Shown here: positions 1 to 64,000 of the stretch, one piece after another
Position numbering within the stretch: the first letter of the stretch is position 1
Layout of the letters: every line of letters starts with the position of its first letter
Assembly (NCBI RefSeq): GCF_001597735.1
Contig: NZ_LUTS01000001.1
Location: 248,001 to 312,000 of the forward strand
Source: Neptuniibacter pectenicola
GTDB taxonomy: Bacteria > Pseudomonadota > Gammaproteobacteria > Pseudomonadales > Balneatricaceae
Reading direction: 5' to 3'
DNA: 64,000 bases
Translations under genes and position numbers: made by a program
The notes under the pieces: model-generated
The model's database searches: none
Told to the model about the DNA's origin: nothing
Seen by the model: only the letters and a program-made list of their open reading frames with translations

Positions 1-71
1 ATATCACTCACAATATTAGCCTTTAATTCAAATCGAGATATTAAGGCTGACAGACGATCCGGCTTACTCAT
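1..71 (-). CDS. AraC-family regulator, N-terminal fragment
   Basis: The minus strand opens with ATG at 71-69 and stays open to the window edge (23 codons, beginning MSKPDRLSALISRFELKA). This resembles the N-terminal cupin part of AraC regulators of the 'AraC_6/cupin_6' type, which often begin with an RLSALLSRF-like helix. Only the start is visible, so the DNA-binding domain lies outside. It diverges from the DsbA-like gene at 238, with about 165 bp between, which is a common arrangement for a regulator and its target. The family call rests on a short match and is tentative. Confidence 0.5.
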   Translation of the reverse strand, partial: MSKPDRLSALISRFELKANIVSD

Positions 72-237
72 TAAACCCCTTATGCACACTGAACATCTAA
101 GTAATACCGGACTATAAGTCATATAAAAGAGACTTTTCAAGATATTTTATCCACTATCATCTAAGTCTATTCACAGCACAACCGTTGATCGATGGGTATA
201 TGACTCACGACTAAACTTAACCTTAGGAATGTTCAGT

Positions 238-825
238 ATGGAAATCGACTACTACTTCACGAGCCTTTCACCTTTTACCTACCTTGGCCATCAACGCTTT
301 TTACAGATCGCCAAAAAAGCCAACGCAAAGGTACATTTCAAACCGGTAAAACTAGGTGAAGTTTTTGCTGAGTCCGGCGCCACACCCTTACCCCAACGCC
401 CAAAAAGCAGGTTGGATTACCGCTTAATTGAACTGGGACGCTGGGCGAAGAAACGCGGCCTGCCGATCAACAAGCAACCAAGCTTTTTCCCAACCAGCCC
501 CGTTTTAGCTGACAAGTGCGTTATTGCGCTTCAAGCCTCAGGGGTAGAAGCCGGAGCAGTCATTGGCCAGATCTTAGCAGCCTGCTGGGAACACGAAAAA
601 GACATCGCCGCTGAAAGCACCCTCAAAGAGATCCTCAATGCACACAACATTGATGCGGATGCACTACTCGCAAGCGCACAATCCCCAGCCATTGAAGAGA
701 TCTACACCAACAACACCCAAGACGCCATTAAAGCCGGCGTACTCGGCGCCCCTGCTTATGTATATGATGGCGAACAGTTCTGGGGACAAGACCGGTTAGA
801 ACTACTTGAAGAAACGTTGGGGTAA
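238..825 (+). CDS. 2-hydroxychromene-2-carboxylate isomerase / DsbA-like thioredoxin-fold protein
   Basis: The 195-residue protein begins MEIDYYFTSLSPFTYLG and matches the kappa-class GST/HCCA-isomerase branch of the DsbA fold. That family has a Ser in place of the active-site Cys (here in SLSPFTYLG) and uses glutathione in cis-trans isomerisation of aromatic ring-cleavage intermediates. The C-terminal stretch GVLGAPAYVYDGEQFWGQDRL is the usual cis-Pro and FWGQDRL ending of the family. I chose ATG 238 rather than ATG 229, because AGGA lies about 8 nt before 238 but directly abuts 229. No aromatic catabolic genes surround it, so the substrate is unknown. It is probably cytoplasmic. Confidence 0.8.
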   Translation: MEIDYYFTSLSPFTYLGHQRFLQIAKKANAKVHFKPVKLGEVFAESGATPLPQRPKSRLDYRLIELGRWAKKRGLPINKQPSFFPTSPVLADKCVIALQASGVEAGAVIGQILAACWEHEKDIAAESTLKEILNAHNIDADALLASAQSPAIEEIYTNNTQDAIKAGVLGAPAYVYDGEQFWGQDRLELLEETLG

Positions 826-928
826 GCGCTAAGGTACGGCGGGACATGGGGGAGACATAATGCCTCCCTATTGTTTTCGATGTGAATGCTTGTTAGAACA
901 TTATAAAATTTAGCGTTAGGAACCATAA

Positions 929-1492
929 ATGGAATTATCAGAAGCAAGGGAACAGCTTGAATTCGCGAAAGATTATTATGAGGAGCTATCGAATGCCCAA
1001 GACCATAAAGCTTTCAGAAAATGCTGGCAAGCCTTCAGAACTTGCATAGCTGCTGCATGCAACGTATCAAGACAACAAGTTACCAGCATCGGAGGGAAAC
1101 ACAGCCACCACCATCAAGCCTTTAATAAGGTGAAACAAATACCTGAGATTGATTATACCCTAAAGGCTAGAGATGCAGCCTTCCATAAAGTAACTCAAAC
1201 CTCAGAGCTAATACCCGGAAGTATTCAGTTCAGGCAACCGGACAAATCAGAACTTCCCCAAGCAATTCGTAGAGAAGGAAAATCAGTTCATTACAGTGCC
1301 GGGTTACTCTTAAAGATAAGGATCGAACACCCCCAAGTTAAACTAAGCAGCATCACCAGCAGATCTATCACATACGATGTACCTTTGAACTCTAACGGAA
1401 CTGAACATTCAGCTACGACATTAGGGAAAGTGGTTATTGAAAACATAGAAGCTGCAATCTGCACAACGGAAGAACCTTTAAGGGACAAGTGA
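929..1492 (+). CDS. hypothetical protein, 187 aa
   Basis: I do not recognise this protein. It starts MELSEAREQLEFAKDYYEEL, has an alpha-helical N-terminal half with a His run (GGKHSHHHQAF, about residues 56-66), and a more beta-like C-terminal half. There is no signal peptide and no membrane segment. AGGAA lies about 6-8 nt before the ATG, which supports translation. The gene stands alone between the DsbA-like gene and a duplicated tRNA-Ser end, a position typical of accessory genes. The helical N-terminus recalls HEPN-like or abortive-infection-type small proteins, but no diagnostic motif is visible and I do not assign one. Confidence 0.55.
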   Translation: MELSEAREQLEFAKDYYEELSNAQDHKAFRKCWQAFRTCIAAACNVSRQQVTSIGGKHSHHHQAFNKVKQIPEIDYTLKARDAAFHKVTQTSELIPGSIQFRQPDKSELPQAIRREGKSVHYSAGLLLKIRIEHPQVKLSSITSRSITYDVPLNSNGTEHSATTLGKVVIENIEAAICTTEEPLRDK

Positions 1493-1572
1493 GGTTTTTA
1501 CTAGTCGAAAAGGTGTCAACATTTAGCCAGAACCATTACTATAACTTATTGATTAATAGGTATTTTATGATA

Positions 1573-1592
1573 ATGGCGGTCAGGGAGGGATT
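1573..1592. repeat. duplicate of the tRNA-Ser 3' end
   Basis: These 20 bases are identical to 1737-1756, the 3' end of tRNA-Ser including the encoded CCA and part of the T arm. The copies are 164 bp apart in direct orientation. After base 1592 the sequence departs from the tRNA. Partial 3'-end duplications are the usual scar of integrases that recombine into tRNA genes, or of tRNA-gene decay. Confidence 0.7.
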
Positions 1593-1694
1593 ATTTTACC
1601 CCTATGGGGCCGTGGTCGCAGGCTCCCACGTTGTCTCGCTTCGCTCGGCTCAACCCCTCTTCTCGGGTTCTCATCCCTCTGAATCGCAGACACA

Positions 1695-1724
1695 AAAAAG
1701 CCCTGCGGTTAAGCAAGGCTTTTT
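1695..1724 (-). terminator. terminator of tRNA-Ser
   Basis: AAAAAGCC pairs with GGCTTTTT, with a secondary TGC/GCA stem inside, and a T-run follows on the minus strand. It lies just beyond the 3' end of tRNA-Ser. The A/T-symmetric stem could act in both directions. Confidence 0.75.
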
Positions 1725-1737
1725 CGTTTTAAATAGA

Positions 1738-1825
1738 TGGCGGTCAGGGAGGGATTCGAACCCTCGATACCTTGCGGTATACACGCTTTCCAGGCGTGCT
1801 CCTTCGGCCACTCGGACACCTGACC
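1738..1825 (-). tRNA. tRNA-Ser (anticodon GGA)
   Basis: The minus strand begins GGTCAGG and ends CCTGACC-G-CCA, giving a full 7-bp acceptor stem with CCA encoded. It has the long variable arm of a class II tRNA (TATACCGCAAGGTAT), the T loop GGTTCGAATCC, and an anticodon loop CTGGAAA that reads GGA, decoding UCC/UCU. Its length of 88 nt fits tRNA-Ser. Its 3' 20 bases recur at 1573-1592. Between the tRNA and ftsZ (1826-2141) I see no gene, only the ftsZ terminator. Confidence 0.97.
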
Positions 1826-2076
1826 ATCCTGCATTAAGTGCGGCATAAAGCTGCTCATCAACGCGGCGCGAATTGTAACATAGACCACCCTATCCGCAAG
1901 GCATTTAACGGAAAAAATAGGAGATCATTCGATCTTAAGGGATTTGTAACAAAATAAACGGATAGGACAGGGACAAGAAAAGAGAAAGCGATCAATTAAT
2001 ACCCAACACAACACGCCTATTTACTAAGATGGCAGAGCGGGTTCGATAAAAGAGAATGGAGAGCTAACCGGACAAG

Positions 2077-2102
2077 AAAAAAAGCCCAGCTTAAAGCTGG
2101 GC
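2077..2102 (-). terminator. ftsZ terminator
   Basis: The stem GCCCAGC/GCTGGGC is followed on the minus strand by seven T residues. It lies about 40 bp beyond the ftsZ stop, a standard Rho-independent terminator. Confidence 0.85.
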
Positions 2103-2141
2103 CAAAGTAATACCTGGAAGGTATAAAACTATCAAGCAGAC

Positions 2142-3365
2142 TTAGTCGGCTTGACGACGCAAGAATGCTGGAATGTCTAAGAACTCCATATCATCCGTGC
2201 CTGTTCTTTGTAGCGCAGGTTGTTCCTGCTCAATCTCTCTGTGTATTTCAATCGGTTCAGCTTTCTGTCGTGGCGCACTATCTTTACGCCCAGTACGCAT
2301 AACCGCGGGCAGTTCTAGCTGATCAAAGTCTGAGGCTGCGCCTGCGGCGGTTGCCACAGCGGAAGCACGACCAGACCCTGTATTAACCACTTCAACATGC
2401 TGCTGCCCTGCACGGCCTAGGCCTGTTGCAACAACAGTAACGGTAAGTTCATCCGTAAGTTCTGGATCAATAACCGTACCCACAACAATAGTGGCGTTCT
2501 CAGAAGCGTACTCTTCAACAATGTTACCCACTTCTGAGAACTCGCCCAAACTTAGATCAAGACCCGCGGTGATATTAACCAAAATACCACTCGCCCCCTT
2601 CAGATCAACATCTTCAAGCAAAGGACTTTTGATCGCAGCTTCAGTCGCTTCTATTGCACGGTCTTCGCCACGGCCACTACCACTACCCATCATCGCCATG
2701 CCCATTTCGGACATAACGGTACGGACATCTGCAAAGTCGACGTTGATCATGCCTGGACGGATGATCAGATCAGCAATGCCTTGTACTGCACCTTTCAATA
2801 CGTCATTACAGGTATTGAATGCATTAATCAGGCTGGTATTTTTACCCAGTACTGGAAGTAATTTTTCATTTGGAATAATGATAAGGGAATCTACATTCTC
2901 TTTAAGCTCATTGATCCCTTCGTCTGCAATTTTAAGACGCTTACGGCCTTCAAAAGAGAACGGTTTTGTAACAACAGCAACCGTTAGGATACCCATCTCT
3001 TTTGCCACTTCGGCAATAATCGGTGCAGCACCTGTACCGGTGCCTCCACCCATACCCGCTGTGATAAAGACCATGTCGGCGCCTTCAAGCATTTCGGCAA
3101 TACGCTCACGGTCTTCGATCGCCGCGTGGCGACCCACTTCAGGGTTTGCACCTGCGCCCAAACCTTTGGTTAACTCACCGCCGATTTGAATCACTGTTTT
3201 TGAGTGCATGTTGTCTAAGGCTTGCGCATCCGTGTTCGCACAGATGAACTCTACACCATCCACTTCAGAATTAACCATGTGCTGTACAGCGTTACCACCG
3301 CCACCACCAATACCAATAACTTTAATTACGGCGCTTTGAGGGATATTATCCGCTAACTCAAACAT
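2142..3365 (-). CDS. ftsZ: cell division protein FtsZ
   Basis: A tubulin-like GTPase of 407 residues that polymerises into the Z ring at midcell. The tubulin signature GGGTGTGAAP is at residues 106-115, and the N-terminal nucleotide loop IGIGGGGGNAV is at about 17-27. A variable linker follows (about 320-395), then the conserved C-terminal peptide DIPAFLRRQAD, which binds FtsA and ZipA. Length and ends are normal, so it looks fully functional. AAGGAG precedes ATG 3365. It follows ftsA by 78 bp and ends at its own terminator. lpxC, the usual downstream neighbour, is absent; a tRNA-Ser comes next. Confidence 0.98.
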   Translation of the reverse strand: MFELADNIPQSAVIKVIGIGGGGGNAVQHMVNSEVDGVEFICANTDAQALDNMHSKTVIQIGGELTKGLGAGANPEVGRHAAIEDRERIAEMLEGADMVFITAGMGGGTGTGAAPIIAEVAKEMGILTVAVVTKPFSFEGRKRLKIADEGINELKENVDSLIIIPNEKLLPVLGKNTSLINAFNTCNDVLKGAVQGIADLIIRPGMINVDFADVRTVMSEMGMAMMGSGSGRGEDRAIEATEAAIKSPLLEDVDLKGASGILVNITAGLDLSLGEFSEVGNIVEEYASENATIVVGTVIDPELTDELTVTVVATGLGRAGQQHVEVVNTGSGRASAVATAAGAASDFDQLELPAVMRTGRKDSAPRQKAEPIEIHREIEQEQPALQRTGTDDMEFLDIPAFLRRQAD

Positions 3366-3443
3366 ACCGATCTCCTTCCAGTTTTACGCTTATTCTAATT
3401 AGTAGCGCTTATTTAATGATTAGTCCGTTTAATAAACAGGGCT

Positions 3444-4682
3444 TCAAAAATTACCTTGGAACCATGTCTTCATTTTATTCAGCATACTTGCTTGACGCTC
3501 AATCACATCAACTTCAACCACTTGAGCGGGTTCACCGCCTTGATCATCATGGGCGTACTGCAGTAATCCCATGCTGGTTGCATAGACGGGATTACCTAAA
3601 ATATCATCCATTCCCCGCGTACCTTGCGGCAAGGCTAAGCGAACAGGCATATGGAACACCTCTTCTGCTAGCTCAACAGCCCCTTCCATTTTGGAAGTAC
3701 CACCGGTGAGAACAATACCTGCGGCGACAAGCTCTTCGAACCCACTACGTCTGAGCTCGGTTTGAATCATATTAAAGAGCTCTTCGTAACGCGGCTCGAC
3801 CACCTCTGCCAATGACTGGCGAGATAGGGTTCGTGCCGGACGATCACCTACACCGGGGACATTAACCATCTCATCTGGCGCGGCTAACTGAGCCAGTGCA
3901 CAAGCATATTTAATTTTTATATCTTCGGCATGCTGCATAGGCGTTCGTAACGCCATGGCAATATCATTAGTGACTTGGTCCCCTGCAATAGGGATAACAG
4001 CCGTATGGCGTATAGAACCACCGGTGAAAATGGCAATATCAGAGGTTCCCCCACCAATATCGACCATGCAGACACCTAACTCTTTTTCATCTTCCGTTAA
4101 TACGGAATAGCTAGAAGCCAACTGCTCTAAAACAATGTTATCCACATCAAGGCCACAACGGCGCACGCATTTCTCAATATTTTGTGCGGCATTAACAGAC
4201 CCTGTAACCAGATGCACTTTGGCTTCTAAACGAACGCCTGACATGCCTAATGGCTCACGGATGCCTTCGGAGCTATCAATTTCATACTCTTGCGGCAAAA
4301 TATGCAGAATTTTCTGATCCGCAGGGATGGCTACTGCTCGTGCGGCATCAATTACCCGCTCTAGATCAAATTCTGTTACTTCGCCCTCTCTCACCGCAAC
4401 GATGCCATGGGAGTTCAAACTACTGATATGACTGCCTGCAATCCCAACCGCAACGGAATGGATTTTACAACCGGCCATCAATTCGGCTTCTTCAACCGCA
4501 CGCTGAATAGAGCTCACCGTGGACTCGATATTGACCACCACCCCTTTTTTTAGACCTCTAGAGGGATGGGATCCGATTCCAACAATATCAATTGTATTGT
4601 CGACATTAACTTCACCCACCAAACAAACCACTTTGGAGGTACCAATATCGAGTGCAACAATCATATTTGAGTTAGCTACCAT
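3444..4682 (-). CDS. ftsA: cell division protein FtsA
   Basis: An actin-like ATPase that tethers FtsZ to the inner membrane. The start MVANSNMIVALDIGTSKVV carries the actin-type phosphate-1 loop. VDIGGGTSDIAIF is the phosphate-2 loop, VLTGGTSKMEG the adenosine loop, and the C-terminal helix MLNKMKTWFQGNF is the amphipathic membrane anchor. I chose ATG 4682 (412 aa) because a longer GTG start at 4724 adds 14 residues foreign to the family and has no ribosome site. Neither start has a strong Shine-Dalgarno. ftsQ, which normally overlaps ftsA, is absent; instead there is a 660-bp AT-rich gap with tandem repeats. Confidence 0.95.
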   Translation of the reverse strand: MVANSNMIVALDIGTSKVVCLVGEVNVDNTIDIVGIGSHPSRGLKKGVVVNIESTVSSIQRAVEEAELMAGCKIHSVAVGIAGSHISSLNSHGIVAVREGEVTEFDLERVIDAARAVAIPADQKILHILPQEYEIDSSEGIREPLGMSGVRLEAKVHLVTGSVNAAQNIEKCVRRCGLDVDNIVLEQLASSYSVLTEDEKELGVCMVDIGGGTSDIAIFTGGSIRHTAVIPIAGDQVTNDIAMALRTPMQHAEDIKIKYACALAQLAAPDEMVNVPGVGDRPARTLSRQSLAEVVEPRYEELFNMIQTELRRSGFEELVAAGIVLTGGTSKMEGAVELAEEVFHMPVRLALPQGTRGMDDILGNPVYATSMGLLQYAHDDQGGEPAQVVEVDVIERQASMLNKMKTWFQGNF

Positions 4683-4960
4683 ATTCACACGCCGTACATT
4701 AATTATAGGCTGCCTTATTTTCACTTATTACTATTAATAAACCAACCTATTTTCGATGAATTTTTTTATATTTTGACGCTTTATTTTATATCGATAAAAC
4801 GAGGCAATAAATTCACTCTATTTTACTTATCGGCCAAACAAAAATATATTTTAGGAAAAAAGTTCAAATATTTCAAAACACTAGCTCTGACTAAATAGAA
4901 AAACCAAGATTGTATAATAAATATACACTTCCTATTCAACAGGTTAAAAATATATTAAAA

Positions 4961-5118
4961 ATCAAAATTTAATATTGAGGTTTTAGCAACAAATCAAAAA
5001 TCAATTTTGAATAATCTCGCATCAATCAAAACTTAATATTGATTATTCAAGCAAATATCAAAAATTAATATTGAATATTCATGCAAATATCAAAATTAGG
5101 TTTTGATTATTTTTAAAA
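4961..5118. repeat. five 32-bp tandem repeats upstream of ftsA
   Basis: Units begin at 4961, 4993, 5025, 5057 and 5089, an exact 32-bp period. Each begins ATCAAAA and most contain a TTAATATTGA-like half, giving an imperfect dyad of the form TCAA...TTGA. The units differ at several positions but keep length. A 32-bp period is close to three helical turns, so the A/T tracts are phased and the DNA is probably curved. The gap 4740-5343 holds no gene; the rest is AT-rich sequence with no recognised element. Confidence 0.85.
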
Positions 5119-5343
5119 CAATAATATTCGAGCCAAATTAAATGAATATGCCTGTTTTTAACTATGAATCCGCTTCAGCTTGGCCCAGTTTAAGCAATTA
5201 TTTAAAAAATAATCTGTCGCCATAACCCGCAACAGCACTGCGATACAGGCCGCACGCAGGCATAGTCAACTCTAGACTCAGCAGTCAAACCTGTCGGGAA
5301 TAGCACCGAAATAGGCGGCGCTGTTGTTTAGTTAAGCAAGGTG

Positions 5344-5979
5344 CTATCGAGGGTAGTGGTAACCTGTATCCATCGTTCGCCACTCTTTCAGCTCTGGTGT
5401 GCGGTCAAGGTAGCTCCTGATCGAACATGCACCATCAGCGAGGAAAGAGGTATCCAAAAAGTTGTTGAGCACATCCGGACCAAGCCCTTCAGCGGCTTGT
5501 AAACAGAATGCAAGGTAACGGGGAAAAGGGTAAATATCATCGCGCCATAACAGGCCATCGTAGTATTGCCCTACGCGGGTATGATAATCCTGTTCCGATT
5601 GGCACTTATGCTGACGATATTCAAGGTCCGTGCTGGTTGTGCACATCAAACCGCGTGCACCGCCCTCAATAGAGTGTCGCGTTTCCACCTCGACCCAATT
5701 AAACCGATGCTCCCGCTCATAAAGGGCGAGGTACTCTTCATCGCTGCACTCAAATTGGGAACAGATGATCGTGGCGTGCTCGGCTTTACGCGTTGAGCAA
5801 GACGCGATCTGTCGAGTGCTGGGATCAGCCTTATGACGACTAAAAAAGACAACCCCCACCTTATTAAAAATGCGGATATAGCCCGGCACTTCAACAATCC
5901 GGAAATGGGTTAACCCCGGCACCGTCTCCCGTGCAGAACGTTCGCACAGAAGGGAGCCATAACCCACTACTGATTTCAT
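5344..5979 (-). CDS. gamma-glutamylcyclotransferase-like (AIG2/GGCT fold) protein
   Basis: The 211-residue protein opens MKSVVGYGSLLCERSARET; the YGSL loop near the N-terminus is the substrate-binding hallmark of the GGCT/AIG2 fold. These cytoplasmic enzymes cyclise gamma-glutamyl groups to 5-oxoproline, or act on related amines. A candidate catalytic Glu lies in the ALYEREHRFNWVEVE stretch. The body is diverged from characterised ChaC or GGCT proteins, so only the fold is assigned. Its ATG overlaps the rmuC stop by 4 nt (ATGA), indicating translational coupling. Confidence 0.65.
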   Translation of the reverse strand: MKSVVGYGSLLCERSARETVPGLTHFRIVEVPGYIRIFNKVGVVFFSRHKADPSTRQIASCSTRKAEHATIICSQFECSDEEYLALYEREHRFNWVEVETRHSIEGGARGLMCTTSTDLEYRQHKCQSEQDYHTRVGQYYDGLLWRDDIYPFPRYLAFCLQAAEGLGPDVLNNFLDTSFLADGACSIRSYLDRTPELKEWRTMDTGYHYPR

Positions 5980-7433
5980 GGCTGATCAGTATCGGAAGCA
6001 CGTTCCAACAGGTCGGCACTCAGTTTTTTCTTACCTTCAGCACCGAGCTTTTTCAGCATGGCCACTTGATTAACCAAGTTACCGCGACCGCTGCTTAACC
6101 GCTTATGGGCGGTATCAAACGCTTGCTGGGTTTTGTGTAGGTTACGACCAATTTCATCTATCGACTCGACAAAGCCAACAAATTTATCATGTAGGTCGCC
6201 CCCCCGCTGTGCGATCTCTTTCGCATTTTGGTTTTGATGCTCATAACGCCAAATATTGTGGATTGTGCGTAACGTCACCATAAGGGTGGATGGGCTCACC
6301 AGCATAATATTTCGATCGAAGGCTTCTTTAAACAGATTGGGCTCTTTCTCTAAGGCCAATAAAAATGCCCCTTCGATTGGGATAAACAGGAGAACAAAAT
6401 CAAGAGAGCGCACCCCCTCTAGGGATTGGTACGCTTTATCACTTAACCCTTTAATATGGCCGCGCATCGAGAGCAGGTGCTCCCGTAAGAACCGCTGCTT
6501 CGCGTCGTTCTCTTCAGATGAGCAGTACTGCTCGTACGCGCGTAACGACACTTTAGAATCGACAATAACATCTTTGCCATCCGGCAGATGAATAATGGCA
6601 TCAGGTTGATAACGTTTCCCCTCTTGCGAGGCATTAACCTGTAACTCAAATTCACTGCCTTTACGTAAGCCAGACTCTTCAAGCGCACGTTCAAGTACGA
6701 CTTCACCCCAATTACCTTGGGTTTTATTCTCACCTTTTAAGGCGTTGGTGAGGTTAATCGCATCCTCACTCATCTGTTGATTCAGCTGTTTTAACTGGCT
6801 TATTTGCGTATAAAGCGCCTGTCGATCTTTTGTTTCTTTGTCATATACATCTTCCACACGCCGTTTAAAGTCCCCTAGCTGTTCACGCAAAGGCGTTAAC
6901 AGGTGGCCTAAATTTTCTTTACTCGTCTCAGAAAAGCGCTGGGCTTTCTCATCAAAAATACGGTTAGCAAGGTTTTGAAACTCTTGCTTTAGCTGCTCAC
7001 GCGCTTTTTCTAGTGTCGCTAGCTTCTCAACTTGCGCCTCTCTTTCGGCGTCTAAGCGCGTTTCCAGTTCGGCTACCACTTCACTACGATCGGCCAACTG
7101 AAACGCCGTTTGTTCCAATTTTCGCTCTAACGCGTGCTTTTCAGCTAAAGTATTTTCTAGCAAAGGCTCAATATAACTTAGGCGTTCATCCAAACGCGCG
7201 CGCTGCATATCTAATTGATGCTGGCGCTCATTGAGCTGAGTACAGTCTTGACGTGACGTATCTAGCGCAACCTGACACTGCAACAAGGTTTGCTCTAACT
7301 GATCACAACGCTCACGCGATTGGCGCTGCTGGGCAGAAAACATGAGTTTTGCTAGCGCAAATGCCACACCTAATCCAACCACACAACCCAGTAATAGGCT
7401 TTCTAAATCAAGCGACGTAAGCGTTGGCATCAT
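5976..7433 (-). CDS. rmuC: DNA recombination protein RmuC
   Basis: A 485-residue RmuC-family protein. It has one N-terminal membrane helix (about residues 8-30), then a long coiled coil (about 35-215), then the PD-(D/E)XK-like RmuC domain seen in QGNWGEVVLERALEESGL and in DAIIHLPDGKDVIVDSKVSL. In E. coli RmuC limits inversions at short inverted repeats; the biochemical activity is presumed nuclease. Here the gene sits 4 bp after a small membrane protein and overlaps the GGCT-like gene, forming a three-gene minus-strand operon. Confidence 0.93.
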   Translation of the reverse strand: MMPTLTSLDLESLLLGCVVGLGVAFALAKLMFSAQQRQSRERCDQLEQTLLQCQVALDTSRQDCTQLNERQHQLDMQRARLDERLSYIEPLLENTLAEKHALERKLEQTAFQLADRSEVVAELETRLDAEREAQVEKLATLEKAREQLKQEFQNLANRIFDEKAQRFSETSKENLGHLLTPLREQLGDFKRRVEDVYDKETKDRQALYTQISQLKQLNQQMSEDAINLTNALKGENKTQGNWGEVVLERALEESGLRKGSEFELQVNASQEGKRYQPDAIIHLPDGKDVIVDSKVSLRAYEQYCSSEENDAKQRFLREHLLSMRGHIKGLSDKAYQSLEGVRSLDFVLLFIPIEGAFLLALEKEPNLFKEAFDRNIMLVSPSTLMVTLRTIHNIWRYEHQNQNAKEIAQRGGDLHDKFVGFVESIDEIGRNLHKTQQAFDTAHKRLSSGRGNLVNQVAMLKKLGAEGKKKLSADLLERASDTDQP

Positions 7434-7437
7434 TCAG

Positions 7438-7797
7438 TTACCAATAGAGATATAAGATAGGAATAGAAAGAACCACTAAAGGCGACATCAGCATCAATGC
7501 TTTAAATTCACCCAATACCTGTTGAATAACAATAACATGCACAACCGGGAAGGAAATAAAGACGCAAAGTAAGGCAATCCACCACTCTAAATTAACAAAT
7601 CCATACGCCGCAGAGAAAACCAGTGTCAGTGCTGCAATATTGCCAAGCATCACGATAGCCACCATACCATTACGTGTACGGGCTAACGCTGGCTTGTCCT
7701 CTTCAGATAATTTATTAATCGCCCCTGCGCTTAAGGCAGCGGACATAGATACAACACCAGTCAGCAAGAAAATAATTAACGGATCAATAATAGGCAC
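7438..7797 (-). CDS. small four-helix membrane protein, function unknown
   Basis: 119 residues with about four hydrophobic segments (about 6-25, 47-68, 70-92 and 98-118) and a polar NKLSEEDKPALARTRNG loop between the first and second. It has no recognised family motif. It is the first gene of the rmuC operon (4-bp gap to rmuC). A role with RmuC at the membrane is possible but only inferred from position. Confidence 0.65.
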   Translation of the reverse strand: MPIIDPLIIFLLTGVVSMSAALSAGAINKLSEEDKPALARTRNGMVAIVMLGNIAALTLVFSAAYGFVNLEWWIALLCVFISFPVVHVIVIQQVLGEFKALMLMSPLVVLSIPILYLYW

Positions 7798-7974
7798 GCC
7801 TGTACTCCAGTAAAAGTAATAAATCAGATCCCATTGTAAGGCTTTTACTTATAGCTGTTAACTGACTGTTTGCATGGATACAGAAGCACAGCAAAAATAT
7901 GTAGACCAATCACACCTTCTGCCACATCACGTTCTATAATTCACTGCATCACTTTATCGCCAACAGGAACCTGA

Positions 7975-8307
7975 ATGCTAAAACCCACGCCACTTTTATG
8001 GCTTATGCTCTTGCTTTCACTGCCAACCTATTCTGAACCTCTGCCAAGCTATCGCGTTATTGATAGCAGCTATACGGTTTGCCAAACCTTAGGTCAATAC
8101 AAACAACTGTTACGTTGGTCTTTGTACGGTGTAGGCACTATCCCAGAACAAGGCTGTTTTCCTGCACCCGCGAATGCAAAAGCCATTATCAAGCAGTGCC
8201 CAGAAAGTGATATTATTATCTGCGAATTTGAACTGACCCCAGAGGATGGCAGCCCTGTGCTGAATGTTTGGGCCAGTAAAGTGATATTAAAGGCTGATAA
8301 GCCCTAG
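7975..8307 (+). CDS. small exported protein, function unknown
   Basis: 110 residues with a signal peptide (about 1-20, hydrophobic LLWLMLLLSLPTYSEP). Four cysteines in the mature part (VCQTL, QGCFP, KQCPES, IICEF) suggest disulfides in the periplasm. AGGAACCTGA precedes the ATG. I do not recognise a family. It lies 15 bp upstream of the O-methyltransferase and may be co-transcribed with it. Confidence 0.6.
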   Translation: MLKPTPLLWLMLLLSLPTYSEPLPSYRVIDSSYTVCQTLGQYKQLLRWSLYGVGTIPEQGCFPAPANAKAIIKQCPESDIIICEFELTPEDGSPVLNVWASKVILKADKP

Positions 8308-8322
8308 ACAGAGAACAGATAC

Positions 8323-8961
8323 GTGGAATTTCTGGTAAACGAAGCAGTTGAAGATTATGCCTTTCAAAGTACAACCCCTGAGCCCGCACTACTTCAGGAG
8401 TTAATCGACGAAACCAACAAAAATATGGGCTGGCCACAAAAACTATCAGGCCGTTTAGTAGGACGCACCCTAAAACTGCTTGCACAACTCCACCAGCCAA
8501 AAAACGTATTAGAGATTGGCATGTTCACCGGCTACTCCGCGTTATCAATCGCTGAAGGTATGCCGGACGATGGAAAAATTATCTGCTGTGAAACCAACCC
8601 CCGTGCGATTGAGTTTGCCCAGACCTTTTTTGACCGCAGCCCCCATGGCCACAAAATAGAAGCGATTTTTGGCAAGGCGCTAGACACCCTTGAAACATTA
8701 GACATGACCTTGGACTTTACCTTTATCGATGCGGATAAACGTAACTACCTAAACTACTACCATAAAGTGCTAGAGATGACCCGTCCTGGCGGATTGATCG
8801 TTTTAGACAACATGCTATGGTCTGGCAAAGTACTTCAGCCCGAGTCCGATATTGATGACGTGCTTGTGGATCTAAATAAAGAGATCGCGACCGACCCAAA
8901 TGTGGAAAATCTATTCCTAACCGTCCGAGATGGTATCAATGTTGTTAGGAAGATCCGTTAA
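8323..8961 (+). CDS. class I SAM-dependent O-methyltransferase (methyltransf_3 family)
   Basis: The 212-residue protein matches the CCoAOMT/catechol O-methyltransferase-like family. LEIGMFTGYSALSIAEGMP is the SAM-binding motif I, and FIDADKRNYLNYY the metal/SAM-binding Asp region. VLDNMLWSGKVL carries the conserved DNxLWxGxV metal-site motif. These are cytoplasmic, divalent-metal-dependent methylases of catechol-like hydroxyls; the substrate here is unknown. The GTG start at 8323 places the usual NEAVEDYAF opening at the N-terminus. The stop overlaps the next ATG by 1 nt. Confidence 0.88.
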   Translation: MEFLVNEAVEDYAFQSTTPEPALLQELIDETNKNMGWPQKLSGRLVGRTLKLLAQLHQPKNVLEIGMFTGYSALSIAEGMPDDGKIICCETNPRAIEFAQTFFDRSPHGHKIEAIFGKALDTLETLDMTLDFTFIDADKRNYLNYYHKVLEMTRPGGLIVLDNMLWSGKVLQPESDIDDVLVDLNKEIATDPNVENLFLTVRDGINVVRKIR

Positions 8962-9371
8962 TGTTGTATTTACTCAAAAATCATTTAACCGAAACACCCA
9001 GCATCGAGAAGATTGAAGCCCCATTGGCGATGATCCGCTCAGAAGACTACGGCATATCAACCGCCGCCGAACTATTGGATCTCTATCTAGAAACCGATAA
9101 CGATGCGCCGTTAATGCCCCTATTAATCCAGATCCGCAATGAGATCATTGAGGACCTAGATCAAATTAACTCGGTGAAAGAGATCTATGGGCTCATGTAT
9201 TGGCTACTGGGTGATAACGGGATAGATAATCGCGGCGAATCCCTTGAAGAAACCGCTGACAGGCTGGGCGAAATGGATATCGAAAATGATACCGATCGCT
9301 ACAGCGATATCATCTTTCACCTAAAAGATGCCGTAGAAAGGCTGTACGATCTAGAACTCGCATTAGAGTAA
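8961..9371 (+). CDS. hypothetical acidic protein, 136 aa
   Basis: A soluble, strongly acidic, mostly helical protein with no signal peptide or cysteines. The TAATG junction with the methyltransferase gene shows translational coupling, so the two are probably expressed together. I do not recognise the family. Coupling alone does not establish a functional link. Confidence 0.6.
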   Translation: MLYLLKNHLTETPSIEKIEAPLAMIRSEDYGISTAAELLDLYLETDNDAPLMPLLIQIRNEIIEDLDQINSVKEIYGLMYWLLGDNGIDNRGESLEETADRLGEMDIENDTDRYSDIIFHLKDAVERLYDLELALE

Positions 9372-9405
9372 CCAACCATCACCGACTCAAGTAAAGGGAG
9401 GCAGT

Positions 9406-11769
9406 ATGCAAAAACGCGTTAAGCTACGTTGGTGGCTACTCTCTTTTTGCCTACTGTTTCTGATCGTTCTACCTGTCAGCTTATACTTTCTCTCGCCACT
9501 GCTGGCAAAAAAAGGGCTTGAGCATTGGTTACAAGCACAAAACTTTTCCCATATTGAGCTCGTCATGCAGCCTCCAACATGGAACACGCTGCATATAGAA
9601 AAGCTCAAGTTACAAAAAAAACAACCCGATAAACAACTCAGCCTTTCAACCGAACATATTCTTTTACGCTTCAACCCAATAGAACTGTATCTGCACCAAC
9701 GCCTCGACCTGATCCAGCTACCTAAATCTGATATCACCATTACCTATTCAACTTCTGCGGTTCAACCTGAAGAGGACGATGAACTGCTCGATCTCAGCAA
9801 CCTACTGCCCGAGCAATGGTTTAAAAAGATACCCGCTAACTTAGTCCAAGTGGGTGAACTTAATGTCAACCTTGATTACCCATCCAACACCGCTGACTGG
9901 CGCTTTAGCGGTGCCCTGCTATTTGATGGCGAAGAACTCTACAGCCGCGTAAAGTTTTACCGTAACAATAAAGACTTAGGTTGGGGTGACTTGAAACTAG
10001 GCTATGACAATCATTTTTATCTTCGGTTACTGGAAAACGACGACCCCTTCATAACAATCGATGGTGCCCTATCTTATACCGAGCAATTACAACTGGATTC
10101 GACCCAGCAAATAGAGATAACACGACTACAACGCTGGCAGAACGAAATCTTCCCGCCTGAGCCCCAAGAGCAACCTCTCAAGCAAGCACTCCCCAGCCTA
10201 ACGGGACACCTTGAAACTCAAGGCCGGACACTCTTCCCGCTGCGTACCAAATTAACACCGGATGCGCTGTTAGGCAGTATACAAACACAACAAAAGGTCA
10301 AAGCCACACTCAGCGTGCTTAAACCTATAGCCGCAATAGCGCAGGTCGACGCGCAATTAAGTGGAACCGTGGACTTTTCACTCAGCCATTTGGCCGTCGT
10401 TATGGATAGTGCCAGCACGTTATCCCTACTCAACATCAACCACGCCAGCTTGAGCAACCCCATTAAAAAGGCGAGTATCCAGTTTAAAAAAGCACTAAAT
10501 ATAGGCTTAAACCTCGCTAACACGACAAAAGACACCCCGTTAGAGCCGCAGATCGATCCCTTTAACGTCACAATCGTTACGACAGCGGTAGCCTTACCCG
10601 ATATCGACATAGCCCCATTAACGCTCAATCTGGATATGCAAAAAATAGCCTTAGCCCAAGGCTATTTCAAAGGCCGCGCCGAGCTTAAAAATATCGCAAT
10701 CAAACACCAACAAAAACAACAACCACTGATTAACTTTACGACAGGGTTCGAACTCAACAACGGCGTACTAAGCCAAACCTACGATCTAAACTCAACCGAG
10801 CTCCCATTGGCGGTTAGCGGCAAAACATCAACCCAGTTAGATTCATTGGCCAGCCAGTTTAGTTGGACGCTAAAACCGATCAGTTTAGCCGCCATCAATA
10901 CCCCTTTACGTAAATATGTCATCCTCCCCCCCGAACTCAGCCTCAAGGCGGGCACCTTATTCCATAAAGGTACGGGTCAGTTTAAAAACAACAAACTCTC
11001 CCTCATGGCGGATAACAGCATTCGACAAGCACAGATCGGCTGGAACGAGACACTGATAGAACAACTGGATCTGGATTCTAGAACCACACTCTCCACCTCA
11101 GGCACATTAATCGATACAGGCAATATTAAGCTTGGAAAGGTTACAAATGGTATTGAGATCACAAAGGTCAGTACTCATTACAGCTACACCCATGATCGTA
11201 GCAAAAGGCGTGATCTCATCTCACTTAACGCACTAAGCGCTGAGATACTCGGTGGCAACATTACAGTTAATGATATTGAGTTTGATCCGTTAAACCCAGA
11301 GATTGCCACCCAAGTGGATATTGAAGCGCTTGATTTAGGTGAAGTGCTCAAACTGGAGCAGCAACAGGGACTGTCAGGCGAGGGAAAACTCTCAGGCCAC
11401 TTTCCCCTACAGTATAAAGCGGGACAAGTCAGCATTAGCAACGGTAAATTGCTGAGCTTAGCACCAGGGGGGAAAATCATCTTCCTACCCAGCGCGTCAG
11501 TGTCTGCCTATGCTGCAACAAACATTGGCTTAAAAACAGCAATCGATGCGTTAGAAAACTTCCATTTTGAGCTGTTAAACATTCAACTTAATTATGAACC
11601 CGATGGCACCGCGTTACTCACAACACGCCTAAAAGGAAGTAACCCCAACTGGCATAATGGCCATCCCATCGACTTCACAATCAATGTTGAAGAGAATATA
11701 CCGACACTAATGAAAACGCTTCAATTTACAGATAAATTGACGAGAACGATTGAGAAGCGTTATCGTTGA
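9406..11769 (+). CDS. ydbH: YdbH-like AsmA-family intermembrane lipid transport protein
   Basis: A 787-residue protein with one N-terminal membrane anchor (about 8-30) and a long beta-rich periplasmic body with repeated alternating hydrophobic strands. The C-terminal part has the YdbH-type features (GLSGEGKLSGHFPL, SISNGKLLSLAPGGKI). In E. coli YdbH, TamB and YhdP form bridge-like conduits that carry phospholipid to the outer membrane, and YdbH works with the lipoprotein YnbE. Length is close to E. coli YdbH (about 880). GGGAGG precedes the ATG. The next two genes are ynbE and ydbL, confirming the assignment. Confidence 0.88.
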   Translation: MQKRVKLRWWLLSFCLLFLIVLPVSLYFLSPLLAKKGLEHWLQAQNFSHIELVMQPPTWNTLHIEKLKLQKKQPDKQLSLSTEHILLRFNPIELYLHQRLDLIQLPKSDITITYSTSAVQPEEDDELLDLSNLLPEQWFKKIPANLVQVGELNVNLDYPSNTADWRFSGALLFDGEELYSRVKFYRNNKDLGWGDLKLGYDNHFYLRLLENDDPFITIDGALSYTEQLQLDSTQQIEITRLQRWQNEIFPPEPQEQPLKQALPSLTGHLETQGRTLFPLRTKLTPDALLGSIQTQQKVKATLSVLKPIAAIAQVDAQLSGTVDFSLSHLAVVMDSASTLSLLNINHASLSNPIKKASIQFKKALNIGLNLANTTKDTPLEPQIDPFNVTIVTTAVALPDIDIAPLTLNLDMQKIALAQGYFKGRAELKNIAIKHQQKQQPLINFTTGFELNNGVLSQTYDLNSTELPLAVSGKTSTQLDSLASQFSWTLKPISLAAINTPLRKYVILPPELSLKAGTLFHKGTGQFKNNKLSLMADNSIRQAQIGWNETLIEQLDLDSRTTLSTSGTLIDTGNIKLGKVTNGIEITKVSTHYSYTHDRSKRRDLISLNALSAEILGGNITVNDIEFDPLNPEIATQVDIEALDLGEVLKLEQQQGLSGEGKLSGHFPLQYKAGQVSISNGKLLSLAPGGKIIFLPSASVSAYAATNIGLKTAIDALENFHFELLNIQLNYEPDGTALLTTRLKGSNPNWHNGHPIDFTINVEENIPTLMKTLQFTDKLTRTIEKRYR

Positions 11770-11817
11770 GCTAATTAAGACTTAAGTAACAAATGAAGCC
11801 TATATTGAGGAACGACC

Positions 11818-12018
11818 ATGAAACTAACTTCTTTACTTCCACCCTTAGCGCTTTTGATTGCGTTAGCTGGTGTTAGCGGATGTTCACCCCGTGTTGAAGT
11901 CGCCGTTCCCAGCGAACCCATCACTATCAATCTTAATGTTAAGATAGAACATGAAATTCTTGTCAAAGTGGATCGTGAAATTGACGACCTTCTATCTGAA
12001 AACAGCGATATTTTTTAA
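11818..12018 (+). CDS. ynbE: YnbE-like outer membrane lipoprotein
   Basis: 66 residues with a lipoprotein signal peptide ending in a lipobox (LAGVSGC, Cys22). A short segment (ITINLNVKIEHEILVKVDREI) follows that could form the beta strands stacking onto the YdbH C-terminus. In E. coli YnbE multimerises at the outer membrane and docks YdbH to complete the bridge. It is 48 bp after ydbH and 14 bp before ydbL, the standard operon order. Confidence 0.88.
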   Translation: MKLTSLLPPLALLIALAGVSGCSPRVEVAVPSEPITINLNVKIEHEILVKVDREIDDLLSENSDIF

Positions 12019-12032
12019 CGGGAGATTAAGTG

Positions 12033-12377
12033 ATGACACAGTTTAAACTACGTAATTTTATGGCCTTATTTGCACTTTTGCTCTCTATTATGGCAACACC
12101 CGTCTGGGCAATATCCATGGATGATGCCAAATCACAAGGGCTTATAGGCGAAAGAAGCAACGGCTATCTTGGTATTGTGACCTCAAATGCGTCCACTGAC
12201 GTACGCAAGCTCGTAGACACTATCAACAACAAACGTCGTTCCGCTTACGCAAATAGAGCCTCCAGCGCTGGCGTAGAACAGTCGGTGTTTGAAATTCGCA
12301 TGGGGCAACGCTTACAAGCGCGCACACCTGCAGGGCAATTTATTCAGCTCCCAAACGGCAATTGGCAAAAAAAATAA
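12033..12377 (+). CDS. ydbL: YdbL-like periplasmic protein (DUF1318)
   Basis: 114 residues with a signal peptide (about 1-27, ending TPVWA) and the DUF1318 pattern: AKSQGLIGERSNGYLGIV, then IRMGQRLQARTPAGQFIQ, then a C-terminal GNWQKK. In E. coli YdbL is proposed to regulate YnbE multimerisation and protect the YdbH-YnbE bridge. I chose ATG 12033 rather than the GTG at 12030 because GGGAG is 8 nt upstream of the ATG. It ends the three-gene operon. Confidence 0.9.
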   Translation: MTQFKLRNFMALFALLLSIMATPVWAISMDDAKSQGLIGERSNGYLGIVTSNASTDVRKLVDTINNKRRSAYANRASSAGVEQSVFEIRMGQRLQARTPAGQFIQLPNGNWQKK

Positions 12378-12451
12378 GCTAACGTCGAGTATCTACGGGC
12401 AAGTACCTAACACATAACAGGCTTGTTCGTAGATAACTAAAAGAGAGCAAC

Positions 12452-12979
12452 ATGAGTACTAAAGACCCGATCTATCGCCGCTTTAATCTCTTAGGCTTAA
12501 CACTGTGCCTAGTTGCCTTCGTCTATGCGATTTCCAGCCTACAAGATCCGATCACACATATCAGCAGCCCATTAATTTCAATATCAAAGCTGTTAGTGCT
12601 AACCAGCGCGGTACTCTTTTTTATCGCCTTAGCCCACAACCCGCGTACCTTTGGGCAGCGGATCTATGGTGTGATGAATTTTACCCTATCTGCCGCGGGT
12701 TTAGCCTTAGCAAGCTACCATTTATGGAAGCATTCAGCCGATAGCCAAAGTCCTCCCGCCTATTGTGAGCAACCCATTGAGTTACTGTTAGGGAGACAAC
12801 AGCATATTGATGCTAAACTAACCGAATTAATGAATGCGGCTGTTCAGTGTCCCGTTGAATCAGCTAACTTAATCGGCTTAGGTGCGGCAGAACAATGCCT
12901 GCTTTTATTTGTCAGCCTATTTGTGATCAGTTGGAAAATCTTGATCCGCCGCAAAAAAAATGAAGGGCTTTTTCTGTGA
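12452..12979 (+). CDS. DsbB-like four-helix membrane protein without the N-terminal CXXC
   Basis: 175 residues with four predicted membrane helices (about 12-30, 40-62, 72-92 and 145-165). A long periplasmic loop holds PAYCEQPIELLL and AAVQCPVES, matching the second cysteine pair of DsbB. The first DsbB pair (CXXC after helix 1) is missing; only one Cys lies within helix 1. Canonical DsbB passes electrons from DsbA to quinone using both pairs. This is therefore either a diverged or partial DsbB or an unrelated redox membrane protein. Its stop overlaps the LpxR-like start by 4 nt. Confidence 0.5.
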   Translation: MSTKDPIYRRFNLLGLTLCLVAFVYAISSLQDPITHISSPLISISKLLVLTSAVLFFIALAHNPRTFGQRIYGVMNFTLSAAGLALASYHLWKHSADSQSPPAYCEQPIELLLGRQQHIDAKLTELMNAAVQCPVESANLIGLGAAEQCLLLFVSLFVISWKILIRRKKNEGLFL

Positions 12980-14037
12980 CACCAACAACACCTCTGGCGT
13001 TAGCCTCCTGCTTATTGCTGACAACAGCACAGTCGGCCTGTGCTGAAACCGGTGCACCTTGGACCTTAAACCTCTATTTTGAAAATGATCTGTTCTCGGA
13101 AACCGATCAAGACTACACCAATGGTGTGCGCGCCTCTTGGGTTTCACCTAATGTGAATGATTACCTCAATGATGAGCGGCTGCCAAGCTGGGTACGAGGC
13201 ATAACGCCCTACCTTCCCCTGTTCGACCCCAGTGATAAAAACTCAACTCAGTTACAGCGCAACGTTGTTATTAGCGTTGGCCAGCAGATCTATACACCAC
13301 AAGATATTGATCGAACCACCATTGATCCTAATGATCGCCCTTATGCCGCGTGGTTATACACTGGGCTTGCTTACCATAGCCGCACCAAAAACAGAATGAA
13401 TACGGCTGAAATCAACTTAGGTATTGTCGGCCCCCTCGCCTTCGGGCAAGAGGCACAAGATTTTATCCATGACATTCGGGGCTTTGAAAAGTTTAAAGGG
13501 TGGGATAACCAACTCAAAAATGAACCTGGCTTACAGCTTGTCTACGAGCACAAAAACCGTATTATTCGCGGGCAATTTTCACCCTTCTTTGAATACGATA
13601 CGATTATCCACGGCGGTGGTAGCTTAGGAAATGTGGCGACCTACCTCAACGCCGGTGCAGAAGTCAGGTTCGGCTGGAACCTACCACAAGATTTTGGCAC
13701 ATCGGCTTTACGCAGCGGCGGGGATAATAGCGCGCCGGGCTTAGGTGATGGACGCTACCAGCGGGGTAGTCGAAATCATAACTTAGGGGTGCATGCGTTT
13801 ATATCAATGGATGGCCGCTGGGTGGTACAAGATATTTTCTTAGATGGAAACACCTTTAGGGATAGTCATTCGATCGACAAAGAGCACCTTGTTGGCGAAA
13901 CAGCTTTTGGTATTGCCGCGCTTTACCACGGCTGGAAAATTTCATTTGCTCAAGTTCATCGTAGCCGAGAGTTTAAAACACAAGATGAAGGGCACGCCTT
14001 TGGCTCCCTCAGCGTAAGCTACTCCTACAGCATATAA
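12976..14037 (+). CDS. LpxR-family lipid A 3'-O-deacylase (DUF2219)
   Basis: 353 residues with a signal peptide (about 1-23) and an outer-membrane beta-barrel. The family hallmarks are NLYFENDLFSETDQDYTNGV, with the catalytic Asn and Asp region, and NDRPYAAWLYTGL. LpxR removes the 3'-acyloxyacyl chain of lipid A in a Ca2+-dependent manner, altering host recognition or envelope packing. The start is GTG 12976, overlapping the preceding DsbB-like gene (GTGA). The coupling suggests a shared envelope role. The C-terminus ends in an aromatic-rich strand, SVSYSYSI, typical of barrels. Confidence 0.85.
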   Translation: MTPTTPLALASCLLLTTAQSACAETGAPWTLNLYFENDLFSETDQDYTNGVRASWVSPNVNDYLNDERLPSWVRGITPYLPLFDPSDKNSTQLQRNVVISVGQQIYTPQDIDRTTIDPNDRPYAAWLYTGLAYHSRTKNRMNTAEINLGIVGPLAFGQEAQDFIHDIRGFEKFKGWDNQLKNEPGLQLVYEHKNRIIRGQFSPFFEYDTIIHGGGSLGNVATYLNAGAEVRFGWNLPQDFGTSALRSGGDNSAPGLGDGRYQRGSRNHNLGVHAFISMDGRWVVQDIFLDGNTFRDSHSIDKEHLVGETAFGIAALYHGWKISFAQVHRSREFKTQDEGHAFGSLSVSYSYSI

Positions 14038-14083
14038 CCCCTGCTATCGATCCAAAAGAGCAACCATAGCCGCTGTCTCAAAC

Positions 14084-14131
14084 AAAAAAAATCTTAGACC
14101 AAACCGTGAAAGGCACGGTCTGATCTAAGAT
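14084..14131 (-). terminator. terminator of the copper receptor gene
   Basis: ATCTTAGA (14091-14098) pairs with TCTAAGAT (14124-14131), and CCGTG with CACGG inside. On the minus strand the stem is followed by seven T residues, fitting termination of the TonB receptor gene, whose stop is at 14163. Confidence 0.75.
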
Positions 14132-14162
14132 ATCGAGGGGGGGTTATTACAACAACAATCGA

Positions 14163-16148
14163 TTAAAAGTGTGCGCTAAGCTTGATCCAGATATTTTGGC
14201 CGGGCTCTGCCACCTGTATTGGCGCACTGTCTAACACATAATCACGGCTCTCATGCAGGGTATAATCTTTATCAAACAGATTATCGACACCCATCGCAAC
14301 CACAAAGCCATTACTCGCAGCATACTCACCGTGCAGGTTAACTAAGCCATAACCCGGTGTCTTACGAACATCTTGGCCACCGCAGGCATCACTGCTTAAA
14401 CAAACATCATTTTGCTGCGCAACCAGTTTCCACTCAATGCCCGCTTTCCACTGCTGCTTCTGATAATCCAGAGAGGTGTTTAACTCAAGCGGAGAGATAC
14501 GCGACAAGTTGGTATCATCACTTGTATTCTCACCCTCAAGCCAAGCCAGCGAGGAACCAAACTGCAAAGTCTCTGTTAATTTATAAGACAGTCCAGCTTC
14601 TAAACCGTACAGGGTGGCATCAACGTTTTTATACTGCTCGGTACCACCTGATTTAAACCGCAGAATGTAATCATCAACACGGTTATACCAACCGGTCAAT
14701 GTCCAGTTCAAATCACCTTGATCACTGGCCAATACGGCTTCTAATTGATGGTGTTTTTCCGGTGCTAACTGAGGATTACCGATCCAAGGGGTCGCGCCAG
14801 TTTTAGCCACATAACGCTCTGTTGCATCCGCCGTACGGACACTACGGGAGAAGGTTGTCTCAATCGTATACTGCTCATTAAGACGATGCGTCCATGACGC
14901 AAAACCACCTACGTTATTCTCATCACTATCGGTCTCAGTCGTACCGTTCACTGCCGTATATTGCGACGCTGGCGTTGCCATACCAAAGGTTTCACCCGCT
15001 CTAGAGGCCGATGCTTCAACGCGGTCATAACGCATACCGGCTTTAAGGACATCATCACGTGTAAGGGCCTTTTCACCTTCAACAAAGATACCGGTTTGGT
15101 CGATGGATACTCCCGGCCACTGACTAAACGCAGCCATGCCGTTCATATTCATATACGCAATGGCTGTCCGATCATTATTTTGCATATCGGCACCAAAGGT
15201 CCAATCAATATCAGCCGCATTGGCATCTAAAACAATACGCATACCTTCGGTATCAGAGGTTGAAGGCGAGCTCATCATACTGTTGTCCATTAAATGGATA
15301 ACATCCGATTTATACGCTTCTACTTTTAAACTACGCAACGCACCTTGAGTAAATTGATGCTCTAATTTAAGACGGGAGTTTTCTGCATCCGCATAAGGGC
15401 TGTTCATTTGAGCACCGGGGAACAGGACATCTTCCTCATTGGCTTTTTCAAAGCTCGCCTGTAGCATGGTGTTTTCGCCTAAACGAATCCCCGCCAAAAT
15501 CGCATTGGATTGGCTATCATACTTAGAATCGACCTCATTGCCCGCGCCATCATCATAGTTTTCAGACTCGCCTTCATGGGCAATAAAGCGGATATAACCA
15601 TCATCGTTACCTGCTTTAATATCTGCACCTAGCTCCCACTGCTCACCATTACCACGGTAGCTACCCGATATATCAGCGTTATAGCCTTTTTCATCGATCA
15701 TCGGCCAGTCGCGTTCAAACAAGACCGTTCCCCCAGATCCACCGCCACCATAAATCACGGTGCGATTGCCTTTAATGACCGTTACACGATCATAGCTATC
15801 AACCGAGGTATAAGCCGTTGGCGGATCCATACGGTTAGGACAGCCCCCATGAATATAGCCACCATCCAATAAGATATTGAGTTGAGTCTCTTTCTGACCA
15901 CGAATCACAGGGTCCAATGCGCGCCCACCCATTCGAACCGCAGAGACTCCACTCACACTACGCAGTAACTCCCCCCCATCAGAGACAGGAGACGCTTGAA
16001 CACCCGACGTAGATTTACTCACCGTTGTTTCTAATGAAGGTAGCCCTTGGTTGATCTCAATAACCATATTTTGATCAGAATCATGACCCGCTTGAGCCAA
16101 CTGAGAAACAGACGCGGCCACGCACAACGCTAAAGCTTTCTTTTTCAC
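14163..16148 (-). CDS. oprC: TonB-dependent copper receptor (OprC/NosA type)
   Basis: 661 residues with a signal peptide (1-20). A plug domain follows (about 40-165, containing RMGGRALDPVIRGQ and GGCPNRMDPP at 101-110), then a 22-strand barrel ending IWIKLSAHF. The CPNRMDPP stretch and Met-rich loops (MDNSMMSSP, YMNMNGM) are copper-ligand features of OprC and NosA. OprC imports Cu across the outer membrane with TonB energy; NosA is needed for copper insertion in nitrous oxide reductase. No nos or other copper genes are nearby. Its promoter region lies within 16149-16260. Confidence 0.9.
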   Translation of the reverse strand: MKKKALALCVAASVSQLAQAGHDSDQNMVIEINQGLPSLETTVSKSTSGVQASPVSDGGELLRSVSGVSAVRMGGRALDPVIRGQKETQLNILLDGGYIHGGCPNRMDPPTAYTSVDSYDRVTVIKGNRTVIYGGGGSGGTVLFERDWPMIDEKGYNADISGSYRGNGEQWELGADIKAGNDDGYIRFIAHEGESENYDDGAGNEVDSKYDSQSNAILAGIRLGENTMLQASFEKANEEDVLFPGAQMNSPYADAENSRLKLEHQFTQGALRSLKVEAYKSDVIHLMDNSMMSSPSTSDTEGMRIVLDANAADIDWTFGADMQNNDRTAIAYMNMNGMAAFSQWPGVSIDQTGIFVEGEKALTRDDVLKAGMRYDRVEASASRAGETFGMATPASQYTAVNGTTETDSDENNVGGFASWTHRLNEQYTIETTFSRSVRTADATERYVAKTGATPWIGNPQLAPEKHHQLEAVLASDQGDLNWTLTGWYNRVDDYILRFKSGGTEQYKNVDATLYGLEAGLSYKLTETLQFGSSLAWLEGENTSDDTNLSRISPLELNTSLDYQKQQWKAGIEWKLVAQQNDVCLSSDACGGQDVRKTPGYGLVNLHGEYAASNGFVVAMGVDNLFDKDYTLHESRDYVLDSAPIQVAEPGQNIWIKLSAHF

Positions 16149-16213
16149 ACAATCACCTTCATTAGATAAGACTAAATTACGCGAATTCTAATGGAAGGCT
16201 GGTTAAAAAGGGA

Positions 16214-16230
16214 TGTGACACAGTGTCGCA
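16214..16230. promoter_or_regulatory. GACAC-A-GTGTC palindrome upstream of the copper receptor
   Basis: A perfect 11-bp palindrome sits in TGTGACACAGTGTCGCA, about 70 bp upstream of the receptor start and 180 bp before gcvP. It could be an operator for a metal-responsive repressor. It does not match a copper-regulator box that I know, so this is positional inference only. I see no glycine riboswitch in this gap. Confidence 0.25.
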
Positions 16231-16406
16231 GATAAAGGCGATTTATTTTTCACCCCGCGCGCGTGTTCCAAATCAGGGAAAAAAGTTTCCTAAAGTAAAC
16301 TTTTGCTGTTTACCACTCACAAGAAAAGAAAAAAACAGGTATGATTAGCCCAAATTTTGAGCACTTTTTCTAACTACATTAGCAACTGATTACAGGTAAT
16401 TACACG

Positions 16407-19307
16407 ATGCCGTTACAGAATCAGACTCCACTCTCTACGCTGGAGCAAAAAGATGCGTTCATCGCACGTCATATTGGCCCCTCTGCCGCAGAACAACAGG
16501 CTATGCTGGACGAACTAGGTGTAGCTGATCTTGATCAGTTGATAACACAAACAGTCCCTGAATCGATTCAAGTAACCTCACCTATTGCCTTAGATGATAG
16601 CCGTACTGAAGACGAAGTGCTGGCTTACCTTAAATCGGTTGCGCAAAAAAACAAGATCAACACATCGATGATAGGTATGGGTTACACCGATACCATCGTG
16701 CCTAATGTCATTCTGCGTAATGTATTAGAAAACCCAGGCTGGTATACCGCTTATACACCCTACCAGCCGGAAGTATCCCAAGGCCGTTTAGAAGCGATCC
16801 TTAACTTCCAAACCATGATTCTTGACCTCACAGGTTTAGATCTAGCGAACGCCTCACTGCTTGATGAAGCAACCGCTGCCGCTGAAGCGATGACACTGTG
16901 TAAACGTATGTCAAAAGCGAAAAAGGCAAACACCTTCCTCGTCGACAAAAACGTACACCCACAAAACATCAGCGTTATACAAACCCGTGCCGAACCACTC
17001 GGTTATGACGTGGTTGTAGGTGATGTCGCCGAACTGGTCGATCAACATGAGTTTTTTGGTGTATTAGTTCAATACCCGGGCACAACTGGCGATATCAACG
17101 ATTACTCAGCATTGGTTGAAAAAGTACACGCGAAGAAAGCGCTGTTCTGTGCAGCCGCAGACATCATGAGCTTAGTCCTGCTTAAATCACCTGGCGAACT
17201 CGGTGCTGACGTAGTGTTTGGTTGTGCCCAACGTTTTGGTGTACCTATGGGATACGGTGGCCCACATGCGGCTTACTTTGCTACCCGTGATGCTTACAAA
17301 CGTTCCGTACCCGGCCGTATTATTGGTGTGTCTATCGATGCCCGTGGTAATAAAGCCCTACGTATGGCGATGCAAACCCGTGAGCAACATATCCGCCGCG
17401 AAAAAGCCACGTCAAACATCTGTACTGCACAAGTACTGCTAGCCAACATGGCCTCTTTTTATGCGGTTTACCACGGCCCAGACGGTCTTAAAACCATTGC
17501 TGGCCGTATCCACCGTCTAACCGACATTCTCGCTAAAGGCCTACAATCCAAAGGCGTTAAGCTGTTAAATAACAGCTGGTTTGATACCCTCACATTGGAA
17601 GTAGACAACGCAGAAGCGATCTATCAAACAGCCCTTGATGCCGGTATTAATCTACGCAAAATTAGCAACACTCAACTAGGCATGACCTGCGACGAATGCA
17701 CGAACCGTGAGATTATCAATATCTTATGGAACTGCATTTTAGGTGAAGGGCATGGGCTTTATATTGAAGCAATAGATGCCGATCTAACCGCCAATGGCTC
17801 TGACTCTATACCTGCTGCGCTCGTACGTGAATCAGCCATTCTTCAGCACCCCGTTTTCAACAGCTATCACAGTGAAACTGAGATGCTGCGCTACCTTAAG
17901 AAACTGGAAAACAAAGACATCTCCCTCACGCACAGCATGATAGCGTTAGGTTCATGCACTATGAAACTCAACGCAACTGCAGAGATGATCCCAGTGACGT
18001 GGCCTGAGTTTGGCCAACTGCACCCTTTTGCACCGATTGATCAGGCGCAGGGCTATAAACAACTGATTGATGAACTGGAAGATCAGCTAAAAGCGATTAC
18101 AGGGTTCGATGCTATCTGCATGCAGCCTAACTCCGGTGCTCAAGGGGAGTATGCGGGCCTCTTAGCAATTCGAAAATATCATCAATCAAATGGCGATCAC
18201 CACCGCAACATCTGCTTAATCCCAACCTCTGCTCACGGCACAAACCCTGCGTCTGCGGCCCTTGCGGATATGAAAGTCGTACTGGTTAGCTGTGACGATC
18301 AAGGTAATGTTGATGTTGCAGACATGCGTGCCAAAGCCGAGCAGCATAAAGATGACCTTGCCTGCCTCATGATTACCTACCCATCCACCCACGGTGTGTA
18401 TGAGGAAAGTATTTGTGAGATATGCGACATCATCCATGAGAACGGCGGACAAGTTTACATGGACGGCGCTAACCTAAACGCACAGGTGGCAGTCAGCCAG
18501 CCTGCAGCCATTGGTGCCGATGTCTCCCATATGAACTTGCACAAAACATTCTGTATTCCACACGGTGGCGGTGGCCCAGGTATGGGGCCAATCGGTATTA
18601 AAGCGCACCTTGCTCCTTTTGTAGCAAACCACCCAATACAACCGATCGAAGGGCCTAACCCTGAAAACGGTGCAGTATCCGCAGCTCCTTGGGGTAGCGC
18701 CTCCATTCTGCCGATCTCATGGGTTTATATTGCACTGATGGGCGCTAAAGGCCTACGCGCTGCAACCGAAAACGCCATCCTAAACGCTAACTACTTAGCG
18801 AAAAAACTAGGTGAGCACTACCCCGTTCTCTACGCTGGCCGTAATGGTCGGGTTGCCCACGAGTGCATCATCGATATGCGCCCACTAAAAGAGCTTTCCG
18901 GCATTACCGAAGAAGATGTATCTAAGCGTCTAATGGACTTTGGCTTCCATGCGCCGACCATGTCGTTTCCTGTTGCGGGCACACTCATGATCGAGCCGAC
19001 CGAATCTGAATCTAAAGCAGAGTTGGATCGTTTCATCGAAGCGATGGTCACCATTCGCGAAGAGATCAGCCAAGTGCAAGATGGCACAATGGACGCGGAG
19101 AATAACCCGCTAAAACATGCGCCCCATACACTGGAAGACCTCATCGACCCAAACTGGGATCGTCCCTACAGCGTGGCTCAAGCCGCCTTCCCTGTTAAAC
19201 GCCTAAAAGACAGCAAAATCTGGCCAACCGTTAACCGTATCGACAACGTATACGGCGACCGCAACCTATTTTGCTCATGTCTTCCGGTAGAGGATTACGC
19301 TGAGTAA
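16407..19307 (+). CDS. gcvP: glycine dehydrogenase (decarboxylating), P protein
   Basis: A full-length 966-residue fused P protein of the glycine cleavage system. It decarboxylates glycine with PLP and transfers the aminomethyl group to lipoyl-GcvH. The PLP lysine is K713 in [19 protein letters not shown]. The N-terminal half (about 1-460) is the alpha-like domain with [14 protein letters not shown], and the C-terminal half is catalytic. gcvT and gcvH are not adjacent, so gcvP stands alone, as in some marine gammaproteobacteria. It ends at a strong terminator, and the left end of the catabolic island begins 9 bp after its stop. Confidence 0.97.
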
Positions 19308-19315
19308 TACACCGT

Positions 19316-19380
19316 TGTCGGTTTACAATAAAGATTGTGAATCGATATTAAAGATTGTGAATTTCAATAAAGATTGTGAA
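19316..19380 (+). mobile_element. left end of a Tn7-like or Mu-like island, three repeated sites
   Basis: From 19316 the sequence reads TGTCGGTTTACAATAAAG and contains three 17-bp sites of the form ANWWTAAAGATTGTGAA at 19325-19341, 19345-19361 and 19364-19380, spaced 20 and 19 bp. The first 25 bases match the reverse complement of 33740-33764 at 23 positions. Terminal TGT plus tandem 17-22 bp sites is the architecture of TnsB-bound ends. No transposase gene is present between the ends, so mobility is inferred. Confidence 0.6.
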
Positions 19381-19429
19381 AACATCTCCGGTTAAACTAG
19401 GGAAGTATTTACACTGGCGTTGAAATGAC

Positions 19430-19455
19430 AAAACGGGCCTCAGGGCCCGTTTTTC
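19430..19455 (+). terminator. Rho-independent terminator downstream of gcvP
   Basis: ACGGGCC (19433-19439) pairs with GGCCCGT (19444-19450), followed by five T residues. A truncated copy of this element and its 16 bp of upstream sequence recurs at 33781-33810. It lies inside the proposed island end, which complicates the boundary. Confidence 0.9.
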
Positions 19456-19594
19456 GTTTACAGCAGCTAAATATGTTACCGAGAGAAATTATGTGATGGG
19501 ATATTTATCAACGTCAATTAGCAAATTAACCTCTAAAAGCTACGAAATATACCTGTTCAAATTTCAAGCACAGCACATTGATCCACATAAATCG

Positions 19595-20476
19595 CTAAGC
19601 TGACCTCTTAAGCTGACCTGGTGTTACCCCAAGACTCGCTCGAACCACACGCGTTAGATGCGCTTGATCTGAAAATCCGCAGCCATAGGCAACTTCTTTG
19701 ATAGCATAATTTCCTTCCATTAACATTTTTTTTGCTTTTTCTACACGTAACGAAGTAATAAAAGAGTGCGGTGTGCAGCTGAAAGATTCACTGAATTTTT
19801 TGGTAAAAGTCCATAACCCCATACCTAGTAAATTTGCTAAATCTTCAACTCTAAATTTAACGTGTATATGGCTATTTATGTAATCGATTAATAACCTTTT
19901 TTGATGATTGGAAAGCAGGTTGGCTAACGAACATTCTTTGACTATCACATTCGCATAATTCCGAAGTAAATGAACTGCTAGCTGAATCGCTAGTGACTCC
20001 GCATATAAAGTTCCACCCATACTTCCTGCAGCAGCCTCGTTCTGAACTGAGTCAACCAGATTTAACAATACAGGATCATGAAGCTGTAATTCATCATGAA
20101 GGAAAACATCTTTAATTGGCCTATCTAAAACCTCACAAGCAACTTTAGACATGAGCTCATTAGTGATGTAGACATGAGATACATCAATATCTTGAGTCCA
20201 ATACCAATGAGAATCCGATAGCGTGGTCAGTAACGAAATATCACCTGATGAGCATGTTTTTTTTGTCCATTTACCATCAAAGCACCTTTGCATTGGGGTA
20301 TGAGCATTTGTGTATTTAACAATCATGTAGTGATCAATTGGAGGGATGGGAACATCCTGACCTCTATAATGGTAGGCCCGATGGGAAATACCTTCCCACC
20401 CTAAATTTTCACTTGAACTTAATAATCTACCTGGAACCCATTCTGGAAGCTCTTGGGGCTTAATTATATTATTCAT
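19595..20476 (-). CDS. AraC-family transcriptional regulator (island)
   Basis: 293 residues. The N-terminal two thirds is a ligand-sensing domain of the AraC_binding_2 type (motifs near IPPIDHYMIVKY and GDISLLTTLSDSHWYWTQ). The C-terminal about 100 residues form the two-helix-turn-helix DNA-binding domain, with KFRVEDLANLLGMGLWTFTKKF and EVAYGCGFSDQAHLTRVVR. I chose ATG 20476 because AGAGG lies 7 nt upstream, whereas the ATG at 20497 has none. It is the leftmost gene of the catabolic island and probably controls the transporter or catabolic genes. The inducer is unknown. Confidence 0.88.
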   Translation of the reverse strand: MNNIIKPQELPEWVPGRLLSSSENLGWEGISHRAYHYRGQDVPIPPIDHYMIVKYTNAHTPMQRCFDGKWTKKTCSSGDISLLTTLSDSHWYWTQDIDVSHVYITNELMSKVACEVLDRPIKDVFLHDELQLHDPVLLNLVDSVQNEAAAGSMGGTLYAESLAIQLAVHLLRNYANVIVKECSLANLLSNHQKRLLIDYINSHIHVKFRVEDLANLLGMGLWTFTKKFSESFSCTPHSFITSLRVEKAKKMLMEGNYAIKEVAYGCGFSDQAHLTRVVRASLGVTPGQLKRSA

Positions 20477-20591
20477 ATCACAACCTCTGGAGGTCATTAT
20501 TTGTGATTAATAAAAAAACAATAGATTAAGGTCATCCTTAAAATTCTATTATTCTTAGACCTTGATTACCTACATCATAAGAAAGAGCGGC

Positions 20592-22934
20592 CTATAAGGC
20601 AGACCGCCTTTTCTCTTCGCTAAAAATAAATTTTGGTTTAAAAATATAAGCCAAAGCTGGCATTAAGAACAAAGCACTCAGTGCAGACACTGATAGCCAA
20701 ATTCCTATCAAGAGCCCCATTTCCGCCTGAAAGCGTAATGATGAATAAAACCAAACACATACACTTGCAATGAGTACAAGCGCAGTAACCAAAACCCCTC
20801 TACCAGCACAATGAATAGAAGTAGAAATTGATTCTATGTACGAATGTCCTTTTTCATATTCACTTTTAATTCGATCACAGATGTAGAGAGCGTAATCTAC
20901 CCCTAAACCGATGCCTAGTGCAGCTACAGGGACCGTATTGATATTCATCCCTATTCCCTGCCAAGACATAAATGCAAATGTAACCAAATTCGACAGAATA
21001 ACAGGTGCCATAAAGAACATACCGGCAATGCTGGAGCGATATACCGCAATACACATAATGACCAGAATAAACAGAGCCAAAGCAATTGATTGAATTTGCC
21101 CTGACAAAATGACTTCATTTACAGCAGCTATTACACCAATAACTCCACCAGCCAAATGTATCTGGGCCTGATTAACTAGAGGATTGTCTGTGATAAATTG
21201 GTTAATTCTCGCGATCGCAGTCTGAATTGTCTCCCCTTTACGATCTGTAAAGAACAAAGTAACAGAGGCATTTCGGCGTTCCGTATCAACAAACCGGTCA
21301 AGATCACCAGGCTCAGCCGCATTCTCAAACATATACATCAGCTCACCATTCACTAATGTATTTTCACCTAGTTCGTGATAACGAGTATTACCCTCACGAA
21401 GGGTTTTATTAACTTCAGGTAGAATATCAGCAATTGATAAAGTTCCGCCTATCTGAGGCTGCGCTTCCATGTGTGTTTGGAAACGTAGCATAGTGTTAAG
21501 TACTTCAACTTCTTTAACTTGATTCTCTCTTTCTCCTCCCACGACAACGAACATTCGATCAGCACCGGGGAATTTTTTGTTTATCTTCGCTGAATCTTCG
21601 TTGTACTCTGATTCAGGCCATAAGATTGGGCTACCGGGATTTGCGTCACCCACTTTCAATCCGAGAGAGTAATAACCGCAAACCATGAATAATGTCACAG
21701 CTATAAAAACCACTGCATAACGCGCTCTTGTTTCAACAACTTTCACACAAAGATTAAGAACCGGACGAATTAAAATCACATCCAAATTTAAACCATGAGC
21801 ATAAGAGTTTGGTTTTTTGACCCATGAGAGCAAAACAGGTGTCAGTATCACTGCACTTACAGCTACAGTAGATACCCACACAACCGCTAATATAACTAAC
21901 TTTTGCAACAAAGGGATGGGACTAATCGCTACCACCGCCACACAACCTGCATCTGTCGCAATGCCAAGCAATCCAGGACGAAGGAGATCTTTAAGAGTAA
22001 GGCGTGCCGCAATTTTTGAACACAGATTATTGCCTAACAGATCAATTTCTTCGTGAAACCGGGTAATCATTTGCACTGAATGCGAGACTGCTCTCGCAGT
22101 GATCAACATTGCAATTACAACCACCAAGGGATCAAAGTGAATTCCACACAGTTGCGAAATACCTAATGCCCAAATTGCGCTAACAGCTCCAGAAATAAGA
22201 GGTAAAAGTGTACCCCGCCATGTACGATTGATAATGAACAGTAGGACTAGAAAAATAGATAATGCTAGCAATACTAAATTCATCGTTTCAGGTAGGTAGT
22301 GGTTCACCCACCCATAGAGGATAGGGTTACCAACTACACTTACTTCAACAGAATCATCTTCAAATTGTTTAGCCAGTTCATATGCCTGATCAAAAGCTAG
22401 ATTATAATTCAGAAGATCATCAAAGAAGTCGACTGTAATCAGCGTAGCCTTCAAATCCTTAGATACATAAGGGCCGTAAACCAACGGATTTTTAAGAATT
22501 GCTTGCTTGAGTTCGTTAATTTCTTTTTCAGACTGGGGAAGATTTGGCCACATATAAGGCCTACTTTCTATACCCTCGGTTGATGCTTTAACTTCCTTAA
22601 GCTTTTTACCAGCCAATGAATAAATCTGGAATTCATTAATAGCATCAATTTTCAAAAGTCCTTGTGTAATACCCTGAACTTTCTCCAAAACATTGAGATT
22701 AAAAATATCATCATCTTTCGCTACAACCATAAAGGTAATGATGTTTGTACCACCAAAAGTATTTTTAAACTCCTCGTGGGTTTTAATATATTTATGAGAT
22801 GTTGGCTGAAGGTCTTCGAAAATAGTTTTTACATCAATATTAAATGCAGGGTATGACAAAAGTAGTGTAAAAAAACATACAAGAGCTAATACGATTTTTC
22901 TTTTATTTATACACGCTAGCGCAAACTTTTCCAT
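20592..22934 (-). CDS. MMPL/RND-family membrane transporter
   Basis: A 780-residue protein with the RND-type duplicated topology: helix 1 (about 10-28), a large periplasmic loop, helices 2-6 (about 215-370), a second loop, then helices 8-12 (about 610-760). The second half has GIGLGVDYALYICDRI, the signature of MMPL transmembrane segments. This family is found with DUF1302/DUF1329/YCF48 proteins in hydrocarbon, steroid and ketone catabolism loci, where import or trafficking of hydrophobic substrates is suspected. It begins 5 bp after the YCF48 gene stop. ATG 22934 is preferred over GTG 22946, with GGTG about 6 nt upstream. Confidence 0.88.
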   Translation of the reverse strand: MEKFALACINKRKIVLALVCFFTLLLSYPAFNIDVKTIFEDLQPTSHKYIKTHEEFKNTFGGTNIITFMVVAKDDDIFNLNVLEKVQGITQGLLKIDAINEFQIYSLAGKKLKEVKASTEGIESRPYMWPNLPQSEKEINELKQAILKNPLVYGPYVSKDLKATLITVDFFDDLLNYNLAFDQAYELAKQFEDDSVEVSVVGNPILYGWVNHYLPETMNLVLLALSIFLVLLFIINRTWRGTLLPLISGAVSAIWALGISQLCGIHFDPLVVVIAMLITARAVSHSVQMITRFHEEIDLLGNNLCSKIAARLTLKDLLRPGLLGIATDAGCVAVVAISPIPLLQKLVILAVVWVSTVAVSAVILTPVLLSWVKKPNSYAHGLNLDVILIRPVLNLCVKVVETRARYAVVFIAVTLFMVCGYYSLGLKVGDANPGSPILWPESEYNEDSAKINKKFPGADRMFVVVGGERENQVKEVEVLNTMLRFQTHMEAQPQIGGTLSIADILPEVNKTLREGNTRYHELGENTLVNGELMYMFENAAEPGDLDRFVDTERRNASVTLFFTDRKGETIQTAIARINQFITDNPLVNQAQIHLAGGVIGVIAAVNEVILSGQIQSIALALFILVIMCIAVYRSSIAGMFFMAPVILSNLVTFAFMSWQGIGMNINTVPVAALGIGLGVDYALYICDRIKSEYEKGHSYIESISTSIHCAGRGVLVTALVLIASVCVWFYSSLRFQAEMGLLIGIWLSVSALSALFLMPALAYIFKPKFIFSEEKRRSAL

Positions 22935-22939
22935 AGTGA

Positions 22940-24049
22940 TCACCAAACCAACTTATCACTTAACTCAACGAATTTGTTATATTTCGGGCTAAATTTTCCA
23001 ACATTTGCCCCAACTGCAACATATTCCCCATCAACTTGATTAATTTCCGTATGCCAAGACAAATCCATCTTATCGAAGATGCCGCTTTTCAGGTTTTCTA
23101 GGCTACTATCAATTTCGACCCAGGCACCTTTATTTCCGACAGAGAACCAAACATCCCTACTTTCATCCCAAATTATATCCATTAAGTGTTCAGAGGTTTT
23201 TTCCCCACTAGTTATTCCTCTTTTCCAAGTTGTGCCACCATCTTCGGTTGTGATGATTAAGCCATCCAAACCTACGGCCACCCCATTGAATTGGTCTTTG
23301 AATTCTATAGCCATTAAGCTGCTTTCAATATCAAAATCGAGTTCAACTAAGTCCCATGAGGCACCATCATTATCACTTATTAAAATTGCTCCAAACTCAC
23401 CTACAGCAATAACTTTACTATCATTAATTTTAATAATGTCATTTAAGATAACATCTTCATCTTCACGCATTTTTTCCCAGGAATGCCCATAATCTCTTGT
23501 TCTAAGGATCGTACCAAACTCACCAACTGACCAAGCTTCACCATTAATATATGTATGAACGCGGAGTAATTTATTTGCAACGTCATTTTTAGGAACAATA
23601 ACTTCCCTCCAGGTTTCTCCAGAATCCTCTGTTATGAAAACAACCCCTGAATTACCTACCAAAACTGCTTTATTGTTATCCCAAGCTGATACATCTTGAA
23701 AATGATTTACAACATTAGTTTTTTGAACACGCCAGGTAGAACCGGAATCATTTGATCGCAAAATTTTTCCGTAGCTCCCTACCAACCAGATATTTTCACT
23801 ATCTACGACATCAACTCCATATATATTATCTCTTGGTTCGATAGCTGGCTTTTCAACTTTCTCAATTGTGACAGTTGGTTTAACAAAAACCCCTGCCCAC
23901 AATAAACCGCTAACTATCAGCCAAGGTATGGTTGAAATAACCGTTTTACTAACACTAAATTTATTTTTCTGTGATAAATCACATTTGTAATTATTATTCG
24001 ACATACTAAAACCAGGAGAAAACCTGCTAAGCAGTGAATTAATCACCAC
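22940..24049 (-). CDS. YCF48-related beta-propeller protein
   Basis: 369 residues with one N-terminal membrane segment (about 36-56, TIPWLIVSGLLWAGVFV) that anchors or exports it. About six blades follow of the type GxxGxIxxTxDGGxTW (for example GSYGKILRSNDSGSTWR and GEFGTILRTRDYGHSWE). This is the YCF48/PSII assembly-factor fold used as a periplasmic scaffold. In Gram-negative degraders such proteins sit beside MMPL and DUF1329 genes, so a partner role in an envelope transport complex is likely. The exact start is uncertain; ATG 24004 is also possible. Confidence 0.85.
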   Translation of the reverse strand: MVINSLLSRFSPGFSMSNNNYKCDLSQKNKFSVSKTVISTIPWLIVSGLLWAGVFVKPTVTIEKVEKPAIEPRDNIYGVDVVDSENIWLVGSYGKILRSNDSGSTWRVQKTNVVNHFQDVSAWDNNKAVLVGNSGVVFITEDSGETWREVIVPKNDVANKLLRVHTYINGEAWSVGEFGTILRTRDYGHSWEKMREDEDVILNDIIKINDSKVIAVGEFGAILISDNDGASWDLVELDFDIESSLMAIEFKDQFNGVAVGLDGLIITTEDGGTTWKRGITSGEKTSEHLMDIIWDESRDVWFSVGNKGAWVEIDSSLENLKSGIFDKMDLSWHTEINQVDGEYVAVGANVGKFSPKYNKFVELSDKLVW

Positions 24050-24082
24050 CTAGCAGCAAATTAGAGGAAATACTTCTTTTAT

Positions 24083-25360
24083 TTATCTCGCAATTTTGAG
24101 CAATTGCTTCAAGCTGACATCGTTCTCTTCTACTCCCGCAGGGTTAGACTTCATATTTGAAGACCAAGTAGTCGAGAAATTAGCTTTGTAATCAATTACG
24201 TGTCCAACCACTGGCATTACAGCCTTGTAGCCATCATCACCAATGTCAGGTCTGTTCTGGAATATAAAAAATTTCCAGAATTTCCCATTTTGGTCATAAG
24301 CTTCACCTAGGTAAGGACGAGGCCAGTCTTTCTCCATATACACAACTTTTTTGCTATACGGGTGACCTTCTGGCGGTGTGCCCTCGATTACATAAACTTC
24401 TCGAGGTTCCCACTCGATATGCTTGGCTGGGTAATAGAAAGGTTTTTCACCCAATCCTACACTTGGAAACTCTGCATGAGATCCTTCCTTACTCTTATCA
24501 ACACTCAGCTCTGGACTGTGCGCAATTGCAAAGACCCAACGTGTATCAACCAACTTGGTAGATTTATATTTAGTAGGAATTGCATCCCAGATATCCCAAT
24601 CATCATAGAGCTGCACTGTGCCGCCGATAGGGTCCATCCAAGCACTACCCGTCAGTCGTCTTGCACGTCTAACCGATTTTAAATACGCCCATGTATCATC
24701 TGGCTTGGCAGAACTCGGGTCATTGTACCGAATAGAAAAAGTTCCCAGGCCTTTGATGTCTTGAGGACTTTGAGCAACTAGAATGGTTTTCTGCATAATG
24801 TCGCCATCACCCTCCTGGACCGGACCACCATCTAAGCGGCCTTCCATGTAATAGCGGCGTGACCACCAACGCTGAACACGCTCAACACCTTCTTCACCAT
24901 CGATAAAGACAAATGAAATATCACGCAGATCCATGGTTGCACCATAAGTTGGAGATCGCAGGTTCCAGATCAATTTATCACCCGCATGAGGATCATTTGG
25001 ATCAATATCCTGCGGATCAAAGAACATACCAGAGGTCCAACCTGACACCTGCCTTGTAGCAGGATCAAATTTCACCTTGCCTTTACCCTGTTGTGTGGCT
25101 TCCATATATTTGGAATCCATTTCAATTTTTTCAGAGTGACGGATTTTCATGGTTAAACCACGTTCTTTAATCATCCACTCAAGCCTTTCGGGGATCATGT
25201 CGCCTACACGCTTTCCTTCAAACAGCGTATCTTTTACCGTGTCAAAGTTAGCTTTAGAAATTACAGTACCTGCAGGTAGTTCGGCCGCTTGCGCTGTTCC
25301 AACAACAGCCCAACACAATAAAACAGCCTGAGATATTTTCTTCAAATATCCAATATTCAT
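24083..25360 (-). CDS. DUF1329 family outer membrane lipoprotein-sorting-like protein
   Basis: 425 residues with a signal peptide (about 1-25) and no lipobox. The family pattern includes LPAGTVISKANFDTVKDTLFEGK at the mature N-terminus and DWPRPYLGEAYDQNGKFWKFF near the C-terminus. The fold is LolA/LolB-like, and DUF1329 proteins are thought to be periplasmic carriers of hydrophobic molecules. It sits between the DUF1302 and YCF48 genes with short gaps (about 20-35 bp), an operon of four genes read leftwards. Confidence 0.9.
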   Translation of the reverse strand: MNIGYLKKISQAVLLCWAVVGTAQAAELPAGTVISKANFDTVKDTLFEGKRVGDMIPERLEWMIKERGLTMKIRHSEKIEMDSKYMEATQQGKGKVKFDPATRQVSGWTSGMFFDPQDIDPNDPHAGDKLIWNLRSPTYGATMDLRDISFVFIDGEEGVERVQRWWSRRYYMEGRLDGGPVQEGDGDIMQKTILVAQSPQDIKGLGTFSIRYNDPSSAKPDDTWAYLKSVRRARRLTGSAWMDPIGGTVQLYDDWDIWDAIPTKYKSTKLVDTRWVFAIAHSPELSVDKSKEGSHAEFPSVGLGEKPFYYPAKHIEWEPREVYVIEGTPPEGHPYSKKVVYMEKDWPRPYLGEAYDQNGKFWKFFIFQNRPDIGDDGYKAVMPVVGHVIDYKANFSTTWSSNMKSNPAGVEENDVSLKQLLKIAR

Positions 25361-25379
25361 AATTTTTAGCCTCGTATAA

Positions 25380-26969
25380 TTAGAATTGGCGAGTTAACGT
25401 GAAGGTCAACTGGTTATCGTCACCGAACCAATCGAAGAATGAAGCTGAGTTTTCAAGAGCACCCAGTGGGTTTCTACTTGGCACATCTCCAGCAGCAACA
25501 TGTTTCTGATCACCATCTGTCCACCAGAGGTTAGCTTCACCTTTGAATCGCCAATCATCGCCAAAGACCATTTCAACAGCAGGAATAGCAAATCCACCGC
25601 CATTACTAAGGTCGGTACCCAGCACTAAAGACGGATTAATTGTGTCGCGGTTGAAATTGAGTAAAGTGAAGAAGGTTAGGTAGGTTGTATGTTCTTTCTT
25701 TTTCGCTCCGAAAGAAGCAAATTCTACGATTTCATCATTTTCGTCATAATCGACAATCCAGGTATCAAACAGCTGGATACTTGTAAGCGAAGGACGATTG
25801 GTACCAAGCCAGCTAGATAAATCTAATTCTTTATCTAAGCGCACCATAGTGACCAAAGTATCTTTTTCTTTTACCCCAGCCCAACCAGGTAATGATGATT
25901 GCAGAGCACCATAGTTATATGGTTTGTCAGGAATAAATGCGAATTCAGCACTCAGTGTAGAATCAATGCTTTGGCTATATGTATTCGCTGTAAAGCCAAA
26001 TACATCTATTTCAGGGAACACCCAGTCACCAAGAACCTGATTCTTTGCAAGCTCACCGTAAGACTGCATAGACGTTACACCAAACGCATCTGGCACTGCA
26101 GAATTGACCGCAGGGTTTATGATCGGTTGAGGGTTAAAGGTTTTTAAGTAAGCAAATGAGTAACCAATTGAGCCTGCTGTACCATTCCAACGCAGACCAA
26201 AGGTAGGGTCATCCCAGTCACCGTTCGGATTATCTTCGTTGTAGTCAGTAAATGCAGTGAAATCTACGCCTCGATATGGATGAGGTATCCAGCGACCGCC
26301 TTCAATATTGAAATTACTTCCCATATCTTCAGCACGGTCCCACCCCGGTCTAACGTAGAAATTTAAATTGCCGTCCAGTTCAGGAATATCGACATTAAAA
26401 TTTGCCAGAATCAGGGGCTTACGCCAGTCTTCATTATTTTCGAAAAAAAGTCGCTTCCTGTAATCAAACCCGTGAACCAAGTCCAGGGCCTGGAAGAAAT
26501 CACTTTCCCCCCAAACCAATTGTTGTTTCCCTAACCGTACGTCTACACGATCGTTCAAAGCAAAATCTACGTAAAACTCACGTAGGAAATCACCAAAACT
26601 ATCCGTATCGTACTGATCCATATAATCTTGGGTTGTAGAAAAACCACCCGGAGACTGAAGCCGAGTCATTCTCTCAAGATCATCGAGATAACTTGTCTGA
26701 TGCTCTTTATCGATTCGTCCGATAGCCTTCCAGAATACATCTCCAGTTTGAGCATCCATCTCTAACTGTAAGGATGTTCTTGCCATTCCCAGATCACCCT
26801 CATCATTTCCTGAGGTTTCGTCCTGGTCTTCAAGAAACATAGAAGCTTGTGCACGAACGTATCCACTAAAGTTGACACTGTAATCATCACTTGCATGCGT
26901 TGCTACGCTAAGCAACAGCCCTGCGCTTACCAGAAAAACACTGGCTTTTTTTTGATTATTTTTCACCAT
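25380..26969 (-). CDS. DUF1302 family outer membrane beta-barrel protein
   Basis: 529 residues with a signal peptide (1-26) and alternating beta strands through the mature part, ending QLTFTLTRQF with a C-terminal Phe, a strong barrel signal. DUF1302 proteins are outer membrane channels frequently paired with DUF1329 in hydrocarbon and steroid degraders. The motif LGKQQLVWGESDFFQALDL is the family core. It is the first gene of the four-gene operon and lies about 100 bp from a candidate sigma-54 promoter (27073-27088). Confidence 0.9.
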   Translation of the reverse strand: MVKNNQKKASVFLVSAGLLLSVATHASDDYSVNFSGYVRAQASMFLEDQDETSGNDEGDLGMARTSLQLEMDAQTGDVFWKAIGRIDKEHQTSYLDDLERMTRLQSPGGFSTTQDYMDQYDTDSFGDFLREFYVDFALNDRVDVRLGKQQLVWGESDFFQALDLVHGFDYRKRLFFENNEDWRKPLILANFNVDIPELDGNLNFYVRPGWDRAEDMGSNFNIEGGRWIPHPYRGVDFTAFTDYNEDNPNGDWDDPTFGLRWNGTAGSIGYSFAYLKTFNPQPIINPAVNSAVPDAFGVTSMQSYGELAKNQVLGDWVFPEIDVFGFTANTYSQSIDSTLSAEFAFIPDKPYNYGALQSSLPGWAGVKEKDTLVTMVRLDKELDLSSWLGTNRPSLTSIQLFDTWIVDYDENDEIVEFASFGAKKKEHTTYLTFFTLLNFNRDTINPSLVLGTDLSNGGGFAIPAVEMVFGDDWRFKGEANLWWTDGDQKHVAAGDVPSRNPLGALENSASFFDWFGDDNQLTFTLTRQF

Positions 26970-27072
26970 GACTGCCTACATTTTATATTTGTTATGTTTA
27001 TACAAATTAAGACTTTGTCTGCCAGACCTCAGGAATGCATATGCATTCACGGCCATCAGCAACAGGTGAACA

Positions 27073-27088
27073 TACAATTACTATGCCA
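27073..27088 (-). promoter_or_regulatory. candidate sigma-54 promoter of the DUF1302 operon
   Basis: The minus strand reads TGGCATAGTAATTGTA, with GG and G(T) in the correct -24/-12 register; the -12 element is TTGT rather than TTGC. It is about 105 bp upstream of the DUF1302 start and about 75 bp downstream of the palindrome at 27163-27199, a plausible enhancer distance. The neighbouring gene encodes a sigma-54 activator. Confidence 0.5.
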
Positions 27089-27162
27089 ACAAACAAACAA
27101 ACTTATATCTACTTGTTTTTATTGAATATATTCAAAGCAATAAAATAAAAAAAAACCTGTTT

Positions 27163-27199
27163 CGTTCGATAATCAAACGCAACGTTTTATTATCGAACG
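27163..27199. promoter_or_regulatory. 17-bp inverted repeat, likely enhancer site of the sigma-54 activator
   Basis: Arms at 27163-27179 (CGTTCGATAATCAAACG) and 27183-27199 match as inverted repeats at 16 of 17 bases with a 3-bp spacer. It lies between the divergent DUF1302 operon and the AcoR-like regulator gene. The rest of the 607-bp gap 26970-27576 is AT-rich with no gene. Confidence 0.7.
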
Positions 27200-27576
27200 C
27201 ATACTTTTGTGGACAATTCATCCAGAGGGGTAGCTATTGTAAAAGATAGAAATACAGGCTATAAAACTTAAGAACCAACCAATAGGTTTAATACAAACAA
27301 TCATATTGAATAATACAAATATGCTACTCTTGAAATAGCCTTAAAGAACACCATACTGAGGTATTATGGAATAAAAAAGATAACGGCGATTCAGTTACGT
27401 AGCTATTTTGTTTAAGATCGCCTACTCATACGCAATCAACTACAAGGATGTTAAAACGATTTATTGTTAGCGCTAATGAGAATTTGTGAAATTAGCGGTT
27501 TGAATCAAAGCTTACATTTCTGGCTAGAAGTGACCTCACATGATTACCTCAACAAAAATAAAAAGAGATTAAATAA

Positions 27577-29592
27577 GTGGCACGCAGTCATCAGAAGTAC
27601 GCAGCAAACTACACTAATCCTGCGGTCTTTTCTCAAAAAGAAATTGATCAGGCTTGGGATAGGTTTCTCTGTGGTGTTGAGAAATCTGAACCCATTAAGG
27701 TAAGAAGCAGTATTATTAATTCTTGGGAGCGTTGCCAATCTAATGGTGTCAACCCGTCGACTAAACTTGCTCCAATTGTAGCCTCTCAGGAGGCCTTAGA
27801 TTTAACCCGAATTCAAAACCGCGACTTACTTCTCTGCTCTCAGTCCACAATTGATCTGGCAAAAGTACTGCTTAACGATTTAGAAACCGTTTTATTTATT
27901 ACCGACAGAAACGCACTTAACATCGAGATTGTTGGCGATCCAAGAACATTAGATAGTGCAAGAGATATCAGTTTGCTACCAGGAAGCGGCTGGCAAGAAA
28001 TATTCTCTGGATCCAATGCGGTAGGAACAGCAATAGAATCCAACCTTCCCACTCAAGTACATGGCCAAGAGCACTTTTGCGAGGGTTTTAAACCTTGGAG
28101 TTGTACCGCAGCTTGTATTTATGACCCTTATGATAAACAACGAATTGGGGTGATTGATATATCAGGTTTATCCGCAAACTTTGACCGTTTTCACCTCCCT
28201 TTGGTTGTTTCGTGGGCCAACACTATTCAGGCTGAACTTGAGGCATTAAATACTCTACGCTGGGCAAAAATTGAAGAAGCTATTCTTGCAGATACCAAAT
28301 TAAACAGCGCTGATGATTTCCTTCTCTTCGACAAGCAGGGCCGATTTATCAGCTCAAATACCAACGACGAAGAGCTTTTAAGAAGCTTTATTCCTCAGTA
28401 TAAAAATAATAAGAGATTCCGGTTGAATCTGGAAAGATATGGTGGTGAGGAAAGAGAACTTGAATCTCTTTCATTTAATTCTTCAATGGATAGTTGGATT
28501 CAGCCAATCGCAGACCCTAAACGTAAAAGTGAATTGTTAGGTTTCAAAGTCCACCTACCAGGTAGCGACACAATAGCTAAAGCTTCCCACAAATATACTC
28601 ATACAGAAAAAAACGTTTCAAGATCTAGTGATTCATCCGATGTCAGCGCCCTTAATCTAGGATCATCACTCGATAACGATAAAGTAAAATTAGCGGCTAA
28701 ATCACCTTTGCCGATTTTATTACTTGGAGATACTGGGTCAGGTAAGGAATATGTTGCGAAAGCTGTTCACGCTGAATACGCCAGACCGGATGCCCCTTTT
28801 GTAGCCTTAAATTGTGGAGCTTTTTCTAAAGATTTACTCAATGGGGAATTATTCGGGTATATCGAAGGCGCATTTACTGGCGCAAAAAAAGGCGGTATGG
28901 CTGGCAAAATTGAAGCTGCCAATGGAGGTATTCTTTTTCTTGATGAAATTGGAGAAATGCCATTAGAAATACAACCAGTATTCTTGCGAGTACTGCAAGA
29001 AATGGAAATTTATCGCGTAGGCGAAACGAAACCCAGACCTGTAAAATTCAAACTCATAGCAGCTACCAATATTGATTTAAAGCAAGCCGTTGCTGAAGGC
29101 CGCTTCCGAAAAGATCTATATTATAGAATCGCCAATATCGTACTCAAACTCAATCCACTCTCCGAACGGAAGGAAGAAATACCCGGGTTAATTGAATCAA
29201 TTTTGTATCGGATTAGCTTTGAATATAAAACTGACCGAAAGTTTGTTTCTGATGAACTCCTCGAAAAATTACAGTCACTCCCATGGCCTGGTAACATTAG
29301 GGAACTTTCTAATGTTCTTGAATATATGGTTTTTATGTCAACTGGAAATGTATTAATGACAACTGACCTCCCTCCAGAATACATAGAAGACGAGAACATC
29401 ATTCATACTGATTTAAAAATCATTAAACAATTACTCCCTGAAAATGAAAAACTTATTAGCCTGGAAGACGCAGAAAAAACCAATATTGCAATAGCGATAA
29501 AAACGAATAATGGAAATATGACCAAAGCAGCAAAATTACTGGGCATAGCAAAAAGCACACTTTATCAGAAAGTAAAAAAATATAGCCTATAG
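27577..29592 (+). CDS. AcoR-like sigma-54-dependent transcriptional activator
   Basis: 671 residues. The N-terminal part (about 60-210) is a GAF-like sensor of the AcoR type ([31 protein letters not shown]). An AAA+ domain follows, with Walker A GDTGSGKE at about 383-390, the sigma-54 contact loop GAFTGA at 431-436 and Walker [14 protein letters not shown] at about 451. The C-terminus is a Fis-type helix-turn-helix ([21 protein letters not shown]). It starts at GTG 27577 with a weak upstream AGAG. As an enhancer-binding protein it should switch on -24/-12 promoters in response to an aromatic, ketone or alcohol-like ligand, most likely the DUF1302 operon and perhaps the BVMO operon. Confidence 0.93.
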
Positions 29593-29743
29593 AGCAAATC
29601 GAACAAAAAACATTCAAAAAACCAAAAAATCAACAATCTATTCCTTTCTTTTTGAAGCACCTTGTAATCGTGAACTTCATACGTATCCTCTTTTATAGAA
29701 AAATGTGAAGATTCATTTTAAGCTAGGCAGGTGACACGTTTTT

Positions 29744-29786
29744 GGCGAGCTAATTTGTTCAGTACCCCTCAGCCTTTTAGCTCACC
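29744..29786 (+). terminator. hairpin after the activator gene
   Basis: GGCGAGCTAA (29744-29753) pairs with TTAGCTCACC (29777-29786) at 9 of 10 positions across a 23-nt loop. A CCACTTTTAAGTGG palindrome follows at once. This may end the activator transcript, although the T-run is short. The stretch 29593-30041 has no gene. Confidence 0.35.
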
Positions 29787-30041
29787 ACTTTTAAGTGGCA
29801 ATACAACTAACTAAAAAGTACAGCATCTAATTTAGGACAGTATAAAACAAAAACCTTATAAACTTTATTAATAGAAACTAAATAACTGCCAAACAAAACA
29901 TTCCTAAGCCATCATAACAACTAAAATTAATTCAAAGAAAACAAAGAAATTTTCAATTATTTGATCCGCATAAAAGGTAGAATTCTTTCGACATTAGAAA
30001 CCTTCTACATAAAAATTTTACTTAGATTTTAAGTTTTTTTG

Positions 30042-30098
30042 TTATGGTGGGCTGGGCTTTTCGGTCGCCCCCGACTGCTTGGCCTGCCACCCTTTTTT
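30042..30098 (+). ncRNA. unassigned structured RNA element, copy 1
   Basis: TTATGGTGGGCT opens the element and GCCTGCCACCC plus TTTTTT closes it. TGGTGGG pairs with CCTGCCA, and an inner GTCG/CGAC hairpin lies in the loop. The same opening, loop landmarks (CTTGG) and pairing recur at 30264-30317. The stem plus T-run makes it terminator-like. It lies 360 bp upstream of the BVMO gene in a gene-free leader. I do not recognise it as a known riboswitch class. Confidence 0.55.
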
Positions 30099-30119
30099 AG
30101 GGGGAGGGTTCTCATGTCG

Positions 30120-30199
30120 AATTAGAGATATTAGTTATTTAGTAAATTTTATTCTTTCTCCCCAGAAAGAATACTCTTAAGTCACTTAAATCTCTAATT
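30120..30199 (+). repeat. nested inverted repeats between the two RNA elements
   Basis: AATTAGAGAT (30120-30129) is the reverse complement of ATCTCTAATT (30190-30199). Inside lies a perfect hairpin, ATTCTTTCT-CCCC-AGAAAGAAT (30151-30172). Together they could fold as a stem enclosing a second stem, placed exactly between the two copies of the RNA element. Confidence 0.55.
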
Positions 30200-30263
30200 A
30201 ACAATTTTCATCAGCAAGATTTGTACTCCTCTCTACAAGCAATTATACACTTAGTTGTTTGAC

Positions 30264-30317
30264 TTATGGTGGGCTAAGTTTTAGGTTTTCTCCGAATTCT
30301 TGGTCCGCCATCTTTTT
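30264..30317 (+). ncRNA. unassigned structured RNA element, copy 2
   Basis: This begins TTATGGTGGGCT, identical to copy 1 over 12 bases, and ends TCCGCCATCTTTTT. ATGGTGGG pairs with TCCGCCAT, keeping the stem of copy 1 with compensatory changes (for example A-T for the lost pair and T.G/G.T swaps). It is about 145 bp upstream of the BVMO start. Either or both copies could be attenuators in the BVMO leader. Confidence 0.55.
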
Positions 30318-30460
30318 ACTCCCAGACATCACTTATTGATTCAAAAGAAACATTTTTTTATTCAAGACCATTCTGTGGGCAACTTATATATTCATAACTG
30401 TTATTTCAACCAATATTATTTTTACAAAGCTCTAAATAATCATAAAAATGGAGAATCTAT

Positions 30461-32089
30461 ATGAATGCAGCAGCTGATAAAGTAACTGTATTAGATGCAA
30501 TGGTGATTGGTGCTGGTGTTGCGGGTATGTACCAACTTTATAATTTAAGAAAAATGGGCCTAAAGGTACGTGCTTACGAAACAGCAACCGGTGTAGGAGG
30601 TACCTGGTATTGGAATCGCTACCCAGGTGCTCGTTTTGATTCTCAAGCAGAGATCTATCAATACTGGTTTGATGAAGAGATGTATAAGTCTTGGAAACCC
30701 AGCGAGCGTTTCCCTGCTCAACCTGAAACTGAAGAATGGCTAAATTATGTTGCCGACCGTCACGAACTGAAAAAAGACATCCAATTCAGTACTCGTATTA
30801 AGTCTGCTCACTATGACGAAGAGACTAATAGATGGAATGTAGTTACTGATTCGGGAGAGCTAATCAATACTCAGTTTTTACTTGCTTGCTGCGGCATGCT
30901 GTCAGCTCCAATCGAAAACCGCTTTAAGGGCCAAGAAACGTTCCAAGGCGAAACATATCTAACCGGAAAATGGCCGAAAGACGCGAAAAGTTTAACTGGA
31001 AAACGCGTAGCTGTAATTGGTACAGGAGCTACAGGTATACAGGTAATTCAGACAATAGCTCCAGAAGTTAGCTCGATGAAAGTTTTTTGTCGAACTCCTC
31101 AATACGCTATTCCAATGAAAAACCCAAAATATTCTGAACAAGACTGGGCCTATTGGTGTGAACGTTATGATGAGACAAAAGACAAAGTAATGAACTCTTT
31201 TGCCGGTTTTGACTATGATTTCACAGCAAAACCATGGCATGAATCTACTGAAGAAGAGAGACTCGCTGTCCTTGAGAAACATTGGGAAGAAGGCTCACTT
31301 TCATTATGGTTAGCTAGTTACTCAGAAATTTTCTTTGATGAAGATATTGCTGAAGAAGTCTCAGAATTCGTACGAAATAAAATGCGTCAACGCTTAGGAA
31401 ATGATGAAAAACTTTGTAACCTTTTAATTCCAACGAAAAATGATTACACCTTCGGTACTCACCGTGTTCCATTAGAATCGAACTACCTTGAAGTCTACCT
31501 ACAAGATAATGTAGAGCCAGTAGATTGCAGAACTACTCCCATCCAAGAATTTGTTCCTGAAGGTATCAAAACTGAAGATGGAACTATTCATGAATTCGAT
31601 GTGATTATTTTAGCGACCGGTTTTGATGCAGGTTCAGGCGCTCTTAGTCGTATTGATTTTCGAGGTCGAGATAACCGTTCATTGAAAGATCAATGGCAGC
31701 AAGAAATTACCACGGCAATGGGCCTCCAAGTACATGGGTACCCAAACCTATTTACAACAGGCGCGCCTCTTGCTCCATCAGCTGCGCTCTGCAATATGAC
31801 AACTTGTCTTCAGTATCAAGTTGACTGGATCACAAATTGTATAGATTTTGCACTAAAAAACGGTAAGAAAACAATAGAAGTATCCAAAGAAGTAGAAAAT
31901 GCATGGGTCAAGCATCACGATGAAGTGGCTTCAAAAACGTTGGTTGTAAAAACAGACTCATGGTACATGGGATCCAATGTAGAAGGTAAACCTCGCCGAT
32001 TATTGTCATACATTGGTGGTGTTGGCGATTATCATAATAGATGCGATGAAATTGCTGAAAAAGGCTATCCAGGATTCAAAATAGATTAA
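30461..32089 (+). CDS. Baeyer-Villiger-type flavin monooxygenase
   Basis: 542 residues of the class B flavoprotein monooxygenase family. The FAD Rossmann motif GAGVAG is near residue 18, followed by GVGGTWYWNRYPGARFD. The NADPH Rossmann motif GTGATG is at 187, and ATGFDAG comes near 387. The BVMO fingerprint FXGXXXHXXXWP occurs at 161-172 as FQGETYLTGKWP, with Leu167 in the His position. Such enzymes insert oxygen next to a ketone, giving an ester or lactone. The adjacent MetX-like hydrolase would cleave that ester. Substrate is unknown; the context of hydrophobic transport genes suggests a cyclic or long-chain ketone. GGAG precedes the ATG. Confidence 0.9.
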   Translation: MNAAADKVTVLDAMVIGAGVAGMYQLYNLRKMGLKVRAYETATGVGGTWYWNRYPGARFDSQAEIYQYWFDEEMYKSWKPSERFPAQPETEEWLNYVADRHELKKDIQFSTRIKSAHYDEETNRWNVVTDSGELINTQFLLACCGMLSAPIENRFKGQETFQGETYLTGKWPKDAKSLTGKRVAVIGTGATGIQVIQTIAPEVSSMKVFCRTPQYAIPMKNPKYSEQDWAYWCERYDETKDKVMNSFAGFDYDFTAKPWHESTEEERLAVLEKHWEEGSLSLWLASYSEIFFDEDIAEEVSEFVRNKMRQRLGNDEKLCNLLIPTKNDYTFGTHRVPLESNYLEVYLQDNVEPVDCRTTPIQEFVPEGIKTEDGTIHEFDVIILATGFDAGSGALSRIDFRGRDNRSLKDQWQQEITTAMGLQVHGYPNLFTTGAPLAPSAALCNMTTCLQYQVDWITNCIDFALKNGKKTIEVSKEVENAWVKHHDEVASKTLVVKTDSWYMGSNVEGKPRRLLSYIGGVGDYHNRCDEIAEKGYPGFKID

Positions 32090-32126
32090 CGGTTTTTACA
32101 TCCTCTATCTAAAGTAGGTGCTTGAT

Positions 32127-33173
32127 ATGAGTATTTATTACACTCAAGAAATCCATGGTCCTTATGAATTAATAAATATCGGTGATTTACAACTTGAGGA
32201 AGGCGGTAATATTCCAAATTGTATGCTTGCTGTAGCCACATTCGGAGAGCTTAACCCTGAAAAAAATAACGCTATTCTTATTCCTACTTGGTATTCAGGT
32301 ACCAATAAGATTATGGAACAGGTGTACATCGGGGAAGGGAGAGCTTTAGACCCGTCTGAATATTTCATCATTATTGTCAATCAAATAGGTAATGGTCTTT
32401 CAACGTCCCCAAGTAACTTTTCCGGGAGTTTAAAAGGGGCACGATTCCCACTTGTGCGCATAGGGGACGATGTCAGAGCTCAACATAGGCTTCTAACAGA
32501 GCACTATGGTTTAGAGAGCCTTTCTTTAGTCTTTGGTGGTTCCATGGGAGCTCAACAAAGCTATGAATGGGCCGTTCGCTATCCTGATTTTGTGAAACGT
32601 GCAGCGTCTTTGGCTGGAACAGCTAAAAACACAGAACATGACTTCATCTTTGCAGAAACGTTGATTGAAGCCATCGAATCAGATCCTAACTTTAAGGATG
32701 GTTTTTACAATCTCGGCTCCGAAGTGGCTGAAGGTTTAGAACGCCATGCAAAACTGTGGACAGTGATGGGGTGGAGCACTGATTTTTTTGCTAAAAAGAG
32801 GCATAAAGATCTTGGGCACGCCAACATCAGGGGCTTTGTTAATGATTTCATGATTGAATACTTCGCGCAAATGGATCCGAACAATCTACTTAGAATGATT
32901 TGGAAATGGCAAAGAGGTGATGTCAGTCGTCATACAGCAGGTGACCTTCCCGCTGCGCTTGGCAGGATCAAAGCCAAAACGTATGTAATGCCAATCAGTC
33001 ATGATATGTTCTTCACTGTAGATGATTGCCGTACTGAACAGCAAATGATTCCAGGAAGTGAATTGCGACCGATAATATCCATTGATGGACACCTTGGCCT
33101 TTTTGGTACTGACGAACAGATGATACATCAAGTGGATGAATATCTTGATGAATTACTAAGCATGGATCTCTAA
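32127..33173 (+). CDS. alpha/beta hydrolase, MetX-like, probable esterase for the BVMO product
   Basis: 348 residues with an alpha/beta hydrolase fold related to homoserine O-acetyltransferase. The nucleophile elbow GGSMGAQQSYEWAVRYP gives Ser139. A late Asp lies in the SHDMFFTVDD region, and His322 in IDGHLGLFG completes the triad. Relatives in catabolic loci act as esterases rather than in methionine synthesis; no met genes are near. ATG 32127 has AGGTG about 7 nt upstream and is preferred to the GTG at 32118. It follows the BVMO by 37 bp and ends before a terminator at 33309, so the two form an operon. Confidence 0.85.
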   Translation: MSIYYTQEIHGPYELINIGDLQLEEGGNIPNCMLAVATFGELNPEKNNAILIPTWYSGTNKIMEQVYIGEGRALDPSEYFIIIVNQIGNGLSTSPSNFSGSLKGARFPLVRIGDDVRAQHRLLTEHYGLESLSLVFGGSMGAQQSYEWAVRYPDFVKRAASLAGTAKNTEHDFIFAETLIEAIESDPNFKDGFYNLGSEVAEGLERHAKLWTVMGWSTDFFAKKRHKDLGHANIRGFVNDFMIEYFAQMDPNNLLRMIWKWQRGDVSRHTAGDLPAALGRIKAKTYVMPISHDMFFTVDDCRTEQQMIPGSELRPIISIDGHLGLFGTDEQMIHQVDEYLDELLSMDL

Positions 33174-33308
33174 TTTTTTAAAGGAAGGAATTCCAACTTA
33201 ACTCCTAGTAACAGGGATATTCTAAAACATTAGTCAGACCTCATAGTTAAAGAAATGGGAGGTCTAACCAAGTTGTTGCGCTTTCTTGTTACTGGTTTTG
33301 AAAGCAAA

Positions 33309-33345
33309 AAAGAGTCATATGGTTTTACCTATGGCTCTTTTCGTT
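33309..33345 (+). terminator. terminator of the BVMO-esterase operon
   Basis: AAAGAGTCATA (33309-33319) pairs with TATGGCTCTTT (33330-33340), with one T.G pair, and TTCGTTT follows. It is 136 bp after the esterase stop. Confidence 0.75.
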
Positions 33346-33700
33346 TCCTGAGCCTGATTACTGCTTTCTACCAACACTGCTGATGGGCTAAGGGCTGATA
33401 GGAGTAAGGCTGAAGCGATGGGTATTCTTCTTAATTGTGCTGTGCGTTAAGTGAGCGACCTAAATATTTTATAACCTTCAGTGTCTATCTGAGTATTTTT
33501 ACATACTTAGGGGCGTCAATAGAGAACTTTGCTTGATTTGACCCAACTGATTCAGGTGGAAGGTGGCAATAATGTCGTCACCAATGTAGCCTTTATGTCC
33601 TTCTTTGAAAGGTACTCTAAGCTATTTGGAAAACCTCATGAATTAAGGCTACTTTTCAACAATAGCCTTCCAAATAAATTGTGTAAATATAGTAAGAATT
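33346..33700 (+). pseudogene. gene-poor stretch with two short open fragments
   Basis: No intact gene is visible here. Two short plus-strand open stretches stand out: one ending DRSKAEAMGILLNCAVR before a TAA near 33450, and one from 33529 containing TQLIQVEGGNNVVTNVAFM and SFFERYSKLFGKP. Neither matches a family I can name. Their position beside the right island end suggests decayed genes, perhaps mobility genes, but this is only positional. Confidence 0.2.
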
Positions 33701-33764
33701 TATCAACTTTTATTGAAATAAAGCTTCACGGTATACTTATCACAATCTTTATTGTAAGCCTACA
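33701..33764 (-). mobile_element. right end of the Tn7-like or Mu-like island
   Basis: Read on the minus strand from 33764, the sequence starts TGTAGGCTTACAATAAAG and matches the left end over 25 bases with 2 mismatches. A second, weaker 17-bp site (33701-33717, minus-strand TTCAATAAAAGTTGATA) lies inside. The ends thus face each other across 14.4 kb holding the whole catabolic cluster. Confidence 0.6.
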
Positions 33765-33810
33765 TTGTCGGTTTACAATAGCGTTGAAATGACAAAACGG
33801 GCCTCAGGGC
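33765..33810 (+). repeat. collapsed direct copy of the gcvP downstream region
   Basis: 33765-33780 equals 19315-19330 and 33781-33810 equals 19417-19446, joined without the 86 bp that separates them at the left. The copy stops inside the gcvP terminator stem. It immediately abuts the right island end, so it marks the outer flank of the island. Confidence 0.8.
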
Positions 33811-33886
33811 TGATGAAGTAAGCACTTTTCAAGCATTATTTAACACCTTGACGATTAACCCGCTTCTCTTAGTGGATTACGTCTTA

Positions 33887-34762
33887 TCACCTCTCACTGT
33901 TTCGGCGAATACCTGCCAATGCGGAACCACATACGATAGCAATACAAGCCCATAGCGCAGCCCAACTAGGCTCTGCTTCACCGGATATAATTAATAACAA
34001 AACTGAGATTAAAGGTGCGGCATAAGCAAGTACGCCTAATAACTGAATATTCCCATGTTTAATGCCATAGTCCCATGTGAAAAATGCGATACCAACGGGG
34101 CCTAAGCCCAACCCGACTACACCCATCCATTGGCGTGTATTAAGCGACCATACGGTATCTTCCCATAAAAGGTGGCAGGCAATTGCTAAAAGAGCTGTCA
34201 CTAAGCAAAACCAACCAACAGCATCAGTGGGCACTTCCCTAACACCCCTACTAATCACTGAATAACCAGACCATATAAATGCACAGAGCAGTGCCAACAA
34301 ATAGCCACTCATATATTCAGAACTGAAAGCACTATCGTTTTTACTAATCAGTATCCAGCAGCCTATAAGGGCGATAAGTGCACCGCATATATGCTGCCCC
34401 TTAAGTTTCTCGTTAGGTAAAAATGCAGCAAAGATAACGATCAATAATGGCCATAAATAAGCCAGTAAACTCACTTCGACCGCAGGCGCATTACTCATCG
34501 CCACAAAATAACACAAATGATACCCAAAATACCCACCTACACCCACGAACCATGCAACAGGTGTCTGACGTAAATAGCGCAAGCCTAAATGCCCTTGATA
34601 TAACCACTTTAGGCTCATAAGAAGAAAGGCGATGATAAATGTCATCGCCATCATCTGAAATGCTGGAATAGCTCCATCAGTGAGACGAGTAAATAAAGCC
34701 AATGTACCCCATAGGACTATAGATATAGAACCTACAAACGTTGCTTTAATTAACTTAGACAT
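33887..34762 (-). CDS. EamA/DMT-family exporter (YddG-like)
   Basis: 291 residues with ten hydrophobic helices and the EamA duplication (first half about 5-138, second about 148-285). The pattern VGGYFGYHLCYFVAMSNAPAV and the C-terminal LGVLAYAAPLISVLLL resemble the YddG aromatic amino acid exporter group of the DMT superfamily. It sits in the inner membrane and exports small metabolites; the substrate is not certain. It lies head to tail with an AraC regulator (34848, same strand, 85-bp gap), which may control it. Confidence 0.82.
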   Translation of the reverse strand: MSKLIKATFVGSISIVLWGTLALFTRLTDGAIPAFQMMAMTFIIAFLLMSLKWLYQGHLGLRYLRQTPVAWFVGVGGYFGYHLCYFVAMSNAPAVEVSLLAYLWPLLIVIFAAFLPNEKLKGQHICGALIALIGCWILISKNDSAFSSEYMSGYLLALLCAFIWSGYSVISRGVREVPTDAVGWFCLVTALLAIACHLLWEDTVWSLNTRQWMGVVGLGLGPVGIAFFTWDYGIKHGNIQLLGVLAYAAPLISVLLLIISGEAEPSWAALWACIAIVCGSALAGIRRNSER

Positions 34763-34847
34763 ACACCTACCTCAACAAAAAATACTCATAATCAAAAACG
34801 AAATTGTATCGTCTCAACAGGAGTGAATCTTTGCCGATTAGGCGGGA

Positions 34848-35579
34848 TTATTTACCGATCTGGCGAAAGTAACTCGGGGGGTGATCAAAGTGCTTACGAA
34901 AACGGTCACTAAAACTAGCGGCACTGCGATAACCAACTTGGTCTGCGATTTTTTGAATACTTAATTCCCCCCTCTCTAAGAGCCTCCAAGCTTGCTGCAT
35001 CCGTTTTTCTGTAAGGTATTGCTGTGGTGTCATACCCAACTGGCGACGAAAAAGCTCACTCAGTTGGCGAGCACTCAGATTAGCAATAGCCGCTAACTGT
35101 GTATGAGACACACGTTCGTGAAAGTGTTTATCAAGGTAGTTACGGGCAACGTCAATACGTCTATCTAGGTTTAAGGCCTCACCAAAGCGCTCATGTAGTA
35201 ACTGTATAAGTAATAACAACATCTGCCTTTCAGTGCTCCGGCTAACCCCCTCTTTCTTCAATTGATTGTGTAAAAAGGAGACATAATGAACCAGAGCGGC
35301 GTCAAGCTTAATAAATGCAGGTAAACGATCTAACTCTGGCGTCAATACTGCAGGTACATCAGCAACCACAAAAAGGTTTTGATCAGGTGCAGCAAACCCA
35401 TGCTCCTGACCCGCAGCGATCACCGCAATCTGTTGAGAGGATACTTCCCCTTCCTGACAACCTACACTCATAGATAAGCCACCGACAACGGGTAAAACCA
35501 GCTGATGATAGTCATGGTGATGGCTATGATTTTCAGAGCTATAGCTACGAAGTTCCAACATTAAATTTGATTGTTTCAT
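34848..35579 (-). CDS. AraC-family regulator with cupin N-terminus
   Basis: 243 residues. The N-terminal cupin domain carries ENHSHHHDYHQLVLPVVGG, whose histidines may bind a metal or form the ligand site. The C-terminal AraC domain has VSHTQLAAIANLSARQLSELF as the first helix-turn-helix and QKIADQVGYRSAASFSDRFRK as the second. I placed the start at ATG 35579, because the longer reading adds 25 residues foreign to the family; no strong ribosome site was seen. It probably activates the adjacent EamA exporter gene. Confidence 0.82.
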   Translation of the reverse strand: MKQSNLMLELRSYSSENHSHHHDYHQLVLPVVGGLSMSVGCQEGEVSSQQIAVIAAGQEHGFAAPDQNLFVVADVPAVLTPELDRLPAFIKLDAALVHYVSFLHNQLKKEGVSRSTERQMLLLLIQLLHERFGEALNLDRRIDVARNYLDKHFHERVSHTQLAAIANLSARQLSELFRRQLGMTPQQYLTEKRMQQAWRLLERGELSIQKIADQVGYRSAASFSDRFRKHFDHPPSYFRQIGK

Positions 35580-35689
35580 AACAATGATTGTACAGGTGAG
35601 TACATTATAATATCCATATCCGCTTATGGCACAAAGGGACATAACAGCACACAAAAAAAGCAGCAGCTTTTACCATTGAAGACTCACGC

Positions 35690-35850
35690 TAGCCCCCATA
35701 CTCCTGCGTGGGATGGGTATTTACCACTCTGGCTTCGCATTCCGGAAAACCAATGGAATAATACACAAGCTCAACCTCCGGTTACGTTACCACGCGGAGC
35801 ATGGAAACGAGGTGAGACCCACTGCATTACCACGCGGAGCGTGGGAGCGA
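35690..35850. repeat. REP-like repeat block A
   Basis: This block contains a CCTGCGTGGG palindrome near its start and two CCACGCGGAGC(G/A)TGG palindromes at about 35789 and 35828, each followed by GAAACGAGG or GAGCGA. The block is paralogous to 37150-37345, sharing interspersed stretches such as CACAAGCTCAA and TGGAATA. The RAYT transposase gene lies between the two blocks. Confidence 0.75.
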
Positions 35851-35973
35851 TATAATTACAACTTAAGTCTACAACCTAACTGTACAAAAAATAATCATTT
35901 GGTACTGGAGCTATTCCACTTTCCTCTAACAATGCTCATAGTGTCGAAAACAATAAAATATAGGAGCATCGTT

Positions 35974-36234
35974 ATGAGTCTACTCGGGTCAATTAAGTCT
36001 TTATTTTCACCCCTGCCTGATGGCGCCATTCGCTATAAAGGCTACACCATTGCGGCCCTACCAGAGGAAGAGTTTGGTCGGTACCGGTTGCATGCAGTCA
36101 TCAGCAAAAAGAATAATCACCGTAGCTATACCTTAATTGACCGTGTTGCGGATAAGCAAAACTGTATAACACTGACGCATCAAAAAGCGAAAAGCCTCAT
36201 TGATCAAAAAGGCGATAAGATCTTCGCCCATTAA
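35974..36234 (+). CDS. HlyU-family small protein
   Basis: 86 residues, beginning MSLLGSIKSLFSPLPDGAI, with the family pattern of an IRYKGYTI strand, a central basic region and the ending KAKSLIDQKGDKIF. It is named after HlyU in Vibrio but is a different, small PF10115-type family of unknown biochemical role. TAGGAG lies 9 nt upstream of ATG 35974. I rejected the longer upstream reading from 35713, which runs through REP repeats. Confidence 0.8.
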   Translation: MSLLGSIKSLFSPLPDGAIRYKGYTIAALPEEEFGRYRLHAVISKKNNHRSYTLIDRVADKQNCITLTHQKAKSLIDQKGDKIFAH

Positions 36235-36244
36235 GCACTAAAAA

Positions 36245-36325
36245 CTTTCCTCCTCGTTCCCATGCTCTGCGTGGGAACGCTCGCTCTGCGTGAGAACGTT
36301 CACTCTGTGTGGGAACGCTAAGTTC
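36245..36325. repeat. REP-like palindromes between hlyU-like and RAYT genes
   Basis: CGTTCCCATGCTCTGCGTGGGAACG-like units occur three times in tandem with decreasing fidelity (GTTCCCATGCTCTGCGTGGG, then CTCGCTCTGCGTGAG, then CACTCTGTGTGGG). They are the opposite orientation of the CCACGCGGAGCGTGG units nearby. Confidence 0.75.
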
Positions 36326-36371
36326 CTGCGTAGAAACCTTCACCCTCTCCCACATGCTTCCTCACCACGCT

Positions 36372-36893
36372 TTACACACCTCCAACAGTCCCACCATTCC
36401 GGCATAGTCTCTTGCACTGGAATAGCGCCAATGCACGGCGTGCATCAACATAGCCCCGTTTAACGGGATTATGATGAATATACTCAATCTTCTGGCGCAT
36501 CATCCCCTCACTCTGTATCAGCTCAGGATGCACACCCTCTTGCCACAATTGATAAGTACGATCACGTTTATGCGCTTTTTTATAAAACGCCAGCTGATCC
36601 AAAATAGTTTTTGCTTTTTTGGTTTGTAGATAAGCGATCAACTGCCTTGCCGTAAATGATTTAAGACGTGCGATATCCTTATCTAGCTGATCGCTTTGCG
36701 CTACAAGATGTAAGTGGTTTTCTAAAATCACATAGGCGTAAACCTTAAAGCCTTCACCCATTAAGTAGCGCAATGAATTAAAAATGATATCAACCGCATC
36801 AGGACGCGTAAAAATTGGTAACCAGTGCAACACGGTTAGCGTTAGAAAGTGCGGCTGTTCTGGTGCGGTAAAGACGTAACGACTTCTACCCAT
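36372..36893 (-). CDS. REP-associated tyrosine transposase (RAYT, Y1_Tnp)
   Basis: 173 residues of the IS200/IS605-related Y1 family. The HUH-type motif ENHLHLV gives metal ligands H60 and H62, and the catalytic Tyr is Y138 in IEYIHHNPVKRGYV. The N-terminal RYVF motif also fits RAYTs. RAYTs process REP palindromes at GT-containing tetranucleotides and are normally single-copy domesticated transposases. REP palindromes surround this gene on both sides, which is the classic arrangement. The protein looks intact. Confidence 0.92.
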   Translation of the reverse strand: MGRSRYVFTAPEQPHFLTLTVLHWLPIFTRPDAVDIIFNSLRYLMGEGFKVYAYVILENHLHLVAQSDQLDKDIARLKSFTARQLIAYLQTKKAKTILDQLAFYKKAHKRDRTYQLWQEGVHPELIQSEGMMRQKIEYIHHNPVKRGYVDARRALALFQCKRLCRNGGTVGGV

Positions 36894-36904
36894 TAATTAA
36901 CCTC

Positions 36905-37345
36905 CCTGTTAATGACCACGCAATGCGTGGGAGCTTATTCTTTTACCCATGCTCCTGCGCGGGTACATCTATCCACATCTGTACATTAACTAATCTCCAA
37001 CTACATTACCACGCGGAGCGTGGGAACGAGGAGGAACGAGAGGTGGAGCGTAGAAACGAGGTGGGAGCGACTGCATCATTACCATGCAGGGCGCTGGTAC
37101 GAGGAGCAGAGAGTGAAAGCGAGGCGCTATGCGCAAAAACGCAGCACACCACGCTGGCCCCCATGCTCCTGCGTGGGGGCGGGTACTTCCCTCTCGGGCC
37201 TTGTATTCCTGCGTGGGTACACCGATGGAATACTGCACAAGCTCAATCTCCAACTGCATTACCACGCGGAGCGTGGGAACGAGAGGTCGCGCGGAGGAAC
37301 GAGGAAGCTGCATTACCACGCGGAGCGTGGGAACGAGGTGAGAGC
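36905..37345. repeat. REP-like repeat array B
   Basis: At least six palindromic units lie here: about 36914-36931, 36945-36960, 37005-37025, 37160-37175, 37260-37282 and 37312-37338. Most carry CCACGCGGAGCGTGG followed by GAACGAG. Degenerate units such as GGTGGAGCGTAGAAACGAGG are interspersed. The 591-bp gap 36894-37484 otherwise holds no gene; apparent ORFs are repeat translations. Confidence 0.8.
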
Positions 37346-37484
37346 GACTGCAGCGCGGGAACGAGGAGCGGCGCAGGCTTGGATAACCCGGATTCTGTCA
37401 CTTTCGCCTATTGCTGAAAATACGCAGTGGATGATACTGTCGAAAACAAAAAATAGTATAGCCGAGGGATGAGTTTTTGGAGTA

Positions 37485-38339
37485 ATGGATAACCCTTATG
37501 TGTTAATTGGGCTGTCAGTGATTATGCACGTGACATGGAACCTGTTAGCTCGACATGTAAACCCAAAAGCGAACTATCTTTGGTGGGGGTTGTTATCCCA
37601 TTGCGTCATTCTTGGCCCGTTTGCGCTTTGGCATCTGTTCCGGAACGCCCAGTGGGAAGGGCCACTTATCTCAGCGATTGTGATCACCTCCTGCGCTAAT
37701 GCTTTTTACTTTATCGCCTTACGCCGCGCTTATCATTATGCCCCAGTTTCTTTAGTTTATCCTTTGGCGCGAAGTTCTCCCCTCTTAATTGCCTTATGGT
37801 CATTTCTGTTTTTTGGCAACACTTACAGCCCCTTCGAGCTGTTTGCCATTCTTGTCAGTGTAGTGGGGCTGTGGATTGTTGGTTCATCATCTAAGGTAGG
37901 CGATACTAAAAAAGCACTGCCTTGGACATTTGCCGCGGCACTCGGTACGAGTATTTACTCATTAAGTGACAAAGTGGCCGTCACCTATCTGCCAGGGTTT
38001 TCTGAGCAACTGGGCTTTATCACTGTCGGTTATCTATGCGCTTTTATTAGCTTAACCTTAGTGCAACGCGTTGAAAGTAACATTTGGGTCCCTGCTGAGC
38101 GCCCGTCGTTGTTTTACATTGTGCTTGGCGGCTGCTGTATAGGCACCTCTTATGCGCTGGTCGTCAGCGCCATGCAGCTGATGCCTGCCGCTCATGTTGT
38201 GTCTTTTACCAACACAGGCATTATCTTAGCGGTGCTCTTGTCGATCTTTGTCTTCCATGAAAAGGAGCAGTGGAAGAAACGCCTGATTGGCGCAATGGTT
38301 GTCAGCGCGGGCTTAGTGATTCTTTATTCAGGTAGCTAA
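37485..38339 (+). CDS. EamA/DMT-family transporter
   Basis: 284 residues, ten predicted membrane helices in two EamA halves. It begins MDNPYVLIGLSVIMHVTWNLLARHV and contains YHYAPVSLVYPLARSSPLLIALWS, the usual first-repeat end. It is distinct from the YddG-like transporter at 33887. The inner membrane substrate is unknown. It stands alone between the REP array and the convergent FrnE-like gene. Confidence 0.82.
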   Translation: MDNPYVLIGLSVIMHVTWNLLARHVNPKANYLWWGLLSHCVILGPFALWHLFRNAQWEGPLISAIVITSCANAFYFIALRRAYHYAPVSLVYPLARSSPLLIALWSFLFFGNTYSPFELFAILVSVVGLWIVGSSSKVGDTKKALPWTFAAALGTSIYSLSDKVAVTYLPGFSEQLGFITVGYLCAFISLTLVQRVESNIWVPAERPSLFYIVLGGCCIGTSYALVVSAMQLMPAAHVVSFTNTGIILAVLLSIFVFHEKEQWKKRLIGAMVVSAGLVILYSGS

Positions 38340-38362
38340 AAATCCATAGGGGCTCGCCGTTG

Positions 38363-39013
38363 TTACGCTAATCCTGCCAGCTCTTGTAGCACCTCTTTGT
38401 AAGTGCTTTGTGGGTGCGCACCGGTCAATACACTGCTTCGGTTAAAGATGACGGTAGGTACGCCAGAAATCCCCTGTTGCTGCCACTGCATCTCCTGATG
38501 CACAAGCCGGTTACGACGCTCAGCATGACCTAAAGCGTTCTCGGTTTCCGTAGGATCTAAACCAACACGTAGCGCCTCAGCCAGTAAAGTGGCGCGATCT
38601 GAGATATCTTTGTGCTCAGTAAAAAACGCGGTAAACAAACGCTGTTTTAACGCGTGCTGAAGTCCTTGCTCATACGCAAAATCTAACAGAAGGTGGGCAT
38701 CACGGGTGTTAACCATTTTCATCTCTTCGAAATAGTCAAACTTAAACCCGTACTCCGCACCCAGTGCGCTAATATTGGCACGTGCTTTATCGCTATCCTC
38801 ACGATTAGCACCGTATTTACGCAGTACATGTGCCCGCAGGTTTTCACCTTCCGCAGGCATATCAGGGTTTAATTCAAAGGGCTGCCACTCGATCTCAACC
38901 TGATCCTGTAAGTCTAACTCTTGGATAGCCGCTTCCAGATGCTTATAACCAATGATGCACCAAGGGCACACCACATCGGATACAATATCGAGCTTAATTT
39001 TATGATCGTTCAC
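38363..39013 (-). CDS. DsbA-family FrnE-like cytoplasmic oxidoreductase
   Basis: 216 residues with a thioredoxin fold and the active site CPWC in IVSDVVCPWCIIGYKHL. A helical insert follows, then the cis-Pro loop GISGVPTVIFN and an ending ALTGAHPQSTY-like segment typical of FrnE. Such proteins lack a signal peptide and handle cytoplasmic thiols or oxidative stress. I chose GTG 39013, because AGGAG is 7 nt upstream and the resulting start fits the family; the ATG at 39040 lacks this. It is followed by yghU upstream on the same strand, a 67-bp gap, so the two redox genes may be co-transcribed. Confidence 0.85.
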   Translation of the reverse strand: MNDHKIKLDIVSDVVCPWCIIGYKHLEAAIQELDLQDQVEIEWQPFELNPDMPAEGENLRAHVLRKYGANREDSDKARANISALGAEYGFKFDYFEEMKMVNTRDAHLLLDFAYEQGLQHALKQRLFTAFFTEHKDISDRATLLAEALRVGLDPTETENALGHAERRNRLVHQEMQWQQQGISGVPTVIFNRSSVLTGAHPQSTYKEVLQELAGLA

Positions 39014-39079
39014 GGTATTGCTCCTCGTCATCTTATTCATAAGCAGACCGCGTCAACGGCTAGCTGGATACCACCCGTT

Positions 39080-39937
39080 TTACGCCGGTGTTAACGCTAA
39101 AACCTTGTCAATATCTTCAGCGCTATACCGGTTTTCAAGCTGCTCCCACGCCTCACCCCAATTGCGATTTACAATACGACCACGCTGTACAGCAGGACGG
39201 GCTAACATAGCGTGAGTCCAACGCTGAAGGTGGATGTAATCCTCGGTCTGGAGGAAGGTTTTTGCATCATAAAGCTTGCCTAACACAAGGTTGCCATACC
39301 AAGGCCATATAGCTATATCAGCAATACTTAATTCGTCACCAGCAATAAATTCATGCTGCGCTAACTGTTTATCTAACACATCGAGCTGACGCTTAACTTC
39401 CATCGAAAAACGATTAATTGGGTATTCAAATTTTTCGGGTGCATACGCATAAAAGTGGCCAAAACCACCGCCTAAATAAGGCGCAGACCCCTGTAACCAA
39501 AACAGCCAGTTAAGGACGTTTATTCGCTGAGCGCCCTTTTCAGGTAGAAAAGCCCCAAATTTTTCCGCAAGATAGACAAGAATTGAAGCCGATTCAAAAA
39601 TAGGTACCGCATCCCCGTTAGACTGATCAACTAACACAGGAATTTTAGAGTTAGGGTTAAGCACGACAAAACCTGAGGAAAATTGCTCACCCTCACCAAT
39701 TTTGATCAGATGGGCGTCATATTCCGCCGCTTTACCCAATGCTAATAACTCTTCTAACATAATGGTTATTTTTTGACCATTAGGCGTGCCCATTGAGTAC
39801 AACTGCAAAGCATGTTGGCCAACCGGTAACGCTTTTTCATGGGTTGCCCCCGAAACAGGACGGTTAACATTCGCCCATGTTCCACCACTTTCTTCATCGT
39901 GGGTCCAGATTGTGGGCGGGGTATAGTGCGTTTCCAT
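39080..39937 (-). CDS. yghU: YghU-like glutathione-dependent disulfide-bond oxidoreductase
   Basis: 285 residues of the Nu-class GST family. The N-terminal arm THYTPPTIWTHDEESGGTWANVNRP and the thioredoxin-fold motif LYSMGTPNGQKITIMLEELL match YghU, which binds two glutathiones and reduces disulfides or peroxides. The GST C-terminal domain carries GGGFGHFYAYAPEK and DELSIADIAIWPW. Length equals E. coli YghU (288). ATG 39937 has AGGAG 8 nt upstream. A sigma-70 promoter with a palindrome in the -35 region lies upstream. Confidence 0.93.
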   Translation of the reverse strand: METHYTPPTIWTHDEESGGTWANVNRPVSGATHEKALPVGQHALQLYSMGTPNGQKITIMLEELLALGKAAEYDAHLIKIGEGEQFSSGFVVLNPNSKIPVLVDQSNGDAVPIFESASILVYLAEKFGAFLPEKGAQRINVLNWLFWLQGSAPYLGGGFGHFYAYAPEKFEYPINRFSMEVKRQLDVLDKQLAQHEFIAGDELSIADIAIWPWYGNLVLGKLYDAKTFLQTEDYIHLQRWTHAMLARPAVQRGRIVNRNWGEAWEQLENRYSAEDIDKVLALTPA

Positions 39938-39974
39938 TATCATGACTCCTAGGACTATGTCTTAATCTAAGGCC

Positions 39975-40003
39975 ACTATAAACAAACAAGAACGATCGTT
40001 CAA
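39975..40003 (-). promoter_or_regulatory. yghU promoter with GAACGATCGTTC operator
   Basis: The minus strand reads TTGAAC, 17 bases, then TATAGT, a near-consensus sigma-70 promoter. The perfect 12-bp palindrome GAACGATCGTTC (39990-40001) overlaps the -35 element. Such palindromes are typical TetR-family operators, so repression released by an electrophile is plausible. No tetR gene is in the window near it. Confidence 0.65.
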
Positions 40004-40146
40004 TTAATATTTGATCAATCATTCCATTACTCAATAAAAAAGCGCCGTTACTCTTTAAGCACTGCCCTCAAGCGCTGACTGAACATAAAAGATTCCTCCT
40101 CAACCCTGATATAAAATAGCTAACAACGAAAGTCAGCCATAAAAAA

Positions 40147-40169
40147 AGCTAATGCATCGCGCATTAGCT
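40147..40169 (-). terminator. terminator of the guanidine operon
   Basis: AGCTAATGC (40147-40155) pairs with GCATTAGCT (40161-40169), with seven T residues after it on the minus strand. It lies about 70 bp past the allophanate hydrolase stop and ends the long operon. Confidence 0.9.
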
Positions 40170-40238
40170 TTTCGGTTTATCACTCACCTAGTCGGTAAAA
40201 TAGGCTCACCGCTGATAGGTAACTGCGGCATCAAGCAC

Positions 40239-42047
40239 TTATGATTTTTCAGCCATATAACGTCGCCATCCGCCGTACTGGGTTATCTCTTCCGCCGTTT
40301 CAACCGCATAACCTTCACAGATAAAACTGGTTACCCAAGCGCCATCTGCTAATTCCACTTTACCTAGCCCTAAAGGTTGGGGAATCCCTTGAAGAAAGCT
40401 TCCAAGCGCCGTTTGAGGTAACGTCCACACTTCAACCTCAATTGCACTACCAGCCCCTTCAGACCGAATAAGACCGGGACGGAAAGGAGGGCCGCCCGCC
40501 AATGCGTACAGCTTATAATGAGCGGATGTATGCGTTGCTTTAACGAGACGTGCGCCCCGCTCTAGCAGTTGAACGTTTAAGGGTAAGCCTTCAAGGTGTG
40601 CACCACATACCGCCAGCTCAACCCAACCCTCCTGCGTTGCAGCGGAAGGCTCAAGTGCAGGCAGTGGCGCATGCGTCGCCCCTAAAGGCAAACCTAACGA
40701 TTGCTGCCATGCCCCACCAAAGCTGAGTAGCTTACGATCCGACCAAGCGGGACCAAACAGGGTAATACCAAACGGCAAGCCTGTTGTTTGAATCCCCGCC
40801 GGTAACGCAATGGCGGCATAATCTAATAGGTTCATAAAGTTGGTATAGTAACCAACGTTTGAATTTAACTTAATGGGATCAGCGTTGACCTCATCAATGG
40901 TATAGATCGTCCCTGCCGTAGGAATAACAACCGAATCTACGGTCGATAAAATAGCATCACATTGCACTTTATACGCTTGTAATTGGTAGATCGCCTTAAA
41001 TGCATCCACCGCGGTTTTACCTTGAGCGCCGCCAATAATGGTCTCGATGACCGGCAAACAGCGACTGGAGTCTGCTTCAAAAAAAGTCTCTATAGCCGCG
41101 TATCGTTCAGCGACCCAAGGGCCTTCATAAAGCAGTAAGGCCGCTTGCGCAAACGGCTCAAAATCGATTTCGACCAGCTCAACACCTTGCGCTTTAAGCT
41201 TATCTAATGCGGCATTAAAAAGTGCTTTAGCGCTGTCATTACCAAAAAAGGCTAGCTGCTCAGGGGCAGGCACCCCGACCTTTCGGCCTGTGAGCGCGTT
41301 TTCAGGGTGGTAGGCTGTCGCGTGATTAGATTCAGGGTTGGGGCGTGCATAGCAGTCGGTCTCATCATAGTGACCCGCAATATCCAGCAACAGATTAAGA
41401 TCATCGGTGGTATGCGCAAACAGCGTAATACAATCGAGGCTTTTACATGCCGGTACGAGCCCAGTGCAGCTCACCATCCCTTTGGTTGCCTTCATCCCCA
41501 AGATATTATTAAACGCCGCTGGAACCCGTCCAGAACCGGCAGTATCTGTACCTAAGGAGAAACAGACCTGACCCGTTGCAACGGTTACAGCACTGCCAGA
41601 GCTTGACCCCCCAGAGATATACGCATCATTAAAACTGTTTTTTACTGCCCCCCAAGGGCTACGCGTACCCACAAGCCCAGTAGCAAACTGGTCTAAATTG
41701 GTTTTTCCTAGGGGCACCGCTCCGGCATTAATCAGGGCTTGTACTACATACGCCGAAGATTCTGGTTGATAGGCATAGTCTTTACAGCCTGCCGTTGTAG
41801 GTAAACCCGCTAAATCAATATTATCTTTAATCGCAAACGGAACACCGAAAAGAGGCAGGTCTTTGGGTGATTTACCTTTTAAATTGGCTAAAAAGCTATC
41901 CAGTTGTGCATCGGAGATGGACTCAATCCAACAGTTACGCTGATCAGCACGTGCTTCAGCTAACTTTTGCGTCAAAAACCCATCGGGGGACAACTGCTCT
42001 GATTGATAGGCAGCTAATAACTCTATTACAGTAATTGGCGTATTCAT
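40239..42047 (-). CDS. atzF: allophanate hydrolase
   Basis: 602 residues. The N-terminal amidase-signature domain (about 1-450) carries Lys74 in FAIKDNIDLAG, the cis-Ser in GGSSSGS (146-152) and the nucleophile Ser172 in DTAGSGRVPA. The C-terminal domain (about 480-602) is the allophanate-hydrolase-specific part that decarboxylates the N-carboxycarbamate intermediate. It converts allophanate to ammonium and CO2. Its ATG overlaps the carboxylase stop by 4 nt, so the last two steps of the pathway are translated together. It is the final gene of the operon. Confidence 0.95.
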   Translation of the reverse strand: MNTPITVIELLAAYQSEQLSPDGFLTQKLAEARADQRNCWIESISDAQLDSFLANLKGKSPKDLPLFGVPFAIKDNIDLAGLPTTAGCKDYAYQPESSAYVVQALINAGAVPLGKTNLDQFATGLVGTRSPWGAVKNSFNDAYISGGSSSGSAVTVATGQVCFSLGTDTAGSGRVPAAFNNILGMKATKGMVSCTGLVPACKSLDCITLFAHTTDDLNLLLDIAGHYDETDCYARPNPESNHATAYHPENALTGRKVGVPAPEQLAFFGNDSAKALFNAALDKLKAQGVELVEIDFEPFAQAALLLYEGPWVAERYAAIETFFEADSSRCLPVIETIIGGAQGKTAVDAFKAIYQLQAYKVQCDAILSTVDSVVIPTAGTIYTIDEVNADPIKLNSNVGYYTNFMNLLDYAAIALPAGIQTTGLPFGITLFGPAWSDRKLLSFGGAWQQSLGLPLGATHAPLPALEPSAATQEGWVELAVCGAHLEGLPLNVQLLERGARLVKATHTSAHYKLYALAGGPPFRPGLIRSEGAGSAIEVEVWTLPQTALGSFLQGIPQPLGLGKVELADGAWVTSFICEGYAVETAEEITQYGGWRRYMAEKS

Positions 42048-45000
42048 ACGGCACTTGTCTCCTGTGAACTGTTTCCTGAGGTGTTGATAACCATAAGACG
42101 CTGACCGGAGTGAACTTGAGCCCCGGCGTCCTGACAGATTTGACTAATGACACCGGTTTCTGAGGCAAGCACCTCTAACTCCATCTTCATCGCTTCCAAA
42201 ATCATCACGACTTCGCCCGCTTTTACCGACTGACCCGGCTCCACCAGCACTTGCCAGATATTACCCGCAACTTGGCTTTCCACTGCGGTTTCACCTTCAG
42301 CCAGTATTTCGTCTAGCCCTTGCGACTCAACCATCATGTCCGCTTCAAAGTTGGCCTGACCGCTCTCAACCCAGCGTTGGCGTTCCTCTTCAAACGCGGT
42401 TTGTTGGCGCTCTTTACATTGCAGAATCTCATCCTGATGCTGATCAAGCAGTGCTTGGTACTCTGCAAGAGAGAAGGTGGTTTCCTCTATTTTGACAGGG
42501 TATTTACCCCGAGGATGATCACGTCGAATCTCCTTCAACTCCTCTGCGCTGACCTCATAAAAACGGATCTGATCAAAAAAGCGCAGTAACCACGGCTGTG
42601 TAAATGCTTCGGTCTTACGGTAGCGGTTCCACATCTGTAAGGTACGACCAATAAATTGATAACCGCCGGGGCCTTCCATACCGTAAACACACATATAAGC
42701 ACCCCCAATGCCAACCGCATTTTCAGGTGTCCATGTCCGTGCCGGATTATATTTGGTTGTCACTAAACGATGTCTTGGGTCCATCGGCGTCGCCACGGGC
42801 GCACCTAAATACACGTCACCTAAGCCCATCACTAAATAGCTTGCATCAAAGACGATCTTTTTAACCTCGTCGACCGACGCTAAGCCATTAATACGGCGGA
42901 TAAACTCAATATTATCCGGACACCATGGTGCATCTTTACGTACCACTTCATCATATTTTTTAATCGCTAATCGAGTCGCTTCGTCATCCCATGAGAGGGG
43001 TAAAGAGACAATACGCGCAGGTACGGTCAGCTTATCGATATCCCCTAGGTCTGCCTCAGCCTGCTCGAGTAATGCAATTAACTCAGCCATTGGCAGCTGT
43101 AAATTATCGTAGTGAACTTGCAGGGAGCGGATACCCGGTGTGAGCTCTTTAATACCTGAGATATTCAGCGCTTGGAGCTTTAGCATTAACGCATGAACAC
43201 GGAAACGTAATCGGATATCCAGCCGTTGCGGACCGTACTCCACCAGCAGAAAGTCTTCGCCACTTGGACGGTAAACAACATGCTCACCATAGCGCTCTTT
43301 CGGCAGCTCTTTCACAATAGGGGAATCAATAACAGCGCAAGGTAAAGCGCTTTCTTCTATCGCCAGCGAAGATAACTGCTGCAACTGCGCCCGCTCCGCC
43401 TCTGCGGCATCCGCGATAGATACAGGTAAAAAGCGTACCTTATCACCCGCTTTTAGCTGGCCCATCTTCCATAAGTCCGCTTTTATAATCGTCGCAGGAC
43501 AAACAAAGCCACCTAAACTTGGGCCATCAGGACCTAAGATAACCGGCATGTCGCCGGTAAAATCGATCGTCCCCACCGCGTACGCATTATCATGAATATT
43601 TGAAGGATGAAGACCCGCTTCTCCGCCATCTGTTCTCGCCCATTCTGGTTTTGGCCCAATAAGACGAACCCCTGTGCGGCTCGAATTAAAATGTACCTGC
43701 CAGTCTGCGGCAAAAAACTCAGAAATGTCGTTATCTGTGAAGAAATCAGGCGCGCCATGGGGACCATAGATAACGCGAATCTGCCAATCGTTTGTTAACG
43801 CAGGTGCCGATTTAACGTGAGCACCCGCCTCAGCAGAGATGTTGAAACCAGCATCCAGCTGGAGTACATCACCAGAACGTAAGGCTCTACCCGCATGGCC
43901 ACCAAACTGCCCTAAGGTGAAGGTCGATTTACTGCCCAGATAGTCGGGACATTTAATACCACCGGCAACCGCGAGGTAAGCACGCGCGCCCTCTCCTTTC
44001 GTCGCACCCAACTGTAAGGTTTGACCGGCTTTAATGGCTAGCACGGTGCCCATAGGTACCGCCTGACCTTCTAAGGTTGCAGTAAGTTCAGCCCCCGTAA
44101 TCACCACTTGAGTCGCTTGGTTAAAGCGCAGGGTCGGCCCACTAATAATAATCTCGAGTCCAGCGGCATCCACAGGGTTATTAAGCAGCTGATTGGCTAA
44201 CCTAAAGCTAACGGAATCCATTGGGCCAGACGGTGGTACACCAATATCCCAATACCCCGCACGACCAGGGTAATCTTGAATCGTTGTTTGTGTGCCTGCA
44301 TTAAGTACATCAAACGTAAAAGGCTGATAGTTAAAGTCATTAAGGGAGCGCGTTAATACTTGGCCGCTCTGAACAACCTCGCTACCCAATAGCTGATGCA
44401 GATAACCTAAATTATGCTCAATGCCGTAGATTGTTGACTCAGACAGCGCCTGCATTAAACCGGTTAATGCTTGCTGGCGCGTAGGCGCATGAAAGATCAC
44501 TTTCGCTAACATAGGGTCAAAGAACGGGGAGACTTCAACGCCCGCTTCAATCCAATGCTCAACCCGTAGCCCATCTATTTCTGGCCACTCAACATGGCTT
44601 AATAGACCAGCACACGGTTGGAAATCTTTATTCGCATCTTCAGCGTATAAACGCACCTGTATCGCATGACCTTTAGGCGTCAGTCCTTTACCTACAGTGA
44701 GAAGATCAAGTTCAGCCGCGCCTTGTTTCACCATCCATTCTACAAGGTCGACACCAAACACCTCTTCCGTAACACCGTGCTCAACCTGTAGACGTGTATT
44801 TACCTCTAAGAAATAGAAACATTCAGTGGTCTGATCCAGTACAAACTCAACGGTGCCTGCATTCCTGTAATTAACCTGCTCCGCTAAACGTACGGCGGTA
44901 TCCTGTAACGCAGTACGGGTTTCCTCACGTAGGTTCGGCGCAGGTGTTTCCTCAATCACTTTCTGATTGCGACGCTGAGCCGAACAATCTCGTTCACCTA

Positions 45001-45667
45001 ACGCCACTACATTGCCAGCGCCATCACCAAAAATCTGAACCTCTATATGGCGGGCATGCTGGATAAATTTTTCAATAAAAAGGCCGCTATTACTAAAGTT
45101 ATTCTCGCTTAATCGACGTACTGAATCATAAGCGTCATTTAGCTCTTGAGCGGTATCACAACGTTGCATACCAATACCGCCACCGCCCGCTGTGCTTTTC
45201 AACATAACGGGATAACCTACACGCTCAGCCTCTTCGAGTGCCTGCGCTAAACTAGCTAATAGCCCTGTACCTGGCAAAAGCGGTACATCTGCCTGCTCGG
45301 CTAACTCACGCGCTGAATGTTTAAGACCAAAATTATTCATCTGCTTTGGTGTTGGGCCTAAAAAGGTAATCCCTTCACGTTCACAGCGCGCAACAAAATT
45401 GGGGTTTTCACTTAAAAAGCCATAGCCAGGGTGCACCGCTTCTGCACCGCTCTGTTTAGCAATGGCAATAATTTTATCTTGATCAAGGTAGGTCTGCGTA
45501 GCAGCACCTTCACCTAAAGAGTAGGACTCATCCGCTTGAAGCACATGTAAGCTATCTGCATCCGCTTCGCTGTAAATGGCAACGCTGGTAACACCCATTT
45601 TACGAAGTGTGCGAATAATGCGACAAGCAATAGCACCACGGTTAGCAATCAGTACTTTAGAAAACAT
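42044..45667 (-). CDS. guanidine (urea-type) carboxylase, biotin-dependent
   Basis: 1207 residues in the usual order: biotin carboxylase (1-445, LIANRGAIACRIIRTLR, STAGGGGIGMQRC), KipA-like and KipI-like carboxyltransferase domains (about 460-1000, for example DYPGRAGYWDIGVPPSGPMD), linker, and biotinyl domain with Lys1161 in EAMKMELE. The family was long named urea carboxylase. Members behind a guanidine-I riboswitch, with two DUF1989 partners, carboxylate guanidine instead, giving carboxyguanidine that is deiminated to allophanate. The ABC transporter, riboswitch and both DUF1989 genes all sit in this operon, so guanidine is the likely substrate. Confidence 0.93.
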   Translation of the reverse strand: MFSKVLIANRGAIACRIIRTLRKMGVTSVAIYSEADADSLHVLQADESYSLGEGAATQTYLDQDKIIAIAKQSGAEAVHPGYGFLSENPNFVARCEREGITFLGPTPKQMNNFGLKHSARELAEQADVPLLPGTGLLASLAQALEEAERVGYPVMLKSTAGGGGIGMQRCDTAQELNDAYDSVRRLSENNFSNSGLFIEKFIQHARHIEVQIFGDGAGNVVALGERDCSAQRRNQKVIEETPAPNLREETRTALQDTAVRLAEQVNYRNAGTVEFVLDQTTECFYFLEVNTRLQVEHGVTEEVFGVDLVEWMVKQGAAELDLLTVGKGLTPKGHAIQVRLYAEDANKDFQPCAGLLSHVEWPEIDGLRVEHWIEAGVEVSPFFDPMLAKVIFHAPTRQQALTGLMQALSESTIYGIEHNLGYLHQLLGSEVVQSGQVLTRSLNDFNYQPFTFDVLNAGTQTTIQDYPGRAGYWDIGVPPSGPMDSVSFRLANQLLNNPVDAAGLEIIISGPTLRFNQATQVVITGAELTATLEGQAVPMGTVLAIKAGQTLQLGATKGEGARAYLAVAGGIKCPDYLGSKSTFTLGQFGGHAGRALRSGDVLQLDAGFNISAEAGAHVKSAPALTNDWQIRVIYGPHGAPDFFTDNDISEFFAADWQVHFNSSRTGVRLIGPKPEWARTDGGEAGLHPSNIHDNAYAVGTIDFTGDMPVILGPDGPSLGGFVCPATIIKADLWKMGQLKAGDKVRFLPVSIADAAEAERAQLQQLSSLAIEESALPCAVIDSPIVKELPKERYGEHVVYRPSGEDFLLVEYGPQRLDIRLRFRVHALMLKLQALNISGIKELTPGIRSLQVHYDNLQLPMAELIALLEQAEADLGDIDKLTVPARIVSLPLSWDDEATRLAIKKYDEVVRKDAPWCPDNIEFIRRINGLASVDEVKKIVFDASYLVMGLGDVYLGAPVATPMDPRHRLVTTKYNPARTWTPENAVGIGGAYMCVYGMEGPGGYQFIGRTLQMWNRYRKTEAFTQPWLLRFFDQIRFYEVSAEELKEIRRDHPRGKYPVKIEETTFSLAEYQALLDQHQDEILQCKERQQTAFEEERQRWVESGQANFEADMMVESQGLDEILAEGETAVESQVAGNIWQVLVEPGQSVKAGEVVMILEAMKMELEVLASETGVISQICQDAGAQVHSGQRLMVINTSGNSSQETSAV

Positions 45668-45685
45668 AGGAATTCACCTGAATGT

Positions 45686-45733
45686 CTGGGTCGTCCCAGC
45701 AACACTCTCAGGGCTTAATTGGGGTCGTCCCCA
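45686..45733 (-). repeat. two TCGT-loop hairpins between carboxylase and DUF1989 genes
   Basis: CTGGGTCGTCCCAG (45686-45699) and TGGGGTCGTCCCCA (45720-45733) are small perfect stems sharing the GGGTCGTCCC core, 20 bp apart. They lie in the 120-bp intercistronic gap, unusually long for this operon. They may set mRNA processing or stability, or could be repeated extragenic palindromes. Confidence 0.5.
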
Positions 45734-45787
45734 GCCCGGTATTTTGATCTGCTTACTAGGCAGGCTCTGCGTATCAACAGAGTAAAA

Positions 45788-46426
45788 TTAATCCCAGATC
45801 AACACTTCAACCGGCGTAGGGTTGTAAGCATTACAAGGGTTATTCAGTTGTGGACAGTTGGAGATCAGAACGATCACATCCATGGCTGCCTTCATCTCAA
45901 CATACTTGCCGGCACCACTAATACCGTCCGCAAAACTCAAGCCGCCATCGGCCGTCACAGGGACATTCATAAAAAAGTTAATGTTGTGAGTAATGTCACG
46001 TTTGGACATTCCAAACTGCTCATTTTCCGCAACGGCCAGTAACCAGCTATCACGACAGGCATGCATACATTTTTTCTCTAAGGCGTAACGCACGGTATTG
46101 CTTTCACTCGCACAAGCGCCCCCTAAGGTATCGTGACGACCACAGGTATCGGCAACAATCTCGAGCATTAGATTGCCTTCGTTCGATAACAACTTGCTAC
46201 CGGCGCTAAGGTACACATTGCCCTGCTCACGGATGGTATCCATCGCGCTGTATCGCTCAGAGGGATCATCGGCGTTATAAAACAATGTATCTGCAGCTTG
46301 GTTGCCCTCTAAATCGAGGATACGAAAAACCTGACCCGCTTTAACCACTTTCATGTAGTAATCACCGGCAGGTACAACCTCGCGCTGACTTGCCTGTTCT
46401 GCGACTAATAAACTTTCTTTAATCAT
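45788..46426 (-). CDS. urea carboxylase-associated protein 2 / carboxyguanidine deiminase subunit (DUF1989)
   Basis: 212 residues of the DUF1989 family. It carries the family core [23 protein letters not shown] and [21 protein letters not shown] with a conserved Cys, plus [21 protein letters not shown]. Two DUF1989 proteins together form carboxyguanidine deiminase (CgdAB), which removes ammonia from carboxyguanidine to leave allophanate. The partner gene is 14 bp upstream. Order DUF1989-DUF1989-carboxylase-hydrolase is the standard guanidine degradation cluster. Confidence 0.9.
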
Positions 46427-46439
46427 GGTGGTGCTCTCC

Positions 46440-47171
46440 TTAGTGCGAACAGACGTTAGGCATCGCTAAATAGCGCTGGTTATTTTCAAACCCGCGTGCA
46501 TTCTCAGGCCGGTGGTTTAAACAGCTATCATCTGCGCTTAAAGGCGCCGCTTTAGATAGGCTCACTTCAACCGGACGATTAGGGTATTCAACCGCAGGAT
46601 TCATCGGGTGTGGGCAGGTTGTAAACACCACTAAGGTATCCATTTCAAAACGTAGCTCAATTGTGTCGCCCGCTTTGCTATGCCCTTCAGCGAAGGCTAA
46701 ATTGCCTTCATCGTCGGTAAATGTCTTACTGAAAAGGTTAAGGTTGGCCGCCAAGTCACGTTTACCTAAACCATATTTAGCCACTTCAACCAACAAGCTG
46801 TCATAACCGTTTTGCAGCCATGCATTACGGTCTGTCTGATAATCACGTGCGCCCCACTTTGCAGCGACTTTGTTTTTATTAGCCACACCGCCCACGGTAT
46901 CAATCCACTGGGTATCATCACGCACAATCGAGCAGAAGATCCGCCCCATATCCGAGTACAGGCAATTACCTGTGGTTAATTTAAAGGTGTGTTGGCACTT
47001 CAGTGAGTCCGGTGCGTTATAACGCTCTAATAAGTTTTGTGGGTTGTAAAACAACATACTGACATTGGCCCCACCTTCCAGATCAGTCAGCGTTAAGCTG
47101 TGACCGGCAGGTACAACCAAGGACCAGTGGCTGGCCCCAGGGATAAGATCAGTAAAAATTGGATTGCTCAT
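46440..47171 (-). CDS. urea carboxylase-associated protein 1 / carboxyguanidine deiminase subunit (DUF1989)
   Basis: 243 residues, homologous to the neighbouring DUF1989 protein but longer at the C-terminus ([20 protein letters not shown]). Matching core motifs are [18 protein letters not shown] and [21 protein letters not shown]. As the CgdA-type subunit it would pair with the downstream protein to deiminate carboxyguanidine. It is separated from the ABC ATPase gene by 9 bp, so the transporter and enzyme genes form one operon. Confidence 0.9.
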
Positions 47172-47180
47172 AATGTCTCC

Positions 47181-47984
47181 TCAGGCCGTATGCGACTTAG
47201 CGGCCTGTAATTTAGCCAGATGTTCGTGGTGTTCCTGCCCTGTACTGAGTGGAATATCAAAGGTGACGTTGGCACCAAAACGCTCAGGGGCTTGTAAATC
47301 ATGGCGTGTTTTATCAAACACCCATAAACGGCTACCCAGTTCAAACCCTTCACTTAGGTCATGGGTAATCATGAAAACCGTGAGTTTTTGTTCCGTCCAC
47401 AACTCACGGGTTAAGCGGTGCATATCTTTACGGATACCGGGATCAAGTGCGCCAAAAGGCTCATCAAGTAGCAGTATTCTTGGCTTACGAATAAGTGCTT
47501 GGGCGATCGCTAAACGCTGCTGCATCCCACCTGATAGTTCACTTGGGTATTTATCGGCGGCGGCTGCGAGCCCCACTTTTTCCAAAATATCCATCGCCTC
47601 CTCTTTAGCAGCACGTCGTGCGGTTCCAAACAGGCGTCCCAACAAGCAACTACTCACCGCTGATTGCGTAAACTCCTGCCCCAACATGACGTTTTCAACG
47701 GCCGTGAGGTGTGGAAAAACAGAATACTTCTGAAAAACAATGCCGCGTTCAACGCTAGGTTCGGGGTCTAGCGGCTGGCCATCCAGTAAAATCTCACCTT
47801 GGCTTGGCTCTTCAATGCCCAGCAATAGGTTGAGAAAGGTGGTTTTACCGCAGCCGGATGCACCCACAATGCTGACAAACTCGCCCGCTTGAACACTTAG
47901 GTTGACCCGTTCTAGCACAACGTTATCGCCGTACTCTTTCCATAGGTTTTTGATCTGAATAATAGGGGGCTCATGTTTAGTCAT
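47181..47984 (-). CDS. guanidine ABC transporter, ATP-binding protein
   Basis: 267 residues of the nitrate/sulfonate/taurine-type ATPase group. Walker A is GASGCGKTTF, the signature is LSGGMQQRLAIAQAL, and Walker B is ILLLDEPFGALD. It powers uptake by the permease whose gene overlaps it by 8 nt. It faces the cytoplasm as a homodimer. Substrate is inferred to be guanidine from the riboswitch and operon; ATPases alone do not reveal it. Confidence 0.93.
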   Translation of the reverse strand: MTKHEPPIIQIKNLWKEYGDNVVLERVNLSVQAGEFVSIVGASGCGKTTFLNLLLGIEEPSQGEILLDGQPLDPEPSVERGIVFQKYSVFPHLTAVENVMLGQEFTQSAVSSCLLGRLFGTARRAAKEEAMDILEKVGLAAAADKYPSELSGGMQQRLAIAQALIRKPRILLLDEPFGALDPGIRKDMHRLTRELWTEQKLTVFMITHDLSEGFELGSRLWVFDKTRHDLQAPERFGANVTFDIPLSTGQEHHEHLAKLQAAKSHTA

Positions 47985-48807
47985 TTCGAGCTCCTTGTGC
48001 TGAGTGGTACCACGGGAAGGCTAAGATTGAGATCCGTTTTAAAGACCAGTCCATCGCAAACGCCAGTGTTGTGATCCAAAAGACATAAGGCAAAATCACA
48101 TCCATGGCGAGGTAACGACGCACTAAGAAGATCCGATAACCTAACCCTTCTGTCGCCGCAATCGCTTCAGCAGCAATGAGGAAGAGCCACGCACTCCCTA
48201 ATGTCAGCCGTACCGCATCAATAAGGCGTGGCATCGTTTGTGGTAAAACCACCCGCAGAATGATCTGCCAACTATTCCCTCCTAAGGTTTGCGCTTTAAT
48301 CAATTGCTCCGAGGGCAACGCATCGGTACGTAACTGAATATCCCGAATAATCACTGGCGTTATGCCAATCACAATCAGCACCACTTTAGAGAGTTCACCT
48401 AAGCCAAAGGTGATGAATAGGATCGGCAAAATAGCCATCGGTGGGATAAGCGATAATGCCGTCACTAAAGGTGATAAAGGTGATCGAACATAAGGGATCA
48501 TGCCGTTAAAGACACCAATCACTAGCCCGATCATTGCGCTTAATCCAACAGCGATGCCTAACCGTTGCAAACTGGCAAACGTGTCTTGCCACAACAGATA
48601 CTCGCCGGTTCGCTTGCTAGGCTCAAAGCCCATACGAACAATGGCATCGGCAAAACTACCCAGTGAGGGCAGTAATTTATCACTTGGGTTTTCAGCCAAT
48701 CGAGCATCGGATGTCACAAGGTATATGACAAACAAAACAATGAAAGGCAGCAACCCAAGCATCAACCGCGAGTAGCGGCTAGGTTGACGGTTTATAAGGC
48801 GTGTCAT
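47977..48807 (-). CDS. guanidine ABC transporter, permease
   Basis: 276 residues with six or seven membrane helices. The cytoplasmic EAA-type loop is EQLIKAQTLGGNSWQIILRVVLPQTMPRL, the coupling segment to the ATPase. This belongs to the SsuC/TauC/NrtB permease family. Its stop lies within the ATPase gene start (8-nt overlap) and it follows the binding protein by 48 bp. Confidence 0.92.
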   Translation of the reverse strand: MTRLINRQPSRYSRLMLGLLPFIVLFVIYLVTSDARLAENPSDKLLPSLGSFADAIVRMGFEPSKRTGEYLLWQDTFASLQRLGIAVGLSAMIGLVIGVFNGMIPYVRSPLSPLVTALSLIPPMAILPILFITFGLGELSKVVLIVIGITPVIIRDIQLRTDALPSEQLIKAQTLGGNSWQIILRVVLPQTMPRLIDAVRLTLGSAWLFLIAAEAIAATEGLGYRIFLVRRYLAMDVILPYVFWITTLAFAMDWSLKRISILAFPWYHSAQGARND

Positions 48808-48855
48808 CGTAGGCTCCAGTTCTCTGTTGGACTAAGCAATAAGTGTATTAAGAGA

Positions 48856-49938
48856 TTACAGAGAGCCGTCGGCAGCCATTTTCATGTACGTTGGGTTAAA
48901 ACGTAGTTTGATATTCGCGGCATTACCGTAAACACCTGCAGGCGTTTCAATACCGATAAACTTCGCATCCGGCGCACCTTCACCTAACAGACCGTGATCA
49001 AATGAGAATTCACTCACTTTCTGCATTGTTTTAGTCAGGCTATCGCTGTTTGTGAACTCAACAGCAGAGGCGGCGGTGTAGAACATTTTTGTAGACGCAA
49101 GCTGCGCTTCATAACCCGCAAGGTCAGTACCTGAGGCTTCAGCCATAAAGCTTTTCGCTTTAACGGAATTTTCATCCTTTGCAGCGATTGTGGCCATGAT
49201 CTCATACCAAGCACCGACTAAGGCTTTACCCAGTTTAGGGTTCGCTTCAAGGGTCTCAGTATTAACAACCATCAGGTCAATAATTTCACCAGGGATCATA
49301 GAGGAGTCAAAAACTTTGTGAGCATTAGGTTGAGCGGTAATTTCACTTAGCAGCGGGTTCCACGTCGTAACAGCTGTTACATCGTCAGCACTGAAGGCTG
49401 CTACAAGATCCGCATCAGACGTGTTTACTACTTTAACGTCCTGCTCAGTCATGCCAACGCTTTCAAGTCCACGCGCAAGCAGGTAATGGGAAACACTTAA
49501 CTCAACAAGGTTAACTTGCTGGCCTTTAATCTCCGCAAGTGTTTTAGCCTCTTTAAGCACAACCCCATCATTACCGTTTGAAAAGTCACCCACGATCAGG
49601 GCCGTAGAATCGACACCGCTCGCCGCTGGAATAGTAAGTGCATCCATATTGGTCATAACCGTGGCATCAAATTGACCGGCCGTGAACTGATTGATGGATT
49701 CAACGTAATCATTAACCTGAACAACGTCGATTTTAATGCCATATTTATCGGCCCATTTATCGACAATCCCAGTCGCTGCACCATAATCCCACGGCATCCA
49801 GCCCACATAGATAGTCCAAGCGACTTTAAATTCGCTTTTCTCTTCGGCTTTAAGGTTGGAGGACGCGGTTATCAGAAGGGAAAATGCAGAAGCACAGATC
49901 AGTAGTGTTCGCATGAAAGATCGAAGGGTATTCATCAT
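48856..49938 (-). CDS. guanidine ABC transporter, periplasmic binding protein
   Basis: 360 residues with a signal peptide (about 1-31) and the NMT1/SsuA-like periplasmic binding fold. Family landmarks are VAWTIYVGWMPWDYGAATGI, TAGQFDATVMTNMDAL and VTTWNPLLSEI. This subgroup is annotated in many genomes as a putative urea transporter binding protein, but its linkage to ykkC RNAs points to guanidine. It is the first structural gene of the operon, and the riboswitch ends about 60 nt before its ATG. Confidence 0.92.
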   Translation of the reverse strand: MMNTLRSFMRTLLICASAFSLLITASSNLKAEEKSEFKVAWTIYVGWMPWDYGAATGIVDKWADKYGIKIDVVQVNDYVESINQFTAGQFDATVMTNMDALTIPAASGVDSTALIVGDFSNGNDGVVLKEAKTLAEIKGQQVNLVELSVSHYLLARGLESVGMTEQDVKVVNTSDADLVAAFSADDVTAVTTWNPLLSEITAQPNAHKVFDSSMIPGEIIDLMVVNTETLEANPKLGKALVGAWYEIMATIAAKDENSVKAKSFMAEASGTDLAGYEAQLASTKMFYTAASAVEFTNSDSLTKTMQKVSEFSFDHGLLGEGAPDAKFIGIETPAGVYGNAANIKLRFNPTYMKMAADGSL

Positions 49939-49989
49939 AACTTCACCTGTATAGTTTCACGAAAATTAAGCACAAGAGACATCACCTAT

Positions 49990-50095
49990 AGGTTTTGTTC
50001 TCCCGGGCTTTTATCCCTCCGTGTGACCTCAGGTGAGGTTGGTAACTCTCGGTCCAGACACTACAGCGTTGTAGTCGGAACCCTAGATACCTATT
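49990..50095 (-). promoter_or_regulatory. guanidine-I (ykkC) riboswitch
   Basis: The minus strand carries the conserved blocks of ykkC in order: CTAGGGTTCCG (50086-50076), GGACCGAGAG (50055-50046), ACACGGAGGGAT (50024-50013) and AAAAGCCCGGGAGA (50012-49999), with an intervening TACAACGCTGTAG stem-loop. Guanidine binding turns on expression of the downstream genes. The element lies in the leader of the ABC transporter and enzyme operon. This is a high-confidence sequence match to the motif. Confidence 0.95.
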
Positions 50096-50174
50096 GGGTC
50101 AAATTGTCATAAGCGGTGTTAACTTGCGTACACATCCACCTAAGTATGCTCTTGTGCATATTGCATAGGACAAA

Positions 50175-50190
50175 AGCAAAACAGATGCCA
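50175..50190 (-). promoter_or_regulatory. sigma-54 promoter of the guanidine operon
   Basis: The minus strand reads TGGCATCTGTTTTGCT, with GG and GC in exact -24/-12 register. Transcription would start near 50164 and include the riboswitch. Confidence 0.75.
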
Positions 50191-50286
50191 AACAGAAAAA
50201 AACATTTAAAAACAAATTATTAACTAAAAAATACTTCTGACTAAAATCAGATAATCGCCCCAAACAATGTCACAACAGCTGATAAC

Positions 50287-50303
50287 GCACCAAAAATGAA
50301 CGC
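50287..50303. promoter_or_regulatory. NtrC-like enhancer site
   Basis: GCACCAAAAATGAACGC resembles the NtrC consensus GCAC-N(7)-GGTGC at one half. It lies about 110 bp upstream of the sigma-54 promoter of the guanidine operon. The remaining gap 50304-50461 shows nothing further. Confidence 0.55.
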
Positions 50304-50461
50304 TTATCTAAACTCCGTTACGCCTGTATTTAACCGACCCGTCCCTACAAAAGGCGCTGTAAACGCGTATTGGAATAAAGGCCAGCGGGGATATTTGAGG
50401 TGGGGGTGTTTAAGGGAAGAGAGTGCGGCGAGGGATCAGGTTCGGCTGATCTAGGCCACGT

Positions 50462-53400
50462 CTATTTAACGATAATAGGCGCTTGCTGTAGTTGGTTTCG
50501 CCCCATACGCTTTGCGCGATAAAGCGCGATATCGGCTTCGCGAACCAGCTCATCCGCACCGCCATTGCCTGGCACCATGGTGGCCGCCCCTGCACTCACC
50601 GTCACGACAGCGCCCGCCGATGAATACGCATGTTCAATCGCCATATCTTGCACCGCTCGGCGTACTTTCTCGCCAATAATCTCGGCACCGCTGTAACCTG
50701 TGTCAGGTAGAATGAGCATAAACTCCTCTCCACCATAACGGGCAATCAGGTCTGCGGGCCTCAGGAGTTGGGACTGCACCATTTTTGCTACCGCGATTAA
50801 ACAATCATCCCCGCCTTGATGGCCGTAGTTATCATTAAACGCTTTAAAGTGATCGACATCGAGCATAATGATCGTTAATGGGTGCCCCTCTCGACGTAAA
50901 CGCCCCCAGACCTCAGCAAGATAAGCATCACCGCGGCGGCGATTTGCAACGCCGGTTAACCCATCACGATCGGCCAGCCCTTGCAGTTCATGGTTAAGGT
51001 GTTCCAAGCGGGCCGTACGTTCAGCAACTTTCTCTTCCAGCGTTTTAGAGTGCTCTTGTACCTGCTCATAAAGTCGCGCATTTTCTATAGCCACTGATGC
51101 TTGAGCAGCCAGCAGACGAATAACCTCAACACGTTCATTACTAAAAACACCACTGGCAAGATTGTTTTCCATATAGAGCACCCCTTCAAAGCGTTCCCGC
51201 TGAATAGGCACACATAACACGGATAAGGGCTGGCATACGCACATATACGGATCTTGCATAAAGGCCCCGTCTTCCACTGCATTATGCAGCACGATCGCCG
51301 TACCGGTGTGTAGCACTTGGCTCAATAAGGTCACTGGCAGCGGAATCTGCTCTCCATCAGGACCCGTTAGTAACGCATGGTTAGGCAACCCTTTTGTCGT
51401 CAACGGCTCTGCTAAAGTTGCCGCTTCGACTATCATTTCGCCCTCCCGACGCACCATTAAACAGCCCCACTGTCCGCCGGCATTTTCCAACAGTATATCC
51501 ATCGTCGTTTTGAGTAGACGATCTAAGAGAATCTCACCTGAAATATCGCGAGAGGCTTTCATCACCGACGCAAGATCAAGGTCAGGCATCACATGGCGCG
51601 TTGTTGATAGATAAGCGTCCGCAGCATGGGGACGTAAAATAGGAAACTCCTGCTCAAGCAAGCTCACCTTACGTTGCGCCCCCCAACGGTCATAGATGTG
51701 GTGAGCAGCCCTTAAATACCCCTCCGCTGACCGCCTACGGCCCAGTTCGATCAAAAACCGCGCGGCGCGCTCAAACGCAGTGGCTTGATCATGTAGAAAC
51801 CCGCTCTCTCTGGCCGCATCAATCGCCACATCATAGCGTTCCAACGTACTCTCGGGGCAGCCATAGATCTTTTCTAACTCCGCCTCCATTAAAAACTGAA
51901 GATGACGAAAGTTATCCGCGCAGTTATTGGCTAAACGGGTCATACGAGCTAGATCACGCGTTAAACGTTGACCCGTTTCAGCCTGTTCATCCCGCCCCAT
52001 CTGAGGAAAATGAGTGGTAAGGGTTAAAAACGACACGATATAAAAACGCACCAGCTGCGGTAATGACATAGACGATTTAATCATTAGATCTTGCGCACGC
52101 ACAAAGCTGAGCGCGCGATCATAATCACCGTACAATAAGCAGATCTCGGCATTGTAAATCTGGTAGTTCGCAATCCCTGTCATAAACTGGCGCTCACGCA
52201 TACCGGCCAAACAACGCTGCTCATCAAAGTCATCATCACTTAAGGTAAACGGGGTATGTGTCAGCCCCAGCAAGTTGCGCTGTAACTGTAAAAATAATGT
52301 ACCGGAATCTAATGAGTCTTGATAAGCACACTCCCGCACAATGGCTAAATTTTCCCCATGTAGACGGTGAGCGGTTTCTAAGTCGAGTGTAGGATCCCAA
52401 ATGACGCAATCTTGCGCACTGTAGGCTAGGTACAGCAGGTCGCCCGATTGATAACCGGCTTCAATCCCCTTACGGAACAGCGGCGTTAACGTAGACCAGT
52501 GATTGCTCCAATGGTGTACAAACATCGCGTACACATAGATTACGCGTGTCCGTAAGGTCAGGTCGTCTAACTTCTCATTTAGGGCTAACCCCACTGTTCC
52601 ATATTGATAACCCTCCTCAGGCTCATCAAGATCTCCACACAAAAGCATGCCATAAGCGGCATAGGCAAATGCGGTTTCCGGGCAGTTTCCGTGGCGCAAA
52701 GACAGGTTAACGGCTTTTAATACGAGATAAGGGAAAAGGTTGCCACAACCCGACAGAAAGGTCGCCGGAAAAATCTCCATCATCAGACGTATGGCGGTCA
52801 ACACCGCTTCATCTTCAATTAAAGGAGCATCAATAAGGTCAGCAATCGAACGGGCGCCTAAGTTCACTTGCACTCGCCGTCGCTCCTCCGCAACCTCATC
52901 ATCTGTTGGGTTATCGGTGAAGGGGACGCCAAGTAACGCAAGACCTTGGGTCGCCGATAGAATCGACGCCTCCATTTTGCCGAGGGTTGCATATTGACGT
53001 GTCCGCGTGGCCAGAATGTCACTTTTTTCTAAGTCGGTCTTAGCATGTTTAAGTAAAATCTCTATCCACGCTTCCGCTTCGTCAGGCCGCGCGGTGAGAT
53101 AGGTACACTGCTGTATCTCTGCAGCCAAAGGCTGCATTAATGCTGGCGTGTTAAGCCAAGGCTCTTGCGGCAGTAGATCAAGCGCGACCTGAAGGTAGTT
53201 AAGCGCAACATCGTACGCCGACGTATGCCGTGCACGCACACCCGCGCGTAGATTCAGTTCCGCAAGGTGAAGACGTTCTGCATAGGCGTCTATCAGTGAG
53301 CGCCCTTCGTTAAGGTGCTCAACAATATCGATCAGCCGCTTATCAGGTACAACCTCTCCCGCATGATGTAGCATCAATCGGCCTACCGATAGGTGTACGC

Positions 53401-55519
53401 TTTGTAGGCGCTGGAGATCAATCAGAGCATAAGCCGCTTGTTGAATACGGTCATGTTGGAAGCGATAGGTTGGATTAAAATCCAACGACGTTAAACCACG
53501 GCCGACCAGCCGATAGTCGCTGTGTAAAGGCAGTACCGTATGCAGTTTAAGTGCGGGCAGAAGCGCCGTCGCGGTTTCATCAAGACTATGCTCATAAATA
53601 ACCGCCAACGTTTCCAGATCAAACGTACTACCAATACAGGCGGCCAATTGAAGAACCGCTTGGGTGGTCTGCGGTAGTTGTCGGAGGTTCTCCACCATAA
53701 ATTCGACAACATCGGTACTCACATTAGCCCAACGTGCCGCATCCAAATCCCAACGCCATTGAGCTGTTTGCTGATCCGCTGTGATCCCTCCCTCTTTATA
53801 CAACTGCCGTAACAGCTCATTAATAAAGAACGGGTTACCTTGTGTTTTATAAAAAATCATATCGCTCAGGGCAGCGACTTCGCTCGGCTGGCGACATAAC
53901 GCATCAGCCACTAACTGCCCAACAGCCTCGTGATCTAATGGTCCAAGAGGCAACTGACAAATGGCCTGTTGAACGCTAAGGTCATCCAGCAGCAAACGCA
54001 GTGGATGGCCAGTCCCCACTTCATTACTGCGGTATGAGCCTATTAATAATAGATGGCTCATCTCGCATGAGGTGACTAAGCGTTTAAGCAAGGCTAATGT
54101 CGGGGCATCACTCCACTGTAAATCATCCAGAAACAGCACCACTGGATGCCCTTCCCCAGCAAAGACATGCAGAAAGGCCGTTAATAAGATCTGTAGTCGG
54201 TTACGCTCTTCAGCTGGGGGCAGTGTCGCTACAGCGGGTTGTTCACCTATAATAATGTCTAGCTCGGGTATTAGATCCACCACTAAACGCGCATTAGGCC
54301 CTAACGCATCAAGCAGGGCTTGCCGCCATCGATCCAATTCCTCTTCCGATTCCGCGAGTACCTGCTGAACAAGCCCTCGGTAGGCCGTTGCTAATGCGGT
54401 ATACGCTTCCCCTTGCTGAAACTGCTCAAATTTCCCTTGCACAAGGAAACCACGCTCACGTACCAATGGCCGGTCAATCTCATTAACAAGGGCTGATTTG
54501 CCTACCCCTGAATAGCCATGGACTAAACATAGCGCAGTCTGCCCAGCCACAGCGTCTTCAAATAGGGTCTGCAGTTGCGCCAGCTCATCTTCACGACCAT
54601 ATAGGTGTTGCGGTACTAGAAACGTTTGAACAACATCCTGCTCGCCTAAGGTAAAGGGTTCGATCGGTTGGTCCGCCGCCAACAGTGCAACACACCGCTC
54701 TAGGTCGTAGATAATCCCATCAGCGCTTTGATAGCGTGCCTCAGGCTCTTTAGATAAGAGTTTTAGTACAATCGCCGATACCGCCTCTGGCACGTTGACG
54801 TTTATAGCGTGAGGGGCCGGTGGCAAACGGCTAATATGGCTATACACCCACTCCAAGAGCGTATCGGCGTGAAAGGGTAATTCGCCGGTTAGCAATTCAA
54901 ATAACAGCACACCCAACGAATAATAATCCGAACGGTAATCCACATCACGGTTCATGCGACCGGTTTGTTCAGGGGATATATAAGGCAGCGGCCCTTCAAG
55001 GCGACGTGACATCTGAACCGCCTGACGCTCTTGATCTAGTTCAGACGCGATCCCAAAACCGGAGATCGAGACAGTGGTGGTGACGGTGTCGAACAATATG
55101 TGCCCTGGCATTAACGCTTTATGGACAACCTCTTGCCCATGAATACCCTCTAACGCACGTACAATGCCTAACGCAATATTCAGCACTTTGGCTACAGGTA
55201 ATCCCCAAGCCCCCTCACGAACCAATAAGGTTTTAAGGGTGTTATCAAACAGCTCGCCCACCAGCGCTAAATTACCACTGCCATGGGGTAATACGGCATG
55301 GATCTTCCGTACGCCCGCAACATCGGCTAACTGCTGACCTAACGCGCCCTCTCGACGAATACTCGCAACCTGATGACGTGCAGGATACTCCGTATCTAAC
55401 GTTTCAACCGCCACGGGCTGATCGGTGGCCAAACAACGGGCACGATAGACCACACGGCCATCGGCCCGCCAAAGCACGGAGCCTAAACTATAACCCGGTA
55501 AATTGAGCCCGTTCTTCAC
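50462..55519 (-). CDS. giant sensor: pseudokinase, AAA ATPase, helical repeats, GAF and GGDEF diguanylate cyclase
   Basis: 1685 residues. Domains: protein-kinase fold (about 8-275), AAA_16/STAND-type ATPase (about 300-560, Walker A GYSGVGKS near 335), helical TPR-like region (about 560-1300), GAF (about 1345-1490), short coiled coil, and C-terminal GGDEF (about 1520-1680). The cyclase site is intact (RYGGEEF near 1595) with an RPAD inhibitory I-site five residues before it, so it should make c-di-GMP with feedback control. The kinase looks dead: the ATP lysine of VAxK is Glu39, the catalytic HRD is H133-K134-A135, and DFG is G154-F155-G156. It stands in a run of minus-strand genes; its signal is unknown. 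Confidence 0.93.
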   Translation of the reverse strand: MKNGLNLPGYSLGSVLWRADGRVVYRARCLATDQPVAVETLDTEYPARHQVASIRREGALGQQLADVAGVRKIHAVLPHGSGNLALVGELFDNTLKTLLVREGAWGLPVAKVLNIALGIVRALEGIHGQEVVHKALMPGHILFDTVTTTVSISGFGIASELDQERQAVQMSRRLEGPLPYISPEQTGRMNRDVDYRSDYYSLGVLLFELLTGELPFHADTLLEWVYSHISRLPPAPHAINVNVPEAVSAIVLKLLSKEPEARYQSADGIIYDLERCVALLAADQPIEPFTLGEQDVVQTFLVPQHLYGREDELAQLQTLFEDAVAGQTALCLVHGYSGVGKSALVNEIDRPLVRERGFLVQGKFEQFQQGEAYTALATAYRGLVQQVLAESEEELDRWRQALLDALGPNARLVVDLIPELDIIIGEQPAVATLPPAEERNRLQILLTAFLHVFAGEGHPVVLFLDDLQWSDAPTLALLKRLVTSCEMSHLLLIGSYRSNEVGTGHPLRLLLDDLSVQQAICQLPLGPLDHEAVGQLVADALCRQPSEVAALSDMIFYKTQGNPFFINELLRQLYKEGGITADQQTAQWRWDLDAARWANVSTDVVEFMVENLRQLPQTTQAVLQLAACIGSTFDLETLAVIYEHSLDETATALLPALKLHTVLPLHSDYRLVGRGLTSLDFNPTYRFQHDRIQQAAYALIDLQRLQSVHLSVGRLMLHHAGEVVPDKRLIDIVEHLNEGRSLIDAYAERLHLAELNLRAGVRARHTSAYDVALNYLQVALDLLPQEPWLNTPALMQPLAAEIQQCTYLTARPDEAEAWIEILLKHAKTDLEKSDILATRTRQYATLGKMEASILSATQGLALLGVPFTDNPTDDEVAEERRRVQVNLGARSIADLIDAPLIEDEAVLTAIRLMMEIFPATFLSGCGNLFPYLVLKAVNLSLRHGNCPETAFAYAAYGMLLCGDLDEPEEGYQYGTVGLALNEKLDDLTLRTRVIYVYAMFVHHWSNHWSTLTPLFRKGIEAGYQSGDLLYLAYSAQDCVIWDPTLDLETAHRLHGENLAIVRECAYQDSLDSGTLFLQLQRNLLGLTHTPFTLSDDDFDEQRCLAGMRERQFMTGIANYQIYNAEICLLYGDYDRALSFVRAQDLMIKSSMSLPQLVRFYIVSFLTLTTHFPQMGRDEQAETGQRLTRDLARMTRLANNCADNFRHLQFLMEAELEKIYGCPESTLERYDVAIDAARESGFLHDQATAFERAARFLIELGRRRSAEGYLRAAHHIYDRWGAQRKVSLLEQEFPILRPHAADAYLSTTRHVMPDLDLASVMKASRDISGEILLDRLLKTTMDILLENAGGQWGCLMVRREGEMIVEAATLAEPLTTKGLPNHALLTGPDGEQIPLPVTLLSQVLHTGTAIVLHNAVEDGAFMQDPYMCVCQPLSVLCVPIQRERFEGVLYMENNLASGVFSNERVEVIRLLAAQASVAIENARLYEQVQEHSKTLEEKVAERTARLEHLNHELQGLADRDGLTGVANRRRGDAYLAEVWGRLRREGHPLTIIMLDVDHFKAFNDNYGHQGGDDCLIAVAKMVQSQLLRPADLIARYGGEEFMLILPDTGYSGAEIIGEKVRRAVQDMAIEHAYSSAGAVVTVSAGAATMVPGNGGADELVREADIALYRAKRMGRNQLQQAPIIVK

Positions 55520-55541
55520 CTAATGCTCCTTAGACTCAACA

Positions 55542-56255
55542 CTAAAGGGAGAACATTCGTTGAAACGTCGCCTGATAATCACTATCCGCGGTATCGCGTA
55601 CAGGCTCACCATGTCCACATAAAACATGCTTGAATGACAACGAGGATAGACGCATAAAATCATCACCGCTCGGCTCGGCAACTTGTGCCCATACGGGGCC
55701 TATATTGGCCGGAGTAAAGAAGTTCATGGTTTGCATCAACTCAGTGGATGCATCAGAGAAATATTGATCTGGTTGCAACCAGTTCTGTAATGCATCACAG
55801 GCAATCAGTACACCGCCTGCTCGGTCAATACGTAAAATACCCTCAGGGATTTTGGTCGTACTAAAGGTAAAGAGCGTGGCATCAGAAATAGGGATGTTAT
55901 CGGACGTTAAACAGCGTGTTGCTTGCACACCCTCTTCTATCTCCATACCGGGGATAGTCCAGTATTCTGCATGGTAACGGTCAATATAAAACTGATCATC
56001 GCGCCCATGTAAACAGCCAAGACGAACCACATCCGTTACCTTCCCAAGGCGATCCAGCTCAGCTAAGCCTTCATCGTCTAAACGAATACTATTAACGAGA
56101 ATAAGGCGTTCACCGTCCCGCACGACGGTCATATTTCGACTGAACGTCCAATCCACCCCTTGCAACACGGTCTCCATAGCACCGCTGACAAAAAACAGAT
56201 CAGGAAACACCTCCTCTATAGCACCATGGGCGAGTGCGGGAGAAAAATCATCCAT
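55542..56255 (-). CDS. MBL-fold-like hypothetical protein
   Basis: 237 residues resembling a metallo-beta-lactamase-fold protein, with LGCLHGRDDQFYIDRYHAEYW, ILRIDRAGGVLIACDALQNW and a late HVLCGHGEPV that fits MBL metal-site positions. The standard HxHxDH motif is incomplete (only CLHGRDD), so metal binding and hydrolase activity are doubtful. It lies 22 bp upstream of the pseudokinase/GGDEF gene on the same strand and is probably in the same transcript. Function unknown. Confidence 0.6.
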   Translation of the reverse strand: MDDFSPALAHGAIEEVFPDLFFVSGAMETVLQGVDWTFSRNMTVVRDGERLILVNSIRLDDEGLAELDRLGKVTDVVRLGCLHGRDDQFYIDRYHAEYWTIPGMEIEEGVQATRCLTSDNIPISDATLFTFSTTKIPEGILRIDRAGGVLIACDALQNWLQPDQYFSDASTELMQTMNFFTPANIGPVWAQVAEPSGDDFMRLSSLSFKHVLCGHGEPVRDTADSDYQATFQRMFSL

Positions 56256-56265
56256 TACATACTCC

Positions 56266-57060
56266 TCAATCTTCGTTGTAATCGAAGCGCCCTACGTAAC
56301 AATACTCTCGGGCATATTCATGCAAAAAACCATCAAGGTATTGCCGTTGGGCCTGGCTAAAACGCCCTAAGCGAACATCCTCCATCGTTTCACTATTATC
56401 ACTACAATCGAGCCTTTTTAGGTGAAACAAGGTCATATCTTTACCACCAAAAAAGCGTTTCAGGTACTCATGAAGTGGGCGCGCCGCTGACATATCAAAA
56501 ACAGCGCCATCAAGAGCCGTATATAAAGGGTATTGTGCTAAAGACGCCCGAGTAAATATAGGATAGTTACCCACAGGAGGCATAAAAATAGGGTAAGGAT
56601 CGATCTGATGGGTAGGCTGTTGCGCAAGCTGAGTAACATACTCAGGATCAAGCCCAGCCGATCGCGCGCCTGCAACAACAATATTAAGGTAACGACGGCT
56701 TGGCAGGCAGGTGTCATCAATAAACTCAGGCATTCCAATATAGGTCAGCGCTGCTACCGGGCCTTTATGGGTATCAACATTAACACTGATACGGTCATAA
56801 CCATGACCATAGGCCTCAACCGCATCTAACGGGGCAAGTGCAGCGTCAGGACACTCGTAAAGTACCCCCTGAACGCAATCATTCGGATTATCGCTACGCT
56901 CTATATTGCCAACACCCCCTTCCTGGCGGAAGAAATGCTGGACATTAAACCTAAGACGCCAACCCCGTAAAACCGCTCGTTGTGCCGTTAAAGGTTCTAC
57001 ACCTTTAGCCCGCAGCGAAGTACGGTTCATGTTAGAGCCAAAGCCAAAATAACGAAACAT
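56266..57060 (-). CDS. gamma-glutamylcyclotransferase-like protein
   Basis: 264 residues with the GGCT fold. The N-terminal MFRYFGFGSNMNRTSLRAKG holds the YGSN-type substrate loop, and LDAVEAYGHGYDR holds the candidate catalytic Glu. GGCT enzymes release 5-oxoproline from gamma-glutamyl amines. It is longer than typical bacterial GGCTs and has a C-terminal extension (about 170-264) of unknown role. ATG 57060 gives the usual start. A second, unrelated GGCT-fold protein lies at 5344. The gap 57076-57310 carries only a small ACCTGA/TCAGGT palindrome at 57211-57226. Confidence 0.78.
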   Translation of the reverse strand: MFRYFGFGSNMNRTSLRAKGVEPLTAQRAVLRGWRLRFNVQHFFRQEGGVGNIERSDNPNDCVQGVLYECPDAALAPLDAVEAYGHGYDRISVNVDTHKGPVAALTYIGMPEFIDDTCLPSRRYLNIVVAGARSAGLDPEYVTQLAQQPTHQIDPYPIFMPPVGNYPIFTRASLAQYPLYTALDGAVFDMSAARPLHEYLKRFFGGKDMTLFHLKRLDCSDNSETMEDVRLGRFSQAQRQYLDGFLHEYAREYCYVGRFDYNED

Positions 57061-57310
57061 GTTGATATAAACCACCCTATAGCGACCAACTAATCAAGCT
57101 AATAGGTAGCTTAGACATACGTTAAATCACTGACAGCAAGACCTTTTACAATACAGAGATCATGCGCGAAATCAACAATCTAACAACAGGTGTACTCACG
57201 CCAGTATTTTACCTGACACTTCAGGTATACGCCGCTTCACCCCTGAGGTTTTCCGCTTATTTAACGCCCGCTCCGCAGGCCTAACGTCCAAGGCTAAAGG
57301 AATCTATAAC

Positions 57311-58282
57311 CTACGACCACTGTTCTCGATCTGAAGCGGTGTGGAAGCTCCACGCAACAACACGACTAATCTTTTGTCCTTGGGCCATCTCGATGGTTTT
57401 AACTTTTTTAGCATTAACCTGTTTTAGCACCTGATAAACGGCAGGCAGGTTATCTTTTTTAGACAGTAAGGTAGTGAACCACAGCACATTATCTGCATAC
57501 TGCCGGCTCTCTTTGATCATTTGGCGTACAAAGGAAATTTCACCCCCTTTACACCATAATTCAGCCCCCTGACCACCAAAATTGAGTGTTTCCTTACCAT
57601 CGCTGGTTGTCCCGTTAGCCCGATGTAAATTTCTTACTTTACGCTGATTACCCGTCCGCGCCTCTGCCAGTGAAGCATGAAAAGGCGGGTTACAAATCGT
57701 AAAATGGAAACGCTCTTCAGGCATGATAATATCCTGAAATATTTGCTCTGAAGAGGTTTGCAGCCGGCACTGCAATTTGTTCTTCATCACCTTGTTTGAC
57801 CTAACAATCTCATTCACTGCAGCGATAGAGACAGGATCGATATCACTACCAACAAACTGCCAACCGTAACTCTGACTACCAATAATAGGGTAGATACAAT
57901 TCGCCCCTACCCCCACGTCTAAACCGCGAACATTCGCACCAACAGGCACCTTCCCGGTGTTACTTTCAGCTAAGAGATCAGCAATGTAATGGATATAGTC
58001 GGCACGCCCCGGAATCGGTGGACATAAATAACCCGCAGGAATATCCCAAAAGGCGATCTGATAAAACACTTTCAACAGCGCCTGATTGAGTAACTTAACC
58101 GCGTGCGGATCAGAAAAGTTAATAGAATCCTGCCCATTCGGTGTTTGATATACATGGGGTAAAAGTTCAGGACATGCTGTGCAGAGCTGCTCAAAATCAT
58201 AACGCGAACGATGAAGATTCCTAGCATGCAGCGATACTTTAATGGCGGATTTTTCACTGCCTTGTTGCAAACGTTTACTCAC
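57311..58282 (-). CDS. rlmF: 23S rRNA (adenine(1618)-N(6))-methyltransferase RlmF
   Basis: 323 residues matching E. coli YbiN/RlmF in length and motifs. SAM motif I is GLDVGVGANCIYPIIG and the amino-methylase catalytic motif is NPPFHASLAEA (NPPF), with FVGSDIDPVSI between. It methylates N6 of A1618 in 23S rRNA. The N-terminus HARNLHRSRYDFEQL is characteristic of RlmF. It stands alone in this region. Confidence 0.95.
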   Translation of the reverse strand: MSKRLQQGSEKSAIKVSLHARNLHRSRYDFEQLCTACPELLPHVYQTPNGQDSINFSDPHAVKLLNQALLKVFYQIAFWDIPAGYLCPPIPGRADYIHYIADLLAESNTGKVPVGANVRGLDVGVGANCIYPIIGSQSYGWQFVGSDIDPVSIAAVNEIVRSNKVMKNKLQCRLQTSSEQIFQDIIMPEERFHFTICNPPFHASLAEARTGNQRKVRNLHRANGTTSDGKETLNFGGQGAELWCKGGEISFVRQMIKESRQYADNVLWFTTLLSKKDNLPAVYQVLKQVNAKKVKTIEMAQGQKISRVVAWSFHTASDREQWS

Positions 58283-58487
58283 ACAGCCTCACACATTTAT
58301 ATCAATCTCGATTTATGCAGGGATTGTAGCAAGATAAGCTGGGAGGCGTTTAGAAAGTTATCACTTATCGAATGAAAAGCGAGAAGAGAGAAAAAAGAGC
58401 GCCAAGCCTTACCTGTTACAGACCCCTAACGTATGCTTCCTGCAAGACTTGGCTAAAGTTACCAGCGATAGTATAAGATCCTCCCTG

Positions 58488-59735
58488 TTATGAGTTAGAT
58501 ACCATGCGAACACGGTATTCATTGGCGACAATGCGCCACTGTGGGACTTCATCCATAACACCCACTTGGTCTAAATAACGCAGTGATAGATTGCTGGCTA
58601 AGTTACATTCGCCTTCCACATGTACAGACGGAATCATGGCATCAGCAACATGCACCGCAGTTAATACGCTAAAACTATTGTCTTTAGATAGATGAGGAAC
58701 ATGATGCAACATCACCGCCTCAATAACCTGAGGTGGCAGATTCCAGAGAGCCAGTAACGCACCGGCAACTTCACCATGAAAAAAGCCAAAGGCCGCCTTC
58801 TCAACTAAATAGATAGGTTTTTTCTTTTTAACCGCGTAGTTCAGTAATTTTTTATATTGTTCAGGGTTATTGGATGCCATGATCAACACACCGAGATCAT
58901 GCAACAAACCGGCTAAAAAGGCTTGGTCTTGCATCACTTTACTGGCACCGGCACGACGACAGATACTTTGCGCTAACCGAGCAATAATTAACGACCGTGC
59001 ATGGAGTTTCTCAAATGAAAATGCCTGCCAGTCATCGGGGCTTTTAAACTGATCATTTAACTGGCTGCTTAATGCAAGGCTACGTAAGTTACGCACCCCG
59101 AGCATTGAGATCGCTTCATTGACATTAACAATCGTGCGCTCAAATCCAAAGAAAGCGGAGTTCACTTGCTTCATAATTTGGGCAACCACAGCAGGGTCTT
59201 GCTCCACAATCTCGCTAATCTCGCCTAAGTCAGCGCGATCAGAATTAATAGCCGCAGTCAGCTGGCGATAGATACTAGGAGGTGAAGGCAGACAACCCAC
59301 TGCACCCACATACGCTTGCAAGGAGTTACGGTTAAGCAACTTGAGTAGTTTAATCTGATATTCCAGCGATTCGCCCATCCCCTCAATGTTTACTGAGCTG
59401 GGATAAATACGATGGGCAACATCAGCCGCGTTAGATTTTTGGGCGGCATTCCAATATTCAGCCCCGATAAAAACGCGCACTAACGTAGGCTGCACGTTGG
59501 CTATTTTAGCCATTAACTCAATGTCGACTTGAGCACGCATAGAGCACGGTATAATCACCGCATCACATATATGCTCCTCTAAATGTAAAAGCAAACTTTC
59601 CCGAGAATCAAAACGAACAAAGTCCCACACAAAGTCCGAAGCTGCAATGTCACCTGCCCAGTTGGCATAGCGACACTCGGCATCTAACATGACCACTTTG
59701 AAGTTATGTAAAGAGCTATTTATGGCGCTGCTCAT
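58488..59735 (-). CDS. HDOD domain signalling protein
   Basis: 415 residues. The N-terminal about 130 residues resemble a receiver-like or unassigned domain (MLDAECRYANWAGDI, CDAVIIPCSM). The HDOD domain (about 145-350) has LPSPPSIYRQLTAAI, the helix AISMLGVRNLRSLALSSQL and the HD-like core DQAFLAGLLHDLGVLIMA. HDOD proteins lack catalytic HD metal chemistry in many cases and act in stress or c-di-GMP-linked regulation. It sits near the GGDEF sensor gene but not in its operon. Two 42-bp direct repeats lie upstream. Confidence 0.88.
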   Translation of the reverse strand: MSSAINSSLHNFKVVMLDAECRYANWAGDIAASDFVWDFVRFDSRESLLLHLEEHICDAVIIPCSMRAQVDIELMAKIANVQPTLVRVFIGAEYWNAAQKSNAADVAHRIYPSSVNIEGMGESLEYQIKLLKLLNRNSLQAYVGAVGCLPSPPSIYRQLTAAINSDRADLGEISEIVEQDPAVVAQIMKQVNSAFFGFERTIVNVNEAISMLGVRNLRSLALSSQLNDQFKSPDDWQAFSFEKLHARSLIIARLAQSICRRAGASKVMQDQAFLAGLLHDLGVLIMASNNPEQYKKLLNYAVKKKKPIYLVEKAAFGFFHGEVAGALLALWNLPPQVIEAVMLHHVPHLSKDNSFSVLTAVHVADAMIPSVHVEGECNLASNLSLRYLDQVGVMDEVPQWRIVANEYRVRMVSNS

Positions 59736-59810
59736 GATCTTGACTCACATTAATTAAATTAATCATTACAGAGGTTGTACCTGTAAAATAGTGAGTATAA
59801 AGCGTTTTAA

Positions 59811-59953
59811 AAGCCTGTTTTTATTAAAATTTTAGCGGCTTTTTAGGGAGAAAAAATCATCTGTTTGAAAAACAGAGCAAGCGTCAGTAAAACGGGGCGG
59901 CTATAAGAACAAAGCTGTTTTGATTAAAATTTTATCGACCTTTTAATGAGAAT
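59811..59953. repeat. 42-bp imperfect direct repeats upstream of the HDOD gene
   Basis: 59811-59853 and 59912-59953 share AAGC(C)TGTTTT-ATTAAAATTTTA and TTTTA..GAGAA parts, 101 bp apart. The shared core TGTTTT.ATTAAAATTTTA is 21 bp with one variable base. They lie 75-220 bp upstream of the HDOD start and could be duplicated regulatory sites. The gap 59736-60048 has no gene. Confidence 0.6.
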
Positions 59954-60048
59954 ATTTCACTTTAAAACCTTAAATAATCTCACAACGCCCTCCGCCCTTA
60001 ATCATTAATACCCCGTTATTCTGACCCGATCTGCAGGGAAAGATGTAA

Positions 60049-60507
60049 TTATTCTGGGGATTCCAACGCGGAGGGACGCGACCAGATATACAGCACCGCG
60101 ATGATAATTGTCACAACAACCGCGAGCTTCAAACCAATATGGAACGCTTTAAAAAACAGTGGATATATCACCATCAGCAACATCATCGTGGTCGCGACTA
60201 TTTTTATCTTTAATGGGATGACACCCCCGTTTTCCCACTCCCTTATATAGTTACCAAAATAGCGATTATTTAACAGCGATTGGTGCAAGCGTTCTGAACT
60301 ACGGGAAAAGCAGAATGCGGCGACCAGTAAAAAAGGGGTTGTTGGCAGCAGAGGTAAAATGACACCAATAAAGCCCAACACCACGCATAAGCCGCCACAA
60401 AAAAGATAGGTATAACGTACAATTTTAGCTTTCAACGATGCCTCCCTAACCCTATCAAGCCAATGTAGTAGAAATGTAGATAGTGCGCCTACCGCATAGG
60501 ATAGCAA
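60049..60507 (-). CDS. ybaN: YbaN/DUF454 family inner membrane protein
   Basis: 152 residues. The DUF454 core is CVVLGFIGVILPLLPTTPFLLVAAFCFSRSSERLH, followed by NRYFGNYIREWENGGVIPLKIKI and a C-terminal hydrophobic pair of helices. The function of YbaN is unknown. The apparent TTG start at 60507 is weak; the N-terminal extension before KAKIVRYTYLF may not be translated. Confidence 0.85.
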   Translation of the reverse strand: MLSYAVGALSTFLLHWLDRVREASLKAKIVRYTYLFCGGLCVVLGFIGVILPLLPTTPFLLVAAFCFSRSSERLHQSLLNNRYFGNYIREWENGGVIPLKIKIVATTMMLLMVIYPLFFKAFHIGLKLAVVVTIIIAVLYIWSRPSALESPE

Positions 60508-60508
60508 G

Positions 60509-60534
60509 TAAAAAAAAAGGCATCTAACGATGCC
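60509..60534 (-). terminator. terminator of nasA
   Basis: AGGCATC (60517-60523) pairs with GATGCCT (60528-60534), followed on the minus strand by a run of eight T residues. It is 67 bp after the nasA stop. Confidence 0.85.
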
Positions 60535-60600
60535 TATAATTATCTCTACTCTGGAAAAGCTCTACACACAGTGTAACGGCCTCTCTCTGGTTATCATTAT

Positions 60601-63240
60601 TCACTTCACTGCGTTGCTCAGCATCTCATTTAATTCAGGAATACAGGACCCGCAGTTGGTGCCACACTTTAACTGCTGGCCCAGCATGTCAACGGATGTA
60701 CATCCCTGCCCTATCGCCGTCTCAATCGCATGACTTCCCACCTGGTAACAACTACATATCATGGCGCCAGGGTCTTCAACATCACAACCGGTCATACTTA
60801 ATATAAACCGACGCTGCTCAATCGACAGGTTAGCTTCCGCAAACATCGCTTCCAGCCAGCTGGTGGATGGTATCTCCCCATAGGGCATAACAAAGAACGT
60901 CCATGCTAACCGATGACCCTTAAGGCCAGCCGCTCTAAAGTTTTGGTTATGTTTATCCTCTAACCAAACCGCCACCTCACCTAAATGCGTTTTGCACCAT
61001 GCTAGCGCATCAGGCAGCTCCACCGTATCCGCCAAATAGTAAAAAGAGAGATCACCTTTAGGTACTTTGGACCAATACTCAACGGGGAGGTTCAGCTCAA
61101 TATCAGAGCGACACATCAACCACCCCTGCCAGCACGGATTCAGCTTAGCAAGACTCACACGGCCATGTTTTGATTCTGGCTGACCCGAAATAGGGTCCGT
61201 CACCGATTCTAGCAACGCGCCCATCTTACCTAAGGCACTAAATTCGCTATTCCAATGCATAGGCACAAACAGTTCGCCCCTACGCTGCTCCGATGCCATC
61301 ACCCGTGCCCGACCAATATAATCACCCTGCGGATGGCTCAGTTTAACCAACTCCCCATCAGAGATATGCTCTTTAATCGCATCAGCCTGATGTAGCTCAA
61401 CAAAAGGCTCATCTCGATGCTGAAACAATCGGGGCGCCCGTCCGCTCACAGCCATGGTATGCCACTGATCGCGAATACGCCCCGTATTTAATAGATAAGG
61501 CAGCGCCTCTGTGACTTGCTGAACGGGACTGGAGGTATGAATAGGTACAAAGCGAGCACGGGTTGTCGGTGTAAAAAAGCGTCCATCTGAAAACATACGG
61601 GCCGTGCCATAAGGAGCTGCTGCCGTTACCGGCCATTGAACCGGTTTAAAGTTATCATAGGTTTGAATATCAATATCTTTGTACAAGCTAATATCAAAAT
61701 CACGCGTCCCCTCATTTTCAAAGCCTGACAAGGCCGCATGTTCAGCAAAAATTTCAGCCGGATGCTGGTAAGTGAACGCTTCAGCAAACCCCATCCGTTT
61801 TGCCACTTCGCTGACAATCCACCAATCATGCCGCGCCTCACCTGTCGGCGCTAAAAGACTACGCTGCCGGGAGATCCGCCGCTCCGCATTGGTTACAGTG
61901 CCATCTTTTTCACTCCACCCGGTCGCAGGTAAACACACATCGGCATATTTCAGTGTTTCGGTGCTCGCCATGCAATCAGAAACAACCACTAAAGGACACT
62001 TTTCCAGTGCGGCAGTGACCTGGTGGGTATTAGGTAAGCTTACCGCAGGGTTTGTCCCCATGATCCAAACCGCTTTAACTGTACCGGCTTCTATCGCCTG
62101 AAACAGCTCAACGGCTTTTAGTCCTTCCGTCTTCGCGATATTCGGCGCCTTCCAAAAACGAGACACAAGATCGATCGATGCCTCTGTAGAAAAATCTAAG
62201 TGGGCGGCCAGCTGATTCGCCAACCCGCCGACTTCGCGCCCACCCATCGCGTTAGGCTGACCGGTAATAGAAAAGGGCCCTGCGCCTTCAAAACCTATAC
62301 GTCCCGTGGCAAGGTGACAGTTAATGATTGCATTGGAGTTATCGGTGCCACTAAACGACTGATTAACCCCTTGAGAATAGAAGGTCACAACCTTATCGGT
62401 TGCAGAAAACCAATGATAAAAAGTACTTAAGCTATCCTCATCTACATCACAGTATTCCGCGACCGACGCAATAGAATCAAACTGCTGCCGTGCGGCCTCT
62501 AACGCCCCCTCAAAACCCTCAGTATATTGATCGATATAGGTCTCGTTTAGGACGTCACTGTCTGCCAAAAAGCGCAATAAGCCGGAAAAAAGCTCACTAT
62601 CCGTGCTCGGTTTTAAGGCAATATGAAGATCCGCTAAATCACAGGTCGCCGTTCGTCGGGGATCAATCACGACAACGTTAAGGGCAGGGTTCTTTTTCTT
62701 GGCCGCGTTCATTCTTTGATATAAAACGGGATGGTTCCACGCCGCATTACTGCCCACTAAAACAAGCAACTCTGCTTTCTCTAAGTCCTCATAAGAGCAA
62801 GGCACCGTGTCACTACCAAATGCTCGCTTATAACCCGCAACCGCAGACGACATACACAAGCGAGAGTTGGTATCCACATTAGCACTACCAATAAACCCCT
62901 TCATCAGTTTATTAGCCACATAGTAATCTTCTGTTAGTAACTGACCGGACAAATAGAACGCGACAGAATCAGGCCCATGCTCTGATATAGTGCGAAGAAA
63001 CCGGGAAGAGACCTCTTCCAGTGCATGATCCCAACTTACGGGGCGGTGATTAATCAGCGGAGTCAGCAGTCGACCATCCGCACCCAACACCTCGTGAAGC
63101 GCTGATCCTTTAACGCATAACCGACCAAAATTGGAGGGGTGAGATTTATCGCCTTTAACGCCAATTGAACCGGAATCAAGAATATCAGCATCAACACCAC
63201 AGCCCACACCGCAGTATGGACACGTTGTCATTTTGTGCAT
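60601..63240 (-). CDS. nasA: assimilatory nitrate reductase catalytic subunit
   Basis: 879 residues. An N-terminal [4Fe-4S] cluster has Cys7, Cys10, Cys14 and Cys42 (CPYCGVGC and GRLCVKG). The molybdopterin domains follow with NSRLCMSSAVAGYKRAFG and TNPAVSLPNTHQV. The C-terminus carries a BFD-like [2Fe-2S] domain (ICSCYQVG and CGTNCGSCIPEL). It reduces nitrate to nitrite in the cytoplasm for assimilation. GGAGG 5 nt before ATG 63240 fixes this start. The gene has a long leader and its own terminator; nirBD or nasB is not in the window. Confidence 0.95.
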   Translation of the reverse strand: MHKMTTCPYCGVGCGVDADILDSGSIGVKGDKSHPSNFGRLCVKGSALHEVLGADGRLLTPLINHRPVSWDHALEEVSSRFLRTISEHGPDSVAFYLSGQLLTEDYYVANKLMKGFIGSANVDTNSRLCMSSAVAGYKRAFGSDTVPCSYEDLEKAELLVLVGSNAAWNHPVLYQRMNAAKKKNPALNVVVIDPRRTATCDLADLHIALKPSTDSELFSGLLRFLADSDVLNETYIDQYTEGFEGALEAARQQFDSIASVAEYCDVDEDSLSTFYHWFSATDKVVTFYSQGVNQSFSGTDNSNAIINCHLATGRIGFEGAGPFSITGQPNAMGGREVGGLANQLAAHLDFSTEASIDLVSRFWKAPNIAKTEGLKAVELFQAIEAGTVKAVWIMGTNPAVSLPNTHQVTAALEKCPLVVVSDCMASTETLKYADVCLPATGWSEKDGTVTNAERRISRQRSLLAPTGEARHDWWIVSEVAKRMGFAEAFTYQHPAEIFAEHAALSGFENEGTRDFDISLYKDIDIQTYDNFKPVQWPVTAAAPYGTARMFSDGRFFTPTTRARFVPIHTSSPVQQVTEALPYLLNTGRIRDQWHTMAVSGRAPRLFQHRDEPFVELHQADAIKEHISDGELVKLSHPQGDYIGRARVMASEQRRGELFVPMHWNSEFSALGKMGALLESVTDPISGQPESKHGRVSLAKLNPCWQGWLMCRSDIELNLPVEYWSKVPKGDLSFYYLADTVELPDALAWCKTHLGEVAVWLEDKHNQNFRAAGLKGHRLAWTFFVMPYGEIPSTSWLEAMFAEANLSIEQRRFILSMTGCDVEDPGAMICSCYQVGSHAIETAIGQGCTSVDMLGQQLKCGTNCGSCIPELNEMLSNAVK

Positions 63241-63406
63241 CTAAACCTCCACTGCTTTGTAACACACAAATCCAGACGCACTTTCCAGTTCACGGTATAT
63301 ATGGCACGGAGCCACATATCTGCGTATTGCCAGATAAGTGCGCTCCGTTGCGCTACTATAATTTTTTATGTACTAACAATGAGTACATGGTTGTAAAGAA
63401 AGATTA
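63241..63406 (-). promoter_or_regulatory. nasA leader with ANTAR-type hairpin
   Basis: About 165 nt between the predicted start (near 63406) and the nasA ATG. GCGC-loop-GCGC at 63340-63353 has the loop AACGGA, with A1 and G4 as in hexaloops bound by ANTAR proteins. Further hairpins follow: ATCTG/CAGAT and ATATGTGGC/GCCATATAT. NasT, encoded divergently, is an ANTAR antiterminator. I do not see a clear second hexaloop or U-run, so the antitermination role is likely but not proved. Confidence 0.5.
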
Positions 63407-63416
63407 CCCGTGATTG

Positions 63417-63432
63417 AGCAAGCACTGTGCCA
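63417..63432 (-). promoter_or_regulatory. sigma-54 promoter of nasA
   Basis: The minus strand reads TGGCACAGTGCTTGCT, a perfect -24/-12 element with correct spacing. Confidence 0.85.
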
Positions 63433-63533
63433 ATTGGGTATACCGCTAAGACCCAACGCGTGATTACACGCCCTGCACCTGACCCGCTTATACACAGCGA
63501 CGAGCCACCAAACAACAACTAAATAAGCCATCC

Positions 63534-63548
63534 GCACCACAATGGAAC
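63534..63548. promoter_or_regulatory. NtrC-like enhancer site upstream of nasA
   Basis: GCACCACAATGGAAC fits the NtrC pattern at most positions and lies about 105 bp upstream of the nasA sigma-54 promoter. It resembles the site before the guanidine operon. Confidence 0.6.
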
Positions 63549-63601
63549 ATTTATTGCTTATTTAATCAGTATCCACCTCCGGATATGGATTAATACGTAA
63601 C

Positions 63602-64000
63602 GTGAATCGTTTAAATGTTTTACTGATAGATGACGAACCGGAAAGAGTCCAGGCGCTCAAAGAAGCGCTTCACTCACTAGGCCATCATGTCGTCTGCCAA
63701 CTACCCAATACTACCCATCTCAATAAGCGTGTTGAGGATACCCATCCAGACATCGTTATTATCGATATGGATTCGCCTAATCGAGACACACTCGAAAGTA
63801 TGTCGACGATGAGCAAAAACAATCCAAGACCTATCGTTTTTTTCGCTGAGCAGCAAAATGATCGTAAAACGATGTCTGATGCCATTAATGCGGGCGTCAG
63901 TGCTTACATATCGGACGGGCTACAGCCCGACCGGGTAAAAGCGATTATGGATACCGCTATTGCTCATTTCGATGCCCATAGCTCACTGCGCGCAGAACTC
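63602..64000 (+). CDS. nasT: NasT-like ANTAR response regulator, truncated by window end
   Basis: 133 codons from GTG 63602 to the edge: VNRLNVLLIDDEPERVQALKE begins a receiver fold, with phospho-acceptor-type Asp in DIVIIDMDSP and the conserved late Lys-like position near YISDG. The helix QPDRVKAIMDTAIAHFD leads to the ANTAR domain, which is cut off. NasT normally relieves termination in the nasA leader when nitrate or nitrite is sensed by NasS. Divergence from nasA fits this role. Confidence 0.85.
   Translation, partial: MNRLNVLLIDDEPERVQALKEALHSLGHHVVCQLPNTTHLNKRVEDTHPDIVIIDMDSPNRDTLESMSTMSKNNPRPIVFFAEQQNDRKTMSDAINAGVSAYISDGLQPDRVKAIMDTAIAHFDAHSSLRAEL

Follow-up and report, generated by a model that had tools for sequence, protein, structure and literature searches.

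Transposons of the Tn5053/Tn402 type have 25-bp ends that begin with TGTC, together with sites of ~19 bp. Tn7 and Tn7-like elements (TnsABC with TnsD or TniQ) use attachment sites that, in the accessible text of PMC11406308, are named as glmS, tRNA genes, parE, guaC, yciA, ffs and rsmJ. gcvP is not among the sites named in that text, and we found no mention of it as a Tn7-like attachment site in the literature searched. Here we describe a 14.4-kb segment of Neptuniibacter pectenicola that shares with Tn7 and Tn7-like elements its TGT tips, an array of ~20-bp sites at its left end and its insertion directly behind a conserved gene. We consider it very likely that this segment, free of tns genes, derives from a Tn7-like group that uses the gcvP 3' end as attachment site, and that it is now probably a fixed metabolic island.

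Materials and methods

The window, by which we mean the whole 64,000-nt stretch analysed, covers positions 248,001-312,000 (forward strand) of contig NZ_LUTS01000001.1, assembly GCF_001597735.1 (GTDB lineage Pseudomonadota; Gammaproteobacteria; Pseudomonadales; Balneatricaceae). Its source genome (G000) is a draft in 203 contigs. Comparison genomes were represented by one per species, among them N. marinus (G004), a Neptuniibacter congener (G009) and a member of another family (G483). The gcvP listing held 138 rows from 110 genomes, and 133 copies in 107 genomes were retained; five rows with the 3' end missing or off the contig were excluded (G132:C43, G067:C283, G092:C37, G092:C312 and G110:C38). 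Stop positions of the 133 copies were rechecked, with 0 found suspicious, and a rerun of the scripted test for a three-site end after gcvP (the three-site test) returned the same 12 hits.

Table 1. Features of the gcvP locus, in window coordinates.
Feature	Position	Strand	Remarks
gcvP (glycine dehydrogenase)	16407..19307	+	Pfam GDC-P, GcvP2_C; presumed attachment site at its 3' end
gcvP-proximal end	19316..19380	+	TGT tip 8 bp past gcvP stop; three predicted TnsB-type sites
Predicted TnsB-type sites of proximal end	19329-19341, 19349-19361, 19368-19380
Terminator-like hairpin and T run, as read from sequence	19431..19454		Inside proximal end
AraC-type regulator	19595..20497	-	Pfam HTH_18
MMPL/RND-type transporter	20592..22946	-	Pfam MMPL
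YCF48/BNR-repeat protein	22940..24049	-	Pfam PSII_BNR
DUF1329 protein	24083..25360	-	Pfam DUF1329; also a LolA-like match
DUF1302 protein	25380..26969	-	Pfam DUF1302
Sigma-54 dependent activator	27577..29592	+	Pfam Sigma54_activat, HTH_8; divergent allele relative to G004
Baeyer-Villiger monooxygenase, phenylacetone-monooxygenase-like	30461..32089	+	PDB 1w4x, E 3e-136; Pfam FMO-like
Alpha/beta hydrolase (presumed esterase)	32118..33173	+	Pfam Abhydrolase_1; NCBIfam NF005757, MetX-related, above cut-off
Esterase-to-right-end stretch	33174..33739		No long open frame; aligns to G004 with indels
Distal end	33740..33764	-	TGT tip and one intact site; G004 counterpart has three sites
Stub of another gcvP-proximal end	33766..33809	+	Tip 33766-33780; no repeat sites

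Results

The initial annotation described 25-bp inverted ends starting with TGT and a triple repeat in the left one, and both descriptions held. The ends, TGTCGGTTTACAATAAAGATTGTGA (19316-19340, + strand) and TGTAGGCTTACAATAAAGATTGTGA (33764-33740, - strand), are identical at 23 of 25 bases, and TAAAGATTGTGAA occurs three times on the left, at 19329, 19349 and 19368, in steps of 20 and 19 bp. This proximal layout is common to the window element, G003, G004, G009 and G100. The right end had been credited with at least two repeats; instead, a single site was recovered there at up to 2 mismatches, giving the element three sites on the left and one intact site on the right. Relative to the right end of G004, the segment between two copies of TCACAATCTTTATTGTAA is absent from the window. 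There is also no target duplication, the flanks being ACCGT on the left and TTGTC on the right.

The end repeats exceed what chance would give, since a 14-mer at up to 2 mismatches has 4 matches in the window, all inside the ends (100 shuffled windows: mean 0.66, maximum 3), a 15-mer at up to 1 mismatch has 5 matches across the draft genome, 4 of them in the ends, and a 25-mer pattern at up to 1 mismatch matched 5 of 116 family genomes (reversed control pattern: 0). With 5 genome matches, 4 of which lie in the ends, the site is not the widespread intergenic repeat that had been considered as a possible objection. Short intergenic repeats could conceivably be regulator-binding sites downstream of gcvP, the island then being ordinary chromosomal DNA. 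However, the repeats mark both junctions in inverted orientation, stand in relatives at element tips with target duplications, and are nearly matched at just one other place in the genome, while 121 of the 133 gcvP copies fail the three-site test; we therefore regard this reading as highly improbable.

Searches for tnsA, tnsB, tnsC and tniQ/tnsD within 19316-33764 returned none, in agreement with the earlier statement that no tns genes lie there; the eight cargo genes that were tested matched Pfam families of other kinds, and the Tns proteins of G009, G135 and G063 gave 0 matches to the element at E<=1. Tns remnants were also sought between the esterase gene and the right end, and none were found. 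A 40-residue TniQ match in G004 (E 0.02-0.04) was taken as chance. Elsewhere in the window genome, the search for TnsD yielded no match and the best TnsB was only 30% identical; the same searches of G004 and G066 gave no TnsD, and this TnsB of G000 was the only one among the three genomes. A second Tn7-like set resides on contig C149 of the window genome. Since its TnsB is ~30% identical to that of G009 and the contig bears no near-copy of the end sites, mobilisation by this set is unlikely.

Among the cargo genes (Table 1), the monooxygenase gene is predicted to encode a Baeyer-Villiger monooxygenase (BVMO) from its relationship to solved members of that class, with the match to phenylacetone monooxygenase spanning residues 11-540. 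The "ketone pathway" of the initial annotation is a presumed function at the level of family assignment only. The BVMO/esterase pair was found in five other family genomes, with no gcvP in the fetched stretches, and the pair is therefore independent of the window element.

Matching ends that frame a tns module, which the initial annotation had proposed to look for elsewhere, were found in the congener G009 at the same site. There, a complete 46,389-bp element starts 9 bp after the gcvP stop, with both 18-bp tips identical and a perfect 5-bp target duplication (TTTCA); its left 25-mer and that of the window are identical at 22 of 25 positions. The element encodes a TnsB that matches Tn7 TnsB in PDB (7pik, E 5e-33), as well as TniB/TnsC, TnsD and a TniQ below Pfam's cut-off. 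Further elements with 5-bp duplications follow gcvP in G135 (complete, 32,910 bp, AGTTG; Pfam matches for TnsA, AAA/TnsC, TniQ and TnsD, and a tblastn match for TnsB), G063 (complete, ~23.3 kb, TTTAG), G058 (5,031 bp, ATAGT; only the C-terminal part of TnsD recognisable) and G483 (complete, 35,753 bp, GTTTG). In G483 the element is followed directly by the three-site end of a second one, a serial insertion at gcvP, and two full tns sets lie downstream of the gene; the far end of the second element was sought and not found. Comparable ends also enclose other cargos, and in G066 a tns-free element of 18,265 bp is flanked by a perfect TTGAT duplication and carries metabolic cargo of transporter/DHDPS type. 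gcvP sites without the cluster exist as well: G003 has a solo end and no cargo, and G002 a tip scar after gcvP.

The distance from tip to gcvP stop is 5-12 bp in eleven placed copies including the window (8 bp) and G483, as expected of elements that insert at a set spacing downstream of a conserved attachment gene. A three-site end after gcvP was detected by script in 12 of 133 copies, one of them doubtful (L124, G020), and two more that fail the script were recognised by eye (L089 of G004, with a displaced end, and L074 of G135, with diverged sites). As a control, 2 of 517 stretches further downstream passed, both plain 6-bp tandem repeats, and shuffles gave 0 of 665. The TnsD of this group is encoded downstream of gcvP in G009, G135, G063 and G483 (two copies), and as a fragment in G058; G107 has a partial match on a contig other than that of gcvP, and in G007 TnsD lies on a small contig and gcvP was not found. 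When the class was searched with a TnsD profile at E<=1e-60, 1 of 369 genomes matched, and the group is therefore not common at this threshold. Ends just after gcvP occur in several genera. Taken together, the sequences suggest that Tn7-like elements with several families of end sequence use gcvP as their attachment site, across five genera of a single family and in one genome from another family of the class.

The cluster is not conserved at gcvP in all relatives, being present only in G004 among the genus genomes searched. G004 has the same cargo in the same order with the same two kinds of end, and three sites in each; its element starts 51 bp past gcvP rather than a few bases, and it too is without a 5-bp duplication. 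The cargo shared by the two species is a mosaic. Nucleotide identity is 98.6% for the AraC gene and 97.4% for the MMPL gene, against 89.8% for the aligned portion of gcvP, whereas the DUF1329 gene (83.8%) and the sigma-54 activator gene (71.5%) have diverged beyond the gcvP level. In 400-bp steps identity ranges from 54.9 to 99.8%, the lowest steps also containing gaps, and at four-fold sites it is 98.3% for AraC, 38.6% for the sigma-54 gene and 65.7% for gcvP (547 codons compared). Given this spread by steps and at four-fold sites, we rejected the idea that the element as a whole was inherited strictly vertically.

A stub of another proximal end starts one base past the right end and is fused to a copy of part of the hairpin region: 19417-19445, inside the left end, recurs at 33781-33809, outside the right end. 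Neither the stub nor this copy was mentioned in the initial annotation. Capture of a host terminator is a possible source of the duplication, and remains of an earlier element would give the same picture. Such debris also bears on whether the two ends stem from different insertions, so that the cargo between them never moved as a unit. The absence of a target duplication, the 2 of 25 bases at which the tips differ, the other solo ends and stubs (33766-33780 in the window; G003, G002 and G063) and the position of the G004 stub, on the gcvP side of the element instead of the far side, would all fit such an origin. It is nevertheless improbable in our view, as G004 has the same cargo, order and two end kinds, and near the left end identity to G004 climbs from ~89% to 98%.

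Discussion

The initial annotation proposed that the Tn7-like ends mark an element that is non-autonomous or decayed, and the match to the autonomous G009 element, the cluster-free gcvP sites and the other cargos lend support to that proposal. Ends that match an autonomous element at 22 of 25 positions and cargo free of tns genes indicate a tns-free derivative, relic or non-autonomous, of the gcvP-site group. By analogy with known Tn7 biology, TnsD would have bound the end of gcvP and recruited TnsABC, which would have joined the ends a few bases past the stop and left gcvP intact. On this analogy, TnsD would read gcvP and a TnsB of the G009 type would bind the end sites of the window element. 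The derivative would have brought the BVMO/esterase cluster together with transporter-type and regulator genes, and two right-end sites would have been lost later, apparently via recombination between repeated sites. The window element and that of G004 are both without a target duplication, which weakens the case for insertion as one unit; the window copy presumably arrived in that way.

Of the two earlier terms, "decayed" fits the window element better than "moves", because two of three right-end sites, a duplication and a cognate TnsB/TnsD were not found. As the genome yielded no cognate transposase, the island is now probably fixed, and the window copy presumably no longer moves. We also considered a living non-autonomous element, a tns-free island with working ends that is moved in trans by an incoming autonomous gcvP-targeting relative. 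The three sites at each end of the same cargo in G004, the perfect duplication flanking the tns-free metabolic element of G066, and AraC and MMPL identities that exceed that of gcvP, indicating exchange after the species split, are in its favour. However, G000, G004 and G066 have no TnsD and only the 30%-identical TnsB, the window right end has a single site, the high identity to G004 is patchy, as homologous recombination would give, and loss of tns genes in place after an autonomous insertion would look identical. We thus consider in-trans mobility rather unlikely. It is likewise rather unlikely that the bases after gcvP are a dock shared by two types of passenger from one Tn7-like clade, namely autonomous elements whose defence gene (Dsr1, Ppl, DitA) sits between the gcvP-side end and tnsA, and tns-free metabolic islands with similar ends, mobilised in trans on arrival of an autonomous element and shuffled by recombination at the repeated ends and hairpins.

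The tns-free segment at this locus shows that metabolic islands can persist at gcvP without any transposition gene. The survey of PMC8649781, as described in its accessible text, scans outward from tnsB. Surveys of this design would miss tns-free islands, and Tn7-like metabolic cargo may therefore be undercounted. A scan for repeat arrays after attachment genes, like our three-site script for gcvP, would detect them.

Relative to known systems, the gcvP-site relatives show the Tn7-like features of a 5-bp duplication and defence-type cargo, whereas the window copy is unlike Tn7-like elements in that it is free of tns genes, is flanked by no duplication and has just one site in its right end. 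It has matching ends (22/25) and the same insertion point as the complete G009 element, which differs from it in its cargo of tns genes, Dsr1 as a defence gene and genes of metal type such as those for an E1-E2 ATPase and a multicopper oxidase. Unlike elements of the Tn5053/Tn402 type, the autonomous relatives at gcvP have a TnsD gene, and the one in G135 also has a TnsA that Pfam supports. As in the window, BVMO clusters of the same family (G005, G075, G114 and G066) have the BVMO gene next to genes for an alpha/beta hydrolase and an AraC regulator. In those genomes gcvP lies on other contigs; the window cluster combines this core with transposon ends and with MMPL, YCF48, DUF1329, DUF1302 and sigma-54 activator genes.

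Ends of the element and of its neighbours at gcvP

The initial annotation described Tn7-like ends around a catabolic cluster without tns genes, and the positions claimed for them were exact: the two 25-bp ends share 23 bases, and the left tip lies 8 bp past the stop codon of gcvP, the glycine dehydrogenase gene. The three left-end repeats were likewise recovered as copies of TAAAGATTGTGAA spaced 20 and 19 bp. The right end, for which at least two repeats had been proposed, retains one site. When the window was aligned with the corresponding element of Neptuniibacter marinus (G004), the stretch between two TCACAATCTTTATTGTAA copies was absent, removing two of the three right-end sites. The end site is not a widespread repeat, since the 3.63 Mb genome holds five matches at ≤1 mismatch, four of them in the window ends.

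We next asked how often such ends follow gcvP. The first 110 bp past the gcvP stop were scored for three copies of a 13-mer (≤2 mismatches, steps of 16-25 bp) in 133 gcvP copies from 107 genomes. Twelve copies passed, the window among them, compared to 2/517 stretches further downstream and 0/665 shuffles; both control positives were plain 6-bp tandem repeats. Eleven of the 12 were convincing and one (G020) was doubtful, while the ends of G004 and G135 were judged real though they failed the script test. These 13 accepted ends (11 convincing, plus G004 and G135) occur in 11 genomes and 5 of 16 genera, and two genomes (G066 and G100) carry two gcvP copies each with ends behind both. The tip lies 5-12 bp from the gcvP stop in the ten family copies placed, 8 bp in G483 (same class, another family) and 51 bp in G004.

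Autonomous relatives

The expectation that similar ends enclose a tns module elsewhere was borne out in a congener (G009), whose 46,389 bp element has ends matching those of the window at 22 of 25 positions and a perfect target duplication, TTTCA. It encodes TniQ, TniB/TnsC, a TnsD with a full frame and a TnsB matching that of Tn7 (7pik, E 5e-33). The TnsA position is occupied by a 312-aa protein that had no Pfam, PDB or NCBIfam match. In tblastn, it aligned where TnsA lies in G135, G063 and G483; the TnsA of G135 matches PF08722. Elements with end sequences different from those of the window and G009 lie directly 3' of gcvP in G135 (32,910 bp, duplication AGTTG) and G063 (~23.3 kb, duplication TTTAG). 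All three complete elements examined (G009, G135 and G063; see table) carry a defence-type gene, identified by PADLOC, that separates tnsA from the gcvP-side end.

In G483 (loci L220-L222), two tns sets stand in tandem downstream of gcvP. The first element is complete (35,753 bp, duplication GTTTG) and a three-site end starts immediately after it; a search for the second element's far end found none. It looks as if newcomers insert between gcvP and older elements.

Coordinates of features in the window and in compared genomes
Feature	Sequence	Position
gcvP	window	16407-19307
Left (gcvP-side) end	window	19316-19340
Right (far) end	window	33740-33764
Sigma-54 activator gene	window	27577-29592
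EamA-type gene and one more gene	window	33810-35800
Sole further near-copy of the end site (1 mismatch)	window genome (G000), contig C46	22151-22165
Separate Tn7-like set, with the start of a Dsr1 gene	window genome (G000), contig C149, locus L076	5085-10644, 12256-12999
Dsr1	G009 element, locus L025	7477-11295
Ppl-like gene	G135 element, locus L074	14122-16908
DitA-like gene	G063 element, locus L075	12635-13882
tns-free element	G066, contig C9, locus L223	91-18355

Islands without tns genes, solo ends and hairpin repeats

Comparable ends also surround other cargos, as the initial annotation had anticipated. The G066 element (18,265 bp, perfect TTGAT duplication) carries a DctM transporter, an NMT1-type protein, a DHDPS-family protein and a LysR regulator; a search for tns genes returned weak matches at E 0.19-0.77 only. 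Thus, the window and G004 elements are not the sole tns-free metabolic islands at this site. An IS110-type transposase and a GGDEF/EAL protein are also present in the G066 element. In the 5,031 bp element of G058 (duplication ATAGT), recognisable tns content is limited to the C-terminal part of TnsD, 88% identical to that of G063.

Sites lacking the cluster were found as well: G003 has the gcvP-side end and its hairpin with the cargo absent, G002 has a tip-like scar only, and no end was seen after gcvP in G005, G006 and G008. One copy of AATTAAGTTGGTTAA, the motif that builds three-site ends in G100 and G101, is present in G001 and G010.

In four of the five elements tested, sequence just inside the gcvP-side end, the hairpin region, recurs immediately beyond the far end: the window (39 bp, 95%), G004 (42 bp, 98%), G135 (315 bp, 91%) and G063 (109 bp, 92%). 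Nothing beyond matches of 10-11 bp was found in G009. If the inner and outer copies recombined, the cargo would be lost and a single end would remain, as seen in G003. The outer copy may be left over from an older element; alternatively, the inner copy may have been picked up from the host.

Cargo and history of the window copy

Pfam assigned the cargo to AraC, MMPL, YCF48/BNR, DUF1329, DUF1302, sigma-54 activator, flavin monooxygenase and alpha/beta hydrolase families. Phenylacetone monooxygenase is a close relative of the cargo monooxygenase, a Baeyer-Villiger monooxygenase (BVMO), and protein families suggest that a ketone-to-ester-to-alcohol route is likely. The BVMO was detected in 7 of 116 family genomes (E≤1e-80). 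BVMO, esterase and AraC genes adjoin one another in G005, G075, G114 and G066, while in G007 the sigma-54 activator, BVMO and esterase are grouped. The BVMO-cluster stretches examined in these five genomes lack gcvP, which sits on other contigs in the first four. The cluster core therefore exists independently of a location beside gcvP.

The window and G004 elements share cargo and gene order, with identity that is patchy along their length. Compared to the reference gcvP (65.7% identity at four-fold sites, 547 codons), AraC (98.3%), MMPL (93.0%), BVMO (82.5%), esterase (76.6%), YCF48 (73.6%) and DUF1302 (73.1%) are more alike, while DUF1329 (46.1%) and the sigma-54 gene (38.6%) are less so. 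We read this pattern to mean that part of the element was exchanged between the two species after their split, and that other parts were replaced from more distant sources. The sigma-54 activator gene (71.5% nucleotide identity to G004) is far more diverged than its neighbours, as if replaced.

No target duplication remains in either element, and an end stub lies on the gcvP side in G004 and beyond the far end in the window. Both features are most simply explained if the elements were rearranged once inserted; possibly, the two ends of the window element are instead unrelated to each other. In G004 (L022), a palindromic REP-like sequence separates the stub from the element. In the window, an EamA-type gene and one more gene separate the island from the flank that the window shares with G003 and G004, and had no match in the gcvP regions examined of those genomes.

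Within the window genome, a draft of 203 contigs, TnsD had no match at E≤1e-8 and TnsB (E≤1e-10) only a 30%-identical one, part of a distinct Tn7-like set located on contig C149. Since the right end retains one site and no cognate transposase was found in the genome, we judge the window element to be probably immobile. By Pfam the C149 set comprises TnsA, TnsB, TniB and TniQ and is unrelated to the window element; the start of a Dsr1 gene lies ~1.6 kb past it. G003 has a TnsB match nearly equal in strength to that of the window genome.

Comparison with known systems

In the open-licence literature searched (papers without supplements, hence weak evidence of absence), we found no description of gcvP as a Tn7-like attachment site, and nothing that placed Baeyer-Villiger genes together with Tn7-like elements. 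The portions available of PMC10293859, PMC8649781 and PMC11406308 contain no gcvP attachment site for such elements. As far as its available text describes, the survey of PMC8649781 took tnsB as the starting point of its boundary search, and notes that multiple ends can arise when insertion occurs beside an existing element. According to the part available of PMC12607901, a Pseudomonas aeruginosa island lies inside gcvP with IS6100 flanking its 5' end; it thus differs from the site described here, which is 3' of gcvP.
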